Shown: positions 1-64,000 of the stretch, piece by piece
Numbering within the stretch: the first letter of the stretch is position 1
Layout: the number at the start of each line of letters is the position of its first letter
Assembly (NCBI RefSeq): GCF_013373365.1
Contig: NZ_CP035925.1
Location: forward strand, 2,666,001 to 2,730,000
Origin: Lentibacillus sp. CBA3610
GTDB taxonomy: Bacteria > Bacillota > Bacilli > Bacillales > Amphibacillaceae
Length of the DNA stretch: 64,000 nucleotides
Reading direction: 5' to 3'
Translations under genes and position numbers: made by a program
Notes under the pieces: generated by a model
The model's database searches: none
The model's input: only the letters and a program-made list of their open reading frames with translations
Told to the model about the DNA's origin: nothing

Positions 1-8
1 TTTTTCAT
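1..8 (-). CDS. Start of a minus-strand gene cut by the window edge
   Basis: Only the ATG (positions 8-6) and part of codon 2 are inside the window. The start is supported by a strong ribosome binding site (AAAGGAGGTG, seven bases before the ATG on the minus strand). It lies downstream of the DUF1659 gene on the same strand. In many Bacillaceae a DUF2922 gene and a YvrJ gene sit beside DUF1659, so a member of that trio is likely, but no residues can be read. The 277 bases between this start and the DUF1659 stop hold no gene I can support. Confidence 0.5.
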
Positions 9-285
9 TTTGTCACCTCCTTTATCGTTGCATGCTTCAGCGGCGGACGCTCCATTATGAATCGGTGCTTGCAGCCATGACTATTTATTCTTTATCGGGT
101 GCTAAGTGCTGCAGCCCAAGCAAGAATTCCCCCAAATAGTCGCCGACAGATGAACACCAAGCGGATTTCGGTTCAGCTTTTATTAAACGAGCTTGTTAAA
201 CCGCTCCAAGCCTCACCAATTCTCATTTTGCCTCTAAATGATTCCTATTCACTGGACGAGCGGAGCCGCTGCACGTTTAAGAAAA

Positions 286-510
286 TCACACTTCTGTGAT
301 TTCGGAACTGTCATTACGTTCCACATTGACGAGCGGGCGCTCCTGCAATCCTGTCACAGCGTTCGCGATCGCATAAAGCTGATCAGCTGTTGCGGTTGTC
401 TTCACGTTGTTGAAGCCTTTCGTTTTATAAAGCTGCTCCCCCGAAACCTCATCCACGCCATCGTCGAGGATAAGGCGCAACCGCGAATCAATCATTTGTT
501 GTTCAGCCAT
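286..510 (-). CDS. DUF1659 family small protein
   Basis: A 74-residue protein starting MAEQQMIDSRLRL. The spacing of RLILDDG, KTKGFNNVKTTATADQLYAIANAV and a short polar tail is what I know from DUF1659, a family of unknown function common in Bacillaceae and usually encoded next to DUF2922. There is no signal peptide or membrane segment. The frame is open for 14 more codons upstream, but the start at 510 is chosen because AAAGGAGGTGGCAAC precedes it at ideal spacing. The next gene downstream (start at position 8) probably belongs to the same unit. Function unknown. Confidence 0.8.
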   Translation of the reverse strand: MAEQQMIDSRLRLILDDGVDEVSGEQLYKTKGFNNVKTTATADQLYAIANAVTGLQERPLVNVERNDSSEITEV

Positions 511-550
511 GTTGCCACCTCCTTTCACCCCTACAATCGAAAGAAAAAGC

Positions 551-604
551 AAAAAGGGGGCGTCAAAAATAAAAAAATTTTTTTGGATTGAGATGCCCCC
601 TTTT
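551..604. terminator. Large inverted repeat with A/T-rich loop
   Basis: AAAAGGGGGCGTC on the left pairs with GATGCCCCCTTTT on the right (one mismatch in about 13 pairs). The loop contains an A7T7 palindrome. It lies upstream of the DUF1659 gene on its own strand, so it may terminate an incoming transcript or act as a leader element. No upstream gene is seen to use it. Confidence 0.45.
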
Positions 605-667
605 GACGGGTTGATTTCGATTGTAGGAAAAAGAGAGGTTTTAAGGTTTGGGATATAAGGAAAATTA

Positions 668-715
668 CCGGCGGCTGCCGAAAATAAACAGCATTGTGGC
701 GGTTTATGGTGGGAA
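668..715. repeat. Dispersed GCTGCCGAAAAT-type flank of a 21-bp array
   Basis: CGGCGGCTGCCGAAAATAAACAG followed shortly by GGGAAGTTT precedes the 21-bp array. A closely similar block (CGGCCGCTGCCGAAAATCAACAG, then TTGGAAACTTT) precedes the array near 61.0 kb, and a third GCTGCCGAAAAT core is at 63.12 kb. At the two later sites the core forms a perfect hairpin; here the left arm is degraded. No coding function is supported. Confidence 0.55.
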
Positions 716-758
716 GTTTCGTGAGCTGGGAGTGCTGTCCGGCGCTTGGGAAGGGGTC

Positions 759-1031
759 CTCACACGATTTGAGGCGGTTCTCGACCGGTTTGAAGCGGCT
801 CTCGCTCGTTTTGGAGATGTTCTCGCACGATTAAAAGCGGCTCCCGCACGGTTTGGAGGGGTTCTCGCACGATTTGAGCCTGCTCCCGCTCGTTTTGGAG
901 CGACTCTCGCACGTTTCAGGACGCTTCTCGCACGTTTTGAGGGCGCTCTCGCACGGTTTGAGCCGGCTCTCGCACGTTTTGAAGCGGCTCTCGCACGTTT
1001 TGAGCCTGATCTCGCACGATTTACCGCGCCC
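759..1031. repeat. 21-bp tandem repeat array, 13 units
   Basis: Thirteen consecutive units of exactly 21 bp start at 759 and every 21 bases after it. Each begins with a form of CTCGCACG followed by a T-rich TTTTGA-like stretch and a variable GC-rich tail such as GCCGGCT. Bases vary between units but the period never slips. Because 21 is divisible by three, several frames stay open through the array on both strands. I regard these reading frames as by-products: they have no convincing ribosome binding site and only heptad-repeat protein. The same unit recurs at 48.7, 60.7 and 61.0 kb. Apart from this array, its flank and the terminators on either side, the 511-1192 interval holds nothing I recognise. 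Confidence 0.9.
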
Positions 1032-1130
1032 CCACACACAGAATTGATGCTGTCACAGGCTAACACTGCTCAATCGCTTCCGCCCGCCACCAGATCGATT
1101 GGCACAGAACTCATCCGCTTCAAACAATCT

Positions 1131-1171
1131 AAAAAGAACCCCCACCCATAAACATACGGATGGCGGTTCCT
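1131..1171 (-). terminator. Rho-independent terminator of the dehydrogenase gene
   Basis: On the minus strand GGAACCGCCATCC pairs with GGGTGGGGGTTC across a nine-base loop and is followed by TTTTT. It begins 21 bases past the stop of the dehydrogenase gene at 1193. Confidence 0.8.
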
Positions 1172-1192
1172 GATTCAATCGTCTAAAGAAGG

Positions 1193-2506
1193 CTACAAGC
1201 TCCAGTAATGATAACCGTGAGCTTCACTTTCTTTACGATCCAAAATGCTTTTAACGTCAATCAATACCTTGTTTTCGGTTCGGTATAGGCTGTCCAGCGT
1301 GTTCAGATCATATTGGTCCTTGATTTCCTGGTGGCCGATAGCCAATACGACACAATCCAAATCCTTCAATTGATCTTTTTCAACAAGCTCAATGCCGAAT
1401 TCATCATAGACGGCTTTTTGATCGGCAACCGGGTCGTGGACGACAACGTCAACACCATAGTCCTTCAGCTCCTCAATGATGTCGATGACTTTGGTGTTCC
1501 GGACATCCGGGACATCTTCCTTGAATGTGATACCGAGGACGCCGACTCTGGCGCTGCTGATTTCCTGTTTGGCATGGATCATTTTCTTAATGATATTTGA
1601 TCCGATATATTTGCCCATATCATCGTTGATTTTCCGGCCGGACAGGATGATTTGCGAGTGATGGCCGAGCTGTTCAGCTTTATAGGTGAAATAATACGGG
1701 TCAACGCCAATGCAGTGGCCGCCGACAAGGCCTGGTGTGAATTTCAGGAAGTTCCATTTGGTGCCGGCTGCCTCCAATACGGCATTTGTGTTAATATCCA
1801 TTTTATTGAATACCATCGAGAGCTCGTTCATGAAGGCAATATTAATATCACGCTGTGAGTTTTCAATCACTTTAGCAGCCTCTGCCACCTTAATCGACTC
1901 TGCTTCATGGACGCCGGCCTCAATAATCGCGTCATACACGCTTGAGACTTCACTTAATGCTTCATCATCAGAGCCGGATACGATTTTAATGATTTTTGTC
2001 AGTTTATTTACTTTGTCACCTGGGTTGATGCGTTCCGGGGAGTAGCCGACTTTAAAATCAGCACCAATTTGCAGCCCGGATTGTTCCTCGAGAATCGGAA
2101 TGCAAATCTCTTCGGTCGTTCCGGGATACACGGTTGATTCGTACACGACGATTGAACCTTCCGTCAGATTGCGTCCTACCGTTTCACTCGCACCGATAAC
2201 CGGATTCAGATTTGGCGTTTTATCCGTATTAATCGGCGTTGGAACAGCTACGATATGAAACTTGCATGTCTGTAAATCCGTTTCATCACTCGTGAAAGTC
2301 ATCGTCGTATTTTTAACCGCTTCGTCACCGACTTCATGTGTGACATCGACACCGGTTAAATATTTGTCCAGTTTATCTTTGTTGACATCAAAACCGACGA
2401 CATCAAATTTCTTCGCGAGTTCAATCGCGAGCGGAAGCCCGACATACCCCAGACCAATAACGGCAATTTTTTCATCCTTGGATGTTAATTTTTCAAACAG
2501 CGTCAT
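1193..2506 (-). CDS. Nucleotide-sugar dehydrogenase (UDP-N-acetylhexosamine type, WbpO/TviB-like)
   Basis: This 437-residue cytoplasmic enzyme of the UDP-glucose/GDP-mannose dehydrogenase family should oxidise a UDP-sugar at C6 to a uronic acid, using NAD. The N-terminal Rossmann loop reads GLGYVGLP. The central domain has the STVYPGTTEE and GYSPERINPGD motifs, and the catalytic cysteine lies in GGHCIGVDPYY (about residue 265). The C-terminal UDP-binding domain carries GITFKEDVPDVRN. The GYSPERINPGD and GGHCIGVDPYYFTYKAE wording favours the UDP-GlcNAc/GalNAc dehydrogenase branch over UDP-glucose dehydrogenase. The ATG at 2506 is preferred over the in-frame TTG at 2512, because AAAGGCAGG then lies at normal spacing. 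A dispersed leader-like element precedes it at 2576-2695. The exact sugar substrate cannot be read from sequence. Confidence 0.88.
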   Translation of the reverse strand: MTLFEKLTSKDEKIAVIGLGYVGLPLAIELAKKFDVVGFDVNKDKLDKYLTGVDVTHEVGDEAVKNTTMTFTSDETDLQTCKFHIVAVPTPINTDKTPNLNPVIGASETVGRNLTEGSIVVYESTVYPGTTEEICIPILEEQSGLQIGADFKVGYSPERINPGDKVNKLTKIIKIVSGSDDEALSEVSSVYDAIIEAGVHEAESIKVAEAAKVIENSQRDINIAFMNELSMVFNKMDINTNAVLEAAGTKWNFLKFTPGLVGGHCIGVDPYYFTYKAEQLGHHSQIILSGRKINDDMGKYIGSNIIKKMIHAKQEISSARVGVLGITFKEDVPDVRNTKVIDIIEELKDYGVDVVVHDPVADQKAVYDEFGIELVEKDQLKDLDCVVLAIGHQEIKDQYDLNTLDSLYRTENKVLIDVKSILDRKESEAHGYHYWSL

Positions 2507-2575
2507 AATCAATGCCTGCCTTTATTCAATCAATTTTTTACATACTATACTTTACCACATATAGGAATATGTTTT

Positions 2576-2695
2576 AAGAAAAACTCAGGCCTAGCCTCGT
2601 TTTTCCAGAAGTGAGAAGTCGGAAGTCAGATTGGACGAAATCGGCGGGTTAGCCGATTTCAAGATTGAGGTCTTCATCTGAAATGTTATACTTCT
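2576..2695 (-). promoter_or_regulatory. Dispersed leader-like element, copy 1
   Basis: About 120 bp, 70 bases upstream of the dehydrogenase start and in the same orientation. It is clearly homologous to 57427-57549, which lies upstream of the 20-kb glycan operon. On the minus strand it contains GAAATCGGC-TAACCC-GCCGATTTC, a 9-bp stem with a six-base loop (2637-2660), and ends in a conserved CTGAGTTTTTCTTA. Compared with copy 2 the stem differs by paired changes. It could be an RNA leader or attenuator, a shared promoter region, or a small mobile repeat. Confidence 0.6.
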
Positions 2696-2792
2696 GACCT
2701 GACAAAAATGCTCTTTTGAATAACGTATATATCCAAACTATACAACGATATCCCGTTTTTGTATAGTATTTTAATCAGAGAATTGTTATATG

Positions 2793-2821
2793 TTGTCAAT
2801 TAATTTCTACCATTGTTATAT
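2793..2821 (+). promoter_or_regulatory. SigA-like promoter for the first LCP gene
   Basis: TTGTCA, a 17-base spacer and TTATAT end about 50 bases before the start codon at 2873. The surrounding DNA is A/T rich. No terminator separates it from the gene. Confidence 0.5.
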
Positions 2822-2872
2822 TGTCACTATTTTTGTAAAATAGTAGTTAGAAACAAATGAGGAGAAAATCTA

Positions 2873-3871
2873 ATGTCGAAAAAGAAAAAATGGACGCTCA
2901 TTATCGCTGTACCGTTATTATTAGTCATCATAGCTGCCGGCAGTTACGCCGCGTATTTGTACAACAAAACTGAAAACATGGTAAGTGATTCACAGGAAAA
3001 AGTCGGACGTGAAAACGATACATCAGAACTGAGAAGTGAGACTGTTAATCCGGTTGAGGACAATGTTTCCGCCCTGTTCATCGGGGTTGATAACAGCGAA
3101 CACCGCAACGAAGCACAAGCCCGCTCGGACGCGCTTATATTGGCAACTTTCAACAAAGAAAACAGCTCAGTCAAGCTTTTAAGTATCCCCCGCGACTCGT
3201 ATGTTTACGTCCCGGAGATGAATCAGCATACGAAAATCAACCATGCCCATTTTCATGGCGGCCCTAAAGCAACGATTGAAACAGTCGAGAACTTCCTTGA
3301 CGTCCCTGTTGACTATTACGCCAAAATGAATTTCGAAGGGTTTGTTGAAGTTGTTGATGCCCTGGGTGGTATTAATTACGATGTCCCTTATGAATTATGG
3401 GAATCCGACTCGAATGATGACAAAAATAGTATCCATTTAATGCCAGGTGAGCAGCATTTAAATGGCGAAGAAGCATTGGCACTGGCCAGAACACGAAAAT
3501 ATGACAATGATGTCGAACGTGGAAAACGACAGCAGGAAATCCTTAAAACCATTGCCAACAAAGCAACATCCGCTTCCTCCGTCTTTAAACTGGGTGAAAC
3601 AATCGATGCCGTTGGGGACAATTTGACCACGAGCCTTTCGTTCGATGATATGAAGAGTTTTCTCGATTATGGGCTTGATGAGAATATTTCCATTGAAACC
3701 GTCAACCTTGAAGGAAACGGCGGCTATATGGACGATGGTCTCTGGTACTATCAAGTGAATGAAGAAAGTAAAAACGATATGCGTGCGGAACTTCGGAGTC
3801 ATTTGGATTTACAACAAAATATTGGAACAAGTGATTATGCCGATAACGACAAAAGCCATAACACTTATTGA
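2873..3871 (+). CDS. LytR-CpsA-Psr (LCP) family ligase
   Basis: A 332-residue membrane-anchored enzyme. LCP proteins transfer polyprenyl-pyrophosphate-linked glycans such as wall teichoic acid or capsule onto peptidoglycan. Residues 7-28 form one membrane segment with a lysine-rich cytoplasmic start. The LCP domain (about 65-245) shows LFIGVDN, ARSDALILATFN, LLSIPRDSYVYVP, KINHAHFHGG and LNGEEALALARTRK...ERGKRQQEIL, which include the conserved Arg and Asp residues that bind pyrophosphate. GAGGAGAAAATCTA before the ATG fixes the start. It is divergent from the sugar dehydrogenase and lies upstream of tagD, consistent with wall glycan attachment. Confidence 0.92.
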   Translation: MSKKKKWTLIIAVPLLLVIIAAGSYAAYLYNKTENMVSDSQEKVGRENDTSELRSETVNPVEDNVSALFIGVDNSEHRNEAQARSDALILATFNKENSSVKLLSIPRDSYVYVPEMNQHTKINHAHFHGGPKATIETVENFLDVPVDYYAKMNFEGFVEVVDALGGINYDVPYELWESDSNDDKNSIHLMPGEQHLNGEEALALARTRKYDNDVERGKRQQEILKTIANKATSASSVFKLGETIDAVGDNLTTSLSFDDMKSFLDYGLDENISIETVNLEGNGGYMDDGLWYYQVNEESKNDMRAELRSHLDLQQNIGTSDYADNDKSHNTY

Positions 3872-3874
3872 CCA

Positions 3875-3900
3875 AGAGACTGTATGAACAGTCTCTTTTC
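3875..3900 (+). terminator. Terminator after the first LCP gene
   Basis: AGAGACTG-TATGAA-CAGTCTCT, a perfect 8-bp stem, followed by TTTTC, four bases past the stop codon. Confidence 0.88.
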
Positions 3901-3930
3901 TAAAATATCGGAACAATTGTCGTCATCTTA

Positions 3931-3959
3931 TTTACTATCGATCTGGTTAATAGTACAAT
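3931..3959 (+). promoter_or_regulatory. Candidate promoter for tagD
   Basis: TTTACT, 17-base spacer, TACAAT, ending 32 bases before the ATG at 3992. The -10 is good and the -35 is weak. Confidence 0.4.
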
Positions 3960-3991
3960 AAGATGGGAATTCGTCTCGATGGGGAGATATT

Positions 3992-4375
3992 ATGAAAAAA
4001 ATCTTGACGTATGGGACTTTCGATTTGCTGCACCCGGGCCATATCAATCTTTTGCGCCGTGCAAAGGAGCTGGGTGACTATTTGATTGTCGGTGTATCAA
4101 CTGATGATTTTAATCATGACAAAAATAAAGTTGCATATCATGATTTTGATAGTCGTAAAGTCATAGTGGAATCGATTCGCTATGTCGACAAAGTCATCCC
4201 CGAAACAAACTGGAACCAAAAAGTGGATGATATTATCACATATGATATCGACCTATTTGTCATGGGTGATGATTGGACTGGCAAATTTGATTTTTTAAAA
4301 CGTTATTGTGAGGTTGTTTACCTGCCGCGGACAGCCGGCATCTCCTCATCAAAAATAAAAAGAAACAAACTATAA
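3992..4375 (+). CDS. tagD: Glycerol-3-phosphate cytidylyltransferase
   Basis: A 127-residue cytoplasmic nucleotidyltransferase that makes CDP-glycerol from CTP and glycerol 3-phosphate, the precursor of poly(glycerol phosphate) teichoic acid. The length matches the family (about 129 residues). Visible motifs are YGTFDLLHPGH with the HxGH catalytic signature at the N-terminus, the helix with SIRYVDKVIPETNW, MGDDWTGKFD, and RTAGISSS, a form of the RTxGISTT motif. GGGGAGATATT precedes the ATG. It sits between two LCP genes and in the same window as tagO, so the organism very probably makes a teichoic acid. A related sugar-phosphate cytidylyltransferase is the only alternative I would consider. 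Confidence 0.93.
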   Translation: MKKILTYGTFDLLHPGHINLLRRAKELGDYLIVGVSTDDFNHDKNKVAYHDFDSRKVIVESIRYVDKVIPETNWNQKVDDIITYDIDLFVMGDDWTGKFDFLKRYCEVVYLPRTAGISSSKIKRNKL

Positions 4376-4523
4376 ACCTATAAATTTGATATAAATATGT
4401 AACGTTTTCTTAATCGGATTCGTCTATAATATGTGGTATGATAGAAGACGCATTGCAAATTTCGACAATGCTGATCATTATGATTGATAGATTGATAGGA
4501 AACTTTAAAGGGGATTAATTAAT

Positions 4524-5543
4524 ATGGATCAACGTATGGAAATACGAAAGCAAAAAAAGAAAAAACGACGGCGCAGGATTCTCTATCCCTTACTGATTAT
4601 ATTTTTGCTGATGACCGGCGGGGTCGGTTACATGATTGTCCAGACATACACGGCTGCCAGCGAGTCGTATGATGACCTTGATCGTGAGAAATCGGATTTA
4701 CGTGACGAAGCGGTGTCAGTCAGTGATGACCCGATTTCCATCCTGCTGCTGGGCGTTGAGGACTATTCAACAAACGGCGATAACGGCAGAACGGATACAA
4801 TGATGGTCGCCACATTCAATCCGGATAATGAAAAATTACAATTATTAAGTTTACCGCGTGATACAATGGTTGAAATAGCTGATCGCGGCACACAGGAAAA
4901 GATAGCCCACGCCCATGCATACGGTGGTAAAGAGATGGCGATTAAAACAGTCGAACAATTCCTGGATATCCCGATTGATTACTACGCTGCTGTAAACTTT
5001 GATGCGTTTACCAATGTTGTTGATATCCTGGGCGGCATTGAAGTTGATGTGCCATTTGATTTCACACAGAGAACCATCAGGGAATCGGGGAATGAAGATT
5101 TGCAATTCACAGAAGGCCCAATGCAACTCAATGGTGAAGAAGCCCTGGCATTTGCGCGAATGCGGAAGCAGGATCCACGCGGGGACATTGGCCGAAATGA
5201 ACGGCAGCAGCAAGTAATCGAAGCCATTATCGACAAAGCAACATCACTTAGTACTGTTACGAAAGTGGATGACTTGGCACAAGAAGTTGGAAGTAACGTC
5301 AAAACGAATATGAAAATAAGTGAAGGACTCGGATTTTACCGTGAGTATTCCGATTTCAGCACCAGCAATATTGAGAAACTATCATATGACACACAAACGC
5401 AAACAATTAACGGTATTGATTACGAGATTCCGAATGAACAATCACTTGCAGAAGTGAAAGCCATCTTACAACAGCATCTCGGTCTCGATACTTCGGCAAA
5501 TTCCGAACCGCAGTCAGAAACTGGCACAACTGAACAACCATAA
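4524..5543 (+). CDS. LytR-CpsA-Psr (LCP) family ligase, second copy
   Basis: A 339-residue paralogue of the protein at 2873. It has a strongly basic cytoplasmic start (KQKKKKRRRR), a membrane segment at about 20-42 and an LCP domain at about 70-280. Motifs: ILLLGVEDYS, GRTDTMMVATFN, LLSLPRDTMVEI, KIAHAHAYGG, LNGEEALAFARMRK and GRNERQQQVIEAI. The C-terminal 20 residues are a Ser/Glu/Thr-rich tail. AAAGGGGATTAATTAAT gives a clear start. A TATAAT box lies about 100 bases upstream, without a good -35. Expected role: attaching teichoic acid or another glycan to peptidoglycan outside the membrane. The pair of LCP genes around tagD suggests partly redundant ligases or different glycan substrates. 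Confidence 0.92.
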   Translation: MDQRMEIRKQKKKKRRRRILYPLLIIFLLMTGGVGYMIVQTYTAASESYDDLDREKSDLRDEAVSVSDDPISILLLGVEDYSTNGDNGRTDTMMVATFNPDNEKLQLLSLPRDTMVEIADRGTQEKIAHAHAYGGKEMAIKTVEQFLDIPIDYYAAVNFDAFTNVVDILGGIEVDVPFDFTQRTIRESGNEDLQFTEGPMQLNGEEALAFARMRKQDPRGDIGRNERQQQVIEAIIDKATSLSTVTKVDDLAQEVGSNVKTNMKISEGLGFYREYSDFSTSNIEKLSYDTQTQTINGIDYEIPNEQSLAEVKAILQQHLGLDTSANSEPQSETGTTEQP

Positions 5544-5549
5544 GGAAGA

Positions 5550-5586
5550 ATCCCGGGGCTTATTTTCTGTCCCGGGATATTATTTT
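5550..5586 (+). terminator. Terminator after the second LCP gene
   Basis: ATCCCGGG and CCCGGGAT form a perfect 8-bp GC-rich stem with a 13-base loop, followed by ATTATTTT. It may also serve the convergent Rpn gene. Confidence 0.85.
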
Positions 5587-5588
5587 GC

Positions 5589-6493
5589 CTATAATGTTTT
5601 CTTCAGCTTCTCAATCTCTGCTTTTTCGAGATGTGTCACTTCAGCGATAAATTCAGTTGAAGCTCCCTTTCTCAACATTTCAGCAGCTACTTCCTTCTTC
5701 CCTTCTTTCTTGCCTTCTTTCTTGCCTTCTTTCTTCCCTTTCTCCTCATAGGAAATGGTATATTCCATTATCTTCTCGCCATCCTCCATTTTACCCATCT
5801 CTTCACGCAATTTTTCTTCCTCCTTTTCGTTTAGTTTCAGATAACTTTCAAAAAAACCGTAAATCATTTTTTCCTTGGCCGGGTTCAATTGCATTCTTAC
5901 CAACATCCGCAGAAATTCCTTTTTAACTTCGATCCGATCCGCTCTTGACTGGCGTATCCCATTTTACTGAGCAACGCCGCAGCTGCAGGATTATCTGATT
6001 CAATGTAGTCACGCCAGTTCTTTTTCCTGAGTTCCAACATTAAAAAATTAAACGTCAAAACATGGAAGAACGGAAACTCAATTGTAAACGTATCGTGTTC
6101 ATAACGCTTTTCGTCATAACTGAAAACAGCAATCGGCACAATTGGCTTACGATACTTATTATACAGCAGACTATAATAATGAAACATACGTTCATGGAAG
6201 TTCGGCTGCCTATAACTTTGCGGTTCGACATGGATGATAATAACAGAATCTTCGCCTTTAAGCTTCGTTTCAACGATAATATCCAGCCTTCGTGTTTTTC
6301 CGTCGTGCAGGTCGGTATGCACTTCTTCGGACAGCAGTTTCGCAGCATGATAATCGAGATGTTTGTGAACATCCGGGAAAAATACATCTATGAATTCTTT
6401 GAAAAATGTCTGGATGAGATCTTTGAATAGCAGATCATGTTTGGTGTATTCGGAGGTTTCTGCCTGTTCACGTACGATAGTGGCTAATTGCAT
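5589..6493 (-). pseudogene. Rpn family recombination-promoting nuclease, frameshifted
   Basis: Rpn/PD-(D/E)XK nuclease-transposase family. The first part starts MQLATIV at 6493 after CAAAGGATGTGCTAAA and contains KHDLLFKDLIQTFF, TRRLDIIVETKL and VIIIHVEPQSYRQ, the nuclease core. The second part, in another frame, supplies the usual C-terminal half with LNPAKEKMIYGFFESYLKL and a run of four KEGK-type repeats. The frames join at 5931-5940, where GATCC is tandemly duplicated. Removing one copy restores a continuous protein ending ERIEVKKEFLRMLVRM. The gene is probably inactive, or switchable if the 5-bp repeat slips. It has its own promoter at 6551-6579. Confidence 0.85.
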
Positions 6494-6550
6494 TTTAGCA
6501 CATCCTTTGTGGTTTATGAAGCGGAGTGACCGGGGTGTAATCGCTATAAG

Positions 6551-6579
6551 TATTATAACACAAAAACATATCAGGAACA
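6551..6579 (-). promoter_or_regulatory. SigA-type promoter of the Rpn gene
   Basis: On the minus strand TTGTTC, 17 bases, then a perfect TATAAT, about 58 bases before the ATG at 6493. Confidence 0.65.
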
Positions 6580-6698
6580 AGTGTTCGAATTTATTTTTCC
6601 ATCTAATTTTAAAGGCTGGAAATCTGATTGGTGGCACAGCCAAGTCAGCAAGTTTCGATATGAAAACCGTCATCCATATTGATCGTTCCTTACCTTTT

Positions 6699-6742
6699 AA
6701 AAAACACTTTCAGACCATCTAAATGACCCAAAAGTGTTTTTC
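6699..6742 (-). terminator. Terminator of tagO
   Basis: AAAAACACTTT and AAAGTGTTTTT flank an 18-20 base loop directly after the tagO stop at 6750. The A/T ends would provide a U-run in either direction. Confidence 0.75.
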
Positions 6743-6749
6743 TGACAAT

Positions 6750-7826
6750 CTATTTCACTCTCTCTGCTCCAAATACCCGTTTAATCCAGCTTAATACAGG
6801 CTGCTGGCCTTGCATGACAATGCCGGATAATTCAGCGATGACCTGCATCCCAACAATAATGATGCCGAATATGATGCCAGAAGTCAGCATCGTTCCACTG
6901 TTAAACACGATCGCCATCCCGCCGAAAAAAGCACTGAATCCATAAATGATCAACACAGCAGCACGATGGCTGTAACCCATTTTCATCAATTGATAGTGAA
7001 TATGCTTTTTATCCGCATTGGCTATGCCGTGTTTATTAACCGTCCGCCGAATAATCGCCAAAATCGTATCAAATACAGGAATGGCGATAACGATAATCGG
7101 AATAATAAAGCTGAATAAGGCAACGTTTTTAAACAGCCCGAGCATGGCCACCACCGCAATGGAATACCCTAAAAACAGTGCACCGGTGTCACCCATAAAG
7201 ATTTTGGCCGGGTAGAAGTTATGATAAAGAAACCCGAGACAGCTGCCAATTAATATAACACATAAATAAGCGACCACAATGCGGTAATCGATTATCGCCA
7301 TCACGAGAATGCTGGACAAACCTATGGCGGAAACACCCGCTGCCAGCCCGTCCAACCCATCGATCAAATTAATAGCGTTGGAAGCCGCAAGTATCCAGAT
7401 AATCGTAATGATATATGCCAAACCATCCAAATAAACCGTACCAAAGAACGGCATAGTCAATTTATCAATCACCAAACCGGATGACGCAACAACAACTGCT
7501 GCCGCGATCTGACCTGCTAATTTGGTATATGGCTTCAAATCAAAAATATCATCCAGCATGCCCGTCGCCAGCATAATCAAGGCACCAATGATGATAGCTG
7601 TCATTTGCGGATGTTCCGGCTGCAAGTATAAAAATCCCGCAGCCGCACCGACAAAAATAGCCAGCCCACCTAAACTCGCCTTCGTGCCATTATGATGTTT
7701 TCGATTGTTATCCGGTATATCAGCTGCGCCCAGCTTTAAAGCTAATTTATTAATCAGCGGCGTTATGGCAAATGCAGCCAAAGCCGAAATCGCAAATGCA
7801 ATGACTAACTCAGCTGTATCAAACAT
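6750..7826 (-). CDS. tagO: Undecaprenyl-phosphate N-acetylglucosaminyl 1-phosphate transferase
   Basis: A 358-residue polytopic membrane enzyme of the MraY/WecA family. TagO moves GlcNAc-1-phosphate from UDP-GlcNAc to undecaprenyl phosphate, the first step of wall teichoic acid and of many other wall glycans. About eleven hydrophobic segments run through the protein. Signature loops visible: GMLDDIFDLKPYTKLAGQ (the DD pair), NAINLIDGLDGLAAG and FMGDTGALFLGY, with a late His loop (KKHIHYQLMKMGYSHR). The length fits TagO. AGCAGGTGTTTCC precedes the ATG. It stands alone between the Rpn pseudogene and the GntR gene, but functionally belongs with tagD and the LCP genes. Confidence 0.93.
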   Translation of the reverse strand: MFDTAELVIAFAISALAAFAITPLINKLALKLGAADIPDNNRKHHNGTKASLGGLAIFVGAAAGFLYLQPEHPQMTAIIIGALIMLATGMLDDIFDLKPYTKLAGQIAAAVVVASSGLVIDKLTMPFFGTVYLDGLAYIITIIWILAASNAINLIDGLDGLAAGVSAIGLSSILVMAIIDYRIVVAYLCVILIGSCLGFLYHNFYPAKIFMGDTGALFLGYSIAVVAMLGLFKNVALFSFIIPIIVIAIPVFDTILAIIRRTVNKHGIANADKKHIHYQLMKMGYSHRAAVLIIYGFSAFFGGMAIVFNSGTMLTSGIIFGIIIVGMQVIAELSGIVMQGQQPVLSWIKRVFGAERVK

Positions 7827-8003
7827 GGAAACACCTGCTCCATTTTAATTTAATGAAACTCCTTTATTGATTCTATCATATTTTTAATCGTTTGAGCACT
7901 GTTATTTTAGAATCATATTTTTTACTATAACTTCCCGTAGTGGAGTATGTTAAACTATTAATATTAATGAAATTTTTAGATTCCAAAATAACAGGTGATC
8001 ATA

Positions 8004-8723
8004 ATGGTATTGGACTATACAAATTCTATTCCGCTCTATATCCAACTGAAAGAAAAAATTGAAGAGAGGATTTTGAAAGGATTCTATACCGGCAAAATCC
8101 CCAGCGAACGCGAGTTTATGGATGAGTACTACGTCAGCCGCAGTACCGTCAGACAAGCAATTGATGCCCTGACAAGAGAAGGTACGCTTGAGAAAAAGCC
8201 GGGGAAAGGAACCTTTGTGACGCTGAAGCCAATTAACGATTGGCTCGGCAGCTTGAGCAGTACTTCTGAGACGATCCAACGCATGGGGATGGAACCTGGG
8301 GCAAAGCTGATTAAAGCGGATAGTGTCCAATTACCCAATATCCTGCAAAAATCAATAGGGATAACAGAAGCTGTTCACATTAAACGCATCCGTTATGCAG
8401 ACAACATTCCGATTGGGGTTGAGAATAACTACTATCCTATTAAGCTGGGCGAAAAAATTAAAACGTATGATTTAAACAAGATATCATTATATGACCTGCT
8501 TGAGCAGGAATTAGGTGTCAATTCAATCGAAGCGGATCAGACTATCAAATCAGAACAAGTTGCCAGGGAAGATGCTCAACTATTGAATGTTCCAACGAGC
8601 ACCAGTATGTTAATAGCTGAACGAAAATTAGTAGATATTAATGGTGATTTTGTCGAATACGAACGTGCTTCTTATCGATCGGATATGTATTCGTTTAATA
8701 TTAAGCTTTCCAGAAAAAAATGA
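8004..8723 (+). CDS. GntR family transcriptional regulator (HutC/UTRA type)
   Basis: A 239-residue DNA-binding regulator. The winged helix is at about 5-70 (IPLYIQLKEKIEERI, KIPSEREF, VSRSTVRQAIDALTREG, KPGKGTFV). The UTRA ligand-binding domain is at about 95-235 (HIKRIRYADNIPIGVENNYYP, LLNVPTSTSMLIAERKLVD, EYERASYRSDMYSFNI). The in-frame GTG at 7995 overlaps the ribosome binding site AACAGGTGA, so the ATG at 8004 is taken. It converges with the tct-ldh operon. Control of that operon in response to its substrate is a reasonable inference, but no operator was proved. Confidence 0.88.
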   Translation: MVLDYTNSIPLYIQLKEKIEERILKGFYTGKIPSEREFMDEYYVSRSTVRQAIDALTREGTLEKKPGKGTFVTLKPINDWLGSLSSTSETIQRMGMEPGAKLIKADSVQLPNILQKSIGITEAVHIKRIRYADNIPIGVENNYYPIKLGEKIKTYDLNKISLYDLLEQELGVNSIEADQTIKSEQVAREDAQLLNVPTSTSMLIAERKLVDINGDFVEYERASYRSDMYSFNIKLSRKK

Positions 8724-8725
8724 GT

Positions 8726-8758
8726 GACAGCCTATCAACGTCAGTTTGACAGGCTGTC
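8726..8758. terminator. Bidirectional terminator between the GntR and ldh genes
   Basis: GACAGCCT and AGGCTGTC pair, with a further inner pairing TCAA/TTGA. It lies in the 50-base gap between the two convergent genes. Confidence 0.75.
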
Positions 8759-8773
8759 CCGTTTAATGGTTTG

Positions 8774-9823
8774 TTACATCTTTAAGCGGGTTGAAATACC
8801 AAAAGCTTCCGCAACTGCATGAAGTTCGTCAATTGCAGCTTCTGTCAAAGGAATTCCGCTCTTTTGCCGTTCTCTTGCCCTTTCATTTTCGATTTCACCC
8901 GGCAGATAAATTTTATCGAAACCTTTGGCCGCCGGCACCTGTTTGATTTCTCTTGCCATGGTGTCCATCCGATTTTTGAACGTATCTAATTCCTCAAAAA
9001 TGTCAGCACGCATCACGAAGAAAAATTGACCGACTTCCTGAACGTCATCTAAATTCTCAGGTCTACCGATACACGGTCCAAATGCAGCACCTGTCAGCAG
9101 TCCGGACAAAACATCGGCGAGTAATGCTAGCCCGTATCCTTTTGGACCTCCCACCGGTAAAACCAATCCATCCATTGCTTCCTGTGCATCTGTGGTTGAT
9201 TCGCCTTTCTCGTTTATCGCCCAGCCGACAGGGATATCTTCATGATTTTGAATCGCCAGTTTTATTTTTCCTCTGGCTACAATACTTGTTGCCATGTCAA
9301 ACACGATATTGCCCTCTCCCCCTCCAGGTATCCCATAGGAAATCGGATTCGTACCAAAATATCTTTCTTTTCCGCCCCACGGAGCCATATAGGATGGAGC
9401 GTTTGTTGTGGCTAAACAAACACAATCATTCTCAGCTGCATAGCCAGTGTAATCAGCCAACATGCCACAATGGTTGGAATGTGTGATGCCGGCAATGGCG
9501 ACACCCGTTTCTTTTGCCTTACTAACAGCAGATCTTATCCCTGCAGTAGCGGGGATAATCCCCAACTCGTTGGCACCATCAATAAAAATGGATGAGGGGG
9601 TTTCCTTTTTTACCGTCATGTTATGCTCTCGGTTAACAACGCCTTTTTCCAAGCGATCGGTATAATTTTTGACCCGGGTGACGCCGTGTGAATCAACACC
9701 TCTTAAATTGGCAAACACAAGATGACGTGCAACGGTTGCACTGTGCTCCTCCTGCAAGCCGGCTTTTTGAAAAATTGCTTGAATGTAATTTTCCAGATCA
9801 GTATGGTTTATGTGAAAAGTCAT
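8774..9823 (-). CDS. Malate/L-lactate dehydrogenase family (Ldh2) oxidoreductase
   Basis: A 349-residue NAD(P)-dependent 2-hydroxyacid dehydrogenase of the YlbC/YiaK/ComC/AllD family, a fold unrelated to classic lactate dehydrogenase. Motifs: ANLRGVDSHGVTRV near the N-terminus (conserved catalytic His), ITHSNHCGMLADYTGYAA, NAPSYMAPWGGKERYFGTNPISYG, MATSIVARGKI and LPVGGPKGYGLALLADVLSG. AGAAAGGGTAGAAGTC precedes the ATG. It is the last gene of a unit with the three tripartite carboxylate transporter genes, so it probably acts on the imported carboxylate (a 2-oxo or 2-hydroxy acid). The precise substrate cannot be told. Confidence 0.87.
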   Translation of the reverse strand: MTFHINHTDLENYIQAIFQKAGLQEEHSATVARHLVFANLRGVDSHGVTRVKNYTDRLEKGVVNREHNMTVKKETPSSIFIDGANELGIIPATAGIRSAVSKAKETGVAIAGITHSNHCGMLADYTGYAAENDCVCLATTNAPSYMAPWGGKERYFGTNPISYGIPGGGEGNIVFDMATSIVARGKIKLAIQNHEDIPVGWAINEKGESTTDAQEAMDGLVLPVGGPKGYGLALLADVLSGLLTGAAFGPCIGRPENLDDVQEVGQFFFVMRADIFEELDTFKNRMDTMAREIKQVPAAKGFDKIYLPGEIENERARERQKSGIPLTEAAIDELHAVAEAFGISTRLKM

Positions 9824-9853
9824 GACTTCTACCCTTTCTAAGCGTATGTTTAA

Positions 9854-10315
9854 CTAGCCTAATAGAATTCCTGCGGGCAACGGTACGAGAAATACGTAAC
9901 GGAACAGCACAAAGAACACGATACTGACACTAACGGAACTGATTACAGCATGCACGATTTTCGCTTTGCTGCTTTTTTCCTGATTATCCCGCTGCAAATA
10001 CCACGTTAATGTACCGATGAACAGCAGACTGGCTATTAAAAATCCAAACAGGCTTATCAAAACGACGTAGCCTATCATCCCAAGACTCATGACGAACACT
10101 TTACGTTTGTCAATTCCGCTAAGTAATTTGGTGTCGGTAGGCTTAATCAAACTTTTTATAAGATAACCTATACTCAGGATCAAGAGTATAATTCCAATCG
10201 TACGCGGGAAAACGTAACTCATTTCCGACAACCCTCTTGTTTCCCAAATCGCAATGCAGGCGACAATGATCAATATAACTGAAGATACCGTATTGTAGTT
10301 GATTCGTTGCATCAT
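9854..10315 (-). CDS. tctB: Tripartite tricarboxylate transporter, small membrane protein
   Basis: A 153-residue membrane protein with four hydrophobic segments, the usual size and layout for TctB. It pairs with TctA in the membrane and takes substrate from the binding protein TctC. Its ATG overlaps the tctA stop codon (TGATG), the typical translational coupling of these genes. A second ATG follows immediately. Confidence 0.82.
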   Translation of the reverse strand: MMQRINYNTVSSVILIIVACIAIWETRGLSEMSYVFPRTIGIILLILSIGYLIKSLIKPTDTKLLSGIDKRKVFVMSLGMIGYVVLISLFGFLIASLLFIGTLTWYLQRDNQEKSSKAKIVHAVISSVSVSIVFFVLFRYVFLVPLPAGILLG

Positions 10316-11832
10316 CAGGCCCCCAGCTCCTCTTGATGGTCTTCATGCTTATTTCGGAAAAGATTGCTTAAAAGTGGCAGCAGTATCGACAGGACACATA
10401 ACACAATTAATACAATCGAGATTGGACGTGAAAAGAATAGTGCAAAGACGTTTCCGGATGCTTCTCCCAACAGCATGGATTGTGCAAGTCCTCTTTCTGC
10501 AATCGGTCCAAGAATAAGGCCCAACACAATTGGTGCCGGATTAAAGCCGGCATTTTTCATCACATAGGCCAGCAGACCAAACCCGATCAGTAATGCCACA
10601 TCCAGGAAATTATTCCGAATCGCATAAGATCCTATAATTGTTAGAAAGACAATCGAAGGCGCCAAGTATGATACTGGTATTGAGAGAACTTTTCCAATAT
10701 ACCTGGATCCCATCAGTCCGAAGACAATCATAACGACATTTGCGATCACAAAGGCAATTAAAAATGTGTAAACCAGTCCTGGCTGCTGGTTCATGAGATC
10801 AGGACCAGGTGTAATCCCCTGCATCATCAATGCCCCAAGAATAATAGCGGCAGGCGGCGCTCCCGGAATGCCGAGCGATAACAGCGGAACAAGGGACCCG
10901 CCAACTTCTGCGTTATTTGATGTTTCAGCAGCCACGACACCATCAACATTCCCTTTACCGAATGACTTTTTATCTTTGGAAAAGCGGACCGCAGCATCGT
11001 ACGACAATAATGATGCGACATTGCCCCCCGCTCCGGGAATAATGCCCGTTATGATACCAATGACGGATGACCGGATAATGGAAAATGGCTTTTTAATAAT
11101 ATAGAAAAAGAGGGTTTTGACGATGCCTTTTTCTTTTTTGACGCTTTTTTGGTGTTTGACCTTGTTCTCAATCATCGAAATGACTTCCGGTATACAGAAG
11201 AATGCAATTAAAATAACGATTAATTCCAGTCCGGATTGCAGCTCCGAAAAACCAAATGTATATCGTGACTCACCGCCAACCGGGGATATCCCGACAGTTC
11301 CGAGCAGCAGGCCGATACATCCGCCAATCAATCCCTTCAGCATGGATCCTGCTGACAACGTTGCAATCATCGTCAGTCCCAGTATGGCGACCCAGAAATA
11401 TTCAGGCGGTCCAAAATTCAATGCCCAATCGGCCAAAATTGGTGTCAGAAATAAAAGCGCAAGACCACCTATTATGCCGCCGATTCCCGAACTGATAGCA
11501 GCAGCGGCCAGTGCCTTTGAAGCTTGTCCTTTTTTCGTCATGGGATAACCATCAAACGTTGTCGCAATCGCAGACGGTGTACCTGGTGTGTTGATAAGAA
11601 TGGCTGATATGCATCCGCCGTAGATACCACCGATATATAAGCCACCCATCGTAATCAGCGATGTATCTGATTCCATTGTAAATGTAAACGGAAGCAATAA
11701 CGCCAATGCCATGGTTGCTGTTAATCCGGGCAAAGCACCTACAATAATGCCGACTAATACACCGGCACACAACAGAAACATATTTAAAGGTTGTGTTAAT
11801 GAACTCAGAACTTCTGGTAAAAACTCAAGCAT
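10315..11832 (-). CDS. tctA: Tripartite tricarboxylate transporter, large permease
   Basis: A 505-residue permease with about a dozen membrane segments. TctA motifs are clear: LVGIIVGALPGLTATMALALLLPFTF split over the first helices, GGIYGGCISAILINTPGTPSA, and the second-half counterpart GIIPGAGGNVASLLSYD with GSLVPLLSLGIPGAPPAAI. It imports a carboxylate by coupling to an ion gradient. The frame is open 14 codons upstream, but the ATG at 11832 follows GGAGGGTACTGGG and gives the normal N-terminus MLEFLPEVL. A hairpin lies between it and tctC. Confidence 0.93.
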   Translation of the reverse strand: MLEFLPEVLSSLTQPLNMFLLCAGVLVGIIVGALPGLTATMALALLLPFTFTMESDTSLITMGGLYIGGIYGGCISAILINTPGTPSAIATTFDGYPMTKKGQASKALAAAAISSGIGGIIGGLALLFLTPILADWALNFGPPEYFWVAILGLTMIATLSAGSMLKGLIGGCIGLLLGTVGISPVGGESRYTFGFSELQSGLELIVILIAFFCIPEVISMIENKVKHQKSVKKEKGIVKTLFFYIIKKPFSIIRSSVIGIITGIIPGAGGNVASLLSYDAAVRFSKDKKSFGKGNVDGVVAAETSNNAEVGGSLVPLLSLGIPGAPPAAIILGALMMQGITPGPDLMNQQPGLVYTFLIAFVIANVVMIVFGLMGSRYIGKVLSIPVSYLAPSIVFLTIIGSYAIRNNFLDVALLIGFGLLAYVMKNAGFNPAPIVLGLILGPIAERGLAQSMLLGEASGNVFALFFSRPISIVLIVLCVLSILLPLLSNLFRNKHEDHQEELGA

Positions 11833-11853
11833 CCCAGTACCCTCCAGGTGCGA

Positions 11854-11882
11854 AACCCTTTTTGGAAGTCCCAAAAAGGGTT
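11854..11882 (-). terminator. Intercistronic hairpin between tctC and tctA
   Basis: AACCCTTTTTGG and CCAAAAAGGGTT form a 12-bp stem with a four-to-five-base loop. It lies inside the operon rather than at its end, so partial termination or mRNA-end protection (more TctC than TctA/B) is likely. Confidence 0.75.
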
Positions 11883-11965
11883 ATTCTTTACTTGTGGTGT
11901 TCGATCAATTTATTCGTCTTATTATCTAATTGGCCCAACAGGACTGTGACGAGCTCCAGCCCACG

Positions 11966-12943
11966 TCAGTTATCTTCAACATTTTCGAGAATTCGGCTGT
12001 ACTGCTCTGTTTTCTGTTCAATATATTCCAGGGATTCCTCATGCCCCATTCTTTTCGGTTCGAATCCTTCATTGTACATCTCGTCCTCAACACCTTCTTC
12101 ATCCAGGATATCCAAAAATGCCTTTTCGAGCGTGTCGATTACTTCCTGATTTGTCTCAGGTGGCACCGCTACACCACGGTCAATTCCCGGCGTCATATCA
12201 TAGCCTAATTCCTTAAATGTCGGCACATCCGGCAATGGTTTAAACGTCTCTTCTGATCCAATGGCAAGTATATTCATATCATCTTTGTACTTAATCAGGT
12301 CACTGGAGTTTCCAAAAATAACCTCTGCATTCCCCCCAAGAAAAGCTTGAATGGACGGTGCAGCACCATCAAATGGCACGTATTGCATGTCGAGGCCGGC
12401 TAGATCCTGCAACTGCAGCAATGCAATGTGATGGCCCGAATATGTCCCGGAGCCTGCTACAGTAATAGAGCCCGGCGATTCTTTTGCCTTGTTTACGAGG
12501 TCTTCAAGTGATTCAATGTCACTATCCTTGGAAACGGCTATCCCGATTGGTGTTGCCTGAAAAATAGCTGCCGGCACAATATCCTCTGTCTGGTACCCTG
12601 TATCATCGTTTGCCAGTGGCTGAAGAATGATATGCGGGATATTGATGCCGGAAATGAAATGCCCATCCGGATCTTTACCAATCAGCTCGCTCCATCCAAC
12701 GGAACCGCCTCCACCAGGTTTGTACTGAATCATAACATCCTGGCCTAAGGACTCTTCCAAATAGGGCTGCTGCCTTCTCGCTTCCACATCCGATTGACCA
12801 CCCGGATCAAAAGGAATACTGTATGTAATAGATTCAGACGGGTAATTTTCTGCATTTCCTGAACCACCGGCATCTGCCCCGCACGCCGATAAGACCAATA
12901 CCGCAGTCAGCATACTTACGACAATCAATGTCAACTTTTTCAT
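11966..12943 (-). CDS. tctC: Tripartite tricarboxylate transporter substrate-binding lipoprotein
   Basis: A 325-residue secreted lipoprotein of the TctC/BugT family. Signal peptide MKKLTLIVVSMLTAVLVLS ends in lipobox LSAC; the cysteine is residue 21. The mature part has IPFDPGGQSDVEARRQQPYL, a form of the family's GG(x)D substrate loop, MIQYKPGGGGSVGWSEL, and the GSGTYSGHH segment. It captures a carboxylate outside the cell for TctAB. GGGAGGTAAAGC precedes the ATG. It is first in the tctC-A-B-ldh unit, downstream of an inverted repeat and candidate promoter at 13001-13030. Confidence 0.92.
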   Translation of the reverse strand: MKKLTLIVVSMLTAVLVLSACGADAGGSGNAENYPSESITYSIPFDPGGQSDVEARRQQPYLEESLGQDVMIQYKPGGGGSVGWSELIGKDPDGHFISGINIPHIILQPLANDDTGYQTEDIVPAAIFQATPIGIAVSKDSDIESLEDLVNKAKESPGSITVAGSGTYSGHHIALLQLQDLAGLDMQYVPFDGAAPSIQAFLGGNAEVIFGNSSDLIKYKDDMNILAIGSEETFKPLPDVPTFKELGYDMTPGIDRGVAVPPETNQEVIDTLEKAFLDILDEEGVEDEMYNEGFEPKRMGHEESLEYIEQKTEQYSRILENVEDN

Positions 12944-12978
12944 GCTTTACCTCCCGATTCCAAAGTCACAACCTAATG

Positions 12979-13030
12979 GGTTATCGAACTAAAAGCCGAT
13001 AAGTCCAACCGATCGGCATCAGTTGGACTT
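12979..13030 (-). promoter_or_regulatory. Inverted repeat overlapping a candidate promoter of the tct operon
   Basis: AAGTCCAAC (13001-13009) and GTTGGACTT (13022-13030) form a perfect 9-bp inverted repeat with a 12-base centre. Inside it, GCCGAT and ATCGGC make a second dyad. On the minus strand TTGGAC of the repeat, a 17-base spacer and GATAAC form a weak promoter for tctC. A regulator bound to the repeat would cover the -35. It could also be a poor terminator for panD, but no U-run follows directly. Confidence 0.4.
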
Positions 13031-13093
13031 AAACCTTCACATCCCCAGGCCAATGCAAGTCATGTTCTTCTATGCCTGTAATGTCATGTTTCA

Positions 13094-13411
13094 TCAAAAC
13101 ACGACTAGGCGCAGGTCAATTTCTTCCTCATTCATCTGCGCCATGCTTAGGATGATGACAATGTCACCAGGCGAGAATAAATGAGCTGGCGGGCCATTCA
13201 GACAGATTTTTTTCGAACCCTCCGGCGCCGGTAAAGCATATGTCTTCCATCTAGTCGCATTTTTCAGACTTGTTATTTGCACCATTTCGTATGGTTTAAT
13301 ATCAGCTTCTTTCATAAACTTCTCATCAATCGTCACACTGCCGACATAGTCAAGGTCAGCTTCTGTCACTCGCACTCTATGAAGTTTCCCTTTACACATC
13401 AGTCGCTGCAT
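13094..13411 (-). CDS. panD: Aspartate 1-decarboxylase family, pyruvoyl enzyme
   Basis: A 105-residue cytoplasmic PanD homologue; PanD converts L-aspartate to beta-alanine for pantothenate. Numbering from the chosen ATG puts all known E. coli active-site residues in register: Lys9, Tyr22, the Gly24-Ser25 self-cleavage site (DYVGSVTID), Arg54, Tyr58 and Asn72. The frame runs 43 codons further upstream, but GAGGAGGAATTTTTTT before 13411 sets the start. The usual NGAAA loop reads NGPPA. panB and panC are not adjacent, and the gene is divergent from a symporter-amidohydrolase unit, so a catabolic or biosynthetic link there is possible. Confidence 0.85.
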   Translation of the reverse strand: MQRLMCKGKLHRVRVTEADLDYVGSVTIDEKFMKEADIKPYEMVQITSLKNATRWKTYALPAPEGSKKICLNGPPAHLFSPGDIVIILSMAQMNEEEIDLRLVVF

Positions 13412-13483
13412 AAAAAAATTCCTCCTCGTGTTGGAATCCTCTTTAAGTATATAGTAAAGAAAGTAGATCAAATGAGGTAGAAT

Positions 13484-13508
13484 GTACCAATTCATAGTGT
13501 ACTGGTAC
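13484..13508. promoter_or_regulatory. Small inverted repeat in the panD-symporter divergent region
   Basis: GTACCA and TGGTAC separated by 13 bases, lying between the starts of panD (13411) and the symporter gene (13617). Possible operator; no regulator can be assigned. Confidence 0.25.
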
Positions 13509-13616
13509 GGACATATGACAATAATTGATTCAATATACACGGCACGTAAAATACAAGATAACGATGTGAGTTTTGTCGATTATAACCAATAGTGAGACAG
13601 AGAGAGGTGAAACGTT

Positions 13617-13654
13617 TTGAATTGGTATATATTTTGGATTGGCATTTTTCTTAT
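13617..13654 (+). pseudogene. 5' fragment of a sodium:solute symporter gene
   Basis: A TTG start after GAGAGAGGTGAAACGTT opens the reading M N W Y I F W I G I F L. This is the start of an SSS-family symporter, and it stops making sense at the transposon boundary (13655). Joining it to the sequence after the second TTAT copy at 20408-20411 gives IGIFLIGIFAISIYYSRK, a normal first helix. The gene was therefore intact before the transposon inserted. Confidence 0.85.
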
Positions 13655-13781
13655 TGTGGTAAAGCATCACTTTATCTCATCAAGATAGGGCTATTTTGTT
13701 TCAAATTCTCCAGTGTAATTCTGTACTCCCTGACATAATATGCTAAATTTTTTGCATATTGATATGGAGGGGGAGTTTTTT

Positions 13782-14327
13782 ATGATGCTTATCCACAATT
13801 TTGAAATTGGCCTTGAGGAATATGATGAAAGGGGGTTGGAGAACAAATTCCCTGTATTTGATCGATGTCCCGATTGTCACTGTATTGCTCAGAATAACTT
13901 ACATCGAAATGGTTATTATTGGCGATATGGGATAATGACAAGGATGAGGCATTGTATCCCAATATGCCGTGTAGGTGCTTAGTTCTGAAGGTTAATATTT
14001 CGATCTCCCAAGCTTTAATCCTTATTTTCAGCATACAATACATACGATTAGAGTACGTGTGAATACCGAAGAGAAAAAGTGCGTGGGGTATTCGCCAACA
14101 ACTGGGCTCTATACATAAAGCGTTTTTGTGAACGCCTTAACTGGATTCATAGTTTTTCATGGATAGGCTGCCAACTCGGTTTGTCGAAAGACATCAAAAA
14201 AGAAGCCCCTAAAAAATATGTGAGGAATGATCCAGGATTTAGGCGAATCCACCTTCTTTCGAAGGAGCTGTGGTCATTTATCATCATATTTTATGGGCAA
14301 ATTAATTGTACCATATTTGAGGCGTGA
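13782..14327 (+). pseudogene. DUF6431 transposon protein, decayed
   Basis: Starts at an ATG after GGAGGGGGAG. The first 66 residues hold the expected zinc-finger-like CPDCHC and the LHRNGYYWRYG segment, ending IPICRV. The frame then breaks twice. RCLV and LPSFNPYFQHTIHT continue in other frames, and ERLNWIHSFSWIGCQLGLSK is part of a further frame from 14079. DUF6431 proteins accompany this transposase/ATPase combination in Bacillaceae; their role is not known to me. The breaks indicate loss of function. Confidence 0.65.
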
Positions 14328-14450
14328 TTTGGGGCGTGTCAAAATAAATTGTTATCCCACATAAATCTTGCCTATGAATCTTTTGCCGAAAAAAGTAGAA
14401 TGAAAGCAATGGATAACCGGTTGTCCTTCTATCAAAAGGAGGAAAATTCA

Positions 14451-15239
14451 ATGAATGAGAAAACACGGGAGGAAATTGCTTTATTTCGCTATGGGTTGAT
14501 TGCCCCACTGTTGAATGGACATATGGAGCCGAAGGCATATTTTCAAGAATTGGAGGGGAAAATTCATCAGGTTCCTTATTATGGAGAACGAAAAGTTGCA
14601 ACTAAAACAATGCAAGAATGGCTTCTTCATTACCGAAGGAACGGATTTGATGCACTGAAACCAAAAAGACGTTCGGATCATGGAAATTCCAGGAGATTGT
14701 CCCCGGATGATAAGGATCATATTTTAAAAATAAGGAAGGAATTTCTCCACATGCCGGTCAGTGTGTTCTACGAACAGCTAATTATACAGGGGGAGATTCA
14801 AAAGCATGAGGTTTCCTATGCCACCATCAATCGATTATTGAAAAAACATAACCTGGCTGGTAAGAATCATATAAGCTTTCATCCAGAAAAAGAACGGAAA
14901 CGTTTTGCCTACGATAAGGTCAATGTATTATGGCAAGCAGATTTATCACATGGTCCATATATATCAATAAATGGAAAAGCGAAGAAAACCTTTTTGATTG
15001 CCTATATTGATGATTGTTCAAGGCTTGTCCCTTACGCGCAATTCTTTACTTCAGAAAAGTTTGATGGGTTACGAGAAGTCACAAGGGAGGCATTGATACG
15101 GCGTGGAAAACCAACCATTATTTACGCAGATAATGGTAAAATTTATCGTTCAGAAACGCTTCAACATGCATGTGCCCAATTGGGAATAACGTTGGCTCAT
15201 ACGTCACCATACGATCCCAAAGCAAAAGGTTATGTATAG
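14451..15239 (+). pseudogene. DDE transposase (Mu/IS481-like integrase core), 5' part
   Basis: Starts at an ATG after AAAGGAGGAAAATTCA. It has an N-terminal helix-turn-helix region (KTMQEWLLHYRRNGFDALKP) and an RNase-H-fold core with the first two acidic residues in VLWQADLSHG and IYADNGK. The coding sequence breaks at PYDPKAKG, where the RIT element enters, and ends a few codons later. The third catalytic Glu lies in the 3' part (KGKIERVF) at 18.7 kb. Confidence 0.9.
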
Positions 15240-15261
15240 TAAATGATAATGTAAAGTAAAT
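15224..15261 (+). repeat. Left terminal inverted repeat of the RIT element
   Basis: 38 bp starting AAAAGGTTATGTATAGTAAA. It matches the complement of 18642-18679 with one difference (A/G at position 23). It includes the six-base flank AAAAGG. Confidence 0.9.
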
Positions 15262-15316
15262 CTTTTCTTTGCAGTCAAAGCAGGGTATTATGCTAAAATA
15301 CTTTACATTATCATTT
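15241..15316. repeat. Paired inverted recombinase-site-like repeats, left end
   Basis: AAATGATAATGTAAAGTA (15241-15258) and its exact complement TACTTTACATTATCATTT (15299-15316) face each other around 40 bases. The right end has an equivalent pair at about 18591-18606 and 18642-18662. Likely recombinase binding sites. Confidence 0.7.
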
Positions 15317-15320
15317 GTTC

Positions 15321-16340
15321 TTATTTATTGAAGCTGTTCAGCCACGTCAATAGGTTCTCATTTTCTTGCCACTCAGGTTCATCAGAAGGTGTTACATCAG
15401 TATATGCCTTCTCTATTGCTTCTCTTTTTTGTTTTGAATCTGTCTTGGCATAAATTTCTGTTACCTGTACAGAACTATGACCAAGAATATCTCTTATATA
15501 TACAAGATTCACACCGGCTTGAAGTAGGTGCATTGCTTTTGAGTGTCTGAGACAATGGCAGGTAAACACTTCCGGAATCAATGTTTTATTTTCTTCCCGA
15601 GCTAAATTTTTGTATTTGGCTAATACATAATTCACCCCGGCTCTTGTCAGTTTCTCCTTTCTGTTATTGAAAAACAAAGGATATAAATTCGAAGAATTTT
15701 TTAAAAGGTCTTGTTCTTCCATATATCGCTTCAGTATTTGTACCGTTGGTTCCATTAAAGGTACAATCCTGGCTTTGTTTCCTTTGCCAATCAATTTTAT
15801 AGTATAGGGTTTATCGAGCCGAACCATTGATGGTGTTAAGTCTATTATTTCCTGAACCCTGGCACCCGTTTCATACATGAGTGTTAATAAAGTTAAATCG
15901 CGGCGTCCAGCCGTTGTTTCTATATTTGGCATTTTTAACAGTAACTCTACCCCGTTAAGAGTTAGATAGTTTATGGTTTTCTTTTTTGTCCTTTTGACTG
16001 GAATAGAGAGGACTTTCTGCCATTCCAATAAATTATCCGGATTCTCGTATTGGAGATATTTAAAAAAGGAATGGATTGCTGCCAATCGCACATTTCTCGT
16101 CGCTGTGCTGCATCTACGCATTTTTTCCATCCAATCTAAATATTCCACCACTATATTTTTGGTTACCATATTCAAGGTCAAATTATCCGCAGGAATGTTC
16201 TTTTCATCGCTTAGGAAACGAAGAAAAAGAATAAACGTGTCTCTATAGGAGGCAATGGTGTTTTTGCTTGCTCCAGCTTCGCCTGGAAGATATTTTGTGA
16301 GAAACCTTGTAAGATAATAGGAAAAATCAGTAGGTTTCAT
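15321..16340 (-). CDS. Tyrosine recombinase, third gene of the RIT trio
   Basis: A 339-residue site-specific recombinase. It has an N-terminal SAM-like core-binding domain at about 1-95 and a catalytic domain at about 105-320. Catalytic residues: Arg in YETGARVQEIIDL, HCLRHS (His-x-x-Arg), His in LGHSSVQVTEIYAK and the nucleophile Tyr in the same segment. The ATG at 16340 overlaps the stop of the second recombinase (ATGA) and follows GGAGGTGAAGTCAGA. The frame appears intact. Confidence 0.9.
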   Translation of the reverse strand: MKPTDFSYYLTRFLTKYLPGEAGASKNTIASYRDTFILFLRFLSDEKNIPADNLTLNMVTKNIVVEYLDWMEKMRRCSTATRNVRLAAIHSFFKYLQYENPDNLLEWQKVLSIPVKRTKKKTINYLTLNGVELLLKMPNIETTAGRRDLTLLTLMYETGARVQEIIDLTPSMVRLDKPYTIKLIGKGNKARIVPLMEPTVQILKRYMEEQDLLKNSSNLYPLFFNNRKEKLTRAGVNYVLAKYKNLAREENKTLIPEVFTCHCLRHSKAMHLLQAGVNLVYIRDILGHSSVQVTEIYAKTDSKQKREAIEKAYTDVTPSDEPEWQENENLLTWLNSFNK

Positions 16341-17270
16341 TCTGACTTCACCTCCGGAAATAAATATGAACACAGATTATTTACATCTTGAATTAATTCC
16401 GGATACATATCCGAGGTTAATCTGACATACTTGTCCGTAGCTTCCAATGAATTGTGACCCAAATATTTAGACAGAATTGGGAGAGAATAGTATAGATCCA
16501 GTCCCTTACGGGACATTTCTGCCAATGAATGCACACTAAATGAATGTCTAAGGTCATGTACCCGTGGTCCCAAACCTTTCCCACCATGCGAGATACCGGC
16601 TTCCCAAAGAATTTTACGAAACCATCTATATACTGTGTCCGGGGCGTAACGGTTACCATTCAACTGTATAAAAAAGTAGCCCTCGGAGTCGTTTGAAGAA
16701 ATATGAACTTTATATTGTTTACAAATCGTTATTAAAGAATCGGAAAGGGGAAGTATCCGGTCACATCCATTTTTCGTTTCCCTGACAATAATATAATTTT
16801 CGTCAAGGTTTACATCCTTATTTTTAAGTGACATTGCCTCATTTATCCTTAATCCGCAGCCGTAAATGACACGAAAAACGACAGGAAGGATAAATTTCAT
16901 ATTAGATTTACCATTTACCTTGATCGTATCACAAGCAGTAAAAAATGATTTTAGCTCATCTTTTGAAAAAATATATGGTGTGAAAGTTGTCTGATACTTT
17001 TTAGGCGTTCTCGGAATGTAAGACTGATAGCCTAATTGATTCAGGTAGATGCAAAAGTTGGCAATATCATTAACTCTTTTATAGCGCGTGACGTCAGATT
17101 CATTCGGGCGTTTTTCTTTCCATTTCTCTGCCAATCCTTTCGTCAAACCGATTGAAGTTGCGCCGTTATTGATTGTAAAATCGTCAAACGTTTTTGAAGT
17201 ATAAGTGTTGCTCAGGCATTAGCCCATATTTCTTTTGAATGCTATATATTTGCTCAATCAAAATAAGCAT
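16337..17270 (-). pseudogene. Tyrosine recombinase, second gene of the RIT trio, N-terminal frameshift
   Basis: The catalytic part is intact: YGCGLRINEAMSL, HDLRHSF, LGHNSLEATDKYVRL. The open frame begins only around residue 50 (about 17146). The missing N-terminus is readable in another frame from an ATG at 17270 (LILIEQIYSIQKKYGLMPEQ). The two join at an A5 run (17191-17195): with four A residues the protein would read HLYFKTFDDFTINNG. A single inserted base explains the break. Translation from an internal start is possible but would lack the core-binding region. Confidence 0.75.
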
Positions 17271-17333
17271 TGACTCCTGATAGTTCCATCTCAGTTCACC
17301 TCCTGGTAATTGAGGTGATTGATTTTAGTACCT

Positions 17334-18536
17334 CTAGGCGCATTGCCGAAGAGATGTAAGATCAATTCTGAGATAAGTTTGTACTCCTCCGTATTTCGAA
17401 TGTCCAAGTACCTCCGAAATAACTGGAATTGGTGTCTTCTGTTCCAGAAGAATTCCCGCGAGACTGTGCCGCAATGCATGTGGTCCATGCTTTTTTTGAT
17501 CAATATTGCTAATACCTGCGCGCTTTAAATAAAAGGAAACTATACTGTGAAGCGTAGGTTCTTCAAGTTTGTCATATGGTTGTTGAGCACGTAAAAATAT
17601 ATACGGAAGGTCTGACATAGGCCTTCCGTATTTCAGATAATCGATAATCGCGTTTCCGAGCTCAACTAAAAGAGGGAGTTCGATTTTTTCTTGGGTTTTT
17701 CTTTGAGTAAGGTGTATTGTATTGGTTCCCCAATGTATATTTTCAAATTTCAAACCACAGATATCTGAAGCCCTTAATCCGAGCCTGGCCGCTAATAGTA
17801 TCATAGCGATATCCCTTTTGCCTTTGGGGCTGGCCGTATCCACGGCGTTCAACAGAAGTTCCACCTCATCTTTTGTATAGGTTGTAGGAAGACGTGCTTC
17901 TTTTCTATATCTGCTTTTAGGTACAAGATACGTTAAATCGGAATCTAAATATTCAGTATCAAATAAATACCTTAGAAAGCAACGCAATGAACAAAGTGTA
18001 CAATGAATCGTTGATTTTGAGGCAGAGCCAAGTCCGTTGATAAACCCCAGAATATGTTTTTTATCAAGATCAGATAGAGCCAAAACCCTGTTCGAATCAA
18101 GATAGCTCAAAAACCTGTGGAGATACAATTTGTTGTTATTTATAGTGTCTTCCGACAACCCTTGCGTGTTTCTGTAGGTTAAAAAATCCTGTATCAGGTT
18201 TCCTATTTCACCTTCAAATTTATATTCCTTTCGAACAGACCGGAATCTTATCATACCAGTGGTTTGGTACTCGGTGAGTACATTGGTGCTCCGTATTACG
18301 TCCTTTTCTTTCCTGCTAAGATCCGTATAGAATCTTTTGTTCAATACACTTGATATGAACACATCAGCTACCTTCGCATCAAAAAACTCTATTCGATGCT
18401 CTTCCATGAATTTCTTTAGAAGTTTCCATCCATTTTTGTAAACCCTGATTCTCACTTTGTGGTATGAAAGGCTGTTAAAATAAGCCTCTACCTCCGATGT
18501 AATTTCATAAAGTGTTTGTTTCTTTTCACCCATCAT
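17334..18536 (-). CDS. Tyrosine recombinase, first gene of the RIT trio (C-terminus shortened)
   Basis: A 400-residue recombinase. The N-terminal domain is at about 1-190 and the catalytic domain at about 200-395. Motifs: LLAARLGLRASDICGLKFENI, HALRHSLAG, VLGHSKYGGVQTYLRID with the Tyr nucleophile. GGGAGGTCTTCATA precedes the ATG. The protein stops just after LTSLRQCA. One missing C in the GCCTAG at this point would account for loss of a further 14 or so residues (LEVLKS...), after which AGGAGGTGA, the ribosome binding site of the next gene, follows. All catalytic residues remain, so it may still work. Confidence 0.85.
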   Translation of the reverse strand: MMGEKKQTLYEITSEVEAYFNSLSYHKVRIRVYKNGWKLLKKFMEEHRIEFFDAKVADVFISSVLNKRFYTDLSRKEKDVIRSTNVLTEYQTTGMIRFRSVRKEYKFEGEIGNLIQDFLTYRNTQGLSEDTINNNKLYLHRFLSYLDSNRVLALSDLDKKHILGFINGLGSASKSTIHCTLCSLRCFLRYLFDTEYLDSDLTYLVPKSRYRKEARLPTTYTKDEVELLLNAVDTASPKGKRDIAMILLAARLGLRASDICGLKFENIHWGTNTIHLTQRKTQEKIELPLLVELGNAIIDYLKYGRPMSDLPYIFLRAQQPYDKLEEPTLHSIVSFYLKRAGISNIDQKKHGPHALRHSLAGILLEQKTPIPVISEVLGHSKYGGVQTYLRIDLTSLRQCA

Positions 18537-18641
18537 TATGAAGACCTCCCGATATTTTATTAGGCAACTGCCTATCTTTAATATCGGTTGATAATGTAAA
18601 GTAAATCAACTAAAAACACTGGATTTTACGTGAATAAATTA

Positions 18642-18679
18642 ATTTACTTTACATTACCATTTACTATACATAACCTTTT
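18642..18679 (-). repeat. Right terminal inverted repeat of the RIT element
   Basis: Complement of the 38-bp left repeat with one mismatch; ends in CATAACCTTTT. A 32-base palindrome overlaps and extends its outer end. Confidence 0.9.
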
Positions 18680-18705
18680 TTATGCAAAGCTTTGCATAAA
18701 AAAGG
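18674..18705. repeat. 32-base perfect palindrome at the RIT right junction
   Basis: CCTTTTTTATGCAAAG followed immediately by its own complement, with no loop bases. It spans the end of the right terminal repeat and the target junction. There is no equivalent at the left junction. Confidence 0.9.
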
Positions 18706-19198
18706 GAAAATAGAAAGGGTATTCAAAACGATACAAACACGGTTTTATCCGTTATTAAAGGCCAATCCCGTACATTCCCTAGAGGAATTAAATGAACGAT
18801 TTTGGGAATGGTTGGAGGTGGATTATCATCGTAAAAAGCATGCATCGCTAGATGGTAAAACACCTCATCAACTATTCCAATCTCAATTAGATAATATCAC
18901 GTTTATAGAGGATTTGTCCATTTTGGACACGATCTTTTTAAAGCGCGCGGAGCGTAAAGTGAAGCTGGATGGAACTATAACATTAGAAAAAAAGTTATAC
19001 GAGGTGCCATCTAAGTATATCGGACAGAAAATCGAGGTTCGATTGGATGAACAAGCCGTATATGTTTTTGAAGATGGCCAAAAAGTGACAGAAGCCACTC
19101 CGGTTACCATACATGACAATGCGCATGTGAAACGGGGGCCATCACCGTTCGCCGTTTCCGATACCAAGCATCAGGGGGAGGAAACGGATCATGTATAA
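18692..19198 (+). pseudogene. DDE transposase, 3' part
   Basis: Continues the protein broken at 15229: KGKIERVFKTIQTRFY carries the third catalytic Glu. Next come the ERFWEWLEVDYHRKKHASLDGKTP segment typical of Mu/IS481-like transposases, and a beta-rich C-terminal domain (VPSKYIGQKIEVRLD, VYVFEDGQKV). The last codons overlap the ATPase start at 19191. Without the RIT insertion the two parts form one protein of about 425 residues. Confidence 0.9.
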
Positions 19199-19989
19199 AC
19201 CATTTTATTCACTGGCAAGAGAACCATTTTCAAAGGATACGCAATCGGCTGATGCGTTTCACTCAACAAGCTACCAGGAAGCCCTTAACGGCCTTGAATA
19301 TTTACAGAAATCCAAGGGGATTGGTTTGATCATTGGTGACCGGGGCCGGTAAGACATTTACCTTACGGTCCTTCAAGGAATCGCTTAATCCTGCATTATA
19401 CCATGTGGTCTATTTTCCATTGTCCACTGGTGGTGTTATGGATTTCTACCGTGGTCTGGCATATGGGCTAGGTGAGGAACCCAAGTTTCGCAAAGTCGAT
19501 TTATTTCGCCAAATTCAGCAGGGAATTGAACGGATGGACCAGGAGCGCAAAGTCACACCGGTTTTTATTCTGGATGAAATGCATATGGCAAAGGATGCAT
19601 TTTTACAGGATTTAGCAATCCTTTTCAATTTTCAGATGGATTCATCGAATCCTTTTATCCTTGTATTGGCCGGCCTTCCACATTTAAAAACACGATTAAA
19701 TCTTAACCATCATCGGCCGTTGGCCCAGCGTATCGTTATGCGGTATCAATTACAGCCATTAAATAAAGATGATGTTTACGTTTATATTGATCATCATATG
19801 AAGTTGGCTGGAGCCAAGATGCCTATATTTACATCGGCTGCCCTTGAAGCGATCGCTTTGCGTTCACAAGGTTGGCCACGTCTTATCAACACCTTAACAA
19901 TTAATAGTTTACTGTTCGGGGCGCAGCAAAAGAAAGAACAAATCGATGAAGAAATTGTTCAGATGGCTGTTGAGGAGAGTGGCCTATAA
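19191..19989 (+). pseudogene. Transposon AAA ATPase (ExeA/TniB-like), frameshifted in the P-loop
   Basis: Begins MYKPFYSLAREPFSKD after AGGGGGAGGAAACGGATC, the usual start of this ATPase, and reaches GLIIGD. It then shifts frame at 19338-19351, inside the Walker A loop. The rest reads GAGKTFTLRSF, then VFILDEMHMAKDAFLQDL (Walker B) and a sensor/lid region with RIVMRYQLQPL. A net loss of two bases in the GAACCGGGGGCC-like stretch would explain it. Such ATPases are partners of DDE transposases for target choice. This copy is probably inactive. Confidence 0.85.
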
Positions 19990-20258
19990 TGCGGCGAGAA
20001 GGGGTAATGGTTTTTAATGAAATAGAACGAGCTTGGCGAATAAGAATTGGCGATGAGTTCTACGAAACGCTTCCAGGAATGAATTTAGAAATCGGCATTC
20101 AACATCGCTATTACGAAGCATGCTTTGAGATAGATTACGGTGATTGGTTCGTGACACTTGAAGACGATGTGGATTTTTCGCTTCGGCTGGTCGAAGAATA
20201 TAAAGTGCTAATTTCAGAAGAAGAAGAATTAATTCCGGCGTTCGATCTCCCATTTTGA
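19989..20258 (+). CDS. DUF5348 family transposon accessory protein
   Basis: An 89-residue acidic protein; the motif HRYYEACFEIDYGDWFVTLEDDVDF is what I recognise as DUF5348. The start at 19989 overlaps the ATPase end (TAATG) and has GAGGAGAG upstream; an ATG at 20007 is an alternative. Encoded last in the transposon. Function unknown. The gene appears intact. Confidence 0.7.
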   Translation: MRREGVMVFNEIERAWRIRIGDEFYETLPGMNLEIGIQHRYYEACFEIDYGDWFVTLEDDVDFSLRLVEEYKVLISEEEELIPAFDLPF

Positions 20259-20283
20259 CGGGGGATCTTTTTTTACCGATTCG

Positions 20284-20401
20284 GATGCGGAATAATATGC
20301 TCAATTATTTTCAAATCTGAAATAAAGTGAGTAATAGAGCACATTATCTCAGATTTTAAGCTGAATTAATCTGATATTTAGTATCTGGAATAATGTGCTG
20401 A
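20284..20401. repeat. Repeated sites at the right end of the transposon
   Basis: Four related 20-base sites: GATGCGGAATAATATGCTCA (20284), AAATCTGAAATAAAGTGAGT (20313), the inverted AGCACATTATCTCAGATTTT (20338-20357) and TATCTGGAATAATGTGCTGA (20382-20401). Consensus about CTGRNATAATGTGCT. Similar sites occur near the left end at 13660-13682 (inverted) and 13731-13746. Probably transposase binding sites, arranged as in Tn7-like and Mu-like ends. Confidence 0.65.
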
Positions 20402-20407
20402 TTTACA

Positions 20408-21813
20408 TTATTGGCATTTTCGCCATAAGTATATATTATTCAAGAAAAATTAAAACGGCTGATGAATATACAATGGCCAATTTCAGCCTTGGCTTTTTTC
20501 CCATTTGCGGAACGATTATTGCCACTTCCTTAGGCTCTGCAGCAGTAATTGGTTCTTCTGGTAAAGGATTCGAAATAGGGATTGGCTGGATACTGACGAA
20601 ATTTCCGGTTGCATTATTTTCTATATTGTTAGCAGTGGTATTGGGTTCAACCATTCGCAAATTAAAACTGTATACATTGCCCGACTTATTTGTCCGGCGG
20701 TTTGGCAAAGCTTCCGGTATTATCCCCTCCCTGATCATTAGCATCCTATACATGACGCCAACATTCGGGATGCAAATCGTCGGAATGGGGTCGGTTTTAA
20801 CGATTGCTTTTGATGTCTCCGTTACGACGGCGATGCTAATCGGGTTTGTCATTTGTGTCATGTTCACATTAATGGGCGGTTTGCCGAGTGTTGCCTGGAC
20901 CGACGCTGTACAATCGGTTCTGATTCTCGCAGGTTTAATTTTCTTGTTTGTTCTGGGACTGAATTATGTTGGTGGCGCCGATGTCGTTATCAGTAACACA
21001 TCATCTGACACATTAAATCTTTTCAGTATGGAAACGACTGAACTGATTAACTACTTGATTATATTCGGGCCATTTTATTTGGTATGGCAAACATCCTGGC
21101 AGCGCATCGCGGCTGCAAAAACTGAAAAAATTGCTGTCAGGGCTGTATCAACCGGATTTATTATTACATTTATCATAGCTTTTTTCTCAATCGGAATCGG
21201 GATTATTGCACAACAAGTTCTGCCGGCTGGCACAGACCCTGACCTAGTGTATACCGAATTTCTTGCAGCTGTGGCCCACCCGGCTATTGGCGGTTTGTTC
21301 ATGGTATCTCTTTTTGCGGCTGTATTAACCGGGGCAACATCTTTCCTCCTAAGTGGTGCGATGAATATTTCCAAAGACATTTATCAAGGCTGGATTAAAC
21401 CAGATGCCACCAGTCGTGAGGTGCTTAAAATATCACGACTGTCTGTTGCGGGAATGGCTTTTATTGGCTTATTGGTCGCATTATTCATCACAGATGTGAT
21501 CGCCATCTATTCGTATGCGTTAGCCTTATCAGCAATTACGATGGTTTTCCCAGTGCTTGCTGCGATGTTTTGGCGGCGGGCAACGAAACAAGGCGTGATT
21601 ATCAGTGTCATTGGTTCACTTATTGTTTCTGTTATCTGGAGTTTGCTCGGGCAACCGTTTGGCTGGCATGAAATCATCCCGGGCATGATCACATCGTTTG
21701 TTTTACTTATCAGTGTCAGTCTGATGACGCAACATTCGGATGATGAAAACGTAGTGGCCTATTACTTTGATTTGAAAAACGAGGAAGACCCGGCACAGAC
21801 GAACGTATCTTAA
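20408..21813 (+). pseudogene. Sodium:solute symporter (SSS family), 3' part cut off by the transposon
   Basis: About 465 residues of an SSS-family secondary transporter with around a dozen membrane helices. Conserved segments: YYSRKIKTADEYTMANFSLGF, ATSLGSAAVIGSSGKGFEIG, AWTDAVQSVLI and FAAVLTGATSFLLSGAMNISKDIYQG. The true start (TTG at 13617) and first helix are on the other side of the transposon. A TTG-type start at about 20395 could give a nearly full protein, so residual function cannot be ruled out. It is followed closely by the amidohydrolase gene, whose substrate or product it may have imported. Confidence 0.85.
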
Positions 21814-21855
21814 CGGCATGAGGTATCATTGCCAAATAAAAAGGAGAGATATTTG

Positions 21856-23511
21856 ATGCATGAAGTTGAATTACTATTTACAAACGCGAATGTCTTAACG
21901 ATGGACGATGCCAATCCCCGAGCTGGATCGATTGCTATCAGTGATGGTGTGATTGCAGGCATATGGAATGACCCCGAACCGCCCAAACATGAGGTGGACA
22001 TAACCAAAAACACAGCGGTTATTAATTTGCACGGAGCCACGTTATTGCCAGGTTTTATTGATACGCACAACCATATTTTAATGTATGCGTTGATGGCCGA
22101 TAAAATTAACTGCGGCACACCTCCTAACCACAGTATCACTGATATCTTAAGTGCGATTAGGCAAAGAGCGCTGGAAACAGTGGACGGCAATTGGATAGAG
22201 GGTTACGGTTTTGATGACACACTTGTTGAAGAAAAGCGTCATATACTGCGACGTGAGTTAGATGACGCTGCGCCAAATAATCCTGTGTTTATCAGACATA
22301 TCTCCGGTCATCTGGGCTATGCCAATTCACTTGCTTTGGAGTACGCAGGTTTACATGATGATATTTCCGATCCAAAGTCAGGTCATTTTGGCCGGGATGA
22401 AAATGGTCGTTTGAATGGCGTTTTATACGAATATGATGCGACCGACCCTGTTTCCCAACTAATACCAGACAAAACAATTGACAAAAAAGTTGACGATCTC
22501 GGAAAAGCAGCCAAAGAATATTTAGCACATGGCATAACGACTAACTCAGATGCTAAAGTAAGCAATCTGAACGAGCTTGATGTTCACCTGAAGGCAGCCA
22601 GACAGGGTGTCAATCCAATGCGAACCCGCCTTATGGTCATGCATAATCTTCTCTCAGATGGTGCGGCATTTGGCAATTATTCAGCCAATCAACTAAATCG
22701 GGAAATACAGGATAAATCAGGCGGGTTAGCCACACTGGATAGCGCCAAAATGTTTCAGGACGGCTCCATTCAAGGTCTGACCGGTGCATTGAGAAGTCCT
22801 TATTATAATGATGCGAAACATTATGGCGATCTCATTCATGATCAGGAATCATTTCAAGAAGAAGTCCTTGATTTACATCAGCGAGGGTACCGGGTAACCA
22901 CTCACGGGAATGGTGATCGTGCCATAGGCTCCATTATCGACGTCTATGACTATGCTTTGGAAAAACACCCCAAAACAGGACATAAGCACAGGATTGAGCA
23001 TGTCCAATCAGGTACACCGGAAGACATAAGAAGGATGGGAATGTTGGGGATTGCCGGATCCTTTTTCATCAATCATGTCTATTACTGGGGAGATCGACAT
23101 GAGGGGATATTTCTCGGACCTGAACGTGCACGACGAATCAGTCCGCTGGCAGATGCCATAGATCAAAACTTGCTTTTCACCTTACATTCCGATTGTCCGG
23201 TCACGCCCATCTCACCACTTTTTTCTGTCTGGGCTGCAGTCAATCGGGTAACGCGAGATGGTAATATTCTTGGACCAGAACAACGAATTGATGTCATGAC
23301 AGCACTGAAATCAATGACCATATATGGGGCGCAATTGAATTTCGAGGAAGAACAATCCGGCAGTATAGAAGTTGGTAAACAAGCTGATTTCGCGGTATTG
23401 GATAAAGATCCAACCGCCGTGGATCCAATAGCAATAAAAGATATCTCAGTTCAGGGAACGTTTATTGGCGGAAAGCAGGTGTATGAGAAAGAGGGATTGG
23501 AGACAAGTTAA
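21856..23511 (+). CDS. YtcJ-like metal-dependent amidohydrolase
   Basis: A 551-residue cytoplasmic member of the amidohydrolase superfamily (amidohydrolase 3 / YtcJ group). These hydrolyse amide or ester bonds in small molecules, often of unknown identity. Metal ligands: LPGFIDTHNHIL (HxH), VTTHGNGDRAIG, HRIEHVQ and the late Asp in TLHSDCPVTP. A small beta-sandwich encloses both ends (ANVLTMDD; VGKQADFAVLDKDP). AAGGAGAGATATTTG sets the start at 21856 rather than the upstream codon at 21829. It lies 42 bases after the symporter gene, so they form a unit. With panD divergent upstream, an amide related to beta-alanine or aspartate is conceivable but unproved. Confidence 0.88.
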   Translation: MHEVELLFTNANVLTMDDANPRAGSIAISDGVIAGIWNDPEPPKHEVDITKNTAVINLHGATLLPGFIDTHNHILMYALMADKINCGTPPNHSITDILSAIRQRALETVDGNWIEGYGFDDTLVEEKRHILRRELDDAAPNNPVFIRHISGHLGYANSLALEYAGLHDDISDPKSGHFGRDENGRLNGVLYEYDATDPVSQLIPDKTIDKKVDDLGKAAKEYLAHGITTNSDAKVSNLNELDVHLKAARQGVNPMRTRLMVMHNLLSDGAAFGNYSANQLNREIQDKSGGLATLDSAKMFQDGSIQGLTGALRSPYYNDAKHYGDLIHDQESFQEEVLDLHQRGYRVTTHGNGDRAIGSIIDVYDYALEKHPKTGHKHRIEHVQSGTPEDIRRMGMLGIAGSFFINHVYYWGDRHEGIFLGPERARRISPLADAIDQNLLFTLHSDCPVTPISPLFSVWAAVNRVTRDGNILGPEQRIDVMTALKSMTIYGAQLNFEEEQSGSIEVGKQADFAVLDKDPTAVDPIAIKDISVQGTFIGGKQVYEKEGLETS

Positions 23512-23516
23512 ATTTA

Positions 23517-23552
23517 AATGGAATGGCTGCGTGGCGGCCATTCCATTGTTTT
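23517..23552 (+). terminator. Terminator of the symporter-amidohydrolase unit
   Basis: AATGGAATGGC and GCCATTCCATT form an 11-bp perfect stem around nine bases, followed by GTTTTTC. Confidence 0.9.
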
Positions 23553-24009
23553 TCAGCAATAATTAGCTACAATGGGGAAACAAATTAATTTTTATTCAAC
23601 TTTTAAATGTATATTGTAGTAGCCTGAAATAATATATAATGTTGTTGTACACAAAATTTCTGGAAGGGAACTAGTAATAAAATGTTAACCCATCGTAATA
23701 TAATGAATGAAAAACAATACTATGAAAAATTAGGAATTGCTACAAACACAAAAAACTTTGACCGATACTATAAGGCTGGCCTTTTAAAAAACATTGATGA
23801 AACCTATGTATAAGAATTACAGGAATACTGGAAAAAGTATTATAATAAAGACATTAACCCGCAGTTGCCTATAGCATTCATGAACTTGACCGGCAAAAAA
23901 GAAAAGAGAACTGTACTAGGAACAATCATGTGGAGAGAGATAATTCCATTCTTCAACGATCAGAGCTTGTCTGCGTATCGTGATAAAAACATCTTTGGTT
24001 CATTGTAAA

Positions 24010-24666
24010 ATGAAATGCAACAGCTAAATAAATAGAAAGCCATCGTGAAACCACGTATAATTAAGGTTGACTAAAACACAAAAGATACGGAGGTAATTCA
24101 CGATGACTCAACCCTATTCTAACACGGAAGAACGTACATTTACACATTTAACAGAAATGGAAAGAGGACAAATAGCCGCCTATTTGGATGAAGGCGTTTC
24201 ACTAAGGGAAATTGGCAGAAGAATGGGACGCGATGCGAGTACGATTTCACGTGAAAAGAACCGCGGAAGCGTACAGCAGATTGATACTAACTGCAAAACC
24301 TATACCACATACTACCCAGACGCCGGGGTCCGTGTTTACGAGGAAAACCGTGAGAATTGTTGTGGGCATTCTACTATGGCGGCTGCGCGGGATTTTATTG
24401 AGTTTGCAGAAGAAAAAATCCTGGGAGACGAATGGTCCCCTGATGTAATCGTGGGTTATGCGAATAGGCAGAAGCAATTTGACTATGTCCCTTCGACGAA
24501 GACATTATACAACTGGATAGACGAAGGTAAGTTGTCGGTGATCAATATGGATTTGGAGCTGAAACTCCGCCGCTCAACGAAGAAGACAAAACCCCGTAAA
24601 AATAAAAAACTTCTTGGGACGAGCATTGAAGAGCGCCCCGAATCCATAGATAACAGGGAGGAATTT
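24010..24666 (+). mobile_element. Partial IS30-family insertion sequence
   Basis: About 90 bases of non-coding lead (A/T rich, with TACGGAGG ribosome binding site) precede a transposase N-terminal half. The right part of the element, including the DDE core and right terminal repeat, is missing, so exact borders cannot be set. It replaces the centre of the ATP-grasp gene. Confidence 0.65.
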
Positions 24667-25092
24667 ACCCATCACCCCACAACAAACTATAGGTTTGATA
24701 ACCTTGGAAAAATGGAAAATTTTGACAAGTTCAAAACCTTTGTAATTGATCTACATAAAGACATCCTTCATCATGATTTTGTATCATGGGATATTGCTGT
24801 AGGTATTGATGGCCAACCTATCTTCATTGAAGCAAACTTTGCTGGCGCTACATGCCTTTATCAACTTGCTGCTCAACGTCCTTTGTTTGGTGACCTCACA
24901 GAGGAAATCATTCAATATGTCGCTAACGAAATCAAAAAAAATGAATATAGAGATGTTCACTCAAAATATGCTCAAATAAAGGATAAAAACAAATTACTTA
25001 GAGAGCGTAATAAAAGACTTATTCGAAATAATAAAAATCTAAAAGCTAAGAATACAGAATTAGAAGCTAATTTAACTAATCAAAAAAAATGA
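24103..25092 (+). pseudogene. IS30 transposase N-terminus fused to the ATP-grasp C-terminus
   Basis: Residues 1-187 are the IS30 helix-turn-helix and linker region: FTHLTEMERGQIAAYLDEG, SLREIGRRMGRDASTISRE, YNWIDEGKLSVINMDLELKLRR and SIEERPESIDNREEF. The following GHWEIDTVIG catalytic start of IS30 transposases is absent. The frame runs straight on into ATP-grasp sequence (FIDLHKDILHHDFVSWDIAV-like) and a basic coiled coil. The result is a 329-residue chimera by chance, with transposase DNA-binding and half an ATP-grasp lobe. I would not expect a function, but the open frame could be expressed from the IS promoter. Confidence 0.85.
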
Positions 25093-25222
25093 GTATAAAA
25101 AAGTACAAATTAAATACAAGAAAATATTGAATAGTAGAACTTGGCGATATACCCTTCCAATTCGGAAAGCTGCAAGTAAATTCAAGCGTAATTAAAAAGT
25201 AGTTCTAGTATATAAATAAAGT

Positions 25223-25256
25223 AAAGCTGACTTATCTAGGTTACTAAGTCAGCTTT
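25223..25256. terminator. Bidirectional terminator
   Basis: AAAGCTGACTT and AAGTCAGCTTT form an 11-bp stem around 12 bases with T/A runs outside. It sits between the ATP-grasp pseudogene and the convergent wall hydrolase. Confidence 0.85.
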
Positions 25257-25263
25257 TACTATG

Positions 25264-27891
25264 CTATCTGTATACTGGAATTTCCATGCTCAAAGTATCT
25301 AATCCAATTTGCTGGTACAAGTTATACATTGAGCCTATTTGTTTAGATGCCCATCCGATATCTGTCGCGTATTGACGACCAAATTTCCCCGTTTCATCCA
25401 TAGCTAACGGATTCCAGCGCATTTTATACAAAGTGTTTTGTCCATCTTTAATATATCTATTCCCGATAAAAGCACCGCCACCTATTATTGCTTTCTCGGG
25501 TGTTGTCCATCCTTCTTCAAAAGCTCTTTTAGCTCCATCCCTTAATGGTTTGCTATCATTAGCATCGATTCCAAACATATTATAGACTGTGGTAGCCGTC
25601 TTATTTGTATTAGCAATATCACCATTGGAGTCTCTTGTAATATTGCCGTTTTTATCGACGGGAACCCCTGATGCAAGTGTTGATGTGCCATTTCCGGTTT
25701 CTAATGATGCATGGGATACTAAGTAAATATCATTTATTCCATTGATACGAGCAGCATCAATGAATGCTTGTCCCATCCCATCAAGTGTACCTTTACCTCT
25801 TAAAAATTGATCCAATTTATCAGCGGCTATATAACTCGGTCGGGATAAATCTAAAAATTGGAACTGCTGAATAGAGTCGTTAATAAAGTTATTCGGATTT
25901 AAATAATAAAACACATCATCTGGTTTAGCGTTAACCCATTGATGGTTTTCTGTATACTCAATTTTGTACCATCCACTTACTTCTTCTATTATAGTAATTT
26001 TCGTACCTTCATTTATTTGCCCTACGGTCCAATAATTTGTACCGGGGCCACCCCTTACATTTAATACATCAGCGGTCACCTCATTGTTGTTGTTGATATA
26101 TGACTTAGAAACATAGGTATCATATTCTTTATCCGTTTGAGGTGTTGCTTTCAATTGAATATCTAAGGCGTCAGATAGTGTTAAGTCATAATGAGTGTAT
26201 GATATAGATGCAAGAGCTTCTTCTATTGTTACTAGAGTTTTTTCTCTAGCTATACCATCCACTCTAAGACCATGAGCTTCCTGGAAGTCCTCCACAACAC
26301 TTGCGGTGACACTGCCATAATATTGGCTTGGGTTCGACCAGTTCGCAAAACCTAATTCGGTCAAGTTCTCTTTGAGTTCTACTACTGGATTGCCCCTGTC
26401 ACCATTTCGATACGGCGGTTTCAGAACCTCAGATATCTTATTACGTGTCCCTTCATCGGCTATACCTGTAACGGGGAGATTATAATAATCCTGGAAATCT
26501 TCCACCACATCAGCTGTTATACTGCCATAGTATTGTGTTGGGTCCGACCAATTCGCAAAACCAAGGCTTGTCAAATCCTCTTTTAAGGTCACGACATGAT
26601 CACCGCTGTCTCCCTCTTCGTAATATGGGTCGTTTGTTAGTGCTTCCTCTATTTTTGACAGCGTGTTTTGGCCGGCTATTCCATCCACTGTAAGGTCATG
26701 GGCTGACTGAAAGTCTTCCACTACACCTGCGGTAACACTGCCATAATATTGACTTGGGTTAGACCAGTTCGCAAATCCTAATTCCACTAACTTTTCTTTG
26801 AGCTCGACTACCGGATCTCCTCTATCGCCATCCCGATAAGGCGGATTCAGAACTTCCTCTATTTTATCCCGTGTAGTTTTATCGGCGATACCAGTAACCT
26901 CAAAGCCATAATAATCCTGAAAATCTTCCACCACTCCGGCGGTGATATTCCCATAATATTTACTCGGAGATGACCAGTTCGCAAAACCAAGAATGGTTAG
27001 ATCCTCTTTCAAGGCTACTATGTGATCTCCGCTGTCACCATCTCGGTATTGGGGATTAGTTAGCTCCTCTTCGATTTTTGCCAATGTGCTCTGACCGGCT
27101 GTGCCATCTACTTTAAGACCGTATGATGCTTGAAAGTCTTCCACCACACCAGCTGTAACGCTACCATAGTATTGACTTGGATTAGACCAGTTCGCAAAAC
27201 CTAATTCCACTAACTTTTCTTTGAGCTCGACTACCGGATCTCCTCTATCGCCATCCCGATAAGGCGGATTCAGAACTTCCTCTATTTTATCCCGTGTAGT
27301 TTTATCGGCGATACCAGTAACCTCAAAGCCATAATAATCCTGAAAATCTTCCACCACTCCGGCAGTGATATTCCCATAATATTTACTCGGAGATGACCAG
27401 TTCGCAAAACCAAGAATGGTTAACTTCTCTTTTAATGTTACTATATGGGGGCCCTGATCACCCTCTTGATACTCATTCACACTAAGCAGTCCAAGAGATG
27501 TATCGGTATTCGGCTCTTGGTGAACTTCTTCATCTTCTGCAGACTCATCAGTGTTTTTTGGTTCGGCTGTTTTCCTGCTTTGGTCCTCTTTCTCTGTGTC
27601 TTCTTCTGGTGTTTCACTTGGTATATCTTTTCCTGATTTGGCTGTTTCTTCACCGTTTTCGTCTCCTGATTTATCCGGTTTTTCATCCTCGTTAGCTTTC
27701 GGCTGCTCTGGCGATATTTCATTTGGTTCTATATCTGTGTCTTCTGATTCATCTTTTTGTTCATCTGAATCAGACTTCACTTCTGTTTTTGCCTTGTCTG
27801 TTTCTCCTTCTGTTGCCTCAACTATGTATGGACTAAAGTGGAACAGAGAAAACATGAAAGCTAAAAGAATCATAAAAGCTCTTAATTTCAC
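25264..27891 (-). CDS. Secreted N-acetylglucosaminidase with six peptidoglycan-binding repeats
   Basis: An 875-residue wall hydrolase. Signal peptide at about 1-26 (AFMILLAFMFSLFHFSPYIVEA), then an acidic Glu/Asp/Lys/Ser linker to about residue 140. Six peptidoglycan-binding-like repeats of about 70 residues follow (each with LKE.L..LGFANWS and YYG..TAGVVEDFQ), an SH3b-like domain (TADVLNVRGGPGTNYWTVGQI) and a C-terminal GH73-type glucosaminidase with catalytic Glu in SHASLETGNGTS and MFGIDANDS. It should cut glycan strands outside the cell. The GTG start follows AAGGAGGTGAAACTGAA. Repeats alternate between two types, and repeat pairs 1-2 and 3-4 are nearly identical in DNA, indicating recent duplication. 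Confidence 0.88.
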   Translation of the reverse strand: MKLRAFMILLAFMFSLFHFSPYIVEATEGETDKAKTEVKSDSDEQKDESEDTDIEPNEISPEQPKANEDEKPDKSGDENGEETAKSGKDIPSETPEEDTEKEDQSRKTAEPKNTDESAEDEEVHQEPNTDTSLGLLSVNEYQEGDQGPHIVTLKEKLTILGFANWSSPSKYYGNITAGVVEDFQDYYGFEVTGIADKTTRDKIEEVLNPPYRDGDRGDPVVELKEKLVELGFANWSNPSQYYGSVTAGVVEDFQASYGLKVDGTAGQSTLAKIEEELTNPQYRDGDSGDHIVALKEDLTILGFANWSSPSKYYGNITAGVVEDFQDYYGFEVTGIADKTTRDKIEEVLNPPYRDGDRGDPVVELKEKLVELGFANWSNPSQYYGSVTAGVVEDFQSAHDLTVDGIAGQNTLSKIEEALTNDPYYEEGDSGDHVVTLKEDLTSLGFANWSDPTQYYGSITADVVEDFQDYYNLPVTGIADEGTRNKISEVLKPPYRNGDRGNPVVELKENLTELGFANWSNPSQYYGSVTASVVEDFQEAHGLRVDGIAREKTLVTIEEALASISYTHYDLTLSDALDIQLKATPQTDKEYDTYVSKSYINNNNEVTADVLNVRGGPGTNYWTVGQINEGTKITIIEEVSGWYKIEYTENHQWVNAKPDDVFYYLNPNNFINDSIQQFQFLDLSRPSYIAADKLDQFLRGKGTLDGMGQAFIDAARINGINDIYLVSHASLETGNGTSTLASGVPVDKNGNITRDSNGDIANTNKTATTVYNMFGIDANDSKPLRDGAKRAFEEGWTTPEKAIIGGGAFIGNRYIKDGQNTLYKMRWNPLAMDETGKFGRQYATDIGWASKQIGSMYNLYQQIGLDTLSMEIPVYR

Positions 27892-28056
27892 TTCAGTTTC
27901 ACCTCCTTCTATTAATTTGAAATACTATTATATTATCGACTAGATCTCGATATTTTTCAACAAGATTTTTGATAATTTATCTTATTGGTAACCATTTTAA
28001 TGGAGTTTGTGTGAAATTGGGTATCTATCACTCTTCCCATCATCAACACAAAAAAG

Positions 28057-28084
28057 GAGCCTGGTTCTTTTATGAGCCAGGCTG
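28057..28084 (-). terminator. Terminator of the 1233-residue hydrolase gene
   Basis: On the minus strand AGCCTGGCTC and GAACCAGGCT pair around ATAAAA, followed by CCTTTTTT. Confidence 0.85.
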
Positions 28085-28097
28085 AAAAATAATTTAC

Positions 28098-31000
28098 TTA
28101 ATTAAATGCTGGAAAACTAAACCGTAAGGCTGGGTCTTCCAGTAACGAATACAGATTTTTAATATCATTAATTTGCTTCGTTGCCCAACCTATGTCAGTT
28201 GCATACTGATGTGGTGGATATTCGAAATTCCACCTCATTTTATAAATTGTGTTTTGACTATACTCATTGTGAATATAACTTTCACCAATATATTCAGATC
28301 CACCGACAATTGCCTTATCCGGTGAGAACCATCCTTCCTGATATGCACGGACAGAACCTCGAGTATTTGTGTTAACGTCTACTGCACCAATACCAAACAT
28401 ATTATAGGTTGTTTCTATATCATAAACTTCATCGCGGTCAATGGTAACATCTTCTTCGATAGACCATTCACCTTCCCCATCGTATCTTGCTATATCAATT
28501 TGACCTGGTTTGAATGAAACCCAGGTACTTTTATCCAGTTTACCTACCTGTATACTGCCATTAGATAAGACGGATGTGCCGTTACCTGTTTCATGAAGAG
28601 CATGGGATATCAAGTAAATCTCATTAACCGAATGCTCTTGTGATCCATTAATGAATGATTGGCCTGTACCTTCCAATTCACCTGCGCCATCCAAAACATT
28701 ATTAAGGTTATTTGCTTCTACTCCAGAGTATTCGGAAAGTAGCAAATGTTGGAAGATATCATGATTATTTGGATTCATATAGTATTCAACTTCATTAGCT
28801 GTAGGGTTTCTCCATGAACCATATGATATCTCATGCCAGACATCACCCTCATTTACAACATTCACAGCAGTTCCTTCTTCAAGAGTTGCATAAACATGGC
28901 TTCCTGCATCTTTTTCTGCACGAATATTTACTTGTGCCGTTGTAACTGCTTCACCTGAGTCATTAATAGAAATGTATTCACTGGAAACATAAGCAGGAGC
29001 ATTACGATATTGGTCGGTTTGTTGAAACCTACCCATTTGAATCTCGAGTGCTTCTTCATATGTCATATCATGTTGTGTATAGCTTACTTCAGAGTTTTGT
29101 TTAGTTATTTCTGAATTTATTCTTTCTAATGTGTCCTGATCTACAACACCAGTCACATGTAAACCATAGGTCGCTTGGAAATCCTCAACTACCCCGGCGG
29201 TTATACTACCATAATATGGTGTTGGGTCTGACCAATTAGCGAAACCTAAAGCAGTTAAATTCTCTTTCAAGGTTACTATATGGCCACCGCTATCCCCATT
29301 CTGATATAAGGTTGACAAAAATTCATCTAACTTTGAAAGAGTTGTTGTATCAGCTTTGCCGGTAATTCGTAATCCATAAGCATCTTGGAATTCCTCAACT
29401 ACGCCTGCTGTCACATTACCATAGTATTGACTCGGATTTGTCCAATTCGCAAAACCTAGTGTTGTTAAGTTTTCCTTTAGTCCCACTACTGGGTTCCCTC
29501 TATCTCCATTCTGGAAAGCTGGGGTAAGCACTTCTTCTATCTTTGATAAAGTTGCTGGATATGCAGTACCTGTTACAGGCAAATTATAGTAGTCTTGGAA
29601 GTCTTCCACTACACTAGCGGTTATACTACCATAATATAATGTTGGATCTGACCAGTTCGCAAATCCTAAACGTGTTAAGTCCTCTTTCAAGGTTACAACA
29701 TGATCACCACTACCCCCAGGTCTATATTGTGGTTCACTAGAAAGAACTTTTTCTACCTCTTCCAGTGTATCTTCATCAGCCACCCCATCTTGGGTTAGAC
29801 CATATACTGATTGGAATCTTTCTACAACACTAGAAGTTACACTGCCGTAAAATTGACTTGGGTTAGACCAGTTTGCGAACCCTAATTCCACTAACTTTTC
29901 CTTGAGTTCTACTACTGGATTCCCTCTGTCTCCATTCTGATAAGGTGGTTTTAGTACTTCCTCTATTTTATCTCGTGTATCTTTATTAGCTATCCCGTTG
30001 GCGTTAAGTCCATAATATTTCTGAAAATCTTCCACAACTCCAGCTGTTATGCTGCCATAATATTGACTTGGAGATGACCAGTTTGCAAAACCCAAAGCAG
30101 TTAAGTCTTCTTTTAATTCTACTACATGATCACCCTGGTCGCCTTCCCGATATCTCGGGTCTGGCAGTACCTTTTCCATTTCTTCTAATGTGTTTTCATC
30201 AGCTATTCCGTCCGGTTCGAGACCGTAAGTCGCCTGAAAATCTTCTACAACTCCAGCAGTTATACCTCCATAGTATTGACTCGGATTAGACCAATTTGCA
30301 AAACCTAATTCTGTCAGTTTTTCTTTGAGTTCTACAATTGGATCTCCTCTGTCACCACTTCGATACGGTGGGTTCAGAACTTCCTCTATTACAACCCGTG
30401 TCTCTTCACCGGCAATCCCCGTAACGTTCAGGCCATAATATTCCTGGAAATCTTCCACTACACCGGCAGTGATACTCCCATAATATTTACTCGGAGATGA
30501 CCAGTTCGCAAAACCAAGGCTTGTTAGGTCCTCTTTCAAGGCTATTATGTGGTCCCCGCTATCCCCATCCCGGTATTGTGGATCAGATAACACCTCATTG
30601 ATTTTTGACAATGTGTTTTGACCGGCTATCCCATCTTCTGTCATACCGTATGCAGTCTGGAAGTCTTTCACAATGCCGGCAGTAACACTGCCATAGTATT
30701 GGCTTGGGTTAGACCAGTTCGCAAATCCTAATTCCACTAAATCTTCTTTGAGCTCAACGACCGGATTGCCTCTGTCACCATTTCGATACGGTGGATTAAG
30801 AACTTCCTCTATTTTAGTCCGAGTCTCTTCACCGGCAGCGCCCGTGACTTTCAAACCATAATATTCCTGAAAATCTTCCACCACACCGGCAGTGATACTT
30901 CCGTAATACCTACTCGGAGATGACCAGTTTGCAAAACCAAGGCTTGTTAGGTCCTCTTTCAAGGCTACTATGTGGTCCCCGCTGTCGCCTACTTCATACT

Positions 31001-31799
31001 GTGGTTCTGGTTCGTCTGTCAGCAATTTATCTATTTTTGCCAAAGTATCCGCACCCGCTATTCCGTCAACTGTTAAATCGTTTGCGGATTGGAATTCTTC
31101 TACAACACCTTCTGTAGCCTCATCATAGATATGGCTAAGATCGGACCCGGACCAGTCTGCGAAACCCAATTCTACTAGATTTTCTTTTAACTCCGTTACT
31201 GACTCTCCCCTATCTCCTAATCGAAAGGGAGGTTCTAAAACTACATCTATGGTATTTCTTGTTGCTTCATCTGCAATACCAGTAACGTCCAAGTTATATT
31301 CACCTTGAAATTCCTTCACTGCGCTAACAGTCTCTTCATCATAAGTTGATGTAAGATCCTGCCAATCTGCAAATCCTAAACTAATTAATTTTTCTTTCAG
31401 TTCTTCTATGTGTTGCCCCTCATCGCCCTCATGATAAGGAAGAGGACCTTCTTCGTCGGTGCTATTAGTTTGAATTTGCAAATTTTTTGAGGAATCATTT
31501 ACACTGCTGTCTTCACTTTCATTTGTTAAATTTTCTTCTTCTTTTTCTTCATCCTTTACAGGTATTTCTTCGTTTTTTGAGTCGCCCTCATCCTTACCAG
31601 AGTCAGACCCTTCATTTCCTTCTCCGCTTTCATCGTCTACTCCCATAGCGTCCTGGTTCTGTTCTTCTTGATAATTCTCTTCTCCATCTTTTGAACTATT
31701 ATCTGTAACTTCTCCCGTTGCCCCTACTGCTACTGAACTAAAGTGGAATAAAGAAAACATCATAATAAATAGAACCATAGAATTTCTTAACTTTACCAC
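28098..31799 (-). CDS. Secreted N-acetylglucosaminidase with eleven peptidoglycan-binding repeats
   Basis: A 1233-residue paralogue of the gene at 25264 with the same plan. Signal peptide (MVLFIMMFSLFHFSSVAVGA), acidic linker to about residue 120 and eleven peptidoglycan-binding-like repeats to about 900. Then an SH3b-like segment (TTAQVNIRAEKDAGSHVYATL) and the glucosaminidase domain with SHALHETGNGTS and YNMFGIGAVD. The first two repeats are divergent (LGFADW instead of LGFANW); the rest alternate between an SGDH and an RGNP/RGDP type. GTG start after GGAGGTGATACTAAA. It should be a large wall-spanning or wall-bound autolysin. The repeat number is likely to vary between strains. Confidence 0.88.
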   Translation of the reverse strand: MVKLRNSMVLFIMMFSLFHFSSVAVGATGEVTDNSSKDGEENYQEEQNQDAMGVDDESGEGNEGSDSGKDEGDSKNEEIPVKDEEKEEENLTNESEDSSVNDSSKNLQIQTNSTDEEGPLPYHEGDEGQHIEELKEKLISLGFADWQDLTSTYDEETVSAVKEFQGEYNLDVTGIADEATRNTIDVVLEPPFRLGDRGESVTELKENLVELGFADWSGSDLSHIYDEATEGVVEEFQSANDLTVDGIAGADTLAKIDKLLTDEPEPQYEVGDSGDHIVALKEDLTSLGFANWSSPSRYYGSITAGVVEDFQEYYGLKVTGAAGEETRTKIEEVLNPPYRNGDRGNPVVELKEDLVELGFANWSNPSQYYGSVTAGIVKDFQTAYGMTEDGIAGQNTLSKINEVLSDPQYRDGDSGDHIIALKEDLTSLGFANWSSPSKYYGSITAGVVEDFQEYYGLNVTGIAGEETRVVIEEVLNPPYRSGDRGDPIVELKEKLTELGFANWSNPSQYYGGITAGVVEDFQATYGLEPDGIADENTLEEMEKVLPDPRYREGDQGDHVVELKEDLTALGFANWSSPSQYYGSITAGVVEDFQKYYGLNANGIANKDTRDKIEEVLKPPYQNGDRGNPVVELKEKLVELGFANWSNPSQFYGSVTSSVVERFQSVYGLTQDGVADEDTLEEVEKVLSSEPQYRPGGSGDHVVTLKEDLTRLGFANWSDPTLYYGSITASVVEDFQDYYNLPVTGTAYPATLSKIEEVLTPAFQNGDRGNPVVGLKENLTTLGFANWTNPSQYYGNVTAGVVEEFQDAYGLRITGKADTTTLSKLDEFLSTLYQNGDSGGHIVTLKENLTALGFANWSDPTPYYGSITAGVVEDFQATYGLHVTGVVDQDTLERINSEITKQNSEVSYTQHDMTYEEALEIQMGRFQQTDQYRNAPAYVSSEYISINDSGEAVTTAQVNIRAEKDAGSHVYATLEEGTAVNVVNEGDVWHEISYGSWRNPTANEVEYYMNPNNHDIFQHLLLSEYSGVEANNLNNVLDGAGELEGTGQSFINGSQEHSVNEIYLISHALHETGNGTSVLSNGSIQVGKLDKSTWVSFKPGQIDIARYDGEGEWSIEEDVTIDRDEVYDIETTYNMFGIGAVDVNTNTRGSVRAYQEGWFSPDKAIVGGSEYIGESYIHNEYSQNTIYKMRWNFEYPPHQYATDIGWATKQINDIKNLYSLLEDPALRFSFPAFN

Positions 31800-31944
31800 T
31801 TTAGTATCACCTCCTTATAAAATATTAACAACACATTACAAATCTAGTATCTATTGTCAGCGATTAATTGTCAATATATTTAACAAATTTTTGTAATGTA
31901 TTGTCAAAAACCGAGAAGAAAACTGTATTTTAGACCATCTGAAA

Positions 31945-31977
31945 AAGAGATGAACCAAGTCAAAAGGCTCATCTCTT
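31945..31977 (-). terminator. Terminator after the amidase gene
   Basis: AAGAGATGA and TCATCTCTT pair around 15 bases; on the minus strand a TTTTTC run follows. Confidence 0.8.
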
Positions 31978-34350
31978 AACGTTTTTTCTATTAACCTATC
32001 TTCTCTCTAAATTAAATGAATTAGCAATTGCATCAGCTGTAACTTTTCCAAGTTCTTTTCGATAACCCGAATCTTGCAATAGTGTGTTCTCAGCCCAGTT
32101 ATCTATAAACAAAAGCTCCAGCAAAATGGCTGACATTGTGGTATTACGTAACACATTAAAGTTTCTACTTTTCATTCCACGGTTATCTATATTATTCCTT
32201 TTGTTTAATTCATCGGCTATATAGTGATGAATTTGTTCTTGTTTTTCTATCGTGTTTGCCGAAACATTACCATCATATATATAGCTTTCGAAACCGTGTG
32301 CTGATCCATTATAAGCGTTATTGTGTATACTGACGAAATAATCAGCATCCCAGTCGTTTGCCATTTGAGCTCTTTCTTCCAACTCTACAAATGTATCTGT
32401 TGTACGAGATATGTTCACATTGGCTCCTTTGTATTCGGATTCCAGAACTTCTACAGTTTCTAATGCTATATCCAGGACAACATCTTTCTCGTTTAAGCCA
32501 AAACCTCGACCACCAGTATCATGATCCCCATGTCCCGGGTCAATAAATATTTTGACTACATTATTTTCAATGGTCTCTAATGTGATTTTATCAGCGCCTC
32601 CAGTAACTTCCAATCCATATGCCGATTGGAAGTCTTCGACCACTCCGGCAGTTATGGGACCATAATAAGGTGTCGGATCTGACCAATTCGCAAACCCGAG
32701 AGCTGTTAAATCCTCTTTCAGAGCGACAATATGATCACCGCTGTCTCCTTCTCGATACCTTGATGATAATGCTTCATCAATTTTTTCCAATGTATCTTGA
32801 CCGGCTATCCCATCCACTGTAAGGTCATGGGCTGACTGAAAGTCTCCAATACACCTGCCGTGAGCTGCCATAATATTGGCTTGGTTCAGACCAGTTTCGC
32901 AAAACCTTAATTTAGTCAAGTTCTCTTTCAGTTTTTTACTACTGATCGCCCTGTCACCATTTCGATACGGCGGGATTTCAGAACTCAAACATCTATTTAC
33001 GTGTTCCTTTCATCAGCTATACCTTGTAATGGGGAGATTAATAATCCTGGAATCTTCCCACCACGCCAGCTGTTATACTCCATAGGAGTGTGTTGGATCC
33101 GACCAATTTCGCAAAACCAAGACTAGTTTAGATCCTCTTTTCAAGGCTACTATGTGGTCCCCGCTGTCTCCCTCTTCATAATATGGGTCGTTCTGTTTAG
33201 TGCTTCCTCTATTTCTGACAAGCGTATTTGACCGGCTATCCATCCACTGTAGATCATGGGCTGATTGGAAGTCTTCCACTACACCTGCGGTGACACTGCC
33301 GTAATATTGACTTGGTTAGACCAGCTCGCAAATTCCTAATTCAGTCAAGTTCTCTTTGAGTTCTACTACTGGATCGCCCCTGTCACCATTTCGATACGGC
33401 GGATTCAGAACCTCAAACATCTTATTACGTGTTCCTTTCATCGGCTATACCCGTAGTCGGGCAGGTTTATAAATCCTGAAAAGTCTTTCCCACGACGCCG
33501 GCTGTTATATTACCATAATATTGGTGTTGGATCTGACCAATTCGCAAAACCAAGGCTTGTCAAATCCTCTTTTAAGGCCACGACATGATCGCCGCTGTCT
33601 CCCTCTTCATAATAGGGGTCGTTTGTTAGTGCTTCCTCTATTTTTGACAGCGTATTTTGATCAGTTATTCCATCCACTGTAAGGTCATGGGCGGACTGGA
33701 AGTCTTCTACTACACCTGCGGTGACACTACCATAATATTGGCTTGGGTTAGACCAGTTCGCAAAACCTAATTCGGTCAAGTTCTCTTTGAGTTCTACTAC
33801 TGGATCGCCCCTGTCACCATTTCGATACGGCGGATTCAGAACCTCAGATATCTTATTACGTGTCCCTTCATCGGCTATACCTGTAACGGGGAGATTATAA
33901 TAATCCTGGAAATCTTCCACCACACCAGCTGTTATACTGCCATAGTATTGTGTTGGGTCCGACCAATTCGCAAAACCAAGGCTTGTCAAATCCTCTTTTA
34001 AGGTCACGACATGATTGCCGCTGTCTCCCGTATGATAATCATCATTATTCGCCGTATTAAACTCTTTTTCATCTTCATTCTTAACTTGCTCATCAGATTC
34101 ACTGGTATCAGTTTCCTGTACACTTTGATTCTTTTCTTCTGTTTCCTCATTATTTTCAGCATCATTTGCGACGTCTTTATCTTTACCTGATTCACCTTCT
34201 GGTTTAGCCTGGTTTTTCTCTTCTTGATTATTTTCCTCACCTGTTCCTGTACTTTCTGATTCATCATTTTGCTCATCTGAATCAGATTTTACTTCACTTT
34301 CCGTTCCATTTGTTTCTCCATCTTTCGCCTCAACTATGTATGGAGTAAAG

Positions 34351-35977
34351 CAGCACTGAGGATTAAATTTATTTTCATATCACTTGTTTCTTGAAATTCA
34401 CTATATTAAACACTGAATATTCGGAAATTATTTTTCTCCTATTTTACCAAAAAAGAGAAGCCGAATTTTCAGGGGATAATTTTTTGAAAACTTTACACAA
34501 ATAGATTTCTTTGCTTGGCATCACATCCTTTGCTATAATGAATCTATCAGGTGAACCGCACCTGTATAGGTTTTACCATTTTCGTTATATCCTCGTCTGT
34601 TAGTCGTTTTGTTCTGATGGTCTCTAACAGATTTGAGGATATTTCTTTTGCCGTCTTTTTGACACGCTTAAGTATGTTTGAGCCATTTTCAAATAGCTGC
34701 ATCAAAATATCCGTTATTTGTGTCAAAAGATAATGGTTCTTCATGGCCGTGTAATCATGGCTTGATGCATGTTCGATATGATATCGGATATGCTTTTGTC
34801 TGTTGAAACCTTCATTTTCAATCTTCCAGCGGCTTCTGCCTGCATAGAGAAGCTTTCGACAGTTTTTATCCGTGATTTTGATATCGGTCAAAAACATGAA
34901 ACGCTTTTGGCCATCTGCCGTTTTGATCGTACCTTCCAATACATGAATGTCCCAATCATTATACGCAATGTGATTAACCCAACGAATCTTGTCCTGCTGC
35001 CCTTTCCCATTAGTCTCTTCCATCTTATCCAACGCATGAAACTCTTCACTGATGCTTTTGATGCGGTCTTCTTTAAAGCGTAACAGGAACTTCCAATGGT
35101 TGTTATGACAGGTTTTAAATACGTTCTCACATGCATACAGACTATCGGCAATAATGCAGATTGGCAGCCTCTTAAATGTTTGATTTAATCGGGAAGCCAT
35201 ACGATAAAACGCATTTAATTCACAGTCCTGTTTGGGAACCTCTTCTGACTCATTCTCAATAAACTCGGAATCAACACTGAAAACCATATTGCCAACAACC
35301 AGTTTCGCCTCCAGGACATGATGCATGTAAACAGTCTTTTCGACATTCCCTTCTTCGTCTTTGTATTCCCGCCTCAAGCAATGATCGCAATGCTTCTGAT
35401 TGAACGTGAATAACCCGGTCCCATCAATAATAATCGCCCAATACTTGCCGCCAATACGGCCATCTTCAAAACACCTCTTTTTCAATAACTCCCTGATCAT
35501 ATAAGTCCGTATGTTACGCAGTTCATCCGGTTCCAAGCGCGAGAGGAAGTCATTGATGGTGTCGTAATGTGGTAATTCCTCCAAGGTTTCAATGTTCAAC
35601 GCCTTTTTGATGTTGACAATACATTCATCTTTGTTGAATTGATTCGTCATCGATCGCATGCTTTTCAGGTCACATACATTTTTCAGGATGATCATGAAAA
35701 GAAGGATATCGCACCCATAATCGATATAGCTTTGATGGCGTGGATCAGAGACATGTTTCATTATGTTTTGCAAATCTTTAAAAAAGTGTTTCCTGAATTT
35801 CATGAGCTCGAAAAAATAATTTTCACCTTTTTCCATGTTTCTTTTTATTTTTCTCGTTACCATCTTAAAATCCCCCTAAAATATGCGGTATAATAGGCTT
35901 TCTCGTAATTATATTATACCATGTTTTTCCATATTTTAGGTCGTATTAGCTCGAAAAATTTTTACTCTTCAGTGCTG
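34351..35977 (-). mobile_element. 1.63-kb insertion sequence with 9-bp target duplication
   Basis: Terminal inverted repeats begin CAGCACTGA at both ends (CAGCACTGAGGAT left; CAGCACTGAAGAG on the complementary strand at the right). GGAGTAAAG flanks both ends (34342-34350 and 35978-35986). Removing the element and one copy restores the signal peptide of the amidase gene. It encodes one transposase (34547-35863). Confidence 0.9.
34547..35863 (-). CDS. IS4-superfamily DDE transposase
   Basis: A 438-residue transposase. The acidic residues are likely in IIIDGTGLF and CIIADSLYAC. The C-terminal RSRWKIENEGFNRQKH is the Y/R-x3-E-x6-K type signature of the IS4 superfamily. GYDCILL-like helices and HYDTINDFLSRLEPDEL are seen at the N-terminus. 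Cys-rich HCDHCLRREYKDEEG may bind zinc. The frame is intact, so this IS may still be active. Its exact family name is uncertain. Confidence 0.82.
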   Translation of the reverse strand: MVTRKIKRNMEKGENYFFELMKFRKHFFKDLQNIMKHVSDPRHQSYIDYGCDILLFMIILKNVCDLKSMRSMTNQFNKDECIVNIKKALNIETLEELPHYDTINDFLSRLEPDELRNIRTYMIRELLKKRCFEDGRIGGKYWAIIIDGTGLFTFNQKHCDHCLRREYKDEEGNVEKTVYMHHVLEAKLVVGNMVFSVDSEFIENESEEVPKQDCELNAFYRMASRLNQTFKRLPICIIADSLYACENVFKTCHNNHWKFLLRFKEDRIKSISEEFHALDKMEETNGKGQQDKIRWVNHIAYNDWDIHVLEGTIKTADGQKRFMFLTDIKITDKNCRKLLYAGRSRWKIENEGFNRQKHIRYHIEHASSHDYTAMKNHYLLTQITDILMQLFENGSNILKRVKKTAKEISSNLLETIRTKRLTDEDITKMVKPIQVRFT

Positions 35978-36262
35978 GGAGTAAAGTGAAATAGGGAAAA
36001 CGTAAGGATAATGAGAATTATAGCTTTTCTAAATCCCACTTTAGCTCACCTCCTTCTATAAATTTATGACACTACTATATTATTAATTAAATTTCCCCAT
36101 TTTTCAACAGGCTTCGCAATATTTTACATTCTTGATGATATAAAAATAATTACTTATAAGAATGCGAACAAATAATTTAGATCAAAATAAGGATTGGTTT
36201 AGAAACAGGATAAAATGGTAATAGAAAACCTATATTATACAGATATTAAAGGAGATCGGACA

Positions 36263-37244
36263 ATGCAGGTAATAGGTTATATGAGAGTTAACAAAAAACC
36301 GATGAAGATGGCAAGATTGTTAGCAAAAGTAAGTAAATATAATAATATTGAGTTAATCTACTTTTCTCCCACTGATATTGATTTGAATCGCGAAGTTATT
36401 CATGGTAAAAGACTTGTAAACAATAAATGGATAACAGAACAAATGTCAGTACCAAAATATATAGATATTTCTCCCTATTGCTTTAAACATAAGAAGGAAA
36501 TTCAATTTTTAAAACAACATAGCACATTATCCTCATCTGGAAAATTAGGCACCAAAACTTTTGTGAACAAAAAAATTCTAGATGACGGTCATTTTTCAGA
36601 TCTGATCATCCCAACAAATGAATTCACATGTTTCGACAATTTCTACTCTTTTCTTAAACAGTATAAGGAGATCATTATTAAGCCAAAAAACGGGGTTAAA
36701 GGGAAAAATATCTATATGCTTAAGCAGGAGAAAAACAATTATATATTAAGTTACAATCATAAAAACAGAAAAAATTACTAAGCATGATTTAAAGCAACTA
36801 TTTGATACTACTTGGCATAATGATGGATATATTTTGCAAAAGTACATTCACTCAAAAACTAAATTGGGAGACCCTTTTGATTGTCGTATACGTCTTGAAA
36901 AAAATGGTAGAGGGTTCTGGGAGGTCGCTGTATACCTTGTAAGAATCGGTTCTAACCAAAAGGTTGTCTCTAATGTTGCACAGGGTGGCAGTGTAAGCAG
37001 GCTGAGACCATTTTTAGAGTCTAATTTCAAAGAAAACATGGAATCAATCAAAGCTTCTATTGAAAACATTGCAAATAAATTGCCTTATAAACTGGAATCA
37101 ATATTTCAACAGAACCTGATCTCTCTCGGACTGGATATTGGAATAGAAAAAGGCGGACAAATTTATTTATTTGAGGTAGAAACAGGACCGGCAAATGAGT
37201 TTGCGATGGGTGAGATTGCCATTATACAAAGAAGGGGAGTGTGA
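36263..37244 (+). pseudogene. YheC/YheD-like ATP-grasp protein, single-base frameshift
   Basis: The ATG follows TAAAGGAGATCGGACA. The first part (about 172 residues) has the family's opening (VIGYMRVNKKPMKMARLLAKV), KYIDISPYCF and the nucleotide-binding IIIKPKNGVKGKNIYML. The frame then ends at NHKNRKNY. The second part continues in the next frame (ITKHDLKQLF, YILQKYIHSKTKLGDPFDCRIRLEK, IYLFEVETGPANEFAMGE). An A5 run at about 36761-36765 is the likely site: four A residues would give a continuous 327-residue protein. YheC/D proteins are endospore-associated ATP-grasp enzymes of unknown reaction. The stop directly abuts that of the convergent gene at 37245. Confidence 0.75.
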
Positions 37245-38963
37245 TTATTCCCTTCTTTTTATAATAGACATTACTTTCCTTATCAACCTAGTATAACGCC
37301 AGGATCGACTGTTTATTATTGCCTCATATTTCGTTTTGTATAATTGAATTTCTTTTAATGTTTTATTTTTTTCACTTTTAAGGCTGGCTTTTTCCTTTTT
37401 CAATCTTTTTAATTTCTGATTTGTTCTTTCTATATCTCGCTGAAGCTCTTCATTTTTTTGTTTAAATGTTTTGGCCCTTTTTTTAAAGTGGTTCTTCTCA
37501 TTACTTTGATCCTTGAGTTCTTTCCTTAGCTCCGCCTTTGTTTCGGTTAGTATTTCAAACCCTACTTTAACTGTTTTATTCCAATCACATTCTATAACCT
37601 CTTGTACGTTTGCCTCATTAGGACCACGGTAACATAGTGATTTGAACTCTTCTATTTTTTCTTTATCAACCCCCCCAACAACAATAGCTATTTGTCCATC
37701 TCTCATTTTTTTTACATAGCCGTTTAAATTATTCTTCCTCGCCTGTTGTCTAATCCATGAAAGATACCCTGTTCCAGTAAAATCTCCAGTCACTTTATAG
37801 CTTTTTGCATAAACTTTTTCTAACGACGGAGGGGGTAACAACCTAATTTCCTTTGTAGTTACATTATTGAGAGGTGCTATTATATTATCTAAGTCAAAGT
37901 AAAGGTTCGTTCGTTTAGAGTTCATCGTTTCAGGAAAATAATAGTCAATTATTGGCTTCACAACATCCCTTGCCTTTCCTGCTACAGGAAATATATGAAG
38001 GCCCAACATAGGTTTTGTATTAATCTCAATTACTGTTCCAGAATTATTTTGTTCATCAACAATCATATCTAAACCACATATATCTAATCCTGGTATTGAT
38101 TTTACCGCTTTACCAGCTATGATTTTTAATTCCTCAGGTAAATCATCAGTAACATCAATTGGATCTCCGCCTGTTGAAACGTTACTTTTACTACGTAACA
38201 AAATTTGTTTCTTTTCTTCCGGTACACTGTTGGGAGTGTATCCTAAATGAGAAATTGAGTTTAATACTTCCTTATCAATATTGATTAACTTCTTTGATAT
38301 ATTTGGATTACCTTTTTTACTTTTATTTTTCAGTTTTATTAACTCTTCTATTGTATTTTTACCGTCCCCAATAATATTTGCTGGAATTCGATTTACAGCC
38401 CCTACTACTTTCCCTTGCACAAGTAAAATTCGGTATTCTCGTCCTTCTACATGTTTTTCAATGATGATGTCTTTATAACCAAGTTTGTTGCGTACATATA
38501 CCAATGACTCTTCTAATTCTCTTTCTGAACGGATGCTCGAGAATACTCCCTTTCCAGAATTTGTGTCAGTTGGCTTAAGAACTACCGGGTAGCCTAGTGT
38601 TTTTGCATAATCTAGAATTTTATCGTTGTCGGTGTCTGGTTCAAATCTTTTTCCTTCAGGGACAGCCACTCCTGATTTAGACATCAGTTTTTTCGTCAGA
38701 TCTTTATTTTCACAACTTTTATATGCCTCTTCCGTTAGCTTTTCACCTCTAGAGCTTTCAAATCGGTATTCACGTCCATTGAATTCCAAAGAGTACCTGA
38801 TTAAAACTTTATTTTCTGGGTTATCAATGTTATGAAAATTTACAGTTATTCCGCGCCTCCAGGCTTCTAAAGCTATTAGGTACATACTTAGTTTATTTCC
38901 ATAAGCAGCTGAGGGTATTGCATCTTCCAAGTGAGGCAACCAATCAGTTTTATATTGATTCAT
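37245..38963 (-). CDS. ATP-grasp ligase-like protein with degenerate acylphosphatase domain, array member 1
   Basis: A 572-residue cytoplasmic protein. About 15-75 is a family-specific N-terminal domain (WLPHLEDAIPS, LIALEAWRRGITVNF). About 85-335 is an ATP-grasp fold like that of GshAB/cyanophycin synthetase: NKDLTKKLMSKSGVAVPEGK, PVVLKPTDTNSGKGVF, IIEKHVEGREYRILLV and the Mg2+-binding VIEINTKPMLG. About 375-455 is an acylphosphatase-like domain in which the catalytic Arg and Asn positions are Leu and Lys. A long charged coiled coil follows, then the tail NSRSWRYTRLIRK. GGAGAGTTTTA precedes the ATG at 38963. It is last in the operon. Likely an amide- or ester-forming ligase acting with the glycan machinery; substrate unknown. 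Confidence 0.75.
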   Translation of the reverse strand: MNQYKTDWLPHLEDAIPSAAYGNKLSMYLIALEAWRRGITVNFHNIDNPENKVLIRYSLEFNGREYRFESSRGEKLTEEAYKSCENKDLTKKLMSKSGVAVPEGKRFEPDTDNDKILDYAKTLGYPVVLKPTDTNSGKGVFSSIRSERELEESLVYVRNKLGYKDIIIEKHVEGREYRILLVQGKVVGAVNRIPANIIGDGKNTIEELIKLKNKSKKGNPNISKKLINIDKEVLNSISHLGYTPNSVPEEKKQILLRSKSNVSTGGDPIDVTDDLPEELKIIAGKAVKSIPGLDICGLDMIVDEQNNSGTVIEINTKPMLGLHIFPVAGKARDVVKPIIDYYFPETMNSKRTNLYFDLDNIIAPLNNVTTKEIRLLPPPSLEKVYAKSYKVTGDFTGTGYLSWIRQQARKNNLNGYVKKMRDGQIAIVVGGVDKEKIEEFKSLCYRGPNEANVQEVIECDWNKTVKVGFEILTETKAELRKELKDQSNEKNHFKKRAKTFKQKNEELQRDIERTNQKLKRLKKEKASLKSEKNKTLKEIQLYKTKYEAIINSRSWRYTRLIRKVMSIIKRRE

Positions 38964-39085
38964 TAAAACTCTCCAATCCGTCAAATGCTGAGTAAGGAGA
39001 CTGCCACTTTACAGGAAAGATTACCAGCATGACATAAATATAATTCAATAGATAGTTACGGAAAATAAACCAAGAGATAGTGAAT

Positions 39086-40684
39086 TTAAGCTTTTCTAAG
39101 GGATCTAATAAAATTTTTACCTTTATCAATAACAAAGCGGAACGGGGCCGTGGATCTCCAAAACCTGCTCGATTTTATTTGTCCGTAACGTTTTTTATAA
39201 AAGTACAACTCTTTTCCCATTTGCTCATTATCAAGTTCTATTTGGCTAATCTCTTCGCTGCTTAGTTTTTTATTGATCTCAAAACCGATTTTTACCGGTT
39301 TATCCCAAGGTTTTTCTATAACACCTGATACCTCCGCTTTAGGGTTCCCCTCTAAACAAACATTTTTAAATTCATTAATTTCTTCTTCGTTTGTTCCAGC
39401 TACGACAACCGAAATGTTCCCATCTTCTAACTCTTCAGTAAACCCATGCATCCTTCTTAATAAAGCTTGTCTTTTTATCCAAACCTTATAACCTACATTT
39501 CGTATTTTCCCAGACACAATATAATTTTTTGCATATATTTCACCTTCAGGTAAGGGGGTTACTTCTACTGCTTCAGCCGTCCTGTTTTGTAACGGCTCCA
39601 ATATACTATTGAAATCAAAATATAGACTTGATCGCTTAATGTCTTTTGTTTCAGGAAAATAAAAATCAATTATATCTTTGGGTATATCCCGTGGTTCACC
39701 CTGGACAGGGAATAGATGTCCACCTAATCCCGGTCTGGTATTTGCTTCTATAATTACACCCGAGTTATTTTCATCATCGACTATCATATCCATGCCACTA
39801 ACTGTTAAACCTGGAATAGCTTTCGTACCATCTATTGCAACCTCCCTTAGTTCAGGGGAAAGAACATCTGTCAAATCAACAGAATCACCACCTGTTGAAA
39901 GGTTGCTGGTTAATCTCAAAGATATTTCTTCGCCTTCCCTTGGAACACTATCTAGAGTATATCCATTTGCTGTTAAGAGTTCAATTACAGGTTTATCAAT
40001 TTTTATATTTCTGCTTTTTAAATGTGGATTACTTCTCCTCATTCTATTCTTGTTTCTTATTAACTGCCTTATTGTATCTTTTCCATTACCTGCTACATGA
40101 GCCGGCACCCTATTAAGAGCTCCAACAACTTTATTATCAACTACAACTACGCGATATTCATTACCGGCTACATAAGCTTCAACAATGACTTCCATGTATT
40201 CCAATTCATAACGAACATAACTCAGTGCATCTTTGAACGACTCAATGCTATGGATATCAGAGAAAACCCCTTTTCCTCCATTTGCATTTGTCGGTTTTAA
40301 AACTAAAGGAAAACCTAAAGTATTAGCATAATTTATTATCTCTTCATCCTCAGTTTCTTCTGTAAACCGTTTCCCATCTGGTGTCGGAACATTGGCTTTT
40401 GAGAGGTATTCTTTGGTAAGATATTTATTATCACAAATTTCGTATGCTAACTCTGTTGTTTTATCTCCCTTGGAAGATTCAAACCTATGCTCTCTATCAC
40501 CATTACTTAAGGAATACCTGACCTTTAATTTATTTTCTGGATTATCAATGGTATAGAACTTTAATTTTAAACCACGTCTCCACCCCTCCAAGGCTATGGT
40601 GTACATACTCAGTTTTTTCCCAAATCCAGTGACTGGCACTGCGTTTTCCAAATGCGGCAGCCAATTAACATCATTAATTTCCAT
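39086..40684 (-). CDS. ATP-grasp ligase-like protein with degenerate acylphosphatase domain, array member 2
   Basis: A 532-residue paralogue. N-terminal WLPHLENAVPVTGFGKK and IALEGWRRGLKLKFY; ATP-grasp with NKYLTKEYLSKANVPTPDGK, PLVLKPTNANGGKGVF, VIVEAYVAGNEYRVVVVDNK and IIEANTRPGLGGHLFPVQGE. The acylphosphatase-like domain (about 385-465, IVSGKIRNVGYKVWIKR) has Lys for the catalytic Arg and Glu for Asn. A short helical segment ends in SSRFWRSTAPFR. AGGAGGAAATAGGTA precedes the ATG. 122 bases separate it from member 1, the largest gap in the array, yet no terminator is seen there. Confidence 0.75.
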   Translation of the reverse strand: MEINDVNWLPHLENAVPVTGFGKKLSMYTIALEGWRRGLKLKFYTIDNPENKLKVRYSLSNGDREHRFESSKGDKTTELAYEICDNKYLTKEYLSKANVPTPDGKRFTEETEDEEIINYANTLGFPLVLKPTNANGGKGVFSDIHSIESFKDALSYVRYELEYMEVIVEAYVAGNEYRVVVVDNKVVGALNRVPAHVAGNGKDTIRQLIRNKNRMRRSNPHLKSRNIKIDKPVIELLTANGYTLDSVPREGEEISLRLTSNLSTGGDSVDLTDVLSPELREVAIDGTKAIPGLTVSGMDMIVDDENNSGVIIEANTRPGLGGHLFPVQGEPRDIPKDIIDFYFPETKDIKRSSLYFDFNSILEPLQNRTAEAVEVTPLPEGEIYAKNYIVSGKIRNVGYKVWIKRQALLRRMHGFTEELEDGNISVVVAGTNEEEINEFKNVCLEGNPKAEVSGVIEKPWDKPVKIGFEINKKLSSEEISQIELDNEQMGKELYFYKKRYGQIKSSRFWRSTAPFRFVIDKGKNFIRSLRKA

Positions 40685-40728
40685 TACCTATTTCCTCCTA
40701 AGAAAGAGCGTAAAACATGTTTAAGATA

Positions 40729-42345
40729 TTACTCAAATATTCTTCCACATTTTTTAATTTTACCACCTAAATTACGTAGAGGCGATGTCATTTTCCACAT
40801 ACGGCTATTTTGAATCATATTTATTCTTTGATTCAAAAGATTGTCTTCCTTTTTAGTTTGCTTCATTTTCTTTTTAATATCTTCTATTTCGTTCTCCAGT
40901 TCCTTGTTGCTTTTAAAAAGATAATCGTTTTTTATTTCAAAGCCCAATTTTATAGGGCTTCCCCAATATTCTTTAGTTATATTAAATATCTGGGATTTAA
41001 AACGTCTAGAACCTATTAAGTCGGAAAATGATCTAATATCATTTTCAGTTTTTCCTGCAATGACAATTTCAATGTTCTCTTCATCAACCTGTTCGATAAA
41101 GCCATTTAAATTAAGATTTAATACCCTTTTGTTTAACCATTGATAAAACTCAATAGCATCTATACTCGTATTAATTATATATCTTTTCGCAATCAATTTA
41201 TTTTTTTCTGCTGGGAATACCTCTATTGCCTTTGTAGATCCTGCAATCAGAGACTCTTTAATTTTTTGAAAGTCAAAAAAAACATTTGATCTTTCTGTCG
41301 ATATTCCTTTTGTATTCGGGAAATAGAGGTCAATAATTGCTTTTGGAATATCTCTGGCTTCCCCTTCTACAGGAAATAAGTGAGAACCTAACCCCGGTCG
41401 TGTGTTAAGTTCAAGTATAACCGGAGTGTCATCTTCATTAGTTATTACCATATCAACTCCGCAATGGACTAGACCGGGTATAGACTTAACAGCTTTAATA
41501 GCAGTCTTTTTCTGCTCATTCGTGATTTTTTCTGTAACATCTATAGGGTCTCCACCTGTTGAAATATTACTTGTAGTCCTAAGAAAAATTCTTTCATCTT
41601 GCTTCGGTACACTATCTAAAGTATAACCAGCAGCATGAATAGTTTTTTTAACAGTTGAATCTAACTTGATTGGGCGAAAATATAAATGTGGAATACTCTT
41701 TCTAAGTTCATTTTTCATTTCTATTAATTTAGAAATTGGATTAATACCGTCCCCGATAACATTAGCCGGTATTCTTTTCACTGCTGCTAAAACGTTATCC
41801 CCCACAATAAAAACACGGATTTCTTCTCCGGGTACATATTCCTCAACAATTAAGCTCTGGAACCCGAGTGTGTCTCGTAAGTAAAGCAAAGCTTCTTTTA
41901 ATTCTTTGTTGTCTTTAATGTTTGAAACAACACCTTTTCCACCACTGCCATCTGTAGGTTTTACAACTAATGGAAAATAAAGTGTTTTAGCATGGTCCAT
42001 TATTTCAGAAATCGTTTTATTGTTTTCAAAACTTTTCCCATGTGGAGTAGGGACTGCTGTACTTTTAAGTTGTGTTTTAGTTAAAGCCTTGTCATCGCAA
42101 ATTTCAATCGCTTTTTCTGTATTCAAGTCTCCTCCCGAGCCTTCAAAATGATGAATCCGTCCAGGGCTGTTCAAGGAGTATTTTATATCAAGCTTATTGT
42201 TGTTAATATACGAATAAAAGTTTAAGTTCAGACCTCGTCGCCAGCCTTCCAAGGCTATAGTGTACATACTGATTCTGTTTCTTTTTGCTTCACTGGGAAT
42301 AGAATCAATAAGATGAGGTAACCTTTTTCCATGCTTGTTTTCCAT
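40729..42345 (-). CDS. ATP-grasp ligase-like protein with degenerate acylphosphatase domain, array member 3
   Basis: A 538-residue paralogue. ATP-grasp motifs: DKALTKTQLKSTAVPTPHGK, PLVVKPTDGSGGKGVV, LIVEEYVPGEEIRVFIVGDN, VILELNTRPGLGSHLFPVEGE. The acylphosphatase-like region (about 385-465) is the most eroded: the phosphate-binding loop is TSIDAIEFYQW, lacking the glycines, Arg and Asn. A coiled coil of Lys/Glu/Asn residues precedes QNSRMWKMTSPLRNLG. GAGGGAAGAATGATGA lies before the ATG. 44 bases separate it from member 2. Confidence 0.75.
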   Translation of the reverse strand: MENKHGKRLPHLIDSIPSEAKRNRISMYTIALEGWRRGLNLNFYSYINNNKLDIKYSLNSPGRIHHFEGSGGDLNTEKAIEICDDKALTKTQLKSTAVPTPHGKSFENNKTISEIMDHAKTLYFPLVVKPTDGSGGKGVVSNIKDNKELKEALLYLRDTLGFQSLIVEEYVPGEEIRVFIVGDNVLAAVKRIPANVIGDGINPISKLIEMKNELRKSIPHLYFRPIKLDSTVKKTIHAAGYTLDSVPKQDERIFLRTTSNISTGGDPIDVTEKITNEQKKTAIKAVKSIPGLVHCGVDMVITNEDDTPVILELNTRPGLGSHLFPVEGEARDIPKAIIDLYFPNTKGISTERSNVFFDFQKIKESLIAGSTKAIEVFPAEKNKLIAKRYIINTSIDAIEFYQWLNKRVLNLNLNGFIEQVDEENIEIVIAGKTENDIRSFSDLIGSRRFKSQIFNITKEYWGSPIKLGFEIKNDYLFKSNKELENEIEDIKKKMKQTKKEDNLLNQRINMIQNSRMWKMTSPLRNLGGKIKKCGRIFE

Positions 42346-42376
42346 TCATCATTCTTCCCTCTGTAAATATAGTGAA

Positions 42377-43966
42377 TTATTTATTTTTAATTAAACGAAT
42401 AATTTTTCTCATTGGAAGAGTATACTTCCAGCTCTTACTTTGCTTTAAACTTTTCAATTGTTTGGTTGTTTGCTCCAGTTCATAAGTTAATTTTTTATTT
42501 TTCTCTTGTTCTTTATTAAGGTTGTTTTTTAGCGTTTTAATTTTTCCAGGCTTGTTAACAATTTCAAAGCCTACTTTTACAGGTTCTGTATATTCATCTT
42601 CTTTTACTTTCTCAACTTGTATTTTTTTCGTGTTATGTTTCCGTACAACTTCTGTAAATTGATCTACTTTGTTCTGTGATCCAGCTGCAACTATTAAAAC
42701 GCTTTTATCCTTTAAGTTTTTAACGTATCCACTTATTTTTCTTCCGATTGCTTTTTTGTACACCCAATTCCTGAAACCAACACCTTGTACTTTTCCCGAA
42801 ACCTTCAACTGTTTAAAAACCAAATCGTTGTCTGGTAAAGAAGGTACCGTAACTTCTTCAACTATGCCACTTTTTAATATCTTTTCTATGCTTTCATAGT
42901 CGAAATAAAGCTTATTACGACCACTAGTTTCATCATCGGATATACTTTCAGGAAAATAGTAGTCAATAATATGTTTTGAAATATTTTGTGCTTCACCTTC
43001 CACCGGAAATAAGCTGCCCCCTATGTTAGGCCTTGAATTCAATTCCAAAACATAATTAGTTCGCTTCTTTTTGTCAATCATGATATCAACACCACAAACG
43101 ACTAATCCTGGCAAAGACTTTGCAGCTTCGACAGCTATCCTTTTACTTTCCTCGGTGAGCTCATTCGTTACCTCAACTGTTTCCGCGCCAGCTGAAGCAA
43201 TTGTACTTTCATTTAAAAAAACTCGTTCGCCTTTTTGTGGTATTGTTTCAAGTGAAAGCCCATGACTTTCGAGGTATTCTCTCAGTTCCTTGCCAAGCTT
43301 AATTTGAGACTTGCTAAGATGTGGATTTATTCGTCTTTCTTTATTTTTAATCTTAATAAGCTCTTCTATTGTATGTTTGCCATCACCAACTACATTGGCA
43401 GCTATTCGTTTGAATGCAGAACAAACTTGATTACCAACAACAAATAAACGGGTATCTTCCCCTGTTACTTGCTGTTCAACAATCATTTCTTTATAACCCT
43501 TTTTATTTCTTAAATTTTTGACACTATCAACCAATGTTTGGTCATCATATATACCAGTAACGACACCTATCCCTAAGCTGGCATTGGTCGGCTTGATTAC
43601 CAAAGGGTATTCCAAAGTTTTTGCGTAATTTATAACTTCTTCATCACTATTTTCCTCATCAAAGCTTTTTCCTTTAGGTGTTGGAACGTTAGAATTTTGA
43701 AGTGCTTTTTTTGTGTTTTTTTTGCTTCGTGTGGTTTTTCTTGTTTCTTTTGGTACTGTCTCTGCCAAGGATAGCTGAAAGGTGATGTCTCTTTCCTCGC
43801 TGCTTAAAGTATATCGAATCTTAACCTGATTTTTTACATATTTTGTGAAGAATTTTAACTTTAATCCTCTTCTCCAACCTTCTAAAGACATACTGAACAT
43901 GGTGGAATTTGCCCCATATGCATTTTCTGGCATGATTTCTTTTAGTTGAGATAATGAATTTTCCAT
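42377..43966 (-). CDS. ATP-grasp ligase-like protein with intact acylphosphatase motif, array member 4
   Basis: A 529-residue paralogue. The ATP-grasp domain has NTKKALQNSNVPTPKGKSF, PLVIKPTNASLGIGVV, MIVEQQVTGEDTRLFVVGN and VLELNSRPNIGGSLFPVEGE. The DDK/CDDK start seen in the other members is replaced by a Lys/Arg/Thr stretch. Its acylphosphatase domain (about 385-470) alone keeps the full signature: SGKVQGVGFRNWVYKKA with the catalytic Arg and SGYVKNLKD with the Asn. Coiled coil, then QSKSWKYTLPMRK. The ATG at 43966 is chosen by alignment with the other members; its ribosome binding site is weak. It could both form and hydrolyse acyl-phosphate intermediates, which is inference. Confidence 0.75.
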   Translation of the reverse strand: MENSLSQLKEIMPENAYGANSTMFSMSLEGWRRGLKLKFFTKYVKNQVKIRYTLSSEERDITFQLSLAETVPKETRKTTRSKKNTKKALQNSNVPTPKGKSFDEENSDEEVINYAKTLEYPLVIKPTNASLGIGVVTGIYDDQTLVDSVKNLRNKKGYKEMIVEQQVTGEDTRLFVVGNQVCSAFKRIAANVVGDGKHTIEELIKIKNKERRINPHLSKSQIKLGKELREYLESHGLSLETIPQKGERVFLNESTIASAGAETVEVTNELTEESKRIAVEAAKSLPGLVVCGVDIMIDKKKRTNYVLELNSRPNIGGSLFPVEGEAQNISKHIIDYYFPESISDDETSGRNKLYFDYESIEKILKSGIVEEVTVPSLPDNDLVFKQLKVSGKVQGVGFRNWVYKKAIGRKISGYVKNLKDKSVLIVAAGSQNKVDQFTEVVRKHNTKKIQVEKVKEDEYTEPVKVGFEIVNKPGKIKTLKNNLNKEQEKNKKLTYELEQTTKQLKSLKQSKSWKYTLPMRKIIRLIKNK

Positions 43967-44053
43967 TCCAATCAATCCATTCCTTCCATTAATAATTAAA
44001 ATTATTGAAATCAAATAGATCCATATCGAATCTCTTCAGGATGCTTTGGTATA

Positions 44054-45679
44054 TTATCGTGCTAGTTTTCTTATAAGACTGGTGAAATTGCGCAGGGGTC
44101 TGGTTGCTCTCCACACGCGGCTACCGAGCATTTTTTGATATTGCTTTTGACTAGCTTGTTTTTTCTTTTTTACTTTTCTCAACTCTTCTTTTACCTTAGT
44201 TAATTCGTTTATCAATTGAGTTTTATCGCCGTCAAGAAAAAATCCTAGCTGAACAGCATCATTTACAACTTCTTCCTTAATATGTGATTGAATGGAATTC
44301 GATTCAATAATATTTCGTCTAAAATTATCCAATGATTGCTTATTATGGCTTGCAATAACTATTTCGGTTGCCCCAGATTCATGAATTTTTGTGAATCCAA
44401 ATAAATTATTCTTCAGAGCTTCCTGTTTGATAAAATAATGAGACCCAGAGTTACTTTCTCCTTCGAATACAGTTATTTTTCTTACATATAATCCTGTCGG
44501 TTCCACAGAATTCACTTCAGTTACGGCCGCTATTCTATCAGCCAAAGGCGATAATACTTCACTTAAGTTGAAATACAAATTAGATGCTTTACCTTTTCCT
44601 TTAGTTTCAGGAAAATAATAATCAATAATTTTCGCCGGTATATCCCGTCCCTTACCTTTTATAGGATACAAAAGAGAACCAATTTGTGCTGTAGGATTAA
44701 CTTCTAGTACTACCCCATCTCCATATTGGGTGGGATGTTGTTCGGATAAAATTAAATCAACTGCCCCATGAACAAGACCAGGGATCGCCTGTATTGCACC
44801 AACTGCAGTATTCATAATTTCCAATGGTAAGTCATCTAAAACATCTACTGGATCACCACCAAGCGAAATGTTACTCTTTTCACTGAGAAAAACTTTTTCA
44901 CCTGTTTTTGGTACGCTATTCAAATCATAGTTCAGCTTATCAATTTGTATTTCTAATTCCTTAGTAATATTTATCGGACAACTTTTAAGGCGTGGATTTT
45001 CCATTCTTTTTTTATTTTTATTTTTAATTAAGGTTTCAATAGAGTTTGCTCCATCACCAATTACATTTGCTGGGATTCTATTGATAGCGCCTACTACTTT
45101 ATTTCCTACAACATAAATACGGTACTCGTTGCCAGGTATATGGTGTTCTACAATCACATTTTTATATTTCAGTTCTCCACGTACATAAATTAATGCATAT
45201 TCTAATTCATTTTCATCCTGAATATTAGTCAGAATTCCTCTTCCAAAACTTCCATCTAGGGATTTCACTACAACCGGAAAGCCGATAGATGAAGCGTACC
45301 TATGAATATCGCTATTGGATTGGGTTTCTGAGAAAAATGCCCCTTCAGGTATAGGAATCCCGTTTTCACTAAGAATTTGTTTGGTTTTGTTTTTATCCTT
45401 TCCGATGTAGACAGCTTCATTACTAATTTTGTCTCCACGTGTTCGAAAAAAATAATGTGTCCCACCTGCGGAAGTTAAAGAAAAGAGTTGACCTGGATTG
45501 TCCACAAACCATGTTTCCATTTCTCTAAATTTCTCCGAGTCTTTAACATGCCATCTTAGTTTCAAACCTCTCTGCCAGCCTTCAAGAGCAACAGCATACG
45601 CATCCAGTAAATTGCCATGTACGTCTGATACAATTTCACTGGAGAGGTGCGGCAGCCACTCTGTGTTGTTCTCTACCAT
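44054..45679 (-). CDS. ATP-grasp ligase-like protein with degenerate acylphosphatase domain, array member 5
   Basis: A 541-residue paralogue, the first of the five in transcription order. Motifs: DKNKTKQILSENGIPIPEG, PVVVKSLDGSFGRGIL, VIVEHHIPGNEYRIYVVGNK, VHGAVDLILSEQ, VVLEVNPTAQIGSLLYPIKG. The N-terminal domain carries a 20-residue insert compared with the others. The acylphosphatase-like domain (about 390-470) lacks the Gly-x-Val-Gln-Gly loop, Arg and Asn. Ends GSRVWRATRPLRNFTSLIRKLAR after a Lys-rich coiled coil. GGAGGAAGTCTAA precedes the ATG. It follows the TupA-like gene by 39 bases. Confidence 0.75.
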   Translation of the reverse strand: MVENNTEWLPHLSSEIVSDVHGNLLDAYAVALEGWQRGLKLRWHVKDSEKFREMETWFVDNPGQLFSLTSAGGTHYFFRTRGDKISNEAVYIGKDKNKTKQILSENGIPIPEGAFFSETQSNSDIHRYASSIGFPVVVKSLDGSFGRGILTNIQDENELEYALIYVRGELKYKNVIVEHHIPGNEYRIYVVGNKVVGAINRIPANVIGDGANSIETLIKNKNKKRMENPRLKSCPINITKELEIQIDKLNYDLNSVPKTGEKVFLSEKSNISLGGDPVDVLDDLPLEIMNTAVGAIQAIPGLVHGAVDLILSEQHPTQYGDGVVLEVNPTAQIGSLLYPIKGKGRDIPAKIIDYYFPETKGKGKASNLYFNLSEVLSPLADRIAAVTEVNSVEPTGLYVRKITVFEGESNSGSHYFIKQEALKNNLFGFTKIHESGATEIVIASHNKQSLDNFRRNIIESNSIQSHIKEEVVNDAVQLGFFLDGDKTQLINELTKVKEELRKVKKKKQASQKQYQKMLGSRVWRATRPLRNFTSLIRKLAR

Positions 45680-45718
45680 TTAGACTTCCTCCTAAATCCC
45701 AACCCGTTGTAAAACTGT

Positions 45719-47149
45719 TCATTTCCAGCTTGTTAATCTGTTGTATGCTCTAAATTGTTTTCCATAAATTAAATCCTGCGTCAGCCGGTCTTCTGCTTCC
45801 ACAAAATAGTCACCGAGCCATTTATCTGTTGGTTCATCGAAATCATCATAATTTCCCGGCTTTGGTGTAAATTCACCGAATACCAATTCATTCGCGGATC
45901 TCAGAAAATCAATCCGGATGAACGGTGCCGGTATTTTCCGGCTAATCTCAGCAGCTGAATCGATTTCTGCCTGGGTAACGCCTTTCCCGGCAAATAGGTT
46001 TTCGTCATACTTGCCTGTCCGGACGCGTTCTCCAGTTGGTGTCCACCAGCAATACTTCAGCTCTGGATAGCGGACGATTTCAAGGATAAGCCCGACTTTG
46101 CCGTAAAAACAATAAAATTTGATGTCACTGGCAGGTGTTCGGTCATTTTCCATAATAAGTTCTTCAATCGTCCATTCATCATCCGCGACCCAGCCTGAGT
46201 CAAGATCCTGTTTCATACTTGCCTTCAGGTCATCCCAGTTATCGAGTTTTTTCGACCTTTTCATATCTACTATATCATTAATATCCTGAACAAGATAGAC
46301 GCCGCGTGAGCCCGCGCCGTCAGCGGGTTTAATGACCATTCCGGATTTTTCGGGCAGGTTCGTGCTTGTGTAAGTTGCATCGGATGTCCACGGACGTCGC
46401 AGCCTCAGTTCGTCTGCAAACAGATAAGCTGTCCGTTTATCATCCAATTCCCACTCCGGCAGCGAGCCTGTCAGCTGCAATTGCCGCATGCGACTGTTCA
46501 AACTTGCCCGGAACGAAACGGTCGGCCGCAGTGAGATGCCATTCGTCAAACCGGCTCTTATGATGAATTCAGGGATGTCTTCCATTTTCAAACCGGCCAT
46601 GGCACTCGCATAAACGAGGTTACGGTAGTCCTGCTTTTCGTTCATAAATAAGCGGGCAGCATGACGTAATGTACGGTTGTAGTTGGTATCATGCTGTTTC
46701 TTCTGCTGGACGAGATCTCCCAGATATTCCAGTAACGTTCCATTGTCTTTTGCCTCATTGACAGCTTGTACCATTTTATTGGCATCTGGTTTGCGGCTGT
46801 CCAGTATAAGGCGTTTATTTTCTTCTTTCGCATCATATAAAGCCTGTTCTGTTTCTTTTAGCTTTTCTTCCAGATGCCTAATATATTCGTTTTGCTGTTT
46901 GGTGGAACCGGAAAACATCCCGGTCAGTTTTTCAAATGGTTTGTTGTACTGCCATGTTTTGCTGTTTTCGATATGTTTGAGCTGTTTTTTGTTATCATTG
47001 ATCGCTTTGTCCGTTTGTGCGATTTGCGCTTCTTTTTCCATCAGTTGTTTGATCAATTCCAGTTCCGTCTCTTTTTCGGATGGATAAGCGGTATTCGTTT
47101 TCGGTACGTTATTTAAATGGTTATGATGATTCTTGTCGATGGTAACCAT
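45719..47149 (-). CDS. TupA-like ATP-grasp protein with N-terminal coiled coil
   Basis: A 476-residue protein. Residues 1-120 are charged coiled coil interrupted by NSKTWQYNKPFEKL, a form of the Trp/Arg tail of the neighbouring ATP-grasp proteins, here near the N-terminus. The C-terminal half resembles the TupA-like ATP-grasp family: SGMVIKPADGAGSRGVYLV, EWTIEELIMEN, DIKFYCFYGKVGLILEIVRYP and FIRIDFLRSANELVFGEFTPKPG. TupA of Bacillus halodurans is needed for teichuronopeptide, a wall polymer of glucuronate and glutamate. The homology suggests attachment of an amino acid or polymer to a glycan here. Start uncertain: the AAAAGGGG ribosome binding site lies very close to the ATG at 47149. Confidence 0.75.
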   Translation of the reverse strand: MVTIDKNHHNHLNNVPKTNTAYPSEKETELELIKQLMEKEAQIAQTDKAINDNKKQLKHIENSKTWQYNKPFEKLTGMFSGSTKQQNEYIRHLEEKLKETEQALYDAKEENKRLILDSRKPDANKMVQAVNEAKDNGTLLEYLGDLVQQKKQHDTNYNRTLRHAARLFMNEKQDYRNLVYASAMAGLKMEDIPEFIIRAGLTNGISLRPTVSFRASLNSRMRQLQLTGSLPEWELDDKRTAYLFADELRLRRPWTSDATYTSTNLPEKSGMVIKPADGAGSRGVYLVQDINDIVDMKRSKKLDNWDDLKASMKQDLDSGWVADDEWTIEELIMENDRTPASDIKFYCFYGKVGLILEIVRYPELKYCWWTPTGERVRTGKYDENLFAGKGVTQAEIDSAAEISRKIPAPFIRIDFLRSANELVFGEFTPKPGNYDDFDEPTDKWLGDYFVEAEDRLTQDLIYGKQFRAYNRLTSWK

Positions 47150-47237
47150 CCCCTTTTATCCCTCATGTAACTGGCAGCCTCACTTTAAGCCCGAGAGCTG
47201 AAATATGTGGAGGGCTCAGTGCCTGAAAATGTCCGTT

Positions 47238-49688
47238 TCAATCAGTATGGATAGTGTGCTCGGCTGATTGAAGATACGGGTTCGCATTAACCAGCCAGTT
47301 TGCGAGGAACTCACCGTATGCTGTTTCTTCCTCGGCATCGGGCCAGTTGGCGTTGGCCAAATGAATAAATCGTAATTTGTTCACCTTATCCGTTTCTAAT
47401 ATATCACGGATTTCCTGATTTTTCGGGTACCAATTTCCTTTTTTGCCAAAATAGGCGGTGAGTCTTCTGGAACAGGTACGAATATTATAACCAACCGCTT
47501 GTGATGGTGGCCTTTCGATAACGGTCAGCACAGCCACCGGGTTTATGTCAGGTATATAGTGCTGTTTTTCCTGCAAAATGGACGGATTTTTGATCAGCAG
47601 AATATCGCATGTGATTGATTCACCGTAGACCAGCATCTGTACATTTTTTCCGTCGATTAATTTCCGTACGTCAGCGTTTACGGTTCTTGCGGTGCTGAAA
47701 TTATATTCCGCCATCTGCACCAGCCCAGTCCGCAGCCCTATTTCGTTATGCGCACGTATTCCGCTGATTGTTTCTTGCAGTTGGTCGGTTGGCAAGCGGA
47801 AATCGGCTGCCACGACGATATCAAAATGACGATTGCCGTTATGTTTCGGTTCGCGATTCGTCCACATCGGCTCTGGTACGGGAAAAAGACGATTTGGCTG
47901 ACTTGCCGGGTAATATAATGAATCTGCCTGTTTATGATAGTATTCGAAGCTTTCAACATATTCTTTTCGTACGCCTTTGAAAAAACCGCTGTAACCAAAT
48001 GCTGAACTGCCGGTCAACGATGCCACAGACTGCCTTGGAAGTGATAATGGTCCTGTCTTAAGGTCCACAATCGTTTGTTTGCCGAACACGTTTATCAGTC
48101 TGCGTTTGAATTCGCCATCAGCCGCAAATCGCACACTGTCCCAGTAACCAAGTTTTTTCAGCACCGGCTTTCGTCTGAACATTAACGAGGACATATTGGA
48201 AAAAATATAATGTCCCGGTGTCCCGCGGCGGTAAAATGTGAGATCCTCAGTCAGCCGGGCATGTTCGGATGTATTGGCTATAATTTTTTTATTGTTCTGC
48301 AGATGCTTGGCCTGTATTTCGATTTTTTCCGCATGCGACCAATCATCGGAATCGTTGATGGTTACATAGTCACCGGTTGCTGCTTTTAGTGCAATATTCC
48401 GGGCAACGTATGGCCCGCTGTTTTCCGGTGTGGACATCAGCGTTATGCGCGAGTCACGTTTCATATGAGCACGTACAACATCTTTGGTCTGATCGCTGCT
48501 GCAGTCATCAACCACCAGCAGTTCAATGTTCTGCCACGTCTGTGAAAGAATCGAGTTGATGGCTGTTGAAATGCCATCTTCCGCATTATAAGCCGGCAAT
48601 ATGACCGATACTTTTGGGCCGGATTCGATTTTTTTATTTAGCGGTTTGGTCGTTAGGTCATCGTATGTGATGGATTCGTTCGAGTTCGGGATGCGCTCGC
48701 TCAAGTTTGGGTTGTTCCCGCTTTTGTTCGGGCTGTTCTCGCTCACGTTTACGTTGCTCCCGCTCATGTTCGTCTTGCTCTCGCTCGAGTTTGTGATGTT
48801 CTCGCACGAATTGGGCTCGCTCTCGCACGATTCGGGACCACTCTCGCTCGTTTTGGCGTCGCTCTCGCACGATTCAGCATCGCTCTCGCACGTTTCGCCG
48901 TTGCTCCCGTACATTTCAACACCGCTCGTGCCCGGTTCACCACCGCTTTCACAAGCAGAGGCGAAATAAACAAGCTGTAAGTTGTAAGCTTTCATCGCTT
49001 TATTGATCCATTCCGTGCGTGCCTCGACCGTTTTTTCCAAATTGGCGTATCCTAAATATAAATCCGGATGCTTCTGCTTACGAAGCGCTTGGTCCAGCAC
49101 TTTTTTGCCTTCATCCGGTTCATCCAGCATGTCATAACACTCTGCCTGGATAATCGCCGCTCTTCGCAACCGTTCGCTATCTTTTTCGCCATCGATTACA
49201 ACAGGCAAGTACGTGAGCGCCTGCAATGCACCTTCCTCCGTATATTTACCGGCATGCCATAAGGCCAGCTCCCATGCGACGGCGCGTTTTTGATAACGAC
49301 TTTCAGGATGGTCATACATACTTTCCAGATCGGCTAATGCTTTTTCTGTCAATCCTAATTCATATAAATAATAGCGGTATGGTTTTAATTGATTGTCAGC
49401 TTTCTTTTGTTTGTATGCCTTGCTGTAAAGTTGTTTGATATTGCGTCTGCCAAGCATGTAAGCAGCCGTCGATCGCACAAAACGGATAACCTTCTGTTTG
49501 ATGCGGCTTACTGCTTGTATCTTGCGCTGGATGGCATTGAATTGCACTTGCCGCCGGATTAATTGCTGTTTCACGGCTGCTTCCTGTTCCTGTTTCTCGG
49601 CAAGCTCCTTATCCAGCCGGGCTAATTGATCACGAAGCCCCGTGTTGCGCTTTTGCAGTTCATCGCGTTTTTCGTTATGAGCGGGCAT
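47238..49688 (-). CDS. GT2 glycosyltransferase with helical N-terminus and an in-frame 21-bp repeat insert
   Basis: An 816-residue protein. Coiled coil at about 1-75, a TPR-like helical region at about 85-240, a Ser/Glu/Asn heptad region at 247-338 and a GT-A fold family 2 domain from about 350. The GT motifs are SVILPAYNAEDGISTAI, LLVVDDCSSDQTKDV and the DxD-like INDSDDWSHAEK. The C-terminal region of about 200 residues is shared with the next gene. The heptads (CESDAES, CESDAKT, SESGPES, CESEPNS and so on) are the translation of a 13-unit 21-bp array. The paralogue at 49675 lacks them entirely at the same point. Probably a cytoplasmic glycan-chain transferase; its start overlaps the end of that paralogue's gene by 14 bases. 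Confidence 0.82.
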   Translation of the reverse strand: MPAHNEKRDELQKRNTGLRDQLARLDKELAEKQEQEAAVKQQLIRRQVQFNAIQRKIQAVSRIKQKVIRFVRSTAAYMLGRRNIKQLYSKAYKQKKADNQLKPYRYYLYELGLTEKALADLESMYDHPESRYQKRAVAWELALWHAGKYTEEGALQALTYLPVVIDGEKDSERLRRAAIIQAECYDMLDEPDEGKKVLDQALRKQKHPDLYLGYANLEKTVEARTEWINKAMKAYNLQLVYFASACESGGEPGTSGVEMYGSNGETCESDAESCESDAKTSESGPESCESEPNSCENITNSSESKTNMSGSNVNVSENSPNKSGNNPNLSERIPNSNESITYDDLTTKPLNKKIESGPKVSVILPAYNAEDGISTAINSILSQTWQNIELLVVDDCSSDQTKDVVRAHMKRDSRITLMSTPENSGPYVARNIALKAATGDYVTINDSDDWSHAEKIEIQAKHLQNNKKIIANTSEHARLTEDLTFYRRGTPGHYIFSNMSSLMFRRKPVLKKLGYWDSVRFAADGEFKRRLINVFGKQTIVDLKTGPLSLPRQSVASLTGSSAFGYSGFFKGVRKEYVESFEYYHKQADSLYYPASQPNRLFPVPEPMWTNREPKHNGNRHFDIVVAADFRLPTDQLQETISGIRAHNEIGLRTGLVQMAEYNFSTARTVNADVRKLIDGKNVQMLVYGESITCDILLIKNPSILQEKQHYIPDINPVAVLTVIERPPSQAVGYNIRTCSRRLTAYFGKKGNWYPKNQEIRDILETDKVNKLRFIHLANANWPDAEEETAYGEFLANWLVNANPYLQSAEHTIHTD
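48675..48947. repeat. 21-bp tandem repeat array inside a coding sequence, 13 units
   Basis: Units begin at 48675 and recur every 21 bases (for example CTCGCACGATTCGGGACCA... at 48822). The core CTCGCACG or CTCGCTCG plus a T-rich follow-up is the same family as at 759-1031. Read on the minus strand, each unit is a seven-residue repeat; both the frame and the rest of the protein are preserved. Confidence 0.9.
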
Positions 49689-51606
49689 CGTCTGTTACCT
49701 TCTTCCCGTCCTTCATCATGGCACTGAATTCTGATGCATTCATGTGCCATGTTCCGGTTTGGCCAAAATAAGATTGCAGATGGTTGCGGCAACGGTCGAT
49801 GTCGAGGTCACCCGGAATTCGATCAGCCATCACATGCATGTCTTCCGCCGCTATATTCGGAACATATTGCTGCCAGTCCTCCAGCACGGTCGGATCCATA
49901 ATAATCAACTTATTCGTACTGATTTTCTCGCCGTAAACGACCATTTGCAGCTGGTCCCCATCGATCAAATCACGTATGAGCGGACTCACGTCACGATTAT
50001 CGGTTAAATCATAATGATACATTTGAATTAATCCAATGCGCTTATTTTGAGCAATCACGTCTCGAATCGCCTGACGTGTTCGCTCATCTTCATCGCCCAG
50101 TCGAAAATCAGCCGCTGCGACCACATCAAAATGGCGTCTGCCGTCTGATGATTTTTCCTCCCGATTTGGCCACATGGGTTCAGGAACCGGAAATGGGCGC
50201 TTGCTTTGCGGGTATGGATAATATAAAGAATCCGCTCGGCGGTGATGGTGTTCCAGGCTTTCAACATACTCAAGGCGCACTCCTTTGAAAAAACCGTTAT
50301 AGCCAAATGCCGAACTGCCTGTCAGGGATGCAGCCGATTGTCTCGGAAGCGATAATGGTCCCGATTTCAAATCCACATAACGTGTTTGTCCGAATGCTTT
50401 TATGAGCCGGCGCTTGAATTCCCCATCTGCAGCAAAACGTACACTGTCCCAATAGCCGATTTTTTTCAGTACTGGCTTGCGTCTGAACATGATCGAGGAC
50501 ATATTTGCGAAAATATACCTGCCGGGTGTTCCGCGGCGATATAATTTCAACTCGTCTGTCAGCCGGGCATGTTCCGACGTATTGGCAATGACTTTTCTAT
50601 TGTTTTTCAGATGTGTTGCCTGGATTTCAATTTTTTCTGCATGTGACCAGTCATCCGAATCATTGATGGTAACGTAATCACCGGACGCCGCTTTTAGTGC
50701 TATATTCCTGGCGATGTATGGTCCGCTGTTTTCCGGTGTCGACAATAACGTTATCCGTGCATCCTGCTTCATGTATTCACGGACGACATCTTTCGTATTA
50801 TCGGGGCTGCAATCGTCAACGACCAGCAGCTCGATGTTTTGCCAGGTCTGATTCAGAATCGACTCAATTGCTGTTGAGATGCCATCTTCTGCATTAAAGG
50901 CCGGCAATATGACCGAAACTTTCGGGCCGTTTTCGATAACTTTATCGACCGGTTTAGTTTGCAGATCATCATATGAAACCGGACTATCATCCGTTTGAAA
51001 GAAAACAGGCTGCAGATGATAGGCTCCCATGGCTTGATTGATCCAGTTGGTCCGTTCCGCAATCGATTCCTCAAGGTTGGCATAGGCCAAATATAAATCA
51101 GGGTGCGCCTCTCTCGTGAGGGCTTTTTCAATGACTCGTTTCCCTTCATCCGTTTGATCAAGGATATCGTGGCATTCTGCTTTGATAATCGCTGCACGCC
51201 GCAATTGAACCGGATCTGATTCACCATCTATGACCCCCGGTAAGTATTCGAGTGCCTGACGTGCTCCGTCTTTTGTATATTTATTGGCATGCCACTGCAC
51301 GAGTTCCCAGGCAGCCATGCGTTTCAAATAAGCGTCGTTCGACGTCAAATGGAGTTCTTCCAGTTCCGCCAATGTTTTGTCCGTGAACCCCAAAGTGTAA
51401 AGGTGGTGTCTCAATTGCTTCAATAAATGCTTTTGTTCATGCATTTTTCCGTGACGCGTCAACTTGCGCAGCATATTTTTCTGACTGTCCGTCAGCAAAT
51501 TGGAAATGGCTTTCTTCTGTTTTTCATTTAATACCGTATATAACGCCCAATCCATTAGTTTGCTGACTGCTTTTTTAATGAATTTGATCAAATCATTCAC
51601 CACCAT
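49675..51606 (-). CDS. GT2 glycosyltransferase with helical N-terminus
   Basis: A 643-residue paralogue of the preceding protein. The N-terminal helices include KFIKKAVSKLMDWALYTVL, then TPR-like helices (about 60-205), a short linker SPVSYDDLQTKPVDKVIENG and a GT-A family 2 domain (SVILPAFNAEDGISTAI, LLVVDDCSPDNTKDV, INDSDDWSHAEK). The C-terminal domain has FRRKPVLKKIGYWDSVRFAADGEFKRRL split across it. It should transfer sugars for the surface polymer in the cytoplasm. The ATG at 51606 lies seven bases past the ABC gene stop, so translational coupling is likely; no strong ribosome binding site is seen. Confidence 0.82.
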   Translation of the reverse strand: MVVNDLIKFIKKAVSKLMDWALYTVLNEKQKKAISNLLTDSQKNMLRKLTRHGKMHEQKHLLKQLRHHLYTLGFTDKTLAELEELHLTSNDAYLKRMAAWELVQWHANKYTKDGARQALEYLPGVIDGESDPVQLRRAAIIKAECHDILDQTDEGKRVIEKALTREAHPDLYLAYANLEESIAERTNWINQAMGAYHLQPVFFQTDDSPVSYDDLQTKPVDKVIENGPKVSVILPAFNAEDGISTAIESILNQTWQNIELLVVDDCSPDNTKDVVREYMKQDARITLLSTPENSGPYIARNIALKAASGDYVTINDSDDWSHAEKIEIQATHLKNNRKVIANTSEHARLTDELKLYRRGTPGRYIFANMSSIMFRRKPVLKKIGYWDSVRFAADGEFKRRLIKAFGQTRYVDLKSGPLSLPRQSAASLTGSSAFGYNGFFKGVRLEYVESLEHHHRRADSLYYPYPQSKRPFPVPEPMWPNREEKSSDGRRHFDVVAAADFRLGDEDERTRQAIRDVIAQNKRIGLIQMYHYDLTDNRDVSPLIRDLIDGDQLQMVVYGEKISTNKLIIMDPTVLEDWQQYVPNIAAEDMHVMADRIPGDLDIDRCRNHLQSYFGQTGTWHMNASEFSAMMKDGKKVTDDARS

Positions 51607-51613
51607 TCATGCA

Positions 51614-53170
51614 CTATCTGTTCACTTTTTGCCGGTTTGCCTTTTTGCCGGCTTTATTTTGGCTGCTTAATCCCAATGACTCACGATACTTGGTGACAGC
51701 TTCTTCTGCAGTCCCATCAAAGCGGACCTGGCCTTGCTCCATCCAAAGCGCACGTGTGCATACTTTTTCAACAAAATTCATATTGTGTGACACGATAATC
51801 ACTGCTTTGGCACCTTCAATCATATCCTGAATCCGTTCGCTTGCCTTTTCCTGAAATTCCAAATCACCGGTTGAGAGGGCTTCATCAATGATAAAGATAT
51901 CCGGCTTGAGTGTTGCCGCGATGCTGAAGCCCAGGCGCGATTTCATACCGCTTGAATATTCTTTTACCGGCTTATCAATGGCCCCTTTTATTCCGGAAAA
52001 TTCAACAATCTCATCATATTTTTCATCAACACGTTTTTTCGGGATGCCAAGCAGCATCGCATTCAAATAAACATTGTCGCTGCCGGTAAGCTGCGGATTA
52101 AAGCCGGTACCATAACCTAAGAGAGCCGATGTTTCGCCATTCAGTTCGATCTGGCCCTCATCAGGCTGGTAAATTTTCGTCAGCACTTTACATAGCGTAC
52201 TTTTGCCGGCGCCGTTATGGCCGATAATCCCGACAACTTCCCCAGCCTTGATTTCAAAATCCATATTGCGGAGTGCCCAGAATTCCCCTTTGTTTTTCAG
52301 CTGGAAGGAAACACCGACATTCTCCGCTTTCACCACGGTGCTGTCTTGTACGTTTGTTTCCGTTTTATCAAGCTGCAGCAGACGTTTTTTTCGTGGCGGG
52401 CGTGGTGGCATTGTCGCTTTATAGTTGGCAACGACTTCTTTCGGATCACCATCTTCACGGATGACACCGCCATCCACCCAGATCAGCCGGTCACAATTCC
52501 GCTGGGCATAGGGAAGACTGTGTGTAACAATGATCACCATTTTGGCACGTTTGACAAGCTCTTTCATTTTCAGAGCTGCCTTTTGACTAAACTGGGCATC
52601 ACCGGTATTCAGCGCTTCATCAAGGATTAAAATTTCCGGTTCAAGGTGTGCCGCCACACTGAAGCCAAGTCGTGCTTTCATCCCGCTCGAGTAATACTTC
52701 ATCGGCTGATCCATGAACTCACCAAGATCGGAAAATGCGTGTATCTCGTCAATGTATTGATTGATTAATGCCTTATCGATCCCGAGCATCATGCCGTTCA
52801 GATAAACGTTCTCCCGGCCGGTCAGCTCTTTATTGAAACCCATACCGAATGAGAACAGGGCGGTCACTTTGCCGTCGACCTTCATGTCCCCCTGGTCGTG
52901 ACGCAGGATACCGGTAATGATTTTACTGAGCGTTGTCTTCCCTGCCCCATTGGAACCGATAATCCCGAGAATTTCACCTTGCAAGCCTTCGAAGTTTATA
53001 TCCTTTAATGGCCATACTTCTTTTGGCCTTTCCACTCGGCCGCGGTTTTTGAAAAAGCGGAATACCTTTGATTTGTAGTCATCCTGCTGTTTCCCGGATT
53101 GAAAATACACACCGATATTCTTCGCTTTGATTACTTTTTCTTCAGTTGTCGAATTATTTTGGTCTGCCAT
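51614..53170 (-). CDS. Polysaccharide/teichoic acid export ATPase with two fused nucleotide-binding domains
   Basis: A 518-residue Wzt/TagH-type ABC ATPase that contains two complete ATPase domains. Domain 1 (about 1-265): GIIGSNGAGKTTLSKI, YYSSGMKARLGFS, ILILDEALNTGD. Domain 2 (about 285-500): GIIGHNGAGKSTLCKV, EYSSGMKSRLGFS, IFIIDEALSTGD. Both look catalytically competent. TagH of B. subtilis has one ATPase domain plus a C-terminal extension, so a tandem fusion is unusual. It should power flipping of a lipid-linked glycan through the permease encoded 33 bases downstream of its start. GAAGGTTTTAATT precedes the ATG. The last 15 residues are basic. Confidence 0.9.
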   Translation of the reverse strand: MADQNNSTTEEKVIKAKNIGVYFQSGKQQDDYKSKVFRFFKNRGRVERPKEVWPLKDINFEGLQGEILGIIGSNGAGKTTLSKIITGILRHDQGDMKVDGKVTALFSFGMGFNKELTGRENVYLNGMMLGIDKALINQYIDEIHAFSDLGEFMDQPMKYYSSGMKARLGFSVAAHLEPEILILDEALNTGDAQFSQKAALKMKELVKRAKMVIIVTHSLPYAQRNCDRLIWVDGGVIREDGDPKEVVANYKATMPPRPPRKKRLLQLDKTETNVQDSTVVKAENVGVSFQLKNKGEFWALRNMDFEIKAGEVVGIIGHNGAGKSTLCKVLTKIYQPDEGQIELNGETSALLGYGTGFNPQLTGSDNVYLNAMLLGIPKKRVDEKYDEIVEFSGIKGAIDKPVKEYSSGMKSRLGFSIAATLKPDIFIIDEALSTGDLEFQEKASERIQDMIEGAKAVIIVSHNMNFVEKVCTRALWMEQGQVRFDGTAEEAVTKYRESLGLSSQNKAGKKANRQKVNR

Positions 53171-53203
53171 AATTAAAACCTTCTTTGTCGTGTAACATGA
53201 ATT

Positions 53204-53986
53204 CTACAAAGCTTTAATGATTTTGTGCTCGTTCTTGCTGTAGTGATACAGGGTGATGGCACCTACGACAATCGAAATCACCGTTATGATCCCCAAACTG
53301 ATAAAGTCAGGCGTCTGGTGATTCATCAGAATGTCCCGATATGCCGTTACGATAATCGCAATCGGGTTAATATCCACAAAAAAGCTATATTCAGGCGGCA
53401 GCCGTCCACCCACCCAGATGATCGGGGACGCATAGAAAAATATCCGCGTCACATACGTCAGGATATTGTCAATATCCCGGACGAATACGGTGACATAGGC
53501 CAGCACAAAGCCGACTGCCATAAGAAAGAGCATCGTAATCAATATAAGCAGCGGAAGATAAACAATATGCCACTCCGGCATGACACCGAAGATTGCCAAA
53601 AATATAGCGATAACGATCAACCCGAATAAAAAATTAAACATCTGTGAAATCGTAAATGATAATGGGAAGATTGATTTCGGTAAATAGACCTGATTGATAA
53701 TCGAACTGTAGCGCAAAATGGATTTCGCTGATGAATTAACAGCTGAACTGATCCAGCGCCAGACAACAAGACCGATGACAAGGAAAAGTGGATAATTCGG
53801 GACATCGTCGCCTCTTCCCAATATAATCACCACTAAAAAGTAATACACGAGAACGTTCAATAACGGGTCAAGCAGCCACCAGAAATAGCCCAGATAGCTA
53901 TTGCGGTGCTCTGCTTTCAGCCCGGACTTCACTAAATAAAATAATAAATCTTTTCGTCTTAGTATTTCCTGCAAATATGTTTTCAT
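53204..53986 (-). CDS. Polysaccharide/teichoic acid ABC export permease (Wzm/TagG-like)
   Basis: A 260-residue membrane protein with six hydrophobic segments, the ABC-2 exporter type. Diagnostic start DLLFYLVKSGLKAEHRNSYLGYFWWLLDPLLN and the internal FPLSFTISQMFNF, FFYASPIIW and FVDINPIAIIVTAYRDI segments match TagG/Wzm. The open frame extends to 54103, but its extra residues come from a repeated element, so the ATG at 53986 is taken; its ribosome binding site is weak. It works with the double ATPase downstream to export the glycan made by this operon. Confidence 0.88.
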   Translation of the reverse strand: MKTYLQEILRRKDLLFYLVKSGLKAEHRNSYLGYFWWLLDPLLNVLVYYFLVVIILGRGDDVPNYPLFLVIGLVVWRWISSAVNSSAKSILRYSSIINQVYLPKSIFPLSFTISQMFNFLFGLIVIAIFLAIFGVMPEWHIVYLPLLILITMLFLMAVGFVLAYVTVFVRDIDNILTYVTRIFFYASPIIWVGGRLPPEYSFFVDINPIAIIVTAYRDILMNHQTPDFISLGIITVISIVVGAITLYHYSKNEHKIIKAL

Positions 53987-54024
53987 AATTATTAATGACA
54001 CCGCCTGATTCTTACAATTAAGAG

Positions 54025-54173
54025 GTTGTTCAAAAAGTCCGGTAAATGACACTTCAATTTCTTCGTTGGCTTGCTTTTCCGCTGCTCGTGTATCTAAATG
54101 CATACACTCCGCTGCTCAAAGCTTCGCCGCCTCGAACTTTTCGGTCCTTTTTATCCTCCTTTTTGAACACGCA
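54025..54173. repeat. MITE-like element with inverted ends
   Basis: About 150 bp bounded by GTTGTTCAAAAAG on the left and CTTTTTGAACAC on the right, inverted to each other. No coding sequence of its own. It fills the 189-base gap between the permease and GT2 genes, and its right end abuts the GT2 stop. Intergenic sequences starting GGTTGTTCAAAAAGTCC are, to my recollection, common in Bacillaceae; this is not checked. Confidence 0.5.
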
Positions 54174-54175
54174 CT

Positions 54176-54979
54176 TTAGCTATTACGAGCCGACATTTTG
54201 AATTTAATCAGATTTTGTATGCCTTTGGCTGCATAATGGACAAAATACCACAAACTTTTCAGGATGTTGTGATTCTCGATTTGTCTGTAAACATACCACT
54301 GGCGCTTGGCAGCCTTTAATTTATTGCTGGAAATCGAGTTTTCGACTGATCTGTATTTCGCCAAAACTTCCGGCAATCCATATGCGCGGAAACCTTTTTT
54401 CGTAATGGCCAGCCAATAAGCATAATCCTGCCTTGTCCGGATATTGACCATCTTGAGATGGCCGATCTTTTCACGGTCAACCATTACCGTCAGACAGCCA
54501 ATGACACAGTGTTTCAGCAAATCCGTATAGCCTACAGACGCGGGCGCTTTTGACACTGTATTTGTCAATGTACCGTCCTGCTCGATTCGTACATATTTTG
54601 TAAACGAAAAACCAACATCATATGATTGCATAAACTGTAATTGTTTTTCAAGCTTTTCCGGAAACCAGAGATCATCACTGTCCAGAAAAGCAATATAACG
54701 CCCGCGTGCTCGCTCCATTGCAGTATTGCGGGCAATAGCCGATCCGCTGTTTTCCTCAAGTTCGATCAGCTTAATGCGTTCATCCTGCTGTTCATAATGT
54801 TTCACGCAGCTGACCGTCCTGTCTGATGAACAGTCATCCACGATCATCATTTCCCAATTGGAATACGTTTGAGCGATCACCGAATCCATCGTTTCCATAA
54901 TAAATTCCTCTGCATTATAAGCAGGTGTTATAACGGAAATGAGCGGGTTCTGCTCCTGATTAGACTGTTTACGTTCCAT
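54176..54979 (-). CDS. GT2 glycosyltransferase
   Basis: A 267-residue GT-A family 2 enzyme: SVITPAYNAEEFIMETMDSV, MMIVDDCSSDRTVSCVKHY, FLDSDDLWFPEKLEKQLQFM (DxD-like). Its length matches the short capsule/teichuronic acid type (TuaG-like). The C-terminus is hydrophobic-basic (YFVHYAAKGIQNLIKFKM), which may associate with the membrane. GAACAGGTGATGAT precedes the ATG. It should add one sugar to a lipid-linked intermediate; the sugar is unknown. Confidence 0.88.
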   Translation of the reverse strand: MERKQSNQEQNPLISVITPAYNAEEFIMETMDSVIAQTYSNWEMMIVDDCSSDRTVSCVKHYEQQDERIKLIELEENSGSAIARNTAMERARGRYIAFLDSDDLWFPEKLEKQLQFMQSYDVGFSFTKYVRIEQDGTLTNTVSKAPASVGYTDLLKHCVIGCLTVMVDREKIGHLKMVNIRTRQDYAYWLAITKKGFRAYGLPEVLAKYRSVENSISSNKLKAAKRQWYVYRQIENHNILKSLWYFVHYAAKGIQNLIKFKMSARNS

Positions 54980-54991
54980 ATCATCACCTGT

Positions 54992-56123
54992 TCAGTTCTC
55001 AGCGGTCAATTGGTCATACCAGGCGACCAGTTTCGCTTCCTCTGTATGCCAATTCAATTTATCCATGACGGCCGCTTTGCCGTTTTCCCCCATGCGCTTG
55101 GCTTCATCGGGGTTGTTGCGTAAATAATCGATCGCTTCTTTGATTTGGGTTTCATCATAAGGATCTACCGCCAGCCCGCATTCATACGTTTCCCACGAAT
55201 TCTTTCCAGACCGGGAAATTGGAGCACAGAACCGGCAGTCCGGCATTCATATACTCAAAAAACTTCGTGAGTTCTTTTTTCTTATAATGTTCCGTTGGCG
55301 GGAACAAGGCAATTCCGGCCAGCCAATTGCGGCTGAGATAGCGTGCTTCGATAGCTTCTTTCTCAATAAACCGGTCAACCCCTTCCAGCTCAAGCCTGTC
55401 CTTTTCGTCACCGGCAATAGCATACATTTCTTCCGCCAGATCACCAGGGCATTTTCCGACAAGATGGACGGAAACCTCATCATGAATGAGCGGGATCTTT
55501 GCATGAATCTGTGCTCCCCGCACGTACGATACATTCCCAGTATACAACAGTTTATCTTCCAATGGTTCATGATTCCGGTCGTGTTCAACAAACGTTTGAT
55601 TAACTGTTGGATAATTCAGTATACAGTATCCCCCCGGGTAAATGTCTTTATAATATTTCTCCGCCAGACACAGCTCCATCTTCCGGGAAAAAAACTTCTC
55701 CATATATTTATACGCAGCAGCTGTTAATTTTCTAACGGGTTTATTGAGATAATCTTTCTGCATAATGCTGGTGATATAATCTTCATGAATATCATAGAAG
55801 ACATGATTTTGTTTCTTTTTCAGCAGCCATCCGACAGGCAGCAGTTCGGGATCATGGAAATGATAAACATCGGCATCCAGCGCTTTTGCCTTCTTATAGG
55901 CATCCAGTGTACCGAACAGCATACGTTTCAGCCTGCTGTTATAAGTTTTGACAGGGATATGTCTGATTGGATTATCTTTTGCCGCACCATTTTCCGCTTC
56001 CCGTGCAATCAATGTCACATCATAGCCGGCATTTTTCAGCGATGTGCATTCCTTATGATAAATCCTTGGATCATACGGATGGTGAACGGTCGTCAAATGC
56101 ACGACACGTTTTTGATTACTCAC
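54992..56123 (-). pseudogene. GT4 glycosyltransferase, frameshifted near the C-terminus
   Basis: The main part (313 residues) has VVHLTTVHHPYDPRIYHKEC and DADVYHFHDPELLPVG at the start, and GIALFPPTEHYKKKELTKFFEYMNAGLPVL with the Glu-x7-Glu type sugar-nucleotide site. It stops after WKEFVGNV. The shifted frame continues ETYECGLAVDPYDETQIKEAI to a normal end at 54992. The break is a GGG at about 55186-55188, where GG would restore the frame. Either a recent inactivation or a sequencing error; the truncated product keeps most of the fold. Its start overlaps the end of the upstream GT4 gene by eight bases. Confidence 0.8.
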
Positions 56124-57261
56124 GCTTTTTCAACTCCTGCCCGCGCTGATCAATTGTTTCGATGAATGTTTCACCGTACTGCCCGGCGATTATAGTCGCA
56201 GCAAATTCATTCGCGCGTTTTTTGCCCTTATCGATCATATATGCCAATTCTTCGTTATCCATCGTCAGTGTTTCGTATAGTTTCGCTGCCATATCCTGAG
56301 CGTTTCCCACTTCACACATCACGCCAAATTCCCCGTCGTTCAACACTTCTGCTGCACCGGGCCGACAGTTGGTGGACACAATCGGGGTTCCTGTTGCCAG
56401 TGCTTCAGCCAATACATGTCCGAACCCTTCACGGACTGATGACAATACAAACACATCGGCGTGTTCGAAATAAATATAAGGATTGCGCTGAAAACCGAGG
56501 AAATGAACGCTATCGCCAACACCGAGCGCTTCTGCTTTTGCTTTCAATTCAGCTTCCAGTTCACCCTCGCCGAGAATGACTAACTTCGCATACACTTGTT
56601 TGTTGACGTCCGCAAATGCCTCAATTAATGTTTGATGATCCTTATCACTGACCAGTCTGCCGGCCGTAATAATCACTTTCGCATGATCATTAAAAATGTC
56701 CTGATGCTCAGGAGCGATTTGGCCATTTTGAATCTGGTTCCGGATGCCTTCCACATCAACCGGGTTATAAATCACGTGAACTTTTTCCGGTTTTACTTTG
56801 TAGCGGCTGACGACATTTTCTTTCACACCTTTGGACAAGGCTATGACTTTGCTTGCAAATCGATATAGCATTCCATAGGTGCGTAATTTCAAGTCCTCAG
56901 ACAAAGTGCCGCCCAAATAAGCCGCTTCCCGGACGACATTTTTGGCACGCGTAAATGACAATAAATTGGCCAGAATAGCTATTGTATTGTAATTGGGAAT
57001 CGTGCTGAACACGATATCCGCCTGTTCATTCCTGATCACTTTAGCTAAAGGAAAGATGGCTGAACGCAATCGTTTCGTGTCGAGTTTAATAAATGTTATA
57101 TCTGATTTTAAATCGTCTTCATAACTTCCATTATAATTCAATGTGACAAGTACAGGTTCAAATTTTGCTCTGTCTAAATTGTTGATGATGTTTAGCATTG
57201 TTCTGGCTGCTCCACCGGCACCCATTTGGTATATGAAAAATATGACTTTTACCTTTTTCAC
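56116..57261 (-). CDS. GT4 glycosyltransferase
   Basis: A 381-residue GT-B fold enzyme. N-terminal domain with IYQMGAGGAARTMLNIINNL; C-terminal domain with KVIITAGRLVSDKDHQTLIEAF, VHFLGFQRNPYIYFEHADVFVLSS, and REGFGHVLAEALATGTPIVST (Glu-x7-Glu site). Retaining transferases of this type add sugars to capsule or teichuronic acid chains. GTG start after GGGGAAGGCTGAGTACA. It is the first gene of the 20-kb minus-strand operon; the dispersed leader element lies 166 bases upstream. Confidence 0.9.
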   Translation of the reverse strand: MKKVKVIFFIYQMGAGGAARTMLNIINNLDRAKFEPVLVTLNYNGSYEDDLKSDITFIKLDTKRLRSAIFPLAKVIRNEQADIVFSTIPNYNTIAILANLLSFTRAKNVVREAAYLGGTLSEDLKLRTYGMLYRFASKVIALSKGVKENVVSRYKVKPEKVHVIYNPVDVEGIRNQIQNGQIAPEHQDIFNDHAKVIITAGRLVSDKDHQTLIEAFADVNKQVYAKLVILGEGELEAELKAKAEALGVGDSVHFLGFQRNPYIYFEHADVFVLSSVREGFGHVLAEALATGTPIVSTNCRPGAAEVLNDGEFGVMCEVGNAQDMAAKLYETLTMDNEELAYMIDKGKKRANEFAATIIAGQYGETFIETIDQRGQELKKRE

Positions 57262-57426
57262 TGTACTCAGCCTTCCCCTGAACAGGTCAATCTCTCTATT
57301 AATCTCAAGGCATTATACCATAGCATTGGCAATTAATAAATTGTCAAAATAGTGGCGGATTTAGATATTAGGGGGTGGCGGTTTTGACAGCATTCGGGAG
57401 CGTTCGTGCCGAGAAAGGATCTTCCA

Positions 57427-57549
57427 TAAGAAAAACTCCAGGCTGAACGCGTCTTTCCGGAAGTCAAAGGCCGGAAATCAGACTTGAAGAAATCAACGAA
57501 TTAGCTGATTTCAAGATTAAAAACGTCACCTGAAATGATATACTTTCTT
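57427..57549 (-). promoter_or_regulatory. Dispersed leader-like element, copy 2
   Basis: Homologous to 2576-2695 and in the same orientation relative to the gene it precedes. On the minus strand the stem reads GAAATCAGC-TAATTC-GTTGATTTC (57489-57512): one pair changed G-C to A-T and one became G-U. A second inverted repeat TTTCCGG/CCGGAAA follows, then CTGGAGTTTTTCTTA. It lies between the galU terminator and the first GT4 start. The rest of 57262-57426 holds only the likely untranslated leader of the operon. Confidence 0.6.
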
Positions 57550-57557
57550 AACGTTTC

Positions 57558-57588
57558 AAAAAGAAGTTGGCAATAACACGCCAACTTC
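57558..57588 (-). terminator. Terminator of galU
   Basis: GAAGTTGGC and GCCAACTTC pair around eight bases; on the minus strand TTTTT follows directly. It lies 12 bases past the galU stop. Confidence 0.92.
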
Positions 57589-57599
57589 CTTGAATCGTT

Positions 57600-58484
57600 C
57601 TAATTTTTATTAAGGTTTTCGAGTGTTTTTTCCATATAAGCTTTAATATCTGAATGCAAATCTTCCCGCTTTAAAGCAAAATCAATCGTTGCCTGGACAA
57701 ACCCTAGTTTATCACCGATATCATAGCGTTCACCTGCGAAATCATATGCTAAAACCTGTTCCTGTTCGTTGAGTGTTTCAATCGCATCTGTGAGCTGGAT
57801 TTCGTCGCCTTTTCCAGGTTCCTGCTTATCCAATATGTCAAAAATGGATGGATTCAAAATATACCGCCCCATAACCGCCAAATTGGAAGGCGCGTCTTCC
57901 TTGGGCGGTTTTTCCACGAGTGAGTGGATTGCTCTGACATTTGAACCGTTATTCTGATCGCCGGGCTGAACAACCCCGTATTTTGAAACCTCTTCTTCCG
58001 GGACGCTGTGGACCCCGACAACCGACTGCTGGTGTTGTTCATAGACATTGATAAGCTGCTTTAGACATGGCTCGTCCGCTTCTACAATATCGTCACCTAA
58101 AAGGACGGCAAATGGTTCATCCCCAACAAAACTGCTGGCACAGGCGATCGCATGCCCAAGCCCTTTAGGCTCCTTTTGCCTGATGTAATGGATATTTGCG
58201 AGATTTGAAATGGACTGAACGATTTCCAGCTGTTCTTGCTTGCCTTTTTTGGCCAGCTTTTCTTCAAGTTCATAGGATATATCAAAGTGATCCTCAATCG
58301 CACGTTTGCCTCGGCCTGAAATGATAATGATATCTTCAATCCCTGAGTCTACCGCTTCTTCGACAATATATTGAATGGTTGGCTTATCGACAATCGGCAG
58401 CATCTCTTTTGGCTGTGCCTTCGTTGCCGGCAAAAACCTGGTGCCAAGCCCCGCTGCAGGTATAATGGCTTTTTTGACTTTCAT
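57600..58484 (-). CDS. galU: UTP-glucose-1-phosphate uridylyltransferase
   Basis: A 294-residue cytoplasmic enzyme (GtaB in Bacillus) forming UDP-glucose from UTP and glucose 1-phosphate. Motifs: [26 protein letters not shown] at the start (nucleotide-binding loop), [29 protein letters not shown]-like [12 protein letters not shown] and [16 protein letters not shown]-glucose feeds glucosylation of teichoic acid, glycolipids and polysaccharides. AAAGGAGATAACAAAT precedes the ATG. It has its own terminator, so it is transcribed separately from the glycan operon downstream. Confidence 0.95.
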
Positions 58485-58592
58485 ATTTGTTATCTCCTTT
58501 GATCACACACTTGTCAAATTCTGTTTAATTATATCATTATAAGTTTATCACTGGGCTTATCGGTAATCAATCGACAGTATTTTTGTGTGGGG

Positions 58593-58624
58593 AAAAAACA
58601 ACCTGGTGTTGTGGCCAGGTTGTT
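58593..58624 (-). terminator. Terminator of the acidic membrane protein gene
   Basis: AACAACCTGG and CCAGGTTGTT form a 10-bp stem around eight bases; on the minus strand TTTTTT follows. Confidence 0.9.
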
Positions 58625-58643
58625 CGTAAGGGGTTGTTTGGTG

Positions 58644-59360
58644 TTATTGGTTCTCTTGCTTTTCTTCTTCGCTTGGTTCAGCCTCTTTCTTACTATTATC
58701 TTTAGGGCCATCGTCTTCAGGTTCCCCGTCATCACCCGAGGAATCTCCATCTTTTTCCTCTTCTTTCTCTTCTTCTTGAGTTTCATCTTCATCAGAATCA
58801 GTTGACTTTTCATCAGGGTCTCCATTATCAGTCTCTTTCTCTAAAGACTTATCATCAGAAGTTGGTGATTCTCCATCTTTTTCGCCACCAGGAGATCCAC
58901 CGCTGTTTCCACCGCCATTGGATGTGTTTTCTGACTCCATCTCCTTGGATGTTTGGTCTGTGCTGCCTGAAGAACCTCCGCTGTTATAGGTTGCGGAAGA
59001 ATTCTGAGTATTTGTTGCAGATTGTCCTTCTGTTGTGGTATCTAGCGCTTCTTCCGTTGATGCTTCTTCAGTCAATTCTTCTGTCCTTACTTCTTCATCC
59101 TCCCCTGAATCATCCTCATCTGTTTCGTCCTGGTCCGTATTTAATGGAAATATGTCGGCCTCGCTTTTTTGCCGTGCCATTATATCAGCATCAGGCTGAG
59201 CACGTGCAGTTTTCACGTCTGAATCCTTAGCCTCAGTTTCCATAGGTTGATGGATTGTAGGAGGTGCTTTCATCTCATAAAATAAAATAATAGAAACAAT
59301 TGCTATTACACCGATTACGTTTCCAGCGATTACAAAACTTCTCAATTTGGTATGACGCAT
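58644..59360 (-). CDS. Membrane-anchored acidic low-complexity protein
   Basis: A 238-residue protein of unrecognised family. It has a basic start, one hydrophobic segment at about 8-29 (FVIAGNVIGVIAIVSIILFY), and then about 200 residues dominated by Glu, Asp, Ser, Thr, Gly and Asn with no clear fold. The layout predicts an extended acidic stretch outside the membrane, as in many proteins of salt-adapted bacteria. GGAGGTGAATT precedes the ATG. It is divergent from a C39-like protease gene across a repeat array. Its role cannot be inferred. Confidence 0.65.
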   Translation of the reverse strand: MRHTKLRSFVIAGNVIGVIAIVSIILFYEMKAPPTIHQPMETEAKDSDVKTARAQPDADIMARQKSEADIFPLNTDQDETDEDDSGEDEEVRTEELTEEASTEEALDTTTEGQSATNTQNSSATYNSGGSSGSTDQTSKEMESENTSNGGGNSGGSPGGEKDGESPTSDDKSLEKETDNGDPDEKSTDSDEDETQEEEKEEEKDGDSSGDDGEPEDDGPKDNSKKEAEPSEEEKQENQ

Positions 59361-59501
59361 AATTCACCTCCAAAATATGGATTGCCTTCATCATATAAAA
59401 ATTTTGCCAAATTGTAAATGTGTGGCGAATTCTGACGGGTTTTATTAATTTGCTGGGAATTATGATATATTGAGCCTGTGGATCTGAATAATTTTCTGTG
59501 T

Positions 59502-59958
59502 GACATGGGCGTGAATTCGGAATTATGGGCTCGTACTGCGGAACATGGACGTGTAATTGGAATTATGGGCCGGTGTGCCAAAAATATGGGCGCGTAATCG
59601 GAATTATGGGCCGGTGCAACGAAACATGGGCGCATAATTAAAATTATGGGCCGATGCGCCAAGAATATGGGCGCGTAATCGGAATTATGGGCCGGTGAGC
59701 CGAAATATGGGCGCAAAACCGGAATTATGGGCCGATGCACAGAAATATGGGCGCAAAACCGGAATTATGGGCCGGTGCACAGAAATATGGGCGCAAAACC
59801 GGAATTATGGCCCGATGCACAAACATGGGCGTGTAACCAGAATTATGGGCCGGTGCACAGAAACATGGGCGCGAAACTAAAATTATGAGCCGATGCACCA
59901 AAACATGGGCGTGTAACCGGAATTATGGGCCGCTGCACAGAAATATGGGCACGAATTC
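59502..59958. repeat. 20/40-bp tandem repeat array between divergent genes
   Basis: About eleven copies of a 40-41 bp unit made of two related halves: GAATTATGGGCCGGTGCACA and GAAATATGGGCGCAAAACCG, with variants such as ACATGGGCGTGTAAC. Half-unit length is 20 or 21 bases. There are no unique spacers. It occupies most of the 618-base region between the starts of the acidic protein gene (59360) and the protease gene (59979), ending about ten bases before the latter's ribosome binding site. Confidence 0.88.
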
Positions 59959-59978
59959 TATAACAAGGAGTGAGAGAT

Positions 59979-60662
59979 TTGGTAAAAAAGCTATTAATCG
60001 GTTTTGCTCTATTCACAGTTTTTTTCATCGCCGGAAGCAAAAGAGTATTGGCGCCACAGCAGAAGATGAAAATCAACGGTATACCTGCCTATTATCAATA
60101 CCCGGACCTGCCTACCGGGTGTGAAGCGACATCGCTGGCAATGCTGCTGAGTTGGGGCCGTGGTGAGCCGGTAAGCAAATTTGATGTGGCGGATACTTTG
60201 CCTAAAGGTGATAAAGTTCATCAGGCGGATGGTGAATGGAAAGGCGCCCACCCGAATAAAATGTTTGTCGGTGATCCGTATACCGACTCGGATGATGGCA
60301 GTTATGGTGTATTTGAAGGACCGATACTGGAAACAGTCGAGATGTTCATGTCCAGTTCCGGTACTGATTTGACAGGAGAGTCATTTGAGTCGCTCCTGGC
60401 TATTGTTCGCTCCGGAAAACCAGTCATGGCCTGGACGACGCTGGAGCAGCGGGAAACCTATTACGGTAAAACATGGACTGATAGTGATGGCGACGTGATT
60501 GATTGGTATGAGAATGAACATGCTGTCGTTCTGGTGGGGGTTGATGGTGATGATGTCTTGGCACATGACCCTGACACCGGGAAAGCGGAATTCTATGACC
60601 GGGAACTTTTTGAGCGTAACTGGCATTCAATGGGCGGCCGGGCCGTGACGCTGGGAGGATGA
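59979..60662 (+). CDS. Secreted C39-like cysteine peptidase family protein
   Basis: A 227-residue protein of the Peptidase_C39_2 type. A signal or anchor helix is at about 2-18 (KKLLIGFALFTVFFIAG). The papain-like triad is visible: Cys in LPTGCEATSLAMLLSW, His in ENEHAVVLVGVD and Asp in LAHDPDTGKAEFY. A usual role is cleavage or binding of peptides at the cell surface; the target is unknown. The TTG at 59979 is preferred, because the upstream GTG at 59970 lies inside the ribosome binding site AAGGAGTG. Confidence 0.8.
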   Translation: MVKKLLIGFALFTVFFIAGSKRVLAPQQKMKINGIPAYYQYPDLPTGCEATSLAMLLSWGRGEPVSKFDVADTLPKGDKVHQADGEWKGAHPNKMFVGDPYTDSDDGSYGVFEGPILETVEMFMSSSGTDLTGESFESLLAIVRSGKPVMAWTTLEQRETYYGKTWTDSDGDVIDWYENEHAVVLVGVDGDDVLAHDPDTGKAEFYDRELFERNWHSMGGRAVTLGG

Positions 60663-60663
60663 C

Positions 60664-60852
60664 TGCCGCACGGTTTGCGATGGTTGTTGCACGATTTGGC
60701 GTGGGTCTCGCACGTTTTGGTATGCTCATCGCGCGAATTAGGCAGGGAATTGCGCGAAATTGGAGAGGTGCTGCGCGAAATCATGTAGTTGTCGCGCGAA
60801 ATTAGAGCATCATCGCGCGATAATTTGTTGATGTCGCGCGAATTGACAATTC
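60664..60852. repeat. 21-bp tandem repeat array, 9 units
   Basis: Nine units of exactly 21 bases begin two bases after the protease stop. The first three have the GCACG core (TGCCGCACGGTTTGCGATGG...), the later six have GCGCGAAATT instead. The period is that of the arrays at 0.76 and 48.7 kb, so they look like one family that has changed sequence while keeping its length. No gene is supported in 60663-61266. Confidence 0.85.
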
Positions 60853-60892
60853 AGCCAGGCGTGCCATTTGGTCTATATTTGTTCCATTAAAA

Positions 60893-60916
60893 GATTTTCG
60901 GCCGCTGCCGAAAATC
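60893..60916. repeat. GCCGAAAAT hairpin next to a 21-bp array
   Basis: GATTTTCGGC-CGCT-GCCGAAAATC, a perfect 10-bp stem with a four-base loop, followed by AACAGTATGG. It matches the flank at 668-691 and the hairpin at 63120. Confidence 0.7.
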
Positions 60917-60972
60917 AACAGTATGGAAGATTGGAAACTTTTATTGGGTTTCACCACAATATTGAGGTCTTC

Positions 60973-61190
60973 CTCGCACTTTTCGAGGATGGCTGCCGCA
61001 CGTTTTGATTGATTTCGTGCTGCGCCGATCGATTCTGTGACGCTGTCAATAGGTTTAATACTGCTCTCGATCGAATTTGGTGACTTTCTCGCGCGATTTG
61101 AGCTTGCCTCGCACGTTTTGGAATGGACCTCGCACGTTTTACAGAGAGGCTCACACGCTTGTGTGCTCCTCTCACTCATTACCACAATTC
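60973..61190. repeat. Diverged 21-bp tandem repeat array
   Basis: Unit-like stretches CTCGCACTTTTCGAGGATGG, TCTCGATCGAATTTGGTGAC, TTCTCGCGCGATTTGAGCTT, CCTCGCACGTTTTGGAATGG and CCTCGCACGTTTTACAGAGA occur at 21-base spacing in the second half. The first half is more eroded. Same family as the other three arrays. Confidence 0.7.
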
Positions 61191-61209
61191 CGACTCCCAA
61201 ATGCAAATC

Positions 61210-61250
61210 AAAAAGGCAGCGCCCCCCCGTGACCGGACCGCTGCCTTTTT
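61210..61250. terminator. Terminator of the APC permease gene
   Basis: AAAAAGGCAGCG and CGCTGCCTTTTT form a 12-bp stem with a C-rich 17-base loop. It lies 17 bases past the permease stop and would work in both directions. Confidence 0.9.
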
Positions 61251-61266
61251 GGTTGTATGACTACAT

Positions 61267-62727
61267 CTATCCCCGATTCTTCGCTTCAATTTTCTTATTG
61301 CCTAAGATCAGGTAATTCAGCTCTTCTTTTGGTATCTGCTTCAATTCTTTCCGGTTTGCGAAATAGAAAACAGCACCCAATACGATCCACACGATCAGGG
61401 CGATAAATGATTCAATCCCCAGTGCGGCTGGTGATCCCGGAATAAGCAATAGCCCGAGGAATGTAACTCCTGCCAGCATACCGAGTGCCGCGAGTGTTTT
61501 CTTTCCTCGTGCGACCACATGTTTTTTCGGATTGAAGTTTTTATCCTTGGACCATTTAAATAATGTGAAGGCAGTAAAACATGTATAAAAATAAGCTATC
61601 GTCACACCGACGGATGACATATCGACCACCCATGTCAATGCCTGACGTCCGAACCATGGAGCCAACATTGACACGACAACGGTAAAAATAATGCCAACGT
61701 ATGGTGTTTTATATTTTGGATGCAAGTTTGAAAAAGCCTTTGGAATAAATTTCGCACGGGACATGGCAAACAACAGGCGGCTTGATGAAATGGTAAACCC
61801 GTTTAAGCCAGTGAAAATGCCCATGGTGAGTGCGGTAACCAGAATGACGAGACCCATGTTTCCGAGCAGTCCTTGAACCGCTGCTCCTGTTCCCCACGTT
61901 TCTTCCTGGGCAACAAGTGTCTGCCATGGTTCAATCATGGATGTGGCCAAAATCATCATGCTATAAAGCAGCGCAGCAAAGGCAATCGCCAGTATGATTA
62001 ATATAAAGGCTTTTCTGGATGAAAACCGAAATTCCTCCGCTGCCTGTGGGATATTATCGAATCCGACATATGCCCACGGTGCAATCGCAACAATTGAAAT
62101 GACGGCTGCGAACGCGGTTGTATCTGTCGGGAACAATGGCGCGACATTTGAAAGACCCGCCCCAGGTTGTGCACCGACCATGAAGGTGATGGCAAAGACG
62201 CCCAGAATCATGACGGAACAAAACACAAATTGCATGCGCCCGGAAAAACTGGAGCCTTTCACGTTAAAATAACCAAATATCCCCAATAAAACCGAAGCTA
62301 TAATGACCTCCGTAAAATAAACATCCCACCCGGCAATCGTGTACATGTGCATGTTTTCAAGCACTGCCGGGAAAACAAATTTAATCATTAATGCAAATGC
62401 GGATGCGTTCAACGCGACAATACATAAGTAGCCAAGCGTTAAAAACCACCCGCTGATGAACGCGTGTGTGCGCCCCAGACTAATATACGAATAAGCGAAC
62501 TCTCCGCCTGATACCGGAAAACTTTTGATGAGAAATCCATAGCTCACAGCGATCAGCATCATCAGCAATGCGCCAATGACAAACCCAAGAATAACACCTA
62601 ACGGGCCCGCTGTGGACATCCAGGTCGTCGGCTGCACAAATGCTCCCCAGCCAATCGAGGAACCCAGTGCAATCGCCCAGACCCAGTGTGGCTTCAATGA
62701 TCTCGTCAGCGTCGTTCGTTCTTCCAT
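61267..62727 (-). CDS. APC superfamily amino acid permease
   Basis: A 486-residue membrane transporter with about twelve helices. The first helix has the family's unwound substrate motif in WAIALGSSIGWGAFVQP; FPVSGGEFAYSYISLGRTHAFISGW and APWAYVGFDNIPQAAEEF (helix 6 region) are also typical. It should import or exchange an amino acid or amine by a proton or exchange mechanism; the substrate cannot be assigned. AAAAAAGGAGACCAAGC precedes the ATG. It is monocistronic with its own terminator. Confidence 0.87.
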   Translation of the reverse strand: MEERTTLTRSLKPHWVWAIALGSSIGWGAFVQPTTWMSTAGPLGVILGFVIGALLMMLIAVSYGFLIKSFPVSGGEFAYSYISLGRTHAFISGWFLTLGYLCIVALNASAFALMIKFVFPAVLENMHMYTIAGWDVYFTEVIIASVLLGIFGYFNVKGSSFSGRMQFVFCSVMILGVFAITFMVGAQPGAGLSNVAPLFPTDTTAFAAVISIVAIAPWAYVGFDNIPQAAEEFRFSSRKAFILIILAIAFAALLYSMMILATSMIEPWQTLVAQEETWGTGAAVQGLLGNMGLVILVTALTMGIFTGLNGFTISSSRLLFAMSRAKFIPKAFSNLHPKYKTPYVGIIFTVVVSMLAPWFGRQALTWVVDMSSVGVTIAYFYTCFTAFTLFKWSKDKNFNPKKHVVARGKKTLAALGMLAGVTFLGLLLIPGSPAALGIESFIALIVWIVLGAVFYFANRKELKQIPKEELNYLILGNKKIEAKNRG

Positions 62728-63119
62728 GCTTGGTCTCCTTTTTTGATCTCTTTTTTCCTAACGGCAATAACCGCCAAAGCACGGCGGAAAACTCCCCGTA
62801 AAGGTCCGGTTCTGTTCAAGTAACATTCAGTGATAGTACCGGAAATTCACCCGGCTGAATGAAATGTCATTATGTCATACCTCTCTTTTATATCAAAGTA
62901 TGGTTTTTTCCGCAAAATTTATGTGATTTAGTAAATGCACGATGTTGGGGATGAATGCGGAATATTTTAGTCTTGGAGTGATTGTCAAGTGGAATTTTAG
63001 CTGGTTTTAGGCAAATTTCGTGAAATCCTCTGTGTTTGCAGCAAGGTATGGCAGTCAATTTTCGAGTCGCTGTCATGTTATTTCAGAGTCTGTCGCACGC
63101 GTGACCTCGCTTAATAGAA

Positions 63120-63141
63120 ATTTTCGGCTGCTGCCGAAAAT
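63120..63141. repeat. ATTTTCGGC/GCCGAAAAT hairpin
   Basis: A perfect 9-bp stem with loop TGCT in the 587-base region between the permease and antitoxin starts. Same core as the hairpin at 60893 but without an adjacent 21-bp array. Apart from this and the small repeat at 63235, I see nothing in 62728-63314. Confidence 0.65.
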
Positions 63142-63234
63142 CCCCTCCTAAACCATGTTTTAAAATATATCTAAAAGTTGTGTTTGAAATTTGTATTTTT
63201 CGGTTAAAATACACTACATAAAACACAATAAAAT

Positions 63235-63248
63235 CACATATAAATGTG
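63235..63248. promoter_or_regulatory. Small palindrome upstream of the toxin-antitoxin pair
   Basis: CACAT-ATAA-ATGTG, 67 bases before the antitoxin start, with an A/T-rich -10-like TAAAAT nearby. Antitoxins often bind such repeats in their own promoter; this is inference. Confidence 0.3.
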
Positions 63249-63314
63249 TATTGAGATACATTATATGATAAAATAGAGGTGAGGAATTTGAAAAGTAAAG
63301 GAGGCATTCACAAC

Positions 63315-63686
63315 ATGCCAAATGATATGCTGCAAACTGTCGAAAAGATCCGCGGTGGCTTTCAGGTTGACGGTTATATTAGTGTTACCCAGTTAAGCAG
63401 ATCAACTGACTGGAAAAAAACACTTCAAAAAATGGACGCGATGCAGGTACTTGACCGCAACAAAACAGCTGGTGTTTTAATGACCAAAGATGCGTATGTT
63501 GGAGTAATGGATTATATTGACGCTTTGGAAAAAGAATTGGATGCAGCGCAAGTGTCAACAATATTGGCCGAACGTCAACATATGGATGACTGGACAGAAG
63601 GTGATGATCTGGCTGGAAAGGCAAAAGATAGTCTTTTAAAACGGTCGGACTATTTACAGGGTTTAATCAATGAAGATAACGAATGA
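63315..63686 (+). CDS. Phd/YefM-like antitoxin
   Basis: A 123-residue protein. The N-terminal half resembles Phd/YefM DNA-binding domains: GYISVTQLSRSTDWKKTLQKM, VLDRNKTAGVLMTKDAYVGVMDYIDALEKEL. The acidic C-terminal tail (RQHMDDWTEGDDLAGKAKD...) would be the toxin-binding, protease-sensitive part. The ATG at 63315 follows AAAGGAGGCATTCACAAC; the upstream codons from 63279 are not needed. Its last 17 bases overlap the start of the next gene, the usual arrangement in type II toxin-antitoxin operons. Confidence 0.7.
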   Translation: MPNDMLQTVEKIRGGFQVDGYISVTQLSRSTDWKKTLQKMDAMQVLDRNKTAGVLMTKDAYVGVMDYIDALEKELDAAQVSTILAERQHMDDWTEGDDLAGKAKDSLLKRSDYLQGLINEDNE

Positions 63687-64000
63687 TGTACTCATTGAAT
63701 GGATTGGCGAGGTGTCTCGTGTAAAAGGATTGCAAATGGATCCGGAAGCACTTGCTGATGACATTTTCCTAATGGCTTACGTGTACCAGAATCCGATTGA
63801 ATTTGATATGGCTATGCAAAATGTGATCAAGGCGTTTGATCTCATCATTAAAAATAGTGTTAACACCTCACAGCTTGCTCATCATTATACAGACTGGCAA
63901 TCCTATCACTTTCAAAGTAAACGCACCCAGGGACAAAAGGCTGATCTTCGTATAATTTTTAAAAAGGAATCTGATGTGATGTATGTACGAGGCTTTGGTA
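63670..64000 (+). CDS. Putative toxin partner, cut by the window edge
   Basis: 110 residues are visible. The ATG at 63670 lies inside the antitoxin's last codons (ATGAAGATAACG), so the two are co-translated. The N-terminal half is helical (VLIEWIGEVSRVKGL, EALADDIFLMAYVYQNP). The C-terminal part reads KADLRIIFKKESDVMYVRGFG, which looks like the core strands of RelE/ParE-fold toxins (lRiiyr ... vrgfGHR). A long helical extension before this core is not typical of small RelE toxins. Family assignment is tentative. Confidence 0.6.
   Translation, partial: MKITNDVLIEWIGEVSRVKGLQMDPEALADDIFLMAYVYQNPIEFDMAMQNVIKAFDLIIKNSVNTSQLAHHYTDWQSYHFQSKRTQGQKADLRIIFKKESDVMYVRGFG

Follow-up and report, generated by a model that had tools for sequence, protein, structure and literature searches.

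Five consecutive paralogous ORFs of the halophile Lentibacillus sp. CBA3610, located on the minus strand between positions 37245 and 45679 of the 64,000-nucleotide stretch analysed here (the window), probably encode active ligases that join amino acids, as judged from their sequences and predicted folds. Together with a TupA-like protein encoded beside them, we consider it rather likely that these enzymes build, as specialised ligases, the peptide part, most likely glutamyl, of a wall glycopolymer of the teichuronopeptide type. Each paralogue (listed lengths 532-579 amino acids) is labelled APG for its ATP-grasp and acylphosphatase-like domains, and the copies are numbered from the TupA side. 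The ORFs and domain profiles confirm the five tandem genes of one architecture described in the original prediction, arranged as follows.

44054..45679, minus strand: APG copy 1 (nearest TupA), 541 amino acids; ATP-grasp followed by a degenerate acylphosphatase-like domain, a coiled coil and a tail with SRVW
42377..43966, minus strand: APG copy 2, 529 amino acids from ATG; ATP-grasp and acylphosphatase with Arg and Asn intact; SKSW tail
42938..43945, minus strand: model residues 8-343 of copy 2; ATP-grasp domain of the GshAB/CphA type
42554..42826, minus strand: model residues 381-471 of copy 2; acylphosphatase domain with both catalytic residues retained
40729..42345, minus strand: APG copy 3, 538 amino acids; acylphosphatase degenerate (Tyr and Gln at the two sites)
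39086..40684, minus strand: APG copy 4, 532 amino acids; acylphosphatase degenerate (Lys, Glu)
37245..38963, minus strand: APG copy 5, 572 amino acids from ATG; long coiled coil; acylphosphatase degenerate (Leu, Lys)

The likely starts of copies 2 and 5 are the ATG codons at 43966 and 38963 and not the listed TTG codons at 44014 and 38984.

All five copies pass the Pfam cut-off for the RimK ATP-grasp domain, and their best NCBIfam scores are to cyanophycin synthetase and then GshAB, both far under the model cut-offs. The predicted models of copies 2 and 1 (pLDDT 93.5 and 90.2) have their best ATP-grasp structure matches in CphA and GshAB with Z scores of 29-32 over about 313-316 residues at 26-28% identity (for copy 2 a VIA Z of 29.1 against 3ln6 and of 29.0 against 7wae, and for copy 1 31.9 against a CphA-type ATP-grasp), and a profile search of the PDB gives E values of 2e-59 and 2e-50 for the same families. 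The GshAB/cyanophycin-synthetase-like ATP-grasp originally proposed is thus borne out by Pfam, NCBIfam and the predicted folds. The separate N-terminal W-L-P-H-L domain has to be given up, as the models and structure comparison place this segment at the start of the ATP-grasp fold and copy 2 does not carry the motif. Loss of the ATP-grasp metal or lysine ligands, named beforehand as evidence against the proposal, is rare in the alignment of 211 full-length copies (24 of the 235 array ORFs are left out as partial), with the ligands about 99% kept (Lys 209, Glu 208, Arg 209, Asp 209, Glu 209 and Asn 208). A further lysine column (T-K-K) is conserved in 183 of the 211.

The acylphosphatase-like domain is present in all five copies, as predicted, with an intact catalytic pair only in copy 2. 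Copies 2, 4 and 5 pass the Pfam cut-off, copy 3 falls just below it (21.9 versus 22.5 bits), and the score of copy 1 (14.3 bits) is not significant. The fold is assigned from structure for copy 2, from secondary-structure order for copy 1 and from the Pfam score alone for the other three. The copy 2 domain superposes on the Escherichia coli and Bacillus subtilis acylphosphatases with a VIA Z of 17.0 and an rmsd of 1.2-1.5 Å, and in the copy 1 model the order of strands and helices in this region matches acylphosphatase. The 50 structure matches listed for the copy 1 model include no acylphosphatase, all places being taken by the ATP-grasp domain, and this says nothing against the fold. The catalytic Arg and Asn, whose positions we take to be those of muscle acylphosphatase, do not survive in copies 1, 3, 4 and 5 of the window and are missing in 179 of the 221 domains across the loci (present in 42); the acylphosphatase part of the array proteins is mostly degenerate. 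It is not a rule that every array retains an intact acylphosphatase, as 32 of 54 arrays have one and 22 none; at two loci of one species (L019 and L021) the intact domain comes only from an AcP-YheC/D fusion. The decay of this site, along with the short or partial copies present in some arrays, would fit a scheme in which ligase activity is confined to one or two copies and the rest are structural or regulatory pseudoenzymes. We regard this as improbable, since the ATP-grasp ligands, unlike the acylphosphatase site, are kept in all clades.

The five copies end in a coiled coil with an S-x-W tail, in agreement with the coiled coil and Trp/Arg tail first noted. Under a strict text rule, which gives lower counts than the alignment columns, this ending is found in 62 of 239 APG, 26 of 62 TupA and 2 of 43 GT816-type ORFs, in 6 of 267 other ORFs (five ATP-grasps and one spurious), and in none of 41 Wzt, 41 GT643-type and 31 Wzm ORFs. 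The coiled coil and tail are common to APG, TupA and some other ATP-grasps of these loci, and probably serve to dock the ligases into one assembly.

The genes ahead of the array are those anticipated, with TupA, two GT2 glycosyltransferases and the Wzt and Wzm components of an ABC exporter.

45719..47149, minus strand: TupA-like ATP-grasp (PF14305; Pfam), N-terminal coiled coil with SKTW motif
47238..49688, minus strand: GT2 glycosyltransferase, 816 amino acids (Pfam/NCBIfam)
49675..51606, minus strand: GT2 glycosyltransferase, 643 amino acids (Pfam/NCBIfam)
51614..53170, minus strand: Wzt/TagH-type export ATPase, two ABC stretches in a single chain (Pfam/NCBIfam)
53204..54103, minus strand: Wzm-type ABC-2 permease (Pfam/NCBIfam)
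54176..57261, minus strand: three upstream glycosyltransferases (GT2 at 54176-54979, GT4-type at 55182-56123 and 56116-57261)

Genes similar to the three upstream glycosyltransferases lie near some homologous arrays. The TupA-like gene scores 227.4 bits against a PF14305 cut-off of 25, and residues K276, E331/E332, D416 and E428 are kept in at least 95% of 49 aligned operon TupAs. The order is Wzm, Wzt, two GT2, TupA and then the five APG copies, with intergenic gaps of -14 to 122 bases from Wzm through the last copy. The claim of one operon without an internal terminator stands insofar as no minus-strand terminator-like site is seen between 37245 and 50979; over the whole window the terminator scan is at chance level (18 sites found, 16.3 expected), as is the promoter scan.

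Related loci show the same arrangement (the comparison uses the best 80 of 110 relatives, which come from 63 loci, and copy counts per array include partial copies and two fusions). In 54 of 64 loci the gene directly ahead of the array is TupA, which argues against homologues residing mainly outside glycan loci; two of these loci (L048 and L052) share one contig, making 53 distinct arrays, and three pairs (L042/L044, L038/L053 and L031/L057) are contigs or places from one species. The order Wzm-Wzt-GT(-GT)-TupA-APG is complete in 28 loci, many being cut upstream. Six of the ten loci with no TupA before the array begin 1.7 kb or less from the locus end, and three (L050, L057 and L070) have room for one. 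The predicted co-occurrence with TupA extends to whole genomes: 33 of 34 array-bearing genomes have TupA at the family level (159 genomes) and 18 of 19 at the order level (348 genomes; Fisher p about 1e-29 for each), with at most four candidates scored per genome in some searches. Plasmid-borne arrays find no support, as none of the 126 plasmid records matched by copy 1 in a tblastn search covers 80% of the query. A genome that we take to be Oceanobacillus iheyensis has its only TupA match inside this operon type; OB2920 of that species is named as the tupA homologue in PMC8153356. The TupA associations make it very improbable that the array produces soluble oligopeptides or an osmolyte with its glycan neighbours incidental, although N-acetylglutaminylglutamine synthetase (TIGR03103) is among the better NCBIfam matches and many host genera are halophiles.

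The copies are old and diverged. In the window, copies 1, 3, 4 and 5 share 31-39% identity with copy 2, and across loci the copies separate into clades by array place. Of 50 first-place copies, 47 group together in a clade that has 49 labelled tips (support 0.97) and includes copy 1; among 50 second-place copies, 38 make up a clade with no others in it. The tree requires 30 changes of place compared with a mean of 108 and a minimum of 96 in 300 shuffles, and the clades hold their place across genera. Because the first- and second-place copies have clades of their own, their roles appear old and the copies are not recent duplicates; a reading as recent duplication for dosage is ruled out by the identities and by clades common to several genera. 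The conserved places agree with different steps or substrates for each copy, as far as sequence can tell, and are also expected from plain vertical descent of whole arrays. The clades also differ after the metal-binding Asn (NPTA versus N-S/T-R/K-P). This divergence and the adjoining glycosyltransferase and export genes would suit paralogues that each put a single, different amino acid on uronic-acid carboxyls or other glycan groups, at a position of its own and with no polymerisation. Such decoration is a possible but less favoured explanation, as known proteins with the CphA-like fold extend peptides and PGA_cap genes inside many arrays, although not that of the window, hint at a glutamyl polymer.

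The CapA/PgsA-type (PGA_cap) domain is known from poly-gamma-glutamate capsules. Of the 64 loci, 28 (mostly detected by phmmer) have it inside the array or close by, 19 of them inside, and in one locus (L025) it is fused to a TupA-like ATP-grasp (Pfam). The other 36 loci, including that of the window and some that are cut short, have none near the array; none is found in the window, and at least one lies elsewhere in the same genome. PgsB is absent from the window's genome (best score 33.3 bits versus a cut-off of 222.7). Its absence does not serve as general support, since PgsB is found in 14 of 34 array-bearing family genomes (10 of the 14 from one genus; 10 of 125 among the others) and in 15 of the 46 array-bearing genomes searched, which represent 48 of the 63 loci. 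Where found, PgsB lies outside the array, and glutamate polymers in those genomes need not be array products. The fold does not by itself point to glutamate, given that ATP-grasps of the CphA type accept several amino acids.

In the favoured assembly of a glutamyl wall glycopolymer, the five APG proteins would act as carboxylate-amine ligases with an ATP-grasp like that of CphA and GshAB, each phosphorylating a carboxylate with ATP and then joining an amine. Array and TupA would work in the cytoplasm ahead of Wzm-Wzt export, with the copies as old specialised enzymes for fixed, differing steps or acceptors. The acylphosphatase domain may originally have been an acyl-phosphate hydrolase and now be a non-catalytic binding or scaffold domain in most copies, and a minority may still hydrolyse acyl phosphates for editing or overflow. 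The original idea that amino acids are added to a surface glycan before export is accordingly supported in part. A bolder version, in which the array is the missing PgsB-independent L-glutamate polymerase of teichuronopeptide, with paralogues extending or capping at fixed steps, intact acylphosphatases proofreading and degenerate ones serving as acyl-phosphate-binding gates, is rather doubtful. An acyl-phosphate hydrolase domain and an acyl-phosphate-forming ligase in one chain, a fusion that loci of this type show with two distinct ATP-grasp families, may represent a proofreading design in non-ribosomal peptide ligation.

The description of the system as undescribed holds in part. In the portions of the tupA and teichuronopeptide literature available no account of such a ligase array is found; teichuronopeptide and TupA themselves are known, and a review (PMC3815933) points out that poly-gamma-L-glutamate (teichuronopeptide) is produced by Bacillus halodurans although it has no pgs/cap genes, raises the possibility of an ATP-grasp L-PGA synthetase yet to be identified and leaves the route open. 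The array is a candidate for this synthetase and supplies candidate genes for teichuronopeptide synthesis in culturable bacteria, the polymer being linked to life at high pH (PMC8153356). In the family that includes Halalkalibacter, APG genes are confined to 5 of 41 genomes, one with a single copy, so B. halodurans C-125 may make teichuronopeptide without the array.

The teichuronopeptide system of alkaliphilic Bacillus shares with the array loci a TupA-family ATP-grasp encoded with glycosyltransferases and an exporter; its polymer consists of poly-L-glutamate and polyglucuronate. The PgsBCA/CapBCA systems share the PGA_cap domain with the 28 loci noted above and differ in having PgsB as ligase in place of an ATP-grasp. 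Stand-alone acylphosphatases and the acylphosphatase domain of HypF have the same fold as the array domain, which is fused to a ligase and mostly lacks the Arg-Asn pair (179 of 221). CphA and GshAB are closest to the array copies in the fold and sequence of the ATP-grasp domain. The copies lack the Mur-ligase domain of CphA (176-254 bits versus cut-offs of 850 and 877, matching only positions of about 184-477 of the NCBIfam cyanophycin synthetase profile) and the GshA domain of GshAB (168-207 bits versus 425, C-terminal part of the profile only), and add an acylphosphatase domain, a coiled coil and a tail in tandem copies within glycan loci.

The locus carries five open reading frames in a row on the minus strand and is part of a 4,035,571-base contig. 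Transcriptionally upstream of them are TupA (a TupA-like ATP-grasp gene at 45719), a pair of GT2 glycosyltransferases, genes for a Wzt-type ATPase and a Wzm-type permease, and additional glycosyltransferases. Intergenic gaps from Wzm through the last copy range from -14 to 122 bases, and scanning the window gave no minus-strand terminator-like site between 37245 and 50979. The array, for which the family label APG (ATP-grasp, acylphosphatase) is coined here, and other genes of the window are as follows:

44054 (-), APG copy nearest TupA
42377 (-), second APG copy
40729 (-), third APG copy
39086 (-), fourth APG copy
37245 (-), fifth APG copy
51614-53170 (-), Wzt-type protein with two ABC ATPase stretches in a single chain
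47238-49688 (-), 816-amino acid glycosyltransferase with a low-complexity Ser/Glu/Asn-rich linker ahead of its GT2 domain; the linker is absent from the 643-amino acid neighbour
36203-37241 (+), YheC/D-type ATP-grasp gene convergent to the array, split in two frames (ORFs 36203-36778 and 36750-37241)
34547-35863 (-), transposase-like gene (DDE_Tnp_1_assoc) immediately downstream of the array
31996-34007 (-), peptidoglycan-binding and N-acetylmuramoyl-L-alanine amidase genes, downstream of the array
24097-25089 (+), ORF weakly similar (~135 bits) to sugar-transfer-type ATP-grasps adjoining some other arrays

Given its two-frame split the YheC/D-type gene looks broken; single-frame relatives of it adjoin other arrays.

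AlphaFold models of copies 42377 (pLDDT 93.5) and 44054 (pLDDT 90.2) each have a single GshAB/CphA-type ATP-grasp fold extending from residues ~8-20 to 343-363, with structure matches to 3ln6 (Z 29.1) and 7wae (Z 29.0) for 42377 and to 7wae (Z 31.9) for 44054. The original prediction of five tandem paralogues following TupA and glycan genes is borne out, and the separate N-terminal domain it proposed is absorbed into this fold. The acylphosphatase match in the 42377 model covers residues 381-471 (Z 17.0, rmsd 1.2-1.5), and C-terminal to this domain is a coiled coil followed by a short tail.

The active-site residues were compared in 211 full-length APG copies, 24 of 235 having been removed as partial. 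Each of the ATP-grasp residues Lys, Glu, Arg, Asp, Glu and Asn is present in 208-209 copies, and a further column (T-K-K) has Lys in 183. We take the acylphosphatase catalytic pair to be the equivalent of R23/N41 of the muscle enzyme; Arg and Asn occur together in 39 of the 211 copies and His and Asn in 52, with Arg and Asn in 42/221 domains when partial copies and two fusions to YheC/D-type ATP-grasps are included. Among the window copies the pair is intact in 42377 only. The difference between ligand residues and catalytic pair points to a strongly constrained ligase and a decaying hydrolase site in the same proteins, and the mean share of the top residue per column is 0.59 for the ATP-grasp compared with 0.45 for the acylphosphatase.

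Scanning 84,980 species genomes and keeping the best 80 of 110 matches gave 63 related loci, which by record title are nearly all from bacilli (for example Lentibacillus, Virgibacillus, Oceanobacillus, Evansella, Salipaludibacillus, Shouchella and Salinicoccus). Lentibacillus, Virgibacillus, Oceanobacillus and other host genera are halophiles or alkaliphiles. One APG gene lies on a short contig under a Thermoplasmata archaeon MAG, probably through mis-binning. Among these loci together with the window, TupA is immediately before the array in 54/64, the order glycosyltransferase-TupA-APG is found in 48, Wzt-GT(-GT)-TupA-APG in 36 and the full Wzm-Wzt-GT(-GT)-TupA-APG in 28, with many loci stopping short of the upstream genes. 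Ten loci lack TupA ahead of the array; six of these start no more than 1.7 kb from the end of the locus, and three (L050, L057 and L070) had space. Arrays have up to nine copies, most commonly three.

In a FastTree tree of 528 columns, 47/50 first-place copies, including 44054 of the window, fall inside a single clade (49 labelled tips), and 38/50 second-place copies make up a pure clade. The window's second copy is outside the latter and groups with the second copy of Lentibacillus halodurans. Array place requires 30 changes on the tree compared with a mean of 108 over 300 shuffles. On this sequence evidence the divergence of roles is older than these genera, which favours different reactions without indicating which; inheritance of whole arrays alone would equally yield the place-specific clades.

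A PGA_cap domain (CapA/PgsA), detected mostly by phmmer and by Pfam on L025, L060 and L080, is in or near the array in 28/64 loci and inside it in 19, with 21/34 PGA_cap ORFs no more than 51 bases from an APG ORF (stop to stop); none was found in the window's array. It is fused to a TupA-like ATP-grasp in L025:11713-13875 (Pfam) and, by phmmer, in L026:13264-15504, L050:15489-19922 and L069:12063-14258, and a PGA_cap-like part is joined to an ST-type ATP-grasp by phmmer alone in L034:13453-15615, L040:12560-14791 and L055:16620-18845. Two Thalassobacillus loci, L019 (by Pfam) and L021 (by phmmer), carry a fusion of a YheC/D ATP-grasp with an acylphosphatase whose pair is intact, so that acyl-phosphate hydrolase and ATP-grasp are paired in two ATP-grasp families at one kind of locus. 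The tail Trp of the S-x-W motif is present in 166/178 APG alignment rows having that column, a strict text rule giving lower counts. The tail also occurs on YheC/D-type and ST-type ATP-grasps of these loci, and TupA has an S-x-W motif near its N terminus (Ser in 44/49, Trp or Tyr in 46/49).

Across 159 genomes of the window's family APG occurs in 34, TupA in 36 and both in 33, and across 348 genomes of the order in 19, 18 and 18, respectively (Fisher p ~1e-29 in each set, with G000, G079 and G082 positives in both). The exceptions are G175 and G243 (APG without TupA) and G063, G087 and G143 (TupA without APG). PgsB, the ligase of poly-gamma-glutamate synthase, is encoded elsewhere in 14/34 family genomes with an array, 10 of them from one genus, compared with 10/125 others, and in 15/46 named array-bearing genomes; in two Salipaludibacillus it is ~21 kb from TupA.

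One genome of the family, which we take to be Oceanobacillus iheyensis HTE831, has a single TupA match, at 3.017 Mb, surrounded by Wzm, Wzt, two glycosyltransferases, four APG genes (one on the opposite strand), PGA_cap and two YheC/D ATP-grasp genes. Gene 2920 of a presumed ~3,496 in this species is expected near 3.03 Mb. According to PMC8153356, the tupA homologue of O. iheyensis is OB2920 and teichuronopeptide consists of poly-gamma-L-glutamate (L-PGA) and polyglucuronate. PMC3815933 reports that B. halodurans lacks both the pgs and the cap operon and takes this to imply an unidentified system, such as an L-PGA synthetase containing an ATP-grasp domain. For such a synthetase the APG array offers a concrete candidate. 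Its candidacy is weakened by the presence of APG genes in only 5/41 genomes of the Halalkalibacter family, one with a single copy, and by PgsB elsewhere in many array-bearing genomes.

The APG genes form a genuine and conserved array of ligases at a type of locus that is already known, and we infer its chemistry. Titles and abstract openings listed in searches of open-licence literature gave no description of a fusion or array of this kind; the 2009 survey of ATP-grasp amidoligases by Iyer and co-workers, which reportedly treats teichuronopeptide and TupA, may already include the family. The array is of high interest in that it opens the L-PGA/teichuronopeptide question to testing. Among known enzymes APG resembles CphA and GshAB in ATP-grasp fold and in sequence, the five-copy profile matching cyanophycin synthase (E 2e-59) and GshAB (E 2e-50) in the PDB, and differs in that the five copies miss by far the NCBIfam full-length cut-offs for both cyanophycin synthetase and GshAB.
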